DNA of 25,595 nt, taken from positions 1-25,595 of the IMG/VR virus record IMGVR_UViG_3300031951_001098; one strand, 5' to 3'. How positions within the stretch are numbered: position 1 is the first letter of the stretch; every line of letters begins with the position of its first letter. The translations under genes were made by a program, and so were the position numbers. The notes below the pieces were generated by a model that saw only the letters and a list, made by a program, of their open reading frames with translations, searched no databases and was not told where the DNA came from. The DNA comes from a virus. Positions 1 through 25,595 of this stretch are shown one piece after another.

Positions 1-1
1 C

Positions 2-235
2 GAGCCCGGCTGCAAGTGCAACGCCCGCGCGGCAGAGATGGACCGCATGGAGAAGGCGTCCCCTGGCTGGTGCGAGGCCAACATCGACCTGATCGTCGGA
101 TGGCTCCGCGAGGAGGCGACGAAACGCAACCTGCTGTTTGTGGACGCCGCTGGCGCCATGCTGGTCAGGCGGGCCATCAAGAACGCCAAGAAGTCACAGG
201 CTTCCGCTGTTGCCCGCCAGCAGCCGCCCGGGTAG
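2..235 (+). CDS. C-terminal part of a Cys-containing protein of unknown function
   Basis: The reading frame is open from the left edge (base 2) to a TAG at 233-235, so the gene is cut by the window and only about 77 residues are visible. The visible part has a short cysteine cluster (GCKCN, then WCEAN about 20 residues later), which could bind zinc. It is followed by an amphipathic helix-rich segment (IVGWLREEATKR, then AGAMLVRRAIKNAKK) and a short polar tail. I associate this Cys-helix arrangement with C-terminal tails of phage or planctomycete proteins, but I cannot name a function. An ATG at 38 exists, but the frame is open upstream with protein-like composition, so a true start before the window is more likely. 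The next gene follows 27 bp later in the same direction. Confidence 0.55.
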   Translation, partial: EPGCKCNARAAEMDRMEKASPGWCEANIDLIVGWLREEATKRNLLFVDAAGAMLVRRAIKNAKKSQASAVARQQPPG

Positions 236-262
236 CATCATGCTACAAGGCAAGACATCAAG

Positions 263-574
263 ATGGCCGCCAAAGACCACCACTTCAAACTCCACGGCCT
301 CCGCTGGCTCTTCCGGTTCACGAGGCTCCGGGGCAGCGCCGCCGGCTGGGCCTACCTCCCGAACCCGCTGAAGCCGCAGCAGGAGCGGAAGATTCTCATC
401 GACGACCGGCTGAAAAATCGCCCCCTCTTGGAGACGATCGTGCATGAGTGCGTCCATGTCTCGTTCCCGTCGGCGAGTGAAGAGCACGTTACCGAGTGCG
501 CCAGAGACATCGCCAGAGTCCTCTGGACCCTCGGCTACCGGATCGACGCCGGCAAGGCCGCAGAGCCTCGCTGA
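263..574 (+). CDS. small HExxH zinc-metallopeptidase-like protein
   Basis: This is a 103-residue protein. Its central segment LLETIVHECVHVSFP contains HECVH, a match to the HExxH zinc-binding and catalytic motif of zincin metallopeptidases. About 10 residues later SEEHVTE supplies a further acidic residue and a histidine that could be a third ligand. The N-terminal part (WLFRFTRLRGSAAGWAYLP) looks like a short beta-rich region, and ILIDDRL just before the helix fits the layout of minimal SprT/ImmA-like peptidases. It is far shorter than ordinary secreted peptidases and has no signal peptide, so it should act in the cytoplasm. The ATG at 263 is preceded by AAGG about 12 bases upstream. The fold and substrate are inferred; only the motif is seen. 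Confidence 0.65.
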   Translation: MAAKDHHFKLHGLRWLFRFTRLRGSAAGWAYLPNPLKPQQERKILIDDRLKNRPLLETIVHECVHVSFPSASEEHVTECARDIARVLWTLGYRIDAGKAAEPR

Positions 575-590
575 CGCCGTCGCCTCTCGC

Positions 591-800
591 GTGACGAACT
601 CGCGGCCCGGCTACGCCTGCTGGTTCGACAAACTGCCTGAACACATCAAGCCGGAGTTCGAGGAGGCCCGTCGCCGCTTCGATCGCAACATCCACCAGAA
701 GTCGGCCTACGCCCGCGCCATCATCCAGGTGGCGAAGGATCGCGGGTTCGAAATTGCCGGCGAGAATAGGGTGATCGAATGGCTAAGTCGCGGTCGGTAG
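591..800 (+). CDS. small protein of unknown function, start uncertain
   Basis: The C-terminal 70 codons have convincing protein character: GYACWFDKLPEHIKPEFEE, then an Arg-rich helix, then a segment ending VIEWLSRGR. It reads as a compact helical protein. The reading frame is open well upstream, overlapping the HExxH gene in another frame. There SLADAVASR precedes the GTG at 591 and may belong to the protein, but no good start with a Shine-Dalgarno site is visible. I therefore give GTG 591 as the most conservative start. The 3' end overlaps the start of the phosphoesterase gene by 22 bp, which suggests translational coupling. I do not recognise the family. Confidence 0.5.
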   Translation: MTNSRPGYACWFDKLPEHIKPEFEEARRRFDRNIHQKSAYARAIIQVAKDRGFEIAGENRVIEWLSRGR

Positions 801-1960
801 CCGACGCCGTCGGGGACAAACTGCCGCCGCCGGCGCCCCGCGCCGACGCGGAGCAGGTCACGACCCGGCACGAGGGCGACGGAATCGAGGCGCGCTCGAC
901 CAGCCGACGCATCAAGACTGTCGAAGACCTCCTCCGGCACATCGAAGCGGATATGACCCGCTACGAGGTGGCGGCGAGCGAGGCCACGACATGGGACGTC
1001 GGCTCGACGGACGCGGACGGTGACGTCACCGTGACGCAACTGCACCGGGTGTTCGTCCGGCTCAAGCCGAAGGCGGGACCGACGACCCGCGAGGTCGTCG
1101 AGGGGCTGATCGCCGCCGCAAGCCGTGGCATCCGCCAGCACAGGCCGCCAGCGGCGAAGCGACGGAAGCCGGCCCCCGCCGGCCTCTGGCAGGTCGTCAT
1201 CGTCGCCGACACGCATTTCGGCGCCTACGCCTGGGGGAAGACGACCGGCGGCGCCGATTACGACCTCGACGTCGCCGAAGCTCGCGTGACCGCCGCGACT
1301 CAGAAACTCCTCGAGGCCGGCGACGGCTACGAGCCGGCGGTCAGGACGATCGCCTTCCTGGGCGACCTATTCCATTTCGACACCCCGGCTGGGACGACCA
1401 CCAGCGGCACGCCGCTCGAGCGGGACGGGAGGCTCCAGAAGGTCGTGAACGTCGCCAGCGACGTCCTGCTGGGCATCGTGGAGCGGTCGGCCGCGACGGC
1501 GAAGACCGAGGTGCTGACGGTCAACGGAAACCACGACGAAGTCCTCACCTGGGCGTTTCAGCGGATTCTGCTCGAGCGGTTCCGCGGGGCGAAGGACGTC
1601 ACCGTCATGCCGCAGTTCACCGGCAGGCAGTACGTCGCCAAGGGGAAGAACCTGCTGGGGTTCGCCCACGGCCACAAGGCGAAGAAGCGGTTGCCGCAGA
1701 TCATGGCGCTGGAGCAGTCGGTGGCATGGAGCGCGAGCACCTACCGCGAGTGGCACACGGGCCACCTGCACCACCAGGCGGCCGACCACAACAAGCCGCT
1801 GGACACGCTGGACGGCGTCATCGTCAGGACGGCGCCGACGGTGGTTCCGCCGGACGACTGGCACTCGACCGGAGGCTTCATTGGGGCCAGACAGTGCATG
1901 GAGACGTTTCTGTACCACCCCGACGGCGGCCTCATGTCCATGCACGTTGCAGGAGTCTAG
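779..1960 (+). CDS. calcineurin-like metallophosphoesterase
   Basis: This 393-residue protein has the full series of metallophosphoesterase motifs. They are DTHFG near residue 144, GDLFH near 198, GNHD near 250, HGHK near 297 and GHLHH near 327. These bind two metal ions and hydrolyse phosphomonoesters or phosphodiesters. The first 130 or so residues lack these motifs and end in a basic, proline-rich stretch (PPAAKRRKPAPAG), so they look like a separate N-terminal domain. In phages such enzymes are found near recombination or nucleotide genes and may act on DNA ends or nucleotides. The neighbours here (dCMP deaminase and dNMP kinase directly downstream) fit a nucleotide or DNA role, but the substrate is not visible. 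The start ATG overlaps the previous gene by 22 bp. Confidence 0.85.
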   Translation: MAKSRSVADAVGDKLPPPAPRADAEQVTTRHEGDGIEARSTSRRIKTVEDLLRHIEADMTRYEVAASEATTWDVGSTDADGDVTVTQLHRVFVRLKPKAGPTTREVVEGLIAAASRGIRQHRPPAAKRRKPAPAGLWQVVIVADTHFGAYAWGKTTGGADYDLDVAEARVTAATQKLLEAGDGYEPAVRTIAFLGDLFHFDTPAGTTTSGTPLERDGRLQKVVNVASDVLLGIVERSAATAKTEVLTVNGNHDEVLTWAFQRILLERFRGAKDVTVMPQFTGRQYVAKGKNLLGFAHGHKAKKRLPQIMALEQSVAWSASTYREWHTGHLHHQAADHNKPLDTLDGVIVRTAPTVVPPDDWHSTGGFIGARQCMETFLYHPDGGLMSMHVAGV

Positions 1961-1962
1961 TT

Positions 1963-2457
1963 GTGATTGCACACCGCAGGACAGACGCGGAGTGGTTAAG
2001 AGCCGCCTGCCTCGAGGCAGCCCGAAGCCATGACCCGTCTACGCAGAACGCAGCGATCATCGTCACGCTTGACAGCCTCGTGGCGGTCGGGATCAACAAG
2101 GTGCCGGGCGGCGTGTACCCACTGCCGACAAGGCTCGTGAGGCCAGAGAAGTACGAGTACGTCGAGCACGCGGAGCGGGCGGCGATCTACAGCGCCTGCC
2201 GGTACGGCATGACCACCAAAGGGGCGACGATGTTCTGCCCGTGGTTCGCCTGCGTGGACTGCGCCAGGGGGATCATCCTCTCCGGCATCCGGCAGGTGGT
2301 CGGCCACGTTCGGACCCGTGCGGCCACGCCGGAGCGGTGGCTGGAGAGCATCCAGAAGGCCGAGGCGATGCTGGACGAGGCCGGGGTAGGGATGCGGTGG
2401 ATCGCCGATCCGCTGGGGGTGACGATTCGGTTCAACGAAGAGGAGATGCCACTGTGA
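1963..2457 (+). CDS. deoxycytidylate (dCMP) deaminase family protein
   Basis: This 164-residue protein has the zinc deaminase signature. HAE at residues 69-71 provides the metal histidine and the proton-shuttle glutamate, and FACVDCARGII (Cys97 and Cys100) provides the two cysteines. The family converts dCMP to dUMP, feeding dTMP synthesis. The order with the kinase gene directly downstream supports a phage nucleotide-supply pathway. I chose GTG 1963 because AGGAG lies 7 bases upstream and the protein then starts with a normal deaminase N-terminal helix. The frame stays open further upstream but overlaps the phosphoesterase gene. The last bases overlap the kinase start in a GTGA junction. ComEB-like or tRNA-type deaminases are alternatives within the same fold. 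Confidence 0.88.
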   Translation: MIAHRRTDAEWLRAACLEAARSHDPSTQNAAIIVTLDSLVAVGINKVPGGVYPLPTRLVRPEKYEYVEHAERAAIYSACRYGMTTKGATMFCPWFACVDCARGIILSGIRQVVGHVRTRAATPERWLESIQKAEAMLDEAGVGMRWIADPLGVTIRFNEEEMPL

Positions 2458-3011
2458 TCATTGGCTTGGCGGGGGCGGCAGGGGCGGGGAAGGACACGGT
2501 CGCGGAGCGGCTGCTGGTGGCCCACCAGTTCGTGCCGCTGGCGTTCGCTGACCCGCTCTACGAGGCGGTATCGGTCATCACCGGCCTGTCGGTGGACGAG
2601 TTGCAGGACCGGACGCGGAAGGAAAGAGCCCTCGGCTGGATTTCCTGCTCGCCGAGGCGGCTGCTCCAGACGCTGGGGACGGACTGGGGGCGGCAGATGA
2701 TCCACCCGGAGATATGGGTGATGTCCACGATGCGTCGGATCGAGGCCCACCCGGAGTTCAACTACTGCCTGACGGATGTCCGATTCCCCAACGAGGCCGA
2801 GGCCATAAAGGCCCGCGGGGGCGTTGTCTGGCGGGTGACGCGGGCGGTCGGCGCCGGCCTGGACGCCACCGCGGCAGCCCACTCGAGCGAGGCGGGCATC
2901 CCCGACAAGTACGTCGACCTGGAACTCGCCAACGACGGCAGCGTGGATTCGCTGTGGCGTGCCGTGGACGCCGCCATCGGAAGCCTACAGGCCGCTACAA
3001 TAGAGGCATAG
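2454..3011 (+). CDS. deoxynucleoside monophosphate kinase
   Basis: This 185-residue P-loop protein begins at a GTG overlapping the deaminase stop (GTGA). The Walker A motif GAAGAGKDT lies at residues 6-14. The segments PLAFADPLYEAV, LLQTLGTDWGRQ and CLTDVRFPNEAEA are characteristic of phage dNMP kinases of the T4 gene 1 type, which phosphorylate dNMPs to dNDPs. GAGGAG lies about 13 bases before the start. Coupling to the deaminase gene suggests the two are made together to raise the dNTP supply for phage replication. The length is normal for this family. A 57-bp gap follows, in which I see no gene. Confidence 0.88.
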   Translation: MIIGLAGAAGAGKDTVAERLLVAHQFVPLAFADPLYEAVSVITGLSVDELQDRTRKERALGWISCSPRRLLQTLGTDWGRQMIHPEIWVMSTMRRIEAHPEFNYCLTDVRFPNEAEAIKARGGVVWRVTRAVGAGLDATAAAHSSEAGIPDKYVDLELANDGSVDSLWRAVDAAIGSLQAATIEA

Positions 3012-3068
3012 CCCCTGTAGCACGCCCCGTGAGGCCCGTCGAGGCCCGCAACGCACAAGGAGGTGCCT

Positions 3069-3422
3069 GTGGAACCGAAGATTCGTCGCAAGTTCAAGAG
3101 CCTGCCCGTCACGCTGTCGACGGCGACGGCTGTCGCCACCACGATCCGCTGGGACGACGTTGCCGGCGGGTGTCTGCTCATGGGGACTGCCGTCACGGCG
3201 TCCCAGTCGATCCAGTTGTGGTGCAGCGGCACGACCGACGGCTCGTTCGGCCGCCTCTACAACGCCGACGGCAGTGCCGCCGACATCACGCTCGTCCCGT
3301 CGCTGACTGAGAGCCGGACGTATGCCCTGCCGGACGCGGCCTTCGGGGTCGGGGCGCTCAAGTTCGTTGCAGCGTCGACGAACTCGACCGCCGCGGCTTG
3401 CATCGTGATGCTCAAGACTTGA
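3069..3422 (+). CDS. small structural-like protein, probable virion component
   Basis: This is a 117-residue protein. I chose GTG 3069 because AAGGAGG lies at 3057-3063, five bases upstream; the in-frame GTG at 3063 overlaps that site. After a short basic N terminus (EPKIRRKFKS) the sequence is rich in Ser, Thr, Ala and Val with alternating hydrophobic residues (TLSTATAVATTIRW, LMGTAVTASQSIQLW, LKFVAASTNSTAAACIVML). This is typical of an all-beta fold. Such proteins in phages are often head-decoration, neck or fibre-associated parts. The location next to a holin-like gene and a LamG-like gene supports a late, structural role. No specific family is recognised. Confidence 0.6.
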   Translation: MEPKIRRKFKSLPVTLSTATAVATTIRWDDVAGGCLLMGTAVTASQSIQLWCSGTTDGSFGRLYNADGSAADITLVPSLTESRTYALPDAAFGVGALKFVAASTNSTAAACIVMLKT

Positions 3423-3431
3423 GGCTGCACC

Positions 3432-3689
3432 ATGACCGACGCAGCCAAGGAAACTATTTTCCAACTGCTCCGCGATTACGGGTTCGCCACGCTGGTCGCG
3501 TGTTTTCTCGGCTACGTCGGCCGGCAGGATGTAATCCTGCCAATGGTCGAGTCGCACAAGGCGTTCCTGAAAGAAATCGCCGAGACGCAACGCGAGATCA
3601 GTAAGGCCGTTGGCGAGCAGACGAAACTGCTCTACGCACTGCAACCGCGGCCGGTGAACGACGGCAAGCCTGACGCAACGAGGAACTGA
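3432..3689 (+). CDS. holin-like or membrane-anchored coiled-coil protein
   Basis: This 85-residue protein has one hydrophobic segment near residues 15-33 (GFATLVACFLGYVG). It is followed by a long charged amphipathic helix (SHKAFLKEIAETQREISKAV) likely to form a coiled coil, and a polar tail. GAGG lies 9 bases before the ATG. A single N-terminal transmembrane helix with a cytoplasmic or periplasmic helix is common in phage holins and in small membrane proteins encoded beside lysis or tail genes. No endolysin is visible beside it in this window, so the lysis role is only a suggestion. It sits between two probable virion genes and shares their direction. Confidence 0.6.
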   Translation: MTDAAKETIFQLLRDYGFATLVACFLGYVGRQDVILPMVESHKAFLKEIAETQREISKAVGEQTKLLYALQPRPVNDGKPDATRN

Positions 3690-3693
3690 CGCA

Positions 3694-4434
3694 ATGGGCA
3701 TGAGCGGACGGCTGCTGCGGCCACTGGCCACTGGGTTCACCCCGCGCAGCATCAGCGGCCTTGCCGCGTGGTGGGACGCCAGCGACGCCGCGTCGATCAC
3801 TACCGTGAGCGGTGCCGTCAGCCAGTGGAACGACAAAAGCGGCAACGGCTTGCACGCCACGCAGACGACGGCCAACAACAGGCCAGTGAACACGTCGCAG
3901 ACGCTGAACGGACGCGCCGTCATGACGTTCGACGGCTCAAACGACATCATGTCGTTCGCCGGCACGGCGCGAACCGACGAGACGCAATTTGTCGTCGTCA
4001 GGAACAACATGGTGGCCGGCGGGGTTTCCACCCAGCAGATAATTGGGAGTGGGGCTTCCGGGTTCGGGCTTGCGGCGACCATCAAAAACGATGGGAGTGT
4101 CAATAGTGATTTGTGGGCCTACTGCGGCGGCTTTGTTGTTGGCACCACGACAGCGAGGTATTCATTCTCGGCAAACAACCCGTTTGGGCCGGCGGTGGTC
4201 GCGGCCATTCGGTCGTCGGCGTCTGGCGGCATCCTGCGTACGGACGGTGTGCAGCGTGCTACCTGCACAACCAGCAACTCGTATGCGCTCGCCAGCATTG
4301 GTGGCGCTGGGGCGTCGTTTCCGCTGAACGGCTACATCGCGGAGATTGTGATCTACTCGCGGGCCTTGTCTGTGGCGGACGTGCAGCGCGTGGAGCGGTA
4401 TCTCGGTACAAAGTGGGGCTTGACGGTCGCATGA
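3694..4434 (+). CDS. LamG/concanavalin A-like domain protein, probable tail or host-contact protein
   Basis: This is a 246-residue protein. The motif ISGLAAWWDASDAASIT near the N terminus, then VSQWNDKSGNGLHA, NGRAVMTFDGSNDIM and the C-terminal YIAEIVIYSRALSVADVQ are hallmarks of the LamG/ConA-like jelly-roll domain. This domain often binds carbohydrates and is common at the ends of phage tail proteins. YSRALS...VERYLGTKWG is the usual final strand and helix of the fold. There is no signal peptide. With the flanking holin-like gene and the short overlapping gene downstream, a receptor-binding or accessory tail function is the best inference. Its stop overlaps the next start (ATGA at 4431-4434). 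Confidence 0.75.
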   Translation: MGMSGRLLRPLATGFTPRSISGLAAWWDASDAASITTVSGAVSQWNDKSGNGLHATQTTANNRPVNTSQTLNGRAVMTFDGSNDIMSFAGTARTDETQFVVVRNNMVAGGVSTQQIIGSGASGFGLAATIKNDGSVNSDLWAYCGGFVVGTTTARYSFSANNPFGPAVVAAIRSSASGGILRTDGVQRATCTTSNSYALASIGGAGASFPLNGYIAEIVIYSRALSVADVQRVERYLGTKWGLTVA

Positions 4435-4718
4435 GATTCTTTCGAACGGCGAACGAGACGCTGTACGAGACGATCCGGCTGCAACTGGACGCCGCGTGGG
4501 GGCATCCGTCCGCAGACGGGCAAACCGTCACCTGCTTCGACCCAGCCGACGTAGCCCCGCATGACAGTTCTGGTAGGGTGCTTCTGGCTGTGCATGCTGA
4601 GTTCGCAACGTGGGAGCCAGCCGCAACGATCCTGCCGCAACTCCTCGCTAGCGGCGCCGTAGAGGAGATCACGCAGCAGACATACATGGCGGCCCTGCCG
4701 CAAACCCCCGAACCGTGA
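4431..4718 (+). CDS. short protein coupled to the LamG-like gene, unknown function
   Basis: This 95-residue protein starts at an ATG overlapping the LamG-gene stop by 4 bases, so translation is probably coupled. The sequence has an N-terminal segment (MRFFRTANETLYETIRLQLD) and a hydrophilic middle. Its C-terminal part (HAEFATWEPAATILPQLLA) could form a helix. I recognise no catalytic motif, signal peptide or membrane segment. The tight coupling suggests it works with the LamG-like protein, for example as an assembly helper. It ends only 10 bp from the end of the convergent integrase gene and so marks the end of the rightward late-gene run. Confidence 0.6.
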   Translation: MRFFRTANETLYETIRLQLDAAWGHPSADGQTVTCFDPADVAPHDSSGRVLLAVHAEFATWEPAATILPQLLASGAVEEITQQTYMAALPQTPEP

Positions 4719-4730
4719 CTGCATCGGTTC
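4710..4730. terminator. possible bidirectional hairpin between convergent genes
   Basis: GAACCG at 4710-4715 and CGGTTC at 4725-4730 form a 6-bp perfect inverted repeat with a 9-nt loop, between the end of the plus-strand short gene and the end of the minus-strand integrase gene. The position suits a shared terminator, but no T-run follows on either side, so this is weak. Confidence 0.3.
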
Positions 4731-5622
4731 ACGACACCTTCGGCAGTCGCTGCGGCGTATCGGTGTCCGGCTCGACGATCCTGGGGTCCAGGTATTTCCG
4801 CGTGACCGTTGGGCTGGAGTGACCCATCAGCTTCTGCGGATCGCCGCCACCGGCCGCGTAGTAGGACGCCGACGTCTTACGCACGCGGTGGAACTTACTC
4901 AGCCGATCGTTCGGAAGCCCCGCCCGCTCGCAGATGCGGCCAAGACGCCGCCAGATGTTCGTATAGGCGCGGTCCCAGTCGAAGACGAGCTTGCGCCTGC
5001 CCTTGATCAGCATGATCGCATCGTGGCACTCCTGCGGAATCGGACGGTAGATATCTGCACGCTGGCCCTTCCGGCCCTCGGCGCGAAACACGATCGCCTT
5101 CTCCTCAACGTCGCCCCACTCGATCGCCAAGAGTGCGCCGACCCGCTCTCCTGTCCAGTACGCCGTCTGGAGAATCGCGCGGAACCACAACGCCGACGGC
5201 GACCCGCAGACTTCGCCATGCTCGCCATCGCAGGCCACCAGCAGCCGACGAAACTCGTCGATCAGCCAGGCACGAGGCACACGCTCTGGCACCCGAATCG
5301 TCCGTATCTGAGGCCACGGGCATAGACCACGCCTCGCGGCAAAGTCGGCGATGGCGTGCAGCTGCGCACGATCTTTGGCCGCCGTCCCGACACTCCGCTG
5401 GGAAAGCCGCCACGCCAAGAACTTGGCGAGCGACAGTTCGTCGAGGTGTTCGACGGTCGGCTCGACGCCAAGGAACTCCCCGTACTTGCGGATCGTCATC
5501 TCATACAGCCTGACCGTCCTATCACTGACCCCCCTAAGAGGGGCGTATAGGTCAATCAGTAATCGGTGCAGCGTCATGGTGGTATCCCCAAAAGGAAGTA
5601 CCACATCCATGCGGTTAGGCAA
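4729..5622 (-). CDS. int: tyrosine recombinase (phage integrase)
   Basis: This is a 297-residue protein. The N-terminal half (TLHRLLIDLYAPLRG to about residue 115) looks like the SAM-like core-binding domain. The catalytic residues are all present in order: Arg160 in TGERVGAL, Lys185 in the beta-hairpin, HRVR at 245-248, His268 in LMGHSS and the nucleophile Tyr277 in VTRKYLDP. The enzyme carries out site-specific recombination between attP and attB. The tRNA 3' fragment at 5858-5887, some 240 bp upstream of its start, is the likely core site. An internal ATG (5577) preceded by GGGGA may be the true start, giving 282 residues. The extra insert that marks integron integrases (IntI) between the second and third catalytic boxes is absent, so I call it a phage integrase. 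Confidence 0.92.
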   Translation of the reverse strand: MPNRMDVVLPFGDTTMTLHRLLIDLYAPLRGVSDRTVRLYEMTIRKYGEFLGVEPTVEHLDELSLAKFLAWRLSQRSVGTAAKDRAQLHAIADFAARRGLCPWPQIRTIRVPERVPRAWLIDEFRRLLVACDGEHGEVCGSPSALWFRAILQTAYWTGERVGALLAIEWGDVEEKAIVFRAEGRKGQRADIYRPIPQECHDAIMLIKGRRKLVFDWDRAYTNIWRRLGRICERAGLPNDRLSKFHRVRKTSASYYAAGGGDPQKLMGHSSPTVTRKYLDPRIVEPDTDTPQRLPKVS

Positions 5623-5818
5623 CGTCGCGCATCATGCGGTTTGTGACAATCAAGACTTTTTCGATTCGGCAGTGCGGGTACTCGGCACCCTTGGTCGCGG
5701 ACCAGACGGTTTTCGCCTTTCGTTTTGCCCCTGCCGCGGACTTTGCCCAGGTCGGCATTTCGTCGGCATCGGCAACCTCACCGTCTGTCCACTCGATCAA
5801 AACAGCGTATTTCCGCAC
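5615..5818 (-). CDS. small protein upstream of the integrase, unknown function
   Basis: The frame starts with GTG at 5818, giving 67 residues beginning MRKYAVLIEWTDGEVADA. AAAGGA lies 9 bases upstream on the minus strand. A longer version from ATG 5860 (81 residues) would run into the tRNA-like attachment sequence and is less likely. The protein is basic in the middle (KSAAGAKRKAKTV) with a hydrophobic strand near the end (CRIEKVLIVTN). Its last 8 bp overlap the integrase gene, so the two are probably transcribed and translated together. A role in directing or controlling integration is possible from position only; no family is recognised. Confidence 0.55.
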   Translation of the reverse strand: MRKYAVLIEWTDGEVADADEMPTWAKSAAGAKRKAKTVWSATKGAEYPHCRIEKVLIVTNRMMRDVA

Positions 5819-5857
5819 GTTTTTGCGTCCTTTCTGGTGGTTTCTCGCGTCCTGCTT

Positions 5858-5887
5858 CACCCGGGGGTTCGAATCCCCTATCCTCCA
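5858..5887 (+). other. tRNA 3'-end fragment, probable attP/att core site
   Basis: The sequence contains a complete T arm (five G at 5863-5867, loop TTCGAAT, then CCCCT) followed by a 7-base acceptor half ATCCTCC and discriminator A at 5887. No matching 5' acceptor half (GGAGGAT) or anticodon arm lies in the preceding 80 bases, so this is only the 3' end of a tRNA gene. That is the classic form of a phage attachment site, which restores the host tRNA gene on integration. It lies next to the integrase module. Whether it is attP in a free genome or a prophage end cannot be told from this window. Confidence 0.8.
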
Positions 5888-5919
5888 CTGACGCGGGTAA
5901 CCTAGCGGGGACGGAAAAT

Positions 5920-6480
5920 ATGGTCAAGTTGGCGTATCTTGCCCAAGCGGTCGGGTCTGCCGAGGCGGCGGCGATCCTCGGCGTTCATTTTACCCAACCG
6001 CGCAAGATGGTTGAAAAGGGGCAACTCACCGCCCATATGCTGGCCGACAGCCTCTACACCGACGAGCCGACCAGAACCTTCGCGATCTACGACGGCGGCG
6101 AGTGCGAGGCGAACTTTCAGGAGTACGACGAGGCGTACCGGGAGAGCGGCGGTAAGACGAAGCGTCGGCCCAGGGCGTGGCTCCACACGCGACCCGACGT
6201 TCTTCGGCACCTGCGGGCCGTCAAGACGCCGATCGAGTTCTCCGACGCCATCGGAATGGCCGAGGCGGCCAAAATCCTCTGCGTCCACCAGACTCTGATA
6301 CCGCGGCTGGTGACGCTCGGGAAAATCATCGGCCGCAGGCCGTGGAACCCTCGCGGCGGCAAGGGGCCGAAAATCTACATCATCTCCAGACAGTCCTGCC
6401 AGGAGAACATCCGGCAGACGCGGGCCAAGGAATCCGCCGGAACGAAGCCCGGCCGGAAGCGTCGGAAGAAGGTGTCTTGA
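5920..6480 (+). CDS. tandem helix-turn-helix protein (excisionase/MerR-like fold), possible regulator or excisionase
   Basis: This is a 186-residue protein with two related HTH units. The first is near residues 10-42 (VGSAEAAAILGVHFTQPRK...GQL) and the second near residues 110-142 (IGMAEAAKILCVHQTLIPRLV...GKI). Both match the pattern of the excisionase/MerR winged-helix family (xAAxILxVHxxxxxxxVxxGxI). The C terminus is very basic (TKPGRKRRKK), suiting DNA binding. It is the first rightward gene after the attachment site and diverges from the integrase pair, so it may be the excisionase, a lysogeny regulator, or both. ATG 5920 is only weakly preceded by a purine-rich stretch. The frame continues upstream through the att fragment, but those residues lack protein character. 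Confidence 0.72.
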   Translation: MVKLAYLAQAVGSAEAAAILGVHFTQPRKMVEKGQLTAHMLADSLYTDEPTRTFAIYDGGECEANFQEYDEAYRESGGKTKRRPRAWLHTRPDVLRHLRAVKTPIEFSDAIGMAEAAKILCVHQTLIPRLVTLGKIIGRRPWNPRGGKGPKIYIISRQSCQENIRQTRAKESAGTKPGRKRRKKVS

Positions 6481-6529
6481 CCCGTAGCCAATGCTCGGAT
6501 ACAGTGCCTCCCGCTCAAGGAGGACGACC

Positions 6530-7915
6530 GTGCGTTGCCTGTGGCAGCATCAAGAGGACGCGATCAAGTGGGCGCTCGACCGCCAGTCGGCGATCCTGCA
6601 CCACGGCATGGGCAGCGGGAAAACCGCGTCGGCCCTCGAGTACATTCGCCGCCTTGGCGCGACGCGGACGCTGGCCTGCTGCCCGAAAGCCGTCATTCCG
6701 GCGTGGGTGAAGCAGGCTGGCCTCTGGTTCCCTGACCTCCGCGTCGTCCCGCTCGAGCAGGCCGGCGCCGCCTCGAAGGAAAAGGCCGTCGCCGCGGCCC
6801 TCGCGGACACTTCGCCGGTTCTCGTCGTCTGCAACTACGAGAGCGTCTGGCGGCTCAAGTCCATCGAAAAGGCGAAGTGGGACTGTTTCGTCTGGGACGA
6901 AATCCACCGCCTCAAGAGCGCCTCCGGGGTCGCCAGCCGCTGGGCGGCGAAGATGGTCAAGAACAACCCGACGGCCCGCCGGCTCGGCCTCACCGGCACG
7001 CTCATCCCGCATTCGATCCTCGACGCCTGGGCGATCTACCGGGCCGTCGAATCGCCGGCGTGCGAGACGTTCGGGACGTCCTACACGCTCCACAAAGCAA
7101 ACTACGCGATCTTCGCCAACGGGCCGCAGAAGTTCGTCGTCGGCTTCAAGAATTTGTCGCAGGCGAATCGGAAGATCGCCTTGACGACCCACTACGTCCG
7201 CACCACCGACGTCATCGACCTGCCGCCGATCTCGTTCCACGACGTCACCTGCGAACTGTCACCGCAGGAGTCACGCCTGTACCGCGAGGTCGAGAGCGAG
7301 TTCTGCGCGGTCTGCGACTCTGGCAGTGTCACGCCAAAGAATGCTTTGGAGCAACTGCTGCGGCTACAGCAAATCTGCGGTGGATATGTCCGGTTCGACG
7401 ACGAGAAGTCGGCCACTAGAATTGACGAGCATCCCGCCAAGGCTCAGTCGCTGTCTGATATGCTGGGGGACTTGCCCGCGTCGGAGCCTGTGGTGATCTT
7501 CTGCCGATTCAAGAGCGACATCGAGGCGGCGAAGGGCGTGGCCGAGGCTCTGGGCCGGAAGGTCAGCGAACTCTCTGGTGCCAAGAACGAGCTGGCCGAT
7601 TGGCAACAAGCACAGACATCCGTCCTCGTCGCGCAGATTCAGTCGGGCGGCATCGGGATCGATCTCACCAGGGCGGCATACTGCTGGTTCTATTCGCTCG
7701 GCTACTCGCTCGCGGAGTACGAGCAGGCCGTGGCGCGGCTCCACCGCCCAGGCCAGACGGCGAAGACCGTCATCTACCACCTTGTCGCCACGATTGGCGG
7801 CCGGTCCACCGTGGACGGCCGGGTCTATGCGGCGCTTCGTGAACGGAAGGAAGTCGTGAATGAACTCATCGAATCCTACAAGCACAGACAACACGCTGTC
7901 GGCAATCCTGGCTGA
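6530..7915 (+). CDS. SNF2/DEAD-type superfamily 2 helicase
   Basis: This 461-residue protein is read from GTG 6530, chosen because AAGGAGG lies at 6517-6523 and the protein then begins with the usual substrate-entry segment (LWQHQEDAIKWAL). Motif I is GMGSGKT, motif II is WDEIHRLK, motif III is LTGT, and motif VI is QAVARLHRPGQT near the C terminus. These define the SNF2-like branch of ATP-dependent DNA translocases. The length matches the compact helicases common in phage replication modules, which may remodel protein-DNA complexes or assist replication and recombination. The downstream coiled-coil gene overlaps it by 56 bp, a strong sign of co-translation. An ATG at 6491 in frame lacks a Shine-Dalgarno site. 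Confidence 0.9.
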   Translation: MRCLWQHQEDAIKWALDRQSAILHHGMGSGKTASALEYIRRLGATRTLACCPKAVIPAWVKQAGLWFPDLRVVPLEQAGAASKEKAVAAALADTSPVLVVCNYESVWRLKSIEKAKWDCFVWDEIHRLKSASGVASRWAAKMVKNNPTARRLGLTGTLIPHSILDAWAIYRAVESPACETFGTSYTLHKANYAIFANGPQKFVVGFKNLSQANRKIALTTHYVRTTDVIDLPPISFHDVTCELSPQESRLYREVESEFCAVCDSGSVTPKNALEQLLRLQQICGGYVRFDDEKSATRIDEHPAKAQSLSDMLGDLPASEPVVIFCRFKSDIEAAKGVAEALGRKVSELSGAKNELADWQQAQTSVLVAQIQSGGIGIDLTRAAYCWFYSLGYSLAEYEQAVARLHRPGQTAKTVIYHLVATIGGRSTVDGRVYAALRERKEVVNELIESYKHRQHAVGNPG

Positions 7916-8309
7916 GATCGCCAGCATCGACAAGCAAACGGTCGAGGCGAATGACCGCCTGGATCAACTCAAGACCCGCCGCCAGCACCTCGAGTCGCTC
8001 GCGGTCGAGGAGATGACGACACAACGCTTGGACGGAGTCAGGGTTGCAGGGAGGTCGTGGAGGGTCGAGTTCGACCACTTCATGTCGGTTACGGAGGACC
8101 GGAAGGAGGCTGTCATCGAGGCGGCGAAGGCTGCCGGCTGCTGGAAGCAGTTGGAAAGCGTCAACACCGCTCGGCTGAAGAGCCTCCTGCGTGAGATGGC
8201 GAAGGAGGCGGGCAAGGACGCCCGCTCCTCCCACTCCGAAGGCACCCCGTTCGCTGGTCTTGTCGGGGAGCACGTTGCCCCCCGGCTGCGTCATGTCACT
8301 GTTGGCTGA
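7860..8309 (+). CDS. coiled-coil protein of the replication module (Gp157-like candidate)
   Basis: This is a 149-residue protein starting at ATG 7860, with GGAAGGAAG just upstream, inside the end of the helicase gene. Residues 15-60 (LAEIASIDKQTVEANDRLDQ...) form a long charged heptad-like helix. This is followed by a short beta region (VRVAGRSWRVEFDHFMSV) and a second helical part containing SVNTARLKSLLREM. The layout (coiled coil, small beta unit, helical tail) resembles the siphovirus Gp157 group of phage replication-associated proteins. I cannot show homology, so treat that as a suggestion. Its overlap with the helicase and closeness to an SSB-like gene place it in DNA replication or recombination. 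Confidence 0.65.
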   Translation: MNSSNPTSTDNTLSAILAEIASIDKQTVEANDRLDQLKTRRQHLESLAVEEMTTQRLDGVRVAGRSWRVEFDHFMSVTEDRKEAVIEAAKAAGCWKQLESVNTARLKSLLREMAKEAGKDARSSHSEGTPFAGLVGEHVAPRLRHVTVG

Positions 8310-8344
8310 CGCCTGTTCGATGGGTTCATGCAAGGAGAAATAGC

Positions 8345-9121
8345 ATGACGACTGCGATTGCGACGAAGACGATCGACTACCCCGGCCTCGCGGCCGACAG
8401 TCGGCAGATGCGGATCATCGAGGCGAACCTCGAGGGCGAGCCGATGCGGGAGCAAGACCTCGTGCGGGTCAAGACTCCAGCCGGCGGCGGCACGAAGTGG
8501 TCGGTGCCGGTTAACGGCAACGAGGAAGCGGTCGATGAGATCGTCGGCCTCTGCGTCTGCATCGCCAACCGTGGCGTGCTCTGGCCGCAGGACGACCCGA
8601 CGGACCAGCGGCCGGTGATCGTGACGAACGATCTCCTCGTCGGCTACCGCGTGTCGGATGACCTCGGGACGATCGATCCGAAGGCGCTCGAGAAGCACCG
8701 CATCGGCGACCGCCGATACGACTGGGTTGGGTTGTCGAACTCAACTGAGTTCGGTTTCAAGTCGGCCCGTGGCGGTGAAGGCAAGAAGTGCAAGGAGAGC
8801 CGCGTCGTCGCCGTCCTCCGCGAGGGCGAGATGTGGCCGGTCTTGGTCACCGTCGGGCCGGGGAGCCTCGGCGGCTTCCTCTCGTGGAAGAAGAGGTTGC
8901 CCTCGTTCCACTACGAGTGCGTGATCGGGCTGAAACTCGAGAAGGCGAAGAGCAAGGGCGGCCAGCCGTACAGCCTGATCGTCCCTCGGGTGATCGGCCA
9001 GATCAGCGAGGAGCAGGGCGAGGTGGCCCGGCGCATCTACGTCGAGCCGCTGAAGCGGATGTTCTCCGCGCCCCCGTTCGGTGCGGTCGTCGAGGCCGGC
9101 GGCGACCACGACGAGGAGTAG
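8345..9121 (+). CDS. conserved phage replication-module protein, possible ssDNA-binding protein
   Basis: This is a 258-residue protein. AAGGAG lies shortly before ATG 8345. The sequence is rich in beta-strand patterns with glycines, including TKWSVPVNGNEEAVDEIVG, RGVLWPQDDPTDQRPVIV, GGEGKKCKESRVVAVLR and EMWPVLVTVGPGSLGGF. The C terminus is acidic (GGDHDEE), a feature of many ssDNA-binding proteins, where it recruits partners. Its place between the helicase/coiled-coil pair and the primase fits an SSB role. I recognise the general pattern from phage genomes but cannot assign a named family. No enzyme motif is visible. The gene ends before a 213-bp gene-free stretch with a strong hairpin. Confidence 0.65.
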   Translation: MTTAIATKTIDYPGLAADSRQMRIIEANLEGEPMREQDLVRVKTPAGGGTKWSVPVNGNEEAVDEIVGLCVCIANRGVLWPQDDPTDQRPVIVTNDLLVGYRVSDDLGTIDPKALEKHRIGDRRYDWVGLSNSTEFGFKSARGGEGKKCKESRVVAVLREGEMWPVLVTVGPGSLGGFLSWKKRLPSFHYECVIGLKLEKAKSKGGQPYSLIVPRVIGQISEEQGEVARRIYVEPLKRMFSAPPFGAVVEAGGDHDEE

Positions 9122-9334
9122 TCCAAGGTGGCCGGGCCGGCGACCCGAACCCACGACTCATCACCGTGGGCCGGCAGCCCAGCCCGTCAGTGGCGTCGTA
9201 ACGACGGGAAGTCTGTCTGACCCTCTGGCGTTCTCCCATTCCGCCACGGCAGCGGGCGATTCGCCCCTCCCGGCCCCGCAGTCGCAGGGGCCGGGAGGGG
9301 ATTTCTCACAAGCAATCGAAGGAGTGGTTTGCGC
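9122..9334. other. gene-free stretch before the primase gene
   Basis: I see no convincing reading frame here. The first part contains CCCACG at about 9150 and CGTGGG shortly after, a short 6-bp inverted repeat. The second part contains the 14-bp hairpin described separately and then the Shine-Dalgarno site of the primase gene. The stretch probably holds the boundary between two transcription units. I could not pick out a convincing promoter. Confidence 0.4.
9264..9300 (+). terminator. strong GC hairpin, probable transcription terminator
   Basis: CCCCTCCCGGCCCC (9264-9277) and GGGGCCGGGAGGGG (9287-9300) form a perfect 14-bp stem with a 9-nt loop. ATTTCT follows, a weak U-rich tail. The position after the SSB-like gene and before the primase Shine-Dalgarno site fits an intrinsic terminator or attenuator. 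The poor T-run leaves open an mRNA-stability or regulatory hairpin. Confidence 0.6.
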
Positions 9335-11128
9335 ATGGCATTTGAGTTCGACCCAGACGCAATGTTCAAGGCGTGCGCCTTTTACCTGTCAAGGGGTCTG
9401 ATCCTCGTCCGCGTCCACGGCATCTACCCAGACGGCAGATGCACATGTGGGAACCCAGAGCACGCCATCGGCAAGGCCGGGGAGCGAAGCGTCGGAAAGC
9501 ACCCGGTCGGAGCTGACTGGGGGAGCCGCTGCGCGACCACAGAAGACCAGATTCTGGAGTGGCTCGAGGATGGCATCCCGTTCAACGTCGGGTGCCTGCT
9601 CGGGCCACGCGGCGGCATGATCGACAGCGAAGACGACTCGGTCGAGGCGAGGAACTACCGGAACTCCATCGGCATGGACGCCCTGGAGACGCCAACCTGG
9701 ACGAGCGGCAAGTCAACGCACCAGTTGACACGCTGGGACGACAGGCTTGCGGACTGCAAGGGGACGGACTGCCCGGGCGGCCTTGAGGTCCGCATCGGAG
9801 CCGGTGGCGCCGCCATCCAGAGCATCCTCCCGCCGTCGTGGCACCGCTCCGGCGTGCAGTATCAGTGGAAGCCGGGATTCAGTTTGGAAGACGTCGAGAT
9901 TGCCGAGACGCCGAAGCTGCTGCTGGTGGCGTTGTCGAACGGCGCCGGCCGTGGGGCCGCGAGGCCCGACGAAGGCCCGGTCAGCGCGATCCTGTTTGGG
10001 GAGGTGCCGGACGGGAAGCGTCACCGTGCGATCTTGAGGTGGACTTGGTGCAAGATCGTCAACCAGCGAAATCCGCTTGACAAGATGCAGCAGGAAATCT
10101 TGATCCGCGAGGTGATGCTGCTGGCGGAACACAACTGCAAGCCAAAAGCCGACGCGGATCACGTTCGCAAGATTATCAGCGACTGCTATGAGCACTACCG
10201 CAGGAAAACGGAGGCTGGCTGGCGACCGAACGACAGCGACTTTACAGAGCAGGCAACGGAGAGCGAGATCGCAGCCATCGAACGCGAGGCGGAATCTGCC
10301 ACCAAGCCTCGCGGCCCTATGGCCGGCAGCGGGTTTGAGCTGTACGGACTCAAGAAGGTCGTCTCGTCGAAGGCAGAAGCCTACGAGCCGAATGAGTGGA
10401 GCATCGAAATGATCCACTCCGACCCGCCGGAGATCGTCCTGGTCGTCCCCGCCTGGCGGCTGACGCCGTGCAAGGGACGCATCCACATGACACTGGACAC
10501 GTTCCGTTCGGCGCCGAAGGTTGCCTCGGCAGTCTTCAACGCCACGCGGAAATACATCCTCGACGGAGACTCTGGAAAGTGGCAGAAAATCTGGAAGGGA
10601 CACGACGCCTGCAAGGCGAACAATTTCCAGAGCGTCCCCGGATTGATGGAACTGCTCATCCAGAAGAAGCGGGAGGAGGACGACATCGAGGTCGGCACCT
10701 CGAGCCTGCGATACGCCCAGTTGGCGGCGTTCGTGCTCCAGAGCTTCAAGCGGGCAACGAAGCCGCGAGACGAGGAGAAACCGGAGCCGAACGAGTCTGG
10801 ACGCCCCTGCTGGGTGACGCCGGACGAGCTGTGGTTCCAGTGGGGGAAGATATGGGAGGAGATCGGAAGCGCGCACGACGTCGCCCCGGGCGAGCGGAAT
10901 CGCGTCCGGTCAAAACTGCTGGACGCGATGGCAGCCCGGGATTTCACGCACAAAAGGCACCGATTCGCGATCGGCCGGCTGGAGTACGTCGTCTTCACCC
11001 GCGAGTGGGTGGCCGCCCTTGAGTCGCTGGCATCGGGGGCCGAGAACGAATGGACAGTAAAGGGGGAGGTCGATGGGGGTCATGCAGAAACCCAAAATCA
11101 CCAGCCGTCCACCGTCCACGCAACGTAA
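9335..11128 (+). CDS. bifunctional DNA primase/polymerase (Prim-Pol) domain protein
   Basis: This is a 597-residue protein. The N-terminal 200 residues carry the Prim-Pol signature. DGRCTCGN with GKHPVGADW (residues 34-62) is the usual Cys/His entry segment. NVGCLLG...GMIDSED (84-100) carries acidic catalytic residues at Asp97 and Glu99. GLEVRIG and LPPSWHRSGVQYQW supply the conserved Gly/Arg and His residues. The family makes primers and can extend them. The middle and C-terminal parts are helical, without a clear helicase P-loop; the C-terminal part may serve as a DNA- or partner-binding domain. The ATG at 9335 follows GAAGGAG at 9318-9324. A separate helicase gene lies downstream, so primase and helicase functions are split between genes here. 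Confidence 0.85.
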   Translation: MAFEFDPDAMFKACAFYLSRGLILVRVHGIYPDGRCTCGNPEHAIGKAGERSVGKHPVGADWGSRCATTEDQILEWLEDGIPFNVGCLLGPRGGMIDSEDDSVEARNYRNSIGMDALETPTWTSGKSTHQLTRWDDRLADCKGTDCPGGLEVRIGAGGAAIQSILPPSWHRSGVQYQWKPGFSLEDVEIAETPKLLLVALSNGAGRGAARPDEGPVSAILFGEVPDGKRHRAILRWTWCKIVNQRNPLDKMQQEILIREVMLLAEHNCKPKADADHVRKIISDCYEHYRRKTEAGWRPNDSDFTEQATESEIAAIEREAESATKPRGPMAGSGFELYGLKKVVSSKAEAYEPNEWSIEMIHSDPPEIVLVVPAWRLTPCKGRIHMTLDTFRSAPKVASAVFNATRKYILDGDSGKWQKIWKGHDACKANNFQSVPGLMELLIQKKREEDDIEVGTSSLRYAQLAAFVLQSFKRATKPRDEEKPEPNESGRPCWVTPDELWFQWGKIWEEIGSAHDVAPGERNRVRSKLLDAMAARDFTHKRHRFAIGRLEYVVFTREWVAALESLASGAENEWTVKGEVDGGHAETQNHQPSTVHAT

Positions 11129-11206
11129 GTGCCTTATTTTCAAGGGTTTAGGCTGGACGCCTTGCCCATCTTAACAGACCGTCACACCGTCCACGGGGGT
11201 AAAGTC

Positions 11207-12862
11207 ATGGCAATCTGCGCAAGAGCGATAGGCGGGGCAGGGACCGGGAAGACCACGATGATGAAGGGCATCGCCGAGAAGGCTCTGTCGCGGCCTGAGA
11301 TGGCCGGCAATCCGCTGGCGCTTGGATTCTCGTCCATGACGCGGGCGGCCCGCACGGAGGCCGCCATGCGTTGTGGGAGGGCCTGGGGCGTCCCGCCGGA
11401 GGAATTGATGCAGCACGGGTGGTTCAAGACCGCCCACTCGGTGTGCTTCAAGATGCTGGGGGTGTCCCGGGGGGAGATCGTCGGCGGCGGGGGCGTCGAG
11501 GACGCCAAGTGGGTGTCGGAGGCCGTCGGCAGCGACGTCGCCTTCTCGATGGACGAGGAGGACGGCGGCGTCCAGGTCTACACCGGGGACAAGGTGGCGG
11601 CGGCGGCTCTGAACTACTGGAGCCTCGCCCGGAACCTCGTCATCCCGCTGCGGGAGGTGGTCGAGGCCGACCAAGACCCGGAGGCACCATCGGCCGACGA
11701 GGTTATCAAGCGGATCGAACTGTACGAGCAGGCGAAGCGGCTCGACGCCCGCGTCGACTTCACCGACCTCCTGGCCCGGTTCAGCGGGGTCTGGTTCCAC
11801 CCGGCGACCGGGCCGGAGTTGGTCACACCGGAGGGCGGCGTCCCCGACGACGTCGTGGGGTGGATTTTCGACGAGGCCCAGGACGCCAGCCGGCTGCTGG
11901 ATATGGCCTGCCGGCGGCTGGTGACGGGCGACTCGTGCAAGTGGGCGTGGCTCGTCGGCGACCCGTATCAAGTGCTGTACTCGTGGTCGGGGGCGAGTGC
12001 GGATCACTTCATGGGCTGGGAAGTGCAGAAGCAGTCGATCATGCCCAAGTCGTTCCGCTGCCCGAAGCCGATCATGCAACTGGGCGAACGCTGCCTCCAG
12101 CGGCTGCCCGACTACTGGGACCGCGGCATCGCCCCGGCCGACCACGACGGCGAGGTCATCGAGAGCGAGAACTTCGAGGACGAACTCTCCGACCTCCGGC
12201 CCGACGTAGACACCCTCGTCATCGCCAGGACGAACCGGGACGTTTCTCGGATCAAGAACATCCTCGAGGACGTCGGCGTGCCGTATCGGTACGTCAAGAG
12301 CCGCGGCGGCGCCCAGAACCGCGACAAGGCGATGGGCGGCCTCTGGAACCTCCAGCACGGCAACGGCGTCACGGGCGAAGAGTGGGGGCAAATCCTCGAA
12401 GTTCTGCCGTCGAAGACGACAGACGGCCGGGAGTGGCTCGAGCGCGGCAGCAAGGCTCACTGGAAGAAGGGGCAGTCGGAGCAGTACGACCGCATCTACC
12501 CGGAGGACTTGGGCGTGCTCGGGGCCACGACGCACCTGCGCGACGCGATCGCGTCGGGGGCGTGGAGCGGCCTGCCCGACGGCGGCACGAAGTGGGTGCG
12601 AGCTGCAAAGCAGTGGGGCGTCGAGGCCGTCAGCGAGCCGAAGATACGCATCGGCACGATTCACAGCAGCAAGGGCATGGAGGCGTCCAAGGTCGTGCTG
12701 CTGACCAGCGTCAACTGGAGGACCAGGGCCGCAGAGGAGAGCGACCCGGCGCGGTTCGCCGAGGAGCGGAGGATCGAGTACGTCGCCTGCACTAGGGCGA
12801 AGCACACGTTGGTTGTGGCGCATGACCCCAGATCGAAGACCCGAATGGAGTTGCCCGTATGA
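11207..12862 (+). CDS. UvrD/Rep-like superfamily 1 DNA helicase
   Basis: This is a 551-residue protein. Walker A (GGAGTGKTT) lies at residues 9-17 and motif II (DEAQD) near residue 222. Further SF1 motifs are LVGDPYQVLYSW (motif III), SFRCP (motif IV), GTIHSSKGMEA (motif V) and EYVACTRAKHTLVV (motif VI). It should unwind DNA 3' to 5' in replication, repair or recombination. ATG 11207 is preferred over GTG 11129 because the longer version adds an unusual leader, while ATG 11207 gives the normal short N terminus before the P-loop and has a GGGGG stretch upstream. The stop overlaps the next gene in an ATGA junction. The length is shorter than chromosomal UvrD, as is common for phage versions. 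Confidence 0.92.
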   Translation: MAICARAIGGAGTGKTTMMKGIAEKALSRPEMAGNPLALGFSSMTRAARTEAAMRCGRAWGVPPEELMQHGWFKTAHSVCFKMLGVSRGEIVGGGGVEDAKWVSEAVGSDVAFSMDEEDGGVQVYTGDKVAAAALNYWSLARNLVIPLREVVEADQDPEAPSADEVIKRIELYEQAKRLDARVDFTDLLARFSGVWFHPATGPELVTPEGGVPDDVVGWIFDEAQDASRLLDMACRRLVTGDSCKWAWLVGDPYQVLYSWSGASADHFMGWEVQKQSIMPKSFRCPKPIMQLGERCLQRLPDYWDRGIAPADHDGEVIESENFEDELSDLRPDVDTLVIARTNRDVSRIKNILEDVGVPYRYVKSRGGAQNRDKAMGGLWNLQHGNGVTGEEWGQILEVLPSKTTDGREWLERGSKAHWKKGQSEQYDRIYPEDLGVLGATTHLRDAIASGAWSGLPDGGTKWVRAAKQWGVEAVSEPKIRIGTIHSSKGMEASKVVLLTSVNWRTRAAEESDPARFAEERRIEYVACTRAKHTLVVAHDPRSKTRMELPV

Positions 12863-13335
12863 CTAGCCTACTGTTCGACACATCGCTCCCGCCGGAGGAG
12901 CAGAGGACATCAAAGAAAAAGCGCGCGCGCGCAACTGCCGGCCCCCGGCATGATGTCGAGGAGCTGCCGAAAAAGCCCCTTATATTTAGGGACATTCGCC
13001 CCCTCGGCCGTATCGACGACACCTACGCCTGCGCGGACGACGCCTGTGCGGCCCTGGCCCACGACATCCTCTCCGACGCCGGGGGGCGGTGGGCCGTCGA
13101 ATGCTGCCTGTGCGGCGTGCGGCAGGAGGTGCCGGCAATCGCCGGCGTGATCAAGGAGCCGGAGCCGGATGCCTTCCGCTTCCGCGACGGCCGCTGCGCG
13201 GGCCAGACGATCGACGAGGCCGCCGCCTCTCCCCGCGGAGGCGACTACCTGGCGTGGGCCGCCGAGAGCCACCCCAGGCAGGCGGTTCGCGAGGCGGTGA
13301 AAACTTGGCTTGCCAAACGGTCTGGCGGTCTGTAG
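12859..13335 (+). CDS. zinc-ribbon plus ExoX-C-like domain protein
   Basis: This is a 158-residue protein coupled to the helicase by ATGA overlap. The N-terminal 40 residues are basic (KKKRARA). A cysteine group follows (CADDAC at about residues 56-61, then ECCLCGVRQ), suggesting a zinc-binding unit. The C-terminal part (FRFRDGRCAGQTIDEAAASPRGGDYLAWAAESHPR...) matches the short ExoX-like C-terminal domain pattern (a Gly-rich strand, an E/D-rich helix and YLxW). That domain accompanies nucleases and helicases in phages. No exonuclease catalytic residues are visible, so it is more likely an accessory DNA-binding subunit of the upstream helicase than a nuclease. Confidence 0.65.
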   Translation: MTSLLFDTSLPPEEQRTSKKKRARATAGPRHDVEELPKKPLIFRDIRPLGRIDDTYACADDACAALAHDILSDAGGRWAVECCLCGVRQEVPAIAGVIKEPEPDAFRFRDGRCAGQTIDEAAASPRGGDYLAWAAESHPRQAVREAVKTWLAKRSGGL

Positions 13336-13368
13336 GCTACTACCCACGACAACGGAAGGAGCCGTTCC

Positions 13369-13536
13369 ATGCTCGTGATCACACGCCGCAAAGGCGAGAA
13401 GATTCAGATCGGGCCTGACATCGAGGTCATGGTGTCGCGCATCGAAGGCGGCCAAGTCCGTCTGTCGATCAAGGCACCGCAGACGACGAAGATCGTCCGG
13501 CCGGAGTTTGTTCAGCAGCCCGTTGCGAATGGGTAG
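13369..13536 (+). CDS. csrA: CsrA/RsmA-family RNA-binding translational regulator
   Basis: This is a 55-residue protein, below the usual ORF cut-off. It starts MLVITRRKGEKIQIG, continues with IEVMVSRIEGGQVRLSIKAP and ends with VRPEF, which is the full CsrA pattern. It includes the Leu4/Arg6-region residues and the GQVRLSIKAP strand that form the RNA-binding surface of the dimer. CsrA binds ANGGA motifs in hairpin loops, usually over Shine-Dalgarno sites, and blocks translation. GGAAGGAG lies 8 bases before the ATG. A short IG is present where many CsrA proteins have IGDDI; here the reading is IGPDIEV. A phage-borne copy could retune host or element translation; the attC leaders downstream carry GGA in hairpin loops. 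Confidence 0.93.
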   Translation: MLVITRRKGEKIQIGPDIEVMVSRIEGGQVRLSIKAPQTTKIVRPEFVQQPVANG

Positions 13537-13540
13537 GGCT

Positions 13541-13636
13541 ATGCACCTCTGGCTCAACCTCGCGGTCGTCATGGTCGCCGCTGGGGGGGTGACGTACTTC
13601 TCGATCCTGCACTGCACGACTTGGTTTGGAGAGTGA
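13541..13636 (+). CDS. 31-residue single-helix membrane peptide
   Basis: A tiny reading frame starts at ATG 13541, five bases after the csrA stop, and ends three bases before the methyltransferase start. The peptide is MHLWLNLAVVMVAAGGVT followed by YFSILHC and a short polar end, so nearly all of it is one transmembrane helix. The tight packing between two real genes and the membrane-helix composition favour a real gene, though no Shine-Dalgarno site of good quality is visible and it may depend on coupling to csrA. It contains a run of seven G (13583-13589). Its function is unknown. Confidence 0.45.
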   Translation: MHLWLNLAVVMVAAGGVTYFSILHCTTWFGE

Positions 13637-13638
13637 CG

Positions 13639-14376
13639 ATGCCGATCCTCGTCGGCGACTGCCTGAAAGTCCTCCCCACGCTCGAGCGCGACAGCGTCGA
13701 CCTCGTGATCACCGACCCGCCGTACAACATCGGCATCGACTACGGGGCAGGCGCGAAGGCCGACAGGCGCAAGGACTATGACCTCTGGTGCGAGCGGTGG
13801 ATCAACTGGTGCTACAGGGCGCTCAAGCCGCACGGGTCGATGTGGATCATCAGCGGCCAAGAGCACGGCGCTGACATCGACATTGCGATGCGGAACTGCG
13901 GTCTGACGATGCGAAACCGCATCACCTGGCACGAGACGTTTGGCGTCTACTGCCACAAGAAGTTCGGCCGGTGCTCGCGGCCGATCTACTACGCCGTCAA
14001 AGACCCGAAGCACTTCACGTTTAACGCCGAGGCGGTGACGGTTCCGTCGGCCAGGCAGGAGAAGTACGGCGACCGCCGCGCCAACCCGGCCGGGAGGATC
14101 ATGGGCGACGTCTGGCAGATCAATCGCGTCTGCGGCACCTTCCGCGAGCGTGTGGCCGGCGTCCCGACGCAACTGCCCGAGGAGTTGGTCGAGCGGATCG
14201 TCCGCGTCTCGAGCAATCCCGGCGACACGATCCTCGACCCGTTCGCCGGTTCCGGCACGACGCTGGCGGTCGCCGCCCGGCTGGGCCGCGCCGGCGTCGG
14301 GTGCGAACTGAACCCCGACTACGCCGCGATCGCGGAGAAGCGGATCGCAGCGGCCTGCAAGGAGTCGACAAAGTGA
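13639..14376 (+). CDS. DNA methyltransferase with DPPY motif (N6-adenine or N4-cytosine)
   Basis: This is a 245-residue protein. The catalytic motif DPPY lies at residues 26-29 in LVITDPPYNIG. The SAM-binding motif DPFAGSGTT lies near residue 200, close to the C terminus, so the order is that of beta-class amino-methyltransferases, the CcrM/MboII-like group. No target-recognition insert of large size is present. The ATG at 13639 follows GGAGAG. It transfers methyl groups from SAM to adenine N6 (most likely) or cytosine N4. No partner restriction enzyme is visible, so self-protection against host restriction is the more likely role. It overlaps the start of the cytosine methyltransferase gene (GTGA at 14373-14376). 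Confidence 0.9.
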   Translation: MPILVGDCLKVLPTLERDSVDLVITDPPYNIGIDYGAGAKADRRKDYDLWCERWINWCYRALKPHGSMWIISGQEHGADIDIAMRNCGLTMRNRITWHETFGVYCHKKFGRCSRPIYYAVKDPKHFTFNAEAVTVPSARQEKYGDRRANPAGRIMGDVWQINRVCGTFRERVAGVPTQLPEELVERIVRVSSNPGDTILDPFAGSGTTLAVAARLGRAGVGCELNPDYAAIAEKRIAAACKESTK

Positions 14377-16695
14377 AATACATCAGCATCTGTTCTGGCA
14401 TCGAAGCAGCATCGACTGCATGGCACGGCCTCGGCTGGACGCCGCTGGCGTTCAGCGAGATCGAGCCGTTTCCGTCGGCCGTGCTGGCCCATCGCTACCC
14501 CGATGTGCCGAACCTCGGGGATATGAGCAAGTACCGCGAGTGGCCGGAGGAACTGCTGGCCGAGTGAGACCTCCTTGTTGGCGGCACGCCATGCCAGGCG
14601 TTTAGCGTGGCGGGCCTACGGAAGAGCCTTGATGACGAGCGCGGCAATCTCTCGCTCATCTACGTCCACCTGTTCCATCACATCAACGAGATTCGGAGGA
14701 AGCATGGACGCTCGCCAGCAATTGCTCTTTGGGAAAACGTCCCCGGAGTGCTCTCCACCAAGGACAACGCCTTTGGCTGCTTCATCAGCGGACTTCTTGG
14801 GGTCGATGACACCATTGAAACTCAAGACGGGAAGTGGCCTAAAGCAGGCTTTCTCGGTAGCGAAACCGTCCGAGTGGGTTATCGAGTCCTCGATGCCCAA
14901 TACTTTGCCGTGGCTCAAAGGCGTCGGCGGGTCTTTCTCGTTGCCGTGCCTTGTGAGCTTGTCGCAAGTCTTGGAGAGCGGGCCTGTCCATCAGAGATAC
15001 TTTCTCTCCGAGAAAGCGTGCTCGGGAATCCTCCGTCGCGCGGAGAAGCGTGGAAAGCAGTTGCCGGAAACGCTGCGGCAGGCGCTTCAGTCGGTGGTGG
15101 ACGCGGCGAACCCTTCCACCTTGACCGAGCCATGTTCAACCAAGGAGTGAACGCTCAGTACGAGCCGCAGATTACCAATGACGGCGTGGAGGCTAGCATG
15201 GCCTCGAGAGGGCCGGCGGCGGTCGGGGTGCCTGACGTTTGCGGCACTCTCTCTGACGGTGCTCACATGGGGGGGGGGCTTAACGGACAGGACGCATACA
15301 GCGGTCGCATACTTGCCGTCGGTGGCAAATACGCTGACCCGTCGAATGCACAAGGGCATCAACACGACGGTGGACGAAGGACAAACTCCGATCGTTACCA
15401 CAGGGGGTGTCTTTAGCGAGTCCTCCGCGTTTGGCAGCGGCAGAGATTCGCAGGATACGTTTGTCGTTGAGTCGAAGGCCGTGGCGTTCCAATCCACGCT
15501 CGGCACTCGAGGCGGCGACATCTACGAAGACGGCACTGCCCCGACAGTCCGCGTCGGGTCTGGCCTCGGCATTCCGTCGCCGCCAGCCGTGGCGTTCGGG
15601 CCATCTCACTTCACCAGAGGCAAAGACGGCAGGCCAGACGAGATTACCCCGCCTCTCTCTGCCGATGCAGACAAAGGTGATCAGGACACAGTTGTTTTAA
15701 GAGGGGCCATCGGCTTCAACTGGCAAAACGGCGGCGGCTACGGCAACGCGAATGATGGCCTTGGCATCACCGAAGAAGGCACTGGGCCGCTGTCGCGATC
15801 CCAGGTGCCTGCGTGCGTCACAGGCACGAGGACGCACGCCCTGACGACTCGAGCAGCGGCAGTCGAAGAGGACTCCGGCTCCGACGCCACGGAGGAACTC
15901 AGCCCGACGATGCGGGCGATGCAGCACGTTGACGGCAATGCGAATGCGGGTGGTCAGATTGCCGTGGCGTATGGCGTCGATACCTACAACCAGACCGTCT
16001 CCGACGTCTCCATCCCCCTGCGAGCCGGCAACGCGAAGGACTCCCTGCGCCCCGCGATGGTGCCGTTCACGAAAGCCAAGCGCGCCCAGAGCGTCAACGA
16101 CGACGAGTCGTGGGTTCCTGGCGAAGTCGCGCCGACGCAGAATCAGTTCGACGTCGGCGACACGAGGGCTACGACGGTGGTGGCGTTCACCCAGAACAGC
16201 CGCGACGAGGTTCGTCAGATCGACGGCGACGGCCAGATCGCGGGGGCGCTGTCTGCGGAGGGCGGGATGCATCAGACGAATTATCTGGCGTTCGCGCCTC
16301 TCCAGGGCGGCCGTTCGATGCCAGTGACGCCTGAGTCGCCGACTTTGGAGGCAGGAACTGGGAATAAGGCTCCAGCCGTGCTGTCTGACGCCCCAGTCCA
16401 AGTCCAGTGGGCATCTGGCGGAGGGAGGGTCAAGAAACCGACAATGCAGGCTCTTCGCACCAGCGCGGAGCACAGCTACCAGTTCATCCGCCACGCCATG
16501 CAAGTTCGCCGACTGACGCCGACGGAATGCTGCCGATTGCAGGGCTTCCCCGACGAGCACTGCGACATCACCTTCCGAAAGAAGCCAGCCGCCGACGGTC
16601 CGAAGTACCGCGCCCTCGGCAACTCCATGGCAGTCCCGTGCATGGCGTGGCTCGGCTACCGTATCCACATGGCTACACACCGAGACACCGAATGA
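14373..16695 (+). pseudogene. cytosine-C5 DNA methyltransferase (Dcm-like), interrupted by TGA and a frameshift
   Basis: Together the frames encode a C5-cytosine methyltransferase of about 770 residues. Motif I is ICSGIEAASTAWHGLGW, motif IV is GGTPCQAFSVAG with the catalytic Cys, motif VI is ENVPG and motif VIII is QRRRRVFLVA. Near the end are motif IX (RRLTPTECCRLQGFPD) and motif X (YRALGNSMAVP). Two lesions separate them. An in-frame TGA at 14565-14567 sits ten codons before the catalytic Cys. A +1 frame change occurs at about 15310-15325, after ...YSGRILAV and before ANTLTRRMHKG. No start codon lies between the TGA and the PCQ motif, so the catalytic region cannot start afresh. The rest of all frames is well preserved, so the damage is recent, a sequencing error, or recoding. 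The long segment before motif IX carries repeated VAF...-type units. Confidence 0.85.
15269..15278 (+). repeat. run of ten G inside the methyltransferase gene
   Basis: Ten consecutive G bases lie upstream of the point where the methyltransferase must change frame. Loss of one G would move translation into the downstream frame that carries motifs IX and X. Such tracts are prone to slippage in replication and in sequencing. Confidence 0.9.
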
Positions 16696-17213
16696 AGCCG
16701 CACGCCGCAGCGCAATACGTCTACGTCCTCCACGCCGGCGGCTTCATAAAGGTGGGTCGCACTGGAGATGTGTTGGCAAGGATCAAGCAACTTCAGTGCG
16801 GATGCCCGTCAAAGATCGAACCAGTCGTTGTGTTCGGGAAGGTGCCTGCCCGGGTGGCAGGGGACGTCGAGAAGCACATTCACTTTCGCCTGCGTGGGGT
16901 GCGGAGCCACGGCGAGTGGTTTTCATGCACTCCAGAGCAAGCGGTATCACTCCTGGCTGCTGTATGCGTCTCGTTCATTGGAGTCAACTTCTTCTGGCAT
17001 GGAGACAAATACCACGAACTGGTTTGTCGCTGCCTCCACCGGGAGCGGACGGCTCGCGGTTGGCTTGATAAATCGCTGCAAGAATCAGCAGCATCGGAGA
17101 TTGAGGAGTTGCTCTCGCCGTTTCCGGCCGTCGATGAAGAGATTGCTCGGGTTGTAAGAAATCTTCCACCCATTCCGCAGATTTATGAAATGTGCAGTCC
17201 TCCCCCCCGCTGA
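16692..17213 (+). CDS. GIY-YIG-like / T5orf172-domain protein
   Basis: This is a 173-residue protein starting at an ATG that overlaps the methyltransferase stop by 4 bases. Residues 8-80 carry YVYVLHAGGFIKVGRTGDV, then LARIKQLQ, an internal Glu with following His residues (EKHIHFRLRG), and GEWF. This is the pattern of the T5orf172/MUG113 branch of the GIY-YIG nuclease fold, whose members are found in phages and often lack the full nuclease set. The C-terminal half (FIGVNFFWHGDKYHELV..., then a helical acidic tail) is unassigned. Being coupled to two methyltransferase genes, it could be a nuclease linked to the modification system. That would be a restriction-modification-like pairing, but this is inference. 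Confidence 0.7.
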   Translation: MKPHAAAQYVYVLHAGGFIKVGRTGDVLARIKQLQCGCPSKIEPVVVFGKVPARVAGDVEKHIHFRLRGVRSHGEWFSCTPEQAVSLLAAVCVSFIGVNFFWHGDKYHELVCRCLHRERTARGWLDKSLQESAASEIEELLSPFPAVDEEIARVVRNLPPIPQIYEMCSPPPR

Positions 17214-17286
17214 CCTCGTCGCCGGCTTTCGCCCGACTCTGTTCGCGAAGCAGGACGTCGTCGAGACGAAGTGGAGCCGCGTATGA
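17185..17286 (+). CDS. possible 33-residue overlapping small protein
   Basis: A short frame runs from ATG 17185, within the end of the previous gene, to a TGA at 17284-17286 that overlaps the next ATG. It bridges an otherwise gene-free 70 bp. The sequence (MKCAVLPPADLVAGFRPTLF...) has reasonable composition, but no Shine-Dalgarno site is visible. The overlap at both ends, like other junctions here, is the main support. It could be chance. Confidence 0.3.
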   Translation: MKCAVLPPADLVAGFRPTLFAKQDVVETKWSRV

Positions 17287-17495
17287 CCGACGACGACAAG
17301 ATCGCGATGCTCGCCTCTCTCGTGCGACTGCAAGGCACCCTGCGGGATGTGCGGGAGATTTTCCTCGAGTCGGCAGCCCTGTGCCGGGCGGTCGGCGCCC
17401 CCGGCGTCGCCCTCTCGGCTTTGCTGGTCGGCGAGTCGATCGGAGCGTACTCAAAGGAGCTGTGCCGGTTCGTCGAAACTGGGCTTGACACCTAG
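17283..17495 (+). CDS. small helical protein of unknown function
   Basis: This is a 70-residue, mainly helical protein (DKIAMLASLVRLQGTLRDV..., then GVALSALLVGESIGAYSKEL). ATG 17283 is chosen because GGAG lies about 7 bases upstream; an in-frame GTG at 17271 would add four residues. No membrane segment is long enough to be sure, and no motif is recognised. The gene is in the same direction as the flanking genes and is followed by a 59-bp gap that contains a T-arm-like sequence with no matching tRNA body. Confidence 0.55.
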   Translation: MTDDDKIAMLASLVRLQGTLRDVREIFLESAALCRAVGAPGVALSALLVGESIGAYSKELCRFVETGLDT

Positions 17496-17554
17496 CCTAC
17501 AAGTCGCCACATTACGTCACCGTGGTTCGATTCCCTGCTACGGAGTACGCATAA

Positions 17555-17836
17555 ATGCGAAGCCTGTTCCTGCTCATCGCCCTGTCGTTCTGCGGCGTGG
17601 CGAGCGCCCAGACGGTGATCGTCGTCCCTGCCCAGGTCGAGGCCGAGGAGATGGCCCGCACCGGCGTCTTCGGCCACCGCGGCCGGCAGGGCCGCTGCCG
17701 CGAAGGCATCGGTTTCTCGACGGTGTCGGCCGACGACGCCGTCCGTCGGTGCTGCTTCTTCCACACGCTCAAGCCGCGTGAGATCGGCGTCGCCAAGGGG
17801 CGTCGTGGGTTCTACGCCGTGATCCGCTACTGGTGA
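17555..17836 (+). CDS. small secreted protein with Sec signal peptide and a CC pair
   Basis: This is a 93-residue protein. The first 19 residues (MRSLFLLIALSFCGVASAQ) form a clear signal peptide with an A-x-A site, so the mature form of about 74 residues is exported. The mature part contains TGVFGHRGRQGRCREGIGF, then STVSADDAVRRCCFF, and ends with GRRGFYAVIRYW. The Gly/Arg-rich loop and the Cys residues (one plus a CC pair) suggest a compact, perhaps disulfide-bonded domain. I recall similar small exported proteins from planctomycete and phage genomes but know no function. CGGAG lies 9 bases before the ATG. Confidence 0.7.
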   Translation: MRSLFLLIALSFCGVASAQTVIVVPAQVEAEEMARTGVFGHRGRQGRCREGIGFSTVSADDAVRRCCFFHTLKPREIGVAKGRRGFYAVIRYW

Positions 17837-17845
17837 GGTGTAGGC

Positions 17846-18079
17846 GTGCGAAAAAAAGACCTCGAAGACATCGCCTCGTTCGTGTCCGCATTGCTCGCCG
17901 CGATGCTCTACGGGGTTCTTTTTCTGGCCGCCGTCGTCAGCGTCACGGTCATATCGTGGCGGATGGTGGTGCCGGAGGTCTTCGGCCTGCCAGAGCTGTC
18001 ACTGAAAAACGCCGCTGGCCTCGTCGGCCTCGGCTTGGTTGTGAGGTACTTGGTGTTTTCTCGAAGGAGTGAGAGATGA
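17846..18079 (+). CDS. small two-helix membrane protein
   Basis: This is a 77-residue protein starting at GTG 17846 with GAGGTG upstream. A charged N terminus (RKKDLEDI) is followed by a strong transmembrane helix (LLAAMLYGVLFLAAVVSVTV), a loop with Pro and Glu, a second hydrophobic segment (LKNAAGLVGLGLVVRYLVF) and a basic end (SRRSER). Size and topology fit a holin-like or other phage membrane protein. The neighbouring gene encodes a secreted protein, but no endolysin is recognised beside it. The stop overlaps the HTH gene by 4 bases (ATGA). Confidence 0.6.
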   Translation: MRKKDLEDIASFVSALLAAMLYGVLFLAAVVSVTVISWRMVVPEVFGLPELSLKNAAGLVGLGLVVRYLVFSRRSER

Positions 18080-18423
18080 CAAAACTGAACGTGAACACGC
18101 TGGAACTGTTCCGCCTCTGGAACAGCGAGTTACGCAACGACGAGTTGTGCGTGAAACTCGGCGTCCCGGTCGGGACGCTCTGGATGCTGCGGAAGCGGTT
18201 CAAGCTGCCCAAGAGGCGCGAAGGCTCGAGGGTTCCGACGCGGCCTGAGACAGCCGCGCCAAGCCCCGACGAGATCGCAGAGATGACCGCGCAGATTCGC
18301 GCCGCCTGGCCGGCTGGCGAAGCGGAGCGACGCTGGGTCGGCCCCGGGCGGCACGAGTGGACGCCGCCGGCCTTTGCGTTCGACGGTCGCTGCTGTGCGT
18401 TTACGGAAGCCTACCAGTCGTGA
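18076..18423 (+). CDS. helix-turn-helix DNA-binding protein
   Basis: This is a 115-residue protein. The N-terminal 50 residues (NTLELFRLWNSELRNDELCVKLGVPVGTLWMLRKRFKLPKR) have the pattern of an HTH domain with a recognition helix ending in a basic patch, similar to domains of GcrA-like or transposase-type HTH proteins. The rest is Pro-rich, with a C-terminal tail containing FDGRCCAFTEAYQS. It probably binds DNA as a regulator of this small-gene group. Translation is coupled to the upstream membrane-protein gene. Confidence 0.65.
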   Translation: MTKLNVNTLELFRLWNSELRNDELCVKLGVPVGTLWMLRKRFKLPKRREGSRVPTRPETAAPSPDEIAEMTAQIRAAWPAGEAERRWVGPGRHEWTPPAFAFDGRCCAFTEAYQS

Positions 18424-18429
18424 CAACAC

Positions 18430-18723
18430 ATGAAGCACCAGCCGCTGGAGAAGGTGATCGTCGCGAAGGTTCTCGCTGCCGCAAGGCAGCGGGGCTGGTG
18501 GGCGATGAAGACGCACGGCAGTGCGTTCAGCCTTGCCGGGCTGCCGGACGTTCTTGTGATCAAGGACGGCCGCGCGGCGTGGATGGAGGCGAAGCGGCCG
18601 GGAGAGACGCCGACCAGGATTCAGGAGCACCGCATGCGGGAGCTGTCAGCGGCGGGCTGCCCGGTGACGGTGGTGACGAGCGCGGGGGACGCCATCGAAT
18701 TTTTAGAGGCGATCGAGCGATGA
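18430..18723 (+). CDS. VRR-NUC domain nuclease
   Basis: This is a 97-residue protein that is a single VRR-NUC domain. It has an N-terminal Glu in the first helix (QPLEKVIVAKVLAAAR), GLPDVLVIKDGRAAWMEAK carrying the conserved PD...E-x-K active site, then IQEHRMRELSAAG and a final strand (VTVVTSAGDAIEFL). Phage VRR-NUC proteins of this size are stand-alone endonucleases, including Holliday-junction or flap resolvases. Its stop overlaps the start of the aminotransferase gene (ATGA), linking DNA processing and the sugar-type genes in one transcript. Confidence 0.88.
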   Translation: MKHQPLEKVIVAKVLAAARQRGWWAMKTHGSAFSLAGLPDVLVIKDGRAAWMEAKRPGETPTRIQEHRMRELSAAGCPVTVVTSAGDAIEFLEAIER

Positions 18724-19817
18724 TCTACTGCGGACAGCCAGACATCGGAGTGGCAGAGGAAACGGCCGTCCTTGACGTCCTGCGCGGCGGTCAACTGACG
18801 CGCGGCCCGGTTGTTCTGGAGTTCGAGGGACGCCTCGCTGAGAGCCAAGGCGGCTGGATTCACGCCGTGTCAAGCGGCACGGCGGCGCTGCACATGGCGA
18901 TGCTGGCGGCCGGCGTCGGCCCCGGCGACGAGGTGATCGTCCCGGCGACGACGTTCGTGGCGACGGTGAACGCGGTCCTGTACTGCGGCGCCACGCCGGT
19001 GGTGGTGGACGTCGATCCGCAGACATGGACGATCGACTATGGGCTGGCCGTGGATGCGGTGACAGAGCGAACGAAGGCGATCGTGCCGGTGCATCTGTAC
19101 GGTGTGCCGGCATTGTCGTTTCGGTCGTTCCAGCGCGAACACTTCCGCCGCACGGGCCGTCGGATCGTCGTGATCGGCGACTGCGCCGAGAGCCTCGGGT
19201 GCCTTCGCAGCGGCGTGCCTCCGTTCAGTGACATCAACTGCTACTCGTTCTACGGGAGCAAGACGATCACCACGGGAGAGGGCGGCGCGGTCGGGTGCGT
19301 CGACAGGTTATTCATCGAGCGAATCGAGCACCTCGCCGGGCAGGCGATGACGAAGGACCGCTACATTCACGATGCCGTCGGGTTCAACTACCGGATGACA
19401 GAGATGCAGGCGGCCATCGGCATCGCCCAGCTCGCCCGCCTGCCTGAGTTCCTCGCGAAGCGCCGCCAAGTCTTCGAGTGGTACAACGCGCGCCTGCCAG
19501 AAACCTTCCGCCGTCAGGTCGTGGGCAAGGACGACACGCACGGGTGCTGGGCGTTCGCGGTGGTCAAGAAGTTCGTCGGCGCGATGGACGCCAGGCGTAT
19601 CGAGCAACTGATGATGCAGGACGGCATTGAGACGCGGCCGATTTTTCCTGCGGTCTGCCATATGCCGCATGTGCGCGGCGTCTGTAAGACCAGCCGCACT
19701 GTCGTCGCTGACGCCCTGCACCGCCACGGCCTCGTCCTTCCGACGCACACCGGCCTGACCGAAAACGATGTGGAGAAAGTATGCGAAAGCCTAAAAAGAG
19801 CCGCGTCCTGTTCGTAG
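18720..19817 (+). CDS. DegT/DnrJ/EryC1-family PLP aminotransferase
   Basis: This is a 365-residue protein. The sequence runs HAVSSGTAALHMAMLAAGVG with PGDEVIVPATTFVATVNAV, the Asp in VIGDCAESLG, and the PLP lysine Lys181 in SFYGSKTITTGEGG. The later VGFNYRMTEMQAAIGIAQL is the substrate and dimer segment. This family transfers an amino group to keto-sugars bound to nucleotides, or makes related amino compounds. The length is normal. With the ATP-grasp, TylF-like and HAD genes overlapping downstream, it probably makes an amino sugar or decoration for a glycan or other small molecule. Start at ATG 18720, coupled to the VRR-NUC gene. Confidence 0.92.
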   Translation: MIYCGQPDIGVAEETAVLDVLRGGQLTRGPVVLEFEGRLAESQGGWIHAVSSGTAALHMAMLAAGVGPGDEVIVPATTFVATVNAVLYCGATPVVVDVDPQTWTIDYGLAVDAVTERTKAIVPVHLYGVPALSFRSFQREHFRRTGRRIVVIGDCAESLGCLRSGVPPFSDINCYSFYGSKTITTGEGGAVGCVDRLFIERIEHLAGQAMTKDRYIHDAVGFNYRMTEMQAAIGIAQLARLPEFLAKRRQVFEWYNARLPETFRRQVVGKDDTHGCWAFAVVKKFVGAMDARRIEQLMMQDGIETRPIFPAVCHMPHVRGVCKTSRTVVADALHRHGLVLPTHTGLTENDVEKVCESLKRAASCS

Positions 19818-20653
19818 GCGGTGGTCGTCGGGTGTCGCTGGCGAAGGCATTCATCGCCTGCGGCGCCGACGTCTACGGCTACGAGTCGTGCGTGGACGCT
19901 CCGCTGGCCGAGGTGGCGAAGGAGGTCGTGGCGGGCCTGGACTTCGACGCCTCCGACTGCGCCGCCGACATCGATGAGTTCGCCGCACGGCGGAAGATCA
20001 CGCACATCGTGCCGCTCACGGACGAGGCGACGGTGGTCTGCGGGTCGCTGCCGCAGTGCATCGGCTCGGGGGAGGCCGTGGCGATGCTGTGCCACGACAA
20101 GCTCCACTTCGCAAACTGGATGCGCGAGAACCACCCCGACGTCTACCCGTCGCCGAAGTTCGCCCGCTATCCGAAGTTTGCGAAGCCGCGTTTCGGCCAC
20201 GGCGCTCGAGGCGTGAGGATTCTGAGCCGGCCGGAGACGATCGAAATGTCGGCGTCGTGGGTGATTCAGGACTACATGGAAGGCGACGAGGTGTCGGTCG
20301 ATCTGTTCATGGACCACGCGAGCCAGTGCGTGGGGGCCGTCGCCCGCAGCCGCGACCGCGTCGAGGGCGGCGAGGTCATCGAGTCGACGGTCCTCGAGCA
20401 CGCCGTCGGCGTCGTGTACCAGTTGCCGGCCGCGGCGGTGTGTTCGGACCTCGGGATCGTCGGCCCGGCGAACGTGCAGTTCAAGGGCGGCCGGATCATC
20501 GAGATCAACCCGCGTTTCGGCGGCGGCGCGGTGCTGTCGATCGCGGCTGGGTTGCCGATGGTTTCGCTGGCTCTCGGCCACGCGGTGGACGGCCCGCCGT
20601 GGGCCATCAGGCCGCTGACGATGCGGCGGTATCACATGGAGAGCTTCCGATGA
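19781..20653 (+). CDS. ATP-grasp ligase-like protein
   Basis: This 290-residue protein overlaps the aminotransferase gene by 37 bp. The first half is a Rossmann-like PreATP-grasp region (SRVLFVGGGRRVSLAKAF). The ATP-grasp core follows, with WVIQDYMEGDEVSVDLF and the metal-binding IIEINPRFGGG near residue 245. It matches the CarB/PylC-like group that activates a carboxylate with ATP and joins it to an amine or similar group. The neighbour supplies an amine by transamination, so ligation of an acid onto an amino sugar is a plausible joint reaction. The substrate is not visible. A lysine-rich loop normally found between the two halves looks short (ARYPKFAKPRFGHGARG). Confidence 0.85.
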   Translation: MRKPKKSRVLFVGGGRRVSLAKAFIACGADVYGYESCVDAPLAEVAKEVVAGLDFDASDCAADIDEFAARRKITHIVPLTDEATVVCGSLPQCIGSGEAVAMLCHDKLHFANWMRENHPDVYPSPKFARYPKFAKPRFGHGARGVRILSRPETIEMSASWVIQDYMEGDEVSVDLFMDHASQCVGAVARSRDRVEGGEVIESTVLEHAVGVVYQLPAAAVCSDLGIVGPANVQFKGGRIIEINPRFGGGAVLSIAAGLPMVSLALGHAVDGPPWAIRPLTMRRYHMESFR

Positions 20654-21198
20654 GCGACTCGGTCGTCGTGCCGCACAAACTCGCCCGCCTACGCGAGCTG
20701 CTGCTTTCGACGTCTCACCTGGACGGTGACATCGTCGAGGTCGGCGTCTACAGGGGCGGCAGCGCCAGGGTGCTCGTGGACAACGCCGGAACGTCGAAGG
20801 TGTACCTGTTCGACACGTTCACGGGCATCCCGCACCACAACCCGACCCTGGATGGCCGCTGGGGCGTCGGCTCGTTCGGCGACACGAGCGAGATTGCTGT
20901 CATGGATATGTTCGTCGGTGACTCGCGAGTGAGCGTCTACCCGGGCGTGTTCCCCGACGAGACTGGCGGGGTCATAGACTTCCGGCGGCTCCGGTTCGTC
21001 CACCTGGACGTTGACAACTACGACTCCTACACGGCCTGCCTGGAGTTCGTCTACGGCCTGGTCGTCCCCGGTGGCGTCATCGTATTCGACGACTACGGCG
21101 AAGACTGCTGCCCGGGTGCGAAGACTGCGGTGGACGAGTTCTTCATCGGCCGGGCGGATGTTGTCATTGACGGCACAGCGTATGTGGTGAAGCCATGA
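20650..21198 (+). CDS. TylF/macrocin-type O-methyltransferase-like protein
   Basis: This is a 182-residue SAM-dependent methyltransferase. The SAM-binding motif is GDIVEVGVYRGGSARVL. YLFDTFTGIP, the acidic metal-binding stretch RFVHLDVDNYDSY, and VPGGVIVFDDYG are typical of the TylF/MycF group, which methylates sugar hydroxyls in macrolides and surface polysaccharides. It is shorter than the founding members (about 250 residues), as is common in the surface-glycan relatives. It starts in an ATGA overlap with the ATP-grasp gene and ends overlapping the HAD gene, so it is part of the same operon. Confidence 0.85.
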   Translation: MSDSVVVPHKLARLRELLLSTSHLDGDIVEVGVYRGGSARVLVDNAGTSKVYLFDTFTGIPHHNPTLDGRWGVGSFGDTSEIAVMDMFVGDSRVSVYPGVFPDETGGVIDFRRLRFVHLDVDNYDSYTACLEFVYGLVVPGGVIVFDDYGEDCCPGAKTAVDEFFIGRADVVIDGTAYVVKP

Positions 21199-22073
21199 AG
21201 ACTGTGGTCGTCGACATGGACGGCGTGATCTGCGAGGAGCGGCCGACGTTCGAGCGGTCGCTGGCGAAGCCGCTGCGTGACGCCCGCGATAGGCTCGCTG
21301 CCATGCGCGATGATGGTCACCGGATCATCATCCACACCGCCAGGTCGTGGTCAGAACTTGCCATGACCGAGGAGTGGCTCTACGAGCATGGCATCGTCTA
21401 CGACCAGTTGGTCATGGGGAAGCCTGTGGCCGACGTCGTGGTGGACGACCGGGCTGTCACGAGCCTTGAGGAGGCGGAAGGTGTTACGGCTGGCGACACA
21501 TCGAAGAAACCCGTTGCAGAATCGCCAAAACAGTTACGCGAGCCAGTGGCATGGCGGGTGTACGCCACCGACGGCAGCGAGGTGGTCTACTCGTTGTACG
21601 AGCAGGCCCGAGCCGCCGCCGCCGACCTGAACTGGAGCGTGGAGCCGCTATACCGCAGCGGCGAAAATACACCCGACCCGCACGCTACACCGGGCGAGGG
21701 TATATCGCATTGCGAGGGTACCTCGCAACCTGTGGCGTGGGCGGTGCTGCTGGAGGACGGCCAGCGAATCTACGATGTATATGCCATCGAAGAGGACGCC
21801 AAGGCGATTGACGAGGCGGTAACTGGGAATCACGGTGTCGTCCCGCTCTACCGCCAGCCGCCGACCTGCCCCTACGTCGTCGGCAGGACGACGCTGCATT
21901 GCTCGCTGACGCCGTTCACGCTTACCGACGCGGAGCGGCAGTACATCACCTGTCAGGCAAACCGGGCGTGGCACAATGCGTCGGAGGCCGATGCTCGCGG
22001 AGATGCTGACTGGGCTAAGTGGCACCGGGACGAGGAACGCACGCTGCGGAGTCTGCTGGAGCGGACGAAGTGA
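21195..22073 (+). CDS. HAD-like phosphatase fused to two QPVAW-VPLYR modules and a helical tail
   Basis: This is a 292-residue protein. Residues 1-95 form a small HAD-like domain, with nucleophile motif DMDGV (Asp7 and Asp9), IIIHTARS, GKPVADVVVDDRAV and a YD-Q linker. This resembles the compact HAD proteins near sugar loci. After a linker come two repeats of the same design: EPVAWRVYATDG...VEPLYRS (about 118-155) and QPVAWAVLLEDG...VVPLYRQPP (about 176-222). The C-terminal helical part starts at LTDAERQYI and ends SLLERTK. The repeats and tail match the passenger proteins of the cassette array that starts just downstream, so this gene links the two regions. The HAD part may act on a sugar phosphate; the modules have no known function. 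Confidence 0.8.
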   Translation: MKTVVVDMDGVICEERPTFERSLAKPLRDARDRLAAMRDDGHRIIIHTARSWSELAMTEEWLYEHGIVYDQLVMGKPVADVVVDDRAVTSLEEAEGVTAGDTSKKPVAESPKQLREPVAWRVYATDGSEVVYSLYEQARAAAADLNWSVEPLYRSGENTPDPHATPGEGISHCEGTSQPVAWAVLLEDGQRIYDVYAIEEDAKAIDEAVTGNHGVVPLYRQPPTCPYVVGRTTLHCSLTPFTLTDAERQYITCQANRAWHNASEADARGDADWAKWHRDEERTLRSLLERTK

Positions 22074-22301
22074 TGGCGGTTCATATTGGAAACCGAGCGC
22101 AAATCGTTGAGTTTTGCATATAGATTGGGGGTCCGCTGCATCGCATCGTTCTCAGGGTGTTGATTCGATGGTCAATATGCCGAGCAATCGGAGAGCATTC
22201 GATAGCAGGAGCGGAACGACGTTGACCGGCCGCCCTGTGTGCGCCATGAGTTTGGGGACACCCTGAGAACGTGAAGGATCAGGAGCGGCGAGGAGAAGAC
22301 T
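22074..22301 (+). other. boundary region: AT-rich leader, half attC and gene-free minicassette
   Basis: There is no gene in this 228-bp stretch. It begins with an AT-rich part (22081-22126, including TTCATATTGG and GCATATAGATT) that stands out from the GC-rich surroundings and could hold a promoter for the array. A half attC-like site is at 22131-22154, then a 110-bp stretch without a reading frame, then the first complete attC at 22264. A 13-bp perfect inverted repeat (22148-22160 and 22258-22270) extends the R boxes. Confidence 0.5.
22131..22154 (-). repeat. half attC-like site (R''-L'' arm only)
   Basis: CCGCTG then an unpaired C, an 8-nt spacer and GTTCTCA follow the exact spacing of the other sites. 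The partner arm (TGAGAAC...CAGCGG) is not found upstream, so this is the outer half of a site left at the array edge. Confidence 0.65.
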
Positions 22302-22354
22302 ATGAACAAACCAACTGACGGTGCCGAGCCGTCTCCTGCATCCGCCGGTTCTCG
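22264..22354 (-). repeat. attC site 1
   Basis: TGAGAAC (22264) pairs with GTTCTCG at the end. Arm CAGGAG pairs perfectly with CTCCTG, and the inner CGGC with GCCG. One C and one T are unpaired in the plus-strand right arm. The ATG of the next gene lies in the central loop. Confidence 0.85.
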
Positions 22355-22652
22355 CTGGCCGCGTCTTGTTGTTGGCCTTGCGGCGAACATCGCTGGCCTC
22401 CTGTGCGTGATCTGGCCTGTGCTGCCGAAGCAGTGGGGTGCATGGGAGTTGGTCGGCCGATTGTTTGGCGCGAGCAAAGACCCAAGTATGGGCATTCAGT
22501 ACATGTTTTTCTGGCTGCTGACGGTTCCGTTTGGCTGGCTGCTGTGCTATCTCGGAGCAAAGACGGCGACTGGGTCTGGCGGCTTGGCGTGCATGGTGGC
22601 GATGGCGGTAGTCGGCGGCGCTGTCTACGCAATGGTCGCGCTAGCGGGCTGA
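22302..22652 (+). CDS. cassette gene 1: small multi-pass membrane protein
   Basis: This is a 116-residue protein whose first 17 residues (MNKPTDGAEPSPASAGS) are encoded by attC site 1. The rest is strongly hydrophobic, with about three to four transmembrane helices: WPRLVVGLAANIAGLLCVIW, MFFWLLTVPFGWLLCYLG, and LACMVAMAVVGGAVYAMVAL. The loops contain Gly, Pro and Trp. GAGGAG lies about 9 bases before the ATG, also within the site. It lacks the VAW...PLYR module of its neighbours, so it is a different passenger behind the same leader. Its function is unknown; small phage-encoded membrane proteins can act in exclusion or lysis, but nothing here proves it. Confidence 0.7.
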   Translation: MNKPTDGAEPSPASAGSRWPRLVVGLAANIAGLLCVIWPVLPKQWGAWELVGRLFGASKDPSMGIQYMFFWLLTVPFGWLLCYLGAKTATGSGGLACMVAMAVVGGAVYAMVALAG

Positions 22653-22657
22653 CAGTA

Positions 22658-22746
22658 CGAGAACGCACAGGACAAGGAGCGGCAAGCATGAACACTGACA
22701 ACACGCAGGGCGGTGCCGAGCCGTCTCTTGCATCCGCTGGTTCTAC
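22658..22746 (-). repeat. attC site 2 (degenerate)
   Basis: CGAGAAC at 22658 and GTTCTAC at the end form the R boxes. The right arm CTCTTG and ATCC keep the spacing, but the left arm (GGACAAGGAG) has two mismatches. It starts just after the stop of cassette gene 1 and contains the ATG of gene 2. Confidence 0.7.
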
Positions 22747-22927
22747 GGCGTGGATTGTTTCGCGGACGTGGCCGTTCAGTGCCATGACAATCGCCGGCCG
22801 TCCTGCAAAGGCAGAGCCGGGCGGCCCCGAAAGATTCATCCCGGTATTCAACACAAGGGCAGAGGCCGTCGCGTGGTACGGAAAAGACGACGCCAGCATT
22901 CAGCCACTCAAACTGGGCGACAAGTAG
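22688..22927 (+). CDS. cassette gene 2: small soluble protein
   Basis: This is a 79-residue protein. The leader MNTDNTQGGAEPSLASAGS comes from attC site 2. AAGGAG lies 11 bases before the ATG. The body (TAWIVSRTWPFSAMTIAGRPAKAEP..., then FNTRAEAVAWYGKDDASIQPLKLGDK) is a shortened form of the module seen in other cassettes: a beta strand start, a helix with the EAVAWY pattern, and a final strand (SIQPLKL, in place of VPLYR). No catalytic residues are evident. The stop TAG is two bases before the next site. Confidence 0.65.
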   Translation: MNTDNTQGGAEPSLASAGSTAWIVSRTWPFSAMTIAGRPAKAEPGGPERFIPVFNTRAEAVAWYGKDDASIQPLKLGDK

Positions 22928-22929
22928 CC

Positions 22930-23019
22930 GTAGAACGACAAGGATCAGGAGCGGCGAGGAACAAACATGACTACACAGAACGACACCAACGAGCCGTCTC
23001 TTGCATCCGATGGTTCTCA
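22930..23019 (-). repeat. attC site 3
   Basis: GTAGAAC at 22930 and GTTCTCA at 23013-23019. The left arm CAGGAG pairs with CTCTTG through one G-T wobble, and CGGC with GCCG. The two unpaired bases are at the usual positions. The site is 90 bp long and contains the ATG of gene 3. Confidence 0.83.
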
Positions 23020-23440
23020 GCCGGTGGCATGGGCAGTTCGCCGGACTGACGGATGGATTGCCAGCGTTTCAATGTTTGAGCGCACTGCGGAGTGCGAGGC
23101 TGGCAGGCGTGGCGACGGTTGGTCTGCTGTCCCGCTCTACCGTAAGTCGCAGCCCACGCTCACCGACGCGGAGCGAGAGGCGGTGGACAGGGTGCGGATC
23201 GCGTTCCGCGACATGGATCACAACGACATGACAAGGCAGCAGCTTGAAGATTACGAAGCGATCTGCCACCTACTGGAGCGGGTGCCTCTCTACGCGCAGC
23301 CGCAAGCGTTACTCGCGGCAGAGGAGCGCGACGCGGTGAGGTGGGCTGGCAACATGATTCCGTTGATGGCACACAAAGGAGCCGCAGTCGCCTACTGCCA
23401 CGCGGAGACGCTTCGGAAACTGGACGAACGACTGGGCTGA
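22967..23440 (+). CDS. cassette gene 3: two-module protein (QPVAW-VPLYR plus helical part)
   Basis: This is a 157-residue protein, the largest in the array. The leader MTTQNDTNEPSLASDGS is encoded by attC site 3. The first module (QPVAWAVRRTDGWIASVSMF...WSAVPLYRK) is followed by LTDAEREAVDRVRIAFRDM and a long helical region ending in a segment with ETLRKLDERLG. GTDG-like and PLYR features are shared with the HAD fusion upstream. The gene ends exactly in the TGA of the next R box (TGAGAAC). The ATG has a weaker Shine-Dalgarno (GAGGA) than the later cassettes. Function unknown; no enzyme motif. Confidence 0.75.
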   Translation: MTTQNDTNEPSLASDGSQPVAWAVRRTDGWIASVSMFERTAECEAGRRGDGWSAVPLYRKSQPTLTDAEREAVDRVRIAFRDMDHNDMTRQQLEDYEAICHLLERVPLYAQPQALLAAEERDAVRWAGNMIPLMAHKGAAVAYCHAETLRKLDERLG

Positions 23441-23527
23441 GAACGTGTACGATCAACAGCCGCTAACAAAGGAGGCGGCAAACATGAGCGACGATACTGA
23501 GCGGTCTGTTGCATCGGCTGGTTCTCA
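23438..23527 (-). repeat. attC site 4
   Basis: TGAGAAC (23438-23444) and GTTCTCA (23521-23527). Arms CAACAG and CTGTTG pair perfectly, and the inner CCGC pairs with GCGG. The unpaired T and C lie 6 nt apart in the right arm. The 37-nt loop holds AAAGGAGG and the ATG of gene 4. Confidence 0.88.
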
Positions 23528-23798
23528 GCCGGTGGCGTGGATGACGGTCATCCCGTTGTGGCATGGCGGCGGACCGGCCGTAGACAGGGTCTTTCTTTGC
23601 GAGCGAGAGGCCTTGGAGGCGAAAGAGTGGAGGGACGCCAGCACGGAGCGTGGCGCAGACATCGTCCCGCTCTACCGCTCGCTCACGCTCACCGACGAGG
23701 AGCGGGAGGCGATTGCGTGGTTTTCCATTTACTCCGACACGCCAGGAGAAGAGCGGCACGCGGTTGTGCTGGCAAAACTGTTGCAACGGACGAACTGA
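23484..23798 (+). CDS. cassette gene 4: two-module protein
   Basis: This is a 104-residue protein starting at ATG 23484, with AAAGGAGG 8 bases upstream in the attC loop; an upstream in-frame GTG at 23445 is not needed. The leader MSDDTERSVASAGS is site-encoded. Module one is QPVAWMTVIPLWHGGGPAVDRV...GADIVPLYR, and module two is LTLTDEEREAIAWFSIYSD...VVLAKLLQRTN. The modules follow each other as in the HAD fusion protein. The final TGA is part of attC site 5. Confidence 0.78.
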   Translation: MSDDTERSVASAGSQPVAWMTVIPLWHGGGPAVDRVFLCEREALEAKEWRDASTERGADIVPLYRSLTLTDEEREAIAWFSIYSDTPGEERHAVVLAKLLQRTN

Positions 23799-23885
23799 GA
23801 ACGTGTACGATCAACAGCCGCGAACAAAGGAGGCGGCCAACATGAGCGATACGAATGAGCGGTCTGTTGCATCCGCTGGTTCTCA
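23796..23885 (-). repeat. attC site 5
   Basis: TGAGAAC (23796-23802) and GTTCTCA (23879-23885). Arms CAACAG/CTGTTG and CCGC/GCGG are perfect. The site is 90 bp long. The loop contains GAACAAAGGAGG and the ATG of gene 5. Confidence 0.88.
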
Positions 23886-24144
23886 CGGTGTGGCCGCTGC
23901 GTGGGCTGCGTTTGCAGACGACACCGGCGACACCGGAGTTACGTCCCTGAACCGAGCGTCTGTCGAGGAGGTGGCGAACAGGATGGGCTGGAGCGTCGTC
24001 CCTCTCTACCGCTCGCCCACGCTCACCGACGAGGAGCGGACGGCCATCGGATTGGCTCGTTCGCTGCTTGAGGATTACAAGATGAGCCGCCTCCACAACG
24101 CTGCGGACGAGGTGCTGGAGCGTCTTTTGGATCGGGCGAAGTGA
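23842..24144 (+). CDS. cassette gene 5: two-module protein with altered first segment
   Basis: This is a 100-residue protein with the site-encoded leader MSDTNERSVASAGS. The first module is HGVAAAWAAFADDTGDTGV...MGWSVVPLYRS, where the usual QPVAW is replaced by HGVAAAW. The second is LTDEERTAIGLARSLLEDY... with the ending EVLERLLDRAK. ATG 23842 is preceded by AAAGGAGG. The stop TGA lies in attC site 6. The shared end of the two modules with other cassettes points to one protein family diversified along the array. Confidence 0.78.
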   Translation: MSDTNERSVASAGSHGVAAAWAAFADDTGDTGVTSLNRASVEEVANRMGWSVVPLYRSPTLTDEERTAIGLARSLLEDYKMSRLHNAADEVLERLLDRAK

Positions 24145-24231
24145 GAACGTGTACGATCAACAGCCGCTAACAAAGGAGGCGGCAAACATGAGCGACGATA
24201 CTGAGCGGTCTGTTGCATCGGCTGGTTCTGT
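24142..24231 (-). repeat. attC site 6
   Basis: TGAGAAC (24142-24148). The first 88 bases are identical to site 4 (23438-23525), and the end reads GTTCTGT. Arms and unpaired bases are as in site 4. Confidence 0.87.
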
Positions 24232-24376
24232 GGCGGACGGCCGCCCTGGCCTCTGGCCTGCTGACTTGCCTCCATGCCCACAAGCCAATGCGCGGTCTTT
24301 GTACGGAGACGCTGTTTCGGTTGCGTGGTGGCAGTCAGTGCAGATTTCTGTGGCGAGGCAGTTGAGCGACAAGTAG
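24188..24376 (+). CDS. cassette gene 6: short protein, possibly a truncated passenger
   Basis: This is a 62-residue protein with the leader MSDDTERSVASAGS from site 6. The body (VADGRPGLWPADLPPCPQAN, then SLYGDAVSVAWWQSVQISVARQLSDK) lacks the PLYR and LTDEER segments. A WW pair within VSVAWWQ and a helical end are the only notable features. It is the shortest complete gene in the array and could be a remnant or a separate small protein. AAAGGAGG precedes the ATG as in gene 4. The stop is TAG, outside the R box, unlike most others. Confidence 0.6.
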   Translation: MSDDTERSVASAGSVADGRPGLWPADLPPCPQANARSLYGDAVSVAWWQSVQISVARQLSDK

Positions 24377-24379
24377 GCC

Positions 24380-24469
24380 ACAGAACGCCGAAGATCACAA
24401 GCCGCGAACTAGGAGGGCGGCCAACATGAACGACACTGACGAGCGGTCTTGTGCATCGCGTGGTTCTCA
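24380..24469 (-). repeat. attC site 7
   Basis: ACAGAAC (24380-24386) and GTTCTCA (24463-24469). Arm CACAAG pairs with CTTGTG, a compensatory change relative to CAACAG/CTGTTG. Inner CCGC pairs with GCGG. The loop carries AACTAGGAGGGCGGC and the ATG of gene 7. Confidence 0.87.
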
Positions 24470-24755
24470 CGGGGACGCGGTTCGCGCCGCAGCCCTTGCC
24501 CTTTACGAGGTTGGCCGCTGGGTGTCGGTCGATGTTCCGAGAGAGAAGGCCGACGCCATGTGGGCCACGCTCCGGGACGCCCTTGGGTTGCGGCCCGGCC
24601 ATGCGACGGCTGGCGGGGTGGATGGCGGCGGCACAACGCCCGCGCTCACCGACGAGGAGCGGGAGGCGATTAGCGCGGCCGCCTGTATTTGCGAGGACGC
24701 TGGCCGGACGGAAATCGCGATTGCCGTCAACACGGCACTCTCGCGGCTGGACTGA
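24426..24755 (+). CDS. cassette gene 7: helical protein ending in the LTDEER module
   Basis: This is a 109-residue protein with leader MNDTDERSCASRGS from site 7. The first part (AVRAAALALYEVGRWVSVDVPREKADAMWATL) is helical and does not match QPVAW-VPLYR. The second part is LTDEEREAISAAACICEDAGRTEIAIAVNTALSRLD, the common helical module. This shows that the first module can be exchanged while the second is kept. The ATG follows AGGAGG. The final TGA lies in site 8. Confidence 0.72.
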   Translation: MNDTDERSCASRGSHGDAVRAAALALYEVGRWVSVDVPREKADAMWATLRDALGLRPGHATAGGVDGGGTTPALTDEEREAISAAACICEDAGRTEIAIAVNTALSRLD

Positions 24756-24842
24756 GAACGCCAGCGATCAGCGGCTCGCGACCTACGACCATGAACAAAC
24801 CTACCGACGCTCTCGCGGGTCCGCTGCATTGCTTGGTTCTCA
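24753..24842 (-). repeat. attC site 8
   Basis: TGAGAAC (24753-24759) and GTTCTCA (24836-24842). Arm CAGCGG pairs with CCGCTG, and inner CTCGCG with CGCGGG has one mismatch. Spacing is the same as in the others. It lacks the usual GGAGG in the loop. Confidence 0.85.
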
Positions 24843-25057
24843 CGGCATTCCTGCCGGCAGGGTCTATGTGGACTTCAGAGCCTCGCGGGCAGGAATACGC
24901 TTTGCGGCATGGCGACACGGTGCTGTTTTGGATTCCCGACGAGCGACAACCGGCCTATGGAGAGGTCTGCTATCTGTGGGGCTACGTTCCGGCGATTGTT
25001 AGCGGCAGCAAGACGTTTCGCTTTTGCGATGTGCAGTGGTGCTACGGTGGGCTGTAG
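24791..25057 (+). CDS. cassette gene 8: small protein read in a different frame through its attC
   Basis: This is an 88-residue protein if it starts at ATG 24791. It would then read MNKPTDALAGPLHCLVLTAF through the site, a different frame from the VASAGS leaders. No clear Shine-Dalgarno site is present, so an internal start such as the Met in AGSMWTSEP is possible. The body (EPRGQEYALRHGDTVLFWIPD..., then YGEVCYLWGYVPAIVSG..., ending DVQWCYGGL) is beta-rich with many aromatic residues and resembles a small SH3- or OB-like barrel. Function unknown. It ends with TAG 7 bases before site 9. Confidence 0.6.
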   Translation: MNKPTDALAGPLHCLVLTAFLPAGSMWTSEPRGQEYALRHGDTVLFWIPDERQPAYGEVCYLWGYVPAIVSGSKTFRFCDVQWCYGGL

Positions 25058-25064
25058 ACACAAG

Positions 25065-25154
25065 TGAGAACGTGAACGATCAACAGCCGCGAACAAAGGA
25101 GGCGGCGACTATGAGCGACGAAAATGAGCGGTCTGTTGCATCGGCTGGTTCTCA
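25065..25154 (-). repeat. attC site 9
   Basis: TGAGAAC (25065-25071) and GTTCTCA (25148-25154). Perfect CAACAG/CTGTTG and CCGC/GCGG arms with the two unpaired bases. The loop contains GAACAAAGGAGG and the ATG of gene 9. Confidence 0.88.
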
Positions 25155-25458
25155 GCCGGCGATGGCGATTGTGAGCAGCGATGAGGCCGCGTTGCGGATC
25201 ATCGTTCGGCAGCAGCGATCCGAGATCGCACGCCTCAAGGAAGCCATACGCCGGCTCGCGGAGGAGGATGCCACACTGTCGGTGTGCAACGGCAACGTGA
25301 CGGTGATAATGGACGCCACCATTACCGCAGAGCAGCGGGATGCGATTGCCTATATCGCGCTGATGCACTCGCGGCTGAAGTGTGACGGGCACCGGCCAGA
25401 AAGAACAAAGCAGCAGGACTTGGACACTGTTTGGGGATTTCTGGAACAGACTAGGTGA
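25111..25458 (+). CDS. cassette gene 9: coiled-coil protein with LTDEER-like module
   Basis: This is a 115-residue protein with leader MSDENERSVASAGS and AAAGGAGG before the ATG. After QPAMAIVSSDEAALRIIV comes a charged helix (QQRSEIARLKEAIRRLAEE) that should form a coiled coil. A short beta part (LSVCNGNVTVIMDA) follows. The last part is ITAEQRDAIAYIALMH...TVWGFLEQTR, a variant of the common helical module. The QP at the start recalls QPVAW, but the module itself is replaced. The stop TGA is in site 10. Confidence 0.72.
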   Translation: MSDENERSVASAGSQPAMAIVSSDEAALRIIVRQQRSEIARLKEAIRRLAEEDATLSVCNGNVTVIMDATITAEQRDAIAYIALMHSRLKCDGHRPERTKQQDLDTVWGFLEQTR

Positions 25459-25545
25459 GAACAACAAGGATCAGCGGCTCGCAGCCGCAGGAGGATGACA
25501 TGAGTTCCGACGTTGACGCGAGTCCGCTGCATCCGGTGGTTAGCC
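25456..25545 (-). repeat. attC site 10
   Basis: TGAGAAC (25456-25462) and GTTAGCC (25539-25545), the latter close to the classical GTTRRRY box. Arm CAGCGG pairs with CCGCTG and inner CTCGC pairs perfectly with GCGAG. Both unpaired bases are in place. Confidence 0.87.
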
Positions 25546-25595
25546 GTCGGTGGCGACTATCTCCCGCATACATTTCGGTGCTGCTGCACTGCTAC
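25500..25595 (+). CDS. cassette gene 10: N-terminal part, cut by the window edge
   Basis: ATG 25500 follows CAGGAGG at a 5-base spacing, inside site 10. The visible 32 codons read MSSDVDASPLHPVVSRRW and onward without a stop to the edge. As in gene 8, the frame through the CCGCTGCAT arm gives SPLHP rather than SVASAGS. Nothing can be said about function. Confidence 0.55.
   Translation, partial: MSSDVDASPLHPVVSRRWRLSPAYISVLLHCY

Follow-up and report, generated by a model that had tools for sequence, protein, structure and literature searches.

Integrons are usually treated as bacterial gene-capture devices, and phages as rare carriers of them. Why, then, does a phage-like DNA end in a series of repeats laid out as integron attC sites are, and how would genes lodged between such sites be expressed and exchanged? 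The window analysed here is the whole of a 25,595-nucleotide stretch from an IMG/VR virus record (IMGVR_UViG_3300031951_001098). An earlier note, made from the letters alone, had read its right-hand end as an integron-type attC array. That reading is supported, though the note missed the polarity of the sites and the start codon that each of them contains. The array is most probably a CALIN, a cluster of attC sites without intI, in a phage of Planctomycetota, with a reversed cassette format specific to phages.

Structure of the repeats

Sequence, geometric scan and covariance model bear out the previous count of ten complete sites, and the sequence also shows the one half site. The complete sites span 22268-25541, measured from AAC to GTT. 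They are listed here with the strand of the canonical attC top strand and the E value given by the covariance model.

22131..22150, minus: right-hand half of an attC, CCGCTGCATCGCATCGTT, without the left half (from sequence)
22268..22350, minus: attC 1 (geometric scan; E 6e-12)
22662..22742, minus: attC 2, the weakest site (geometric scan; E 9e-6)
22934..23015, minus: attC 3 (geometric scan; E 9e-14)
23442..23523, minus: attC 4, holding AAAGGAGG and the ATG (23484) of gene 4 (E 1e-15)
23800..23881, minus: attC 5, holding AAAGGAGG and ATG (23842) (E 4e-14)
24146..24227, minus: attC 6, holding AAAGGAGG and ATG (24188) (E 7e-14)
24384..24465, minus: attC 7, holding AGGAGG and ATG (24426) (E 2e-14)
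24757..24838, minus: attC 8, the top scorer, of another subtype and with another reading frame (E 9e-19)
25069..25150, minus: attC 9, holding AAAGGAGG and ATG (25111) (E 8e-15)
25460..25541, minus: attC 10, holding AGGAGG and ATG (25500) (E 1e-13)

The covariance model was built from 55 attC sites of planctomycete chromosomes only, in arrays adjoining intI. Run on the window, a check that the earlier note had proposed, it matched 10/10 sites (E 9e-6 to 9e-19), all on the minus strand, and nothing else; as a control, it recovered class 1 plasmid attC sites on the gene strand. It gave no match to the half site at 22131-22150, which is probably an attC remnant. A geometric grammar in which AAC and GTT are the only fixed letters returned exactly the same ten sites. 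The chance expectation is 0.017 per window in Markov-simulated sequence, where none appeared at a threshold one pair higher. AAC/GTT R boxes with paired flanks are present in all ten, and the imperfect stem, the extrahelical bases and the 5- and 6-nt spacers stand in canonical polarity on the minus strand, in agreement with plasmid controls. The spacers of 8 and 9 nt described before each combine a canonical spacer, of 5 or 6 nt, with a 3-bp stem (GAT/ATC); the G and A bulges, 6 bp apart, lie on the minus strand as described. An Rfam or tRNA identity was searched for and rejected. By their structure, the repeats are attC sites.

Covariation of the stem arms, also claimed from the letters, is real. 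In the ten window sites 20 cells are changed on both sides, against 6.3 in shuffles, and in the inner helix (15 pairs) of 107 distinct viral sites there are 261 double changes and 2 single ones, G-T intermediates being nearly absent among covarying stems. Pairing and both extrahelical bases are kept while the letters change, which means that the fold is still under selection. The plus strand is predicted to be more stable than the minus strand in 10/10 window sites.

Polarity of the sites and start codons within them

The position of the extrahelical bases places the canonical attC top strand on the minus strand, whereas all genes lie on the plus strand, antisense to canonical cassette polarity. 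In the plasmid control the bulges are always in the 5' arm of the gene strand, and planctomycete arrays beside intI have the canonical attC orientation, with genes mostly on the same strand. Relative to its genes, the polarity of the sites is reversed. Furthermore, every site of the window holds a start codon, usually with a Shine-Dalgarno sequence, from which the frame traverses the site to stop just before the next one, so that a cassette consists of attC, start and gene. The genes below were read by translation (for gene 2, in frame through the site).

22302..22652, plus: gene 1, 116 aa, hydrophobic, ATG within attC 1
22688..22927, plus: gene 2, 79 aa, ATG within attC 2
22967..23440, plus: gene 3, 157 aa, PVAW...VPLYR...LTDEERE-type, ATG within attC 3; its stop lies 1 nt ahead of attC 4
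23484..23798, plus: gene 4, 104 aa
23842..24144, plus: gene 5, 100 aa
24188..24376, plus: gene 6, 62 aa
24426..24755, plus: gene 7, 109 aa
24791..25057, plus: gene 8, 88 aa
25111..25458, plus: gene 9, 115 aa
25500..25595, plus: gene 10, continuing past the record end

A longest-ORF test is noisy in GC-rich DNA. An in-site ATG whose frame stays open for 120 nt or more beyond the site is found in 176/252 viral sites against 36/474 bacterial ones, and 119 viral but 6 bacterial sites of this set have a strict Shine-Dalgarno sequence. Genes that run from within one site to -12..+3 nt of the next make up 103/196 viral and 3/331 bacterial cassettes. In nearly all leaders the length from ATG to GTT is 40, 43, 49, 52, 55 or 58, in steps of three. 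Between copies of the same cassette, mismatches fall 50/35/135 times at codon positions 1/2/3 (p 6e-18, in cassette bodies); restricted to the leaders, this test is weakly positive. Judged by open frames, three-step lengths and third-position changes, the genes are predicted to be translated from inside the sites.

Comparison with known systems shows where this arrangement departs from custom. Class 1 cassettes (aadA1, aadA2, cmlA1) share the layout AAC(5 nt)3 bp, bulge, 6 bp, bulge ... (6 nt)GTT, but there the gene precedes attC on the same strand, whereas genes of the window start in their own attC. Translation signals of class 1 cassettes normally reside at the cassette 5' end or in ORF-11 of attI1, not in their own attC (PMC8876359). 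Sedentary chromosomal integrons of Planctomycetota (for example Lacipirellula limnantheis, L257) are closer, with the same GATCA/TGCAT core, spacing and extrahelical G and A; however, they have intI, which in L257 lies at 7730-8680 on the minus strand, their genes are mostly on the attC top strand, and in-site start codons with an open frame are at background level only. The usual, if not universal, trait of cassettes, a gene on the attC top strand that ends at its own attC, is thus absent from the window family, and surveys that assume it may misread reversed arrays.

The earlier note found the phage setting unusual. Here it has to be qualified, because attC clusters without intI are known in 21 phages, with sites recombined by IntI1 (Qi et al., 2023, PMC9892861). 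Those phages also carry DNA methylases as cargo, but they have other hosts, no Planctomycetota being named, and the family of the window, spread over more than 120 contig stretches, is undescribed there and far larger. In the cultured phage TJE1 the site is at the end of the upstream methylase gene, on the same strand, hence canonical, in contrast to the reversed sites with a start codon seen here. It is therefore the reversed, translation-ready, phage-specific format that appears to be new, phage CALINs being already known. With ribosome-binding site and start codon placed in the recombination hairpin, a single sequence would act as substrate in single-stranded DNA, as leader in the mRNA and as coding region for the N-terminus, a placement that would solve the problem of cassette expression.

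Distribution, exchange and cargo of the cassettes

The site family extends over more than 120 IMG/VR stretches, in contigs of up to 205 kb. Looking for the same type of array with different cassettes, as had been suggested, brought it out in related contigs, with gain, loss and reordering. The same cassettes (one small gene and one attC) recur in unrelated contexts: the body of gene 1 is found at 89-91% nucleotide identity in L083 and L346, in other contexts, and that of gene 6 at 93-94% in L313 and L086, among unrelated neighbours. From phage to phage, cassettes differ in order and in context. In 17 same-cassette pairs with unrelated flanks, the left attC is more alike than the right (p 1.5e-4), reaching 84% or more in 10/17 pairs against 0/17 for the right, with 5% expected. 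The alternative definition of a cassette, as a gene with its right-hand attC (an insertion fused to the neighbour's leader), was rejected since the right attC never followed the gene across contexts while the left usually did. Site and downstream gene tend to travel together.

To be sure, the left attC also differs in 7/17 pairs, some with a near-identical gene (L317/L044, L327/L023), implying exchange at or near the right box as well, or homologous recombination within repeats. This feeds the most serious rival, in which the array is real but is not, or no longer, moved by an integrase, repeats recombining by homology in co-infection. Such exchanges, which replace the left attC and keep the gene, would suit it, as would the long identical stretches common to site subtypes and the phages' want of intI. 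It remains unlikely: homology alone leaves aside the preservation of stem pairing and of both extrahelical bases despite letter changes, the single strand used in every array (111 sites, 16 loci), and a right attC that never accompanies the gene when contexts differ.

Cargo genes comprise C5, Dam, MT-A70 and N6/N4 methylases, Mom, HNH and DUF551, which suggests a use in evading restriction and in other host-specific functions. The cassettes appear to be ready-to-translate units shuffled between freshwater phages. The family suggests that phages across an entire phylum maintain their own large cassette economy, with anti-restriction and accessory genes.

Phage backbone and the origin of the recombinase

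Upstream of the array, the window has the following phage features.

779..12862, plus: replication/nucleotide block, the recombinase within it being on minus
4729..5622, minus: XerC/D-like phage tyrosine recombinase (PF00589 E 1e-10; PHROG integrase E 1e-32)
21195..22073, plus: last backbone gene before the array, a HAD-like phosphatase domain fused to a PVAW/VPLYR/LTDE module

The block codes for a DNA repair exonuclease, a deoxynucleotide monophosphate kinase, an SNF2-type helicase, a primase-polymerase and a UvrD helicase, with a virion structural protein-like gene at 3694-4434. No terminase or capsid gene was identified in the window; a terminase is present in 13/50 array-bearing virus records, including, in the same record as the array, the co-linear relatives G024 and G031. 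In such relatives the array keeps its position after the same phage genes, among them the gene at 21195-22073, whose module resembles that of the cassette proteins. A search of 50,697 records of cultured phages gave no match at the DNA level, and primase matches were distant only. The array reaches the record end, so that its right border is not seen.

A search for intI in the window record found none, and 0/50 array-bearing virus records, which are fragments, have it; by contrast, intI exceeds the cut-off in 18/20 planctomycete genomes carrying this attC family. Ten sites without intI make the array a CALIN, defined by at least two attC with no intI nearby. No attI-like site was found, the array start having only the right half at 22131-22150, and the first sites of L275 are ordinary attC. 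From attC similarity, the host is presumably a planctomycete. None of 392 planctomycete genomes has the phage-type site pattern, so that entry into host arrays is not seen.

In the mechanism that we propose, a cassette would comprise one attC and, after it, one small gene on the strand complementary to the canonical attC top strand, with the start codon, usually with its Shine-Dalgarno sequence, in the attC loop (VTS), and the stop codon abutting the next attC. The recombinogenic strand would be the folded plus strand; an integron integrase of the planctomycete host, acting in trans while the phage infects or is lysogenic, would cut it at the left AAC (GAA^C). With every exchange the phage operon would gain a gene ready for translation and read in the same direction as the genes upstream. 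Recombination of these sites by host IntI is an inference, and we hold the balance even on whether planctomycete phages have, in their own reversed format with start signals in the hairpin, one large pool shuffled in trans by host integron integrases. If true, the gene-capture enzyme of the host serves the phage. Phage use of host IntI and evolutionary reversal of attC polarity are thereby made testable.

The phage's own XerC/D-like recombinase is an improbable mover of the cassettes. PF00589 is present in 33/50 array-bearing records, including the window (4729-5622), yet none of the six array records longer than 120 kb that were scanned has it, any temperate phage would be expected to have such a gene, and the enzyme of the window fails to match the integron integrase model (TIGR02249) and is not an integron integrase.

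Slightly less probable still is that the repeats act at the RNA level as leaders, either attenuators of translation or a conserved N-terminal leader, copied along with a gene family in tandem, their likeness to attC being convergent. The sites do hold Shine-Dalgarno sequence and start codon, the N-terminal peptide that they encode (ERSVASAGS...) recurs, and PVAW/VPLYR/LTDE modules are common to several cassette proteins. However, just 2 single (G-U type) inner-helix changes against 261 double ones fit a DNA stem, not an RNA stem; the two extrahelical bases and the lengths of the spacers are the same as in attC sites that adjoin intI, the cargo is diverse, identical cassettes sit in unrelated contexts, and planctomycete chromosomal sites share the structure without leaders.

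Finally, a planctomycete chromosomal integron joined to a phage contig by faulty assembly, or wrongly classed as one, is hardly credible even though the site family is that of planctomycete attC and IMG/VR contigs are uncurated, for co-linear relatives hold the array after the same phage genes (G024 and G031 with terminase in the record), the phage-type pattern is in 0/392 planctomycete genomes, gene polarity is opposite to that of chromosomal arrays and the cargo is phage-typical. As a minor observation, a short site in G071 (L342:17110-17160), considered as a collapsed remnant, was rejected as such and belongs to a short attC class common in arrays.

Structural identity of the sites

The earlier note had read the repeats at 22.1-25.6 kb as ten attC sites and one half site. 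Indeed they comprise ten sites of 81-83 nt, from AAC to GTT, plus one right half, arranged as follows:

22131-22150, right-hand attC half (half site)
22268-25541, ten attC sites, canonical top strand on minus
22302-22652, plus strand, gene of the first cassette (cassette 1)

A scan with no stem letters, in which only AAC, GTT, the spacer lengths and the bulge positions were fixed, retrieves exactly these ten sites, against 0.017 per window in Markov-simulated windows. The window is one complete IMG/VR record of 25,595 bases, without host genome. An integron integrase (TIGR02249, over cut-off) is present in 18 of 20 planctomycete genomes having the same site family, and 55 attC from the arrays of those intI-bearing regions, aligned in canonical orientation, were used to build a covariance model, R1. 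As anticipated from the sequence alone, R1 detects all ten window sites (E 9e-6 to 9e-19), on the minus strand only, with no other match in the window. Class 1 integron plasmids served as a control: here R1 detects the attC, those of aadA and cmlA included, on the gene strand. The window sites are attC by structure. A planctomycete attC model was published earlier (PMC8352920).

The covariation of the stem arms, likewise noted at the outset, is strong across the viral sites, with 313 double-changed cells versus 134 in shuffles, absolute counts that are biased towards the model, to which the pair-count alignment was fitted. The inner helix displays 261 double changes and 2 single changes, so that G-T or G-U intermediates are almost missing; selection on a DNA hairpin would fit this better than selection on an RNA hairpin.

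Reversed polarity and a start codon within attC

In a canonical cassette the attC top strand is the gene strand, with the extrahelical bases in its 5' arm, as found in all plasmid controls. In the window and the other viral sites, the canonical layout lies on the strand opposite to the genes, and all sites of a locus share one strand (16 of 16 viral loci, 111 sites). In the intI-adjoining arrays of Lacipirellula and other planctomycetes, attC orientation relative to intI is the usual one and most genes lie on the top strand of the attC. Of 331 bacterial cassettes, 269 have their longest ORF in the canonical orientation; of 196 viral cassettes, 139 have it antisense. The viral arrays differ in this from TJE1, a published attC-bearing phage (Qi et al., 2023), which has canonical polarity at the checked site. 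At all ten window sites the plus strand, the would-be recombinogenic one, is predicted to fold more stably than the minus strand.

Each window site has an ATG in the loop between its stem halves, several with AAGGAGG ahead of it. Nine of the ten frames cross the site, enter the downstream gene and stop ahead of the next attC, while the tenth leaves the end of the record. Within the same attC family, an ATG with a frame open for at least 120 nt beyond the site is found in 176 of 252 distinct viral sites versus 36 of 474 bacterial ones, preceded by a strict Shine-Dalgarno sequence at 119 and 6 of them, respectively. Genes running from inside one attC to between -12 and +3 nt of the next account for 103 of 196 viral cassettes, versus 3 of 331 bacterial ones. 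Viral leader lengths vary by multiples of three and, between copies of the same cassette, 135 of 220 differences fall at third codon positions of the through-site frame. Translation aids already known are ORF-11, located in attI1, and short ORFs within attC (PMC8876359). We found no description, in the open-access literature, of class-wide reversed cassettes whose own attC supplies the Shine-Dalgarno sequence and the start codon, an absence that is not proof.

A short attC class (about 41 nt, AAC to GTT) without start codon is mixed among long sites in L346 (e.g. 9900-9948 and 11574-11622), L035 and L313, where the genes that follow short sites begin inside the cassette body. In virus record G035 (L346:7172-7241), the attC ahead of cassette 1 is without its right end through a deletion that is apparently in frame, and the gene is still open: MSEVNEMSAWPRLV.

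The mobile unit

At least 120 stretches in IMG/VR match the pattern of the site family, and further searches added more loci; the comparison covered 266 distinct cassette units. Loci L077 and L091 have several cassettes in common, in different order. Seventeen pairs have a common gene body (84-100% identical) between unrelated flanks; the left attC, upstream of the gene, is more similar than the right (p 1.5e-4, the pairs not being all independent since some cassettes are present in three loci). It is at least 84% alike in 10 of the 17, the right attC in none, and random pairs in 5%. The left site thus tends to go with the gene and the right does not, so that the usual unit is an attC with the gene that follows it, the unit predicted for crossover at the left AAC. 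In the other 7 pairs the left attC differs too, some having near-identical gene bodies, which implies that exchange also takes a second form, either at the right box or through homologous recombination. In the pairs L317:2538 / L044:7016 (reverse strand coordinates) and L327:4839 / L023:9475, genes 95-100% identical in nucleotides stand behind different attC subtypes, with a break at GGTT and the leader exchanged in frame, so that the right-hand box is a place of exchange too.

We propose that replication or entry would expose single strands in which the plus-strand attC could fold; host IntI, the candidate enzyme, might then excise, insert or swap cassettes at GAA^C, and an inserted gene would arrive reading the same way as the phage and bringing its own translation start.

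Phage context, relatives and cargo

An attC array in a phage-like element had been thought unusual. The array is there, but it is not unprecedented, as phage attC clusters without integrase are known, some functional with IntI1 (PMC9892861). Three virus records align co-linearly with the window (76-92% nucleotide identity) as far as the gene preceding the array: G071 and G075 have one short attC each at the corresponding position, and G072 stops short of it. G024 and G031, co-linear across 17.2-21.5 kb and with a terminase, have different cassettes at the same location, and G035 has the pre-array gene and cassette 1 in common with the window, diverging from the next attC on. Among 50 array-bearing virus records, none has intI and 13 have a terminase match; in an overlapping, not identical, set of 50, a tyrosine recombinase is present in 33 records but in none of the six longer than 120 kb. 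The array has no match in cultured phages, and the phage-type site pattern occurs in none of 392 Planctomycetota genomes. A 7.6-kb MAG contig binned as Planctomycetaceae (L167, JAIXPT010000147.1) displays phage-type attC and is possibly a binned phage fragment.

The majority of 114 cassette proteins are without known family. The others include matches to DUF551 (15), C5 DNA methylase (5) and a small-terminase family (3), as well as to HNH, Dam, MT-A70, N6/N4 methylase and Mom; the methylase and Mom cargo suggests protection from restriction.

In the window, a 14-nt perfect inverted repeat (22147-22160 / 22258-22271) flanks a 117-nt element, with no clear gene, between the half site and the first attC. 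At 14607-16695 a C5 DNA methylase domain is split between two frames that overlap, its N part at 14607-15416 and its C part at 15178-16695, through frameshift, insertion or sequence error. Upstream of the array, at 18720-21198, consecutive DegT aminotransferase, ATP-grasp, TylF-like methyltransferase and HAD genes make up a phage-borne module for small molecules or glycans.
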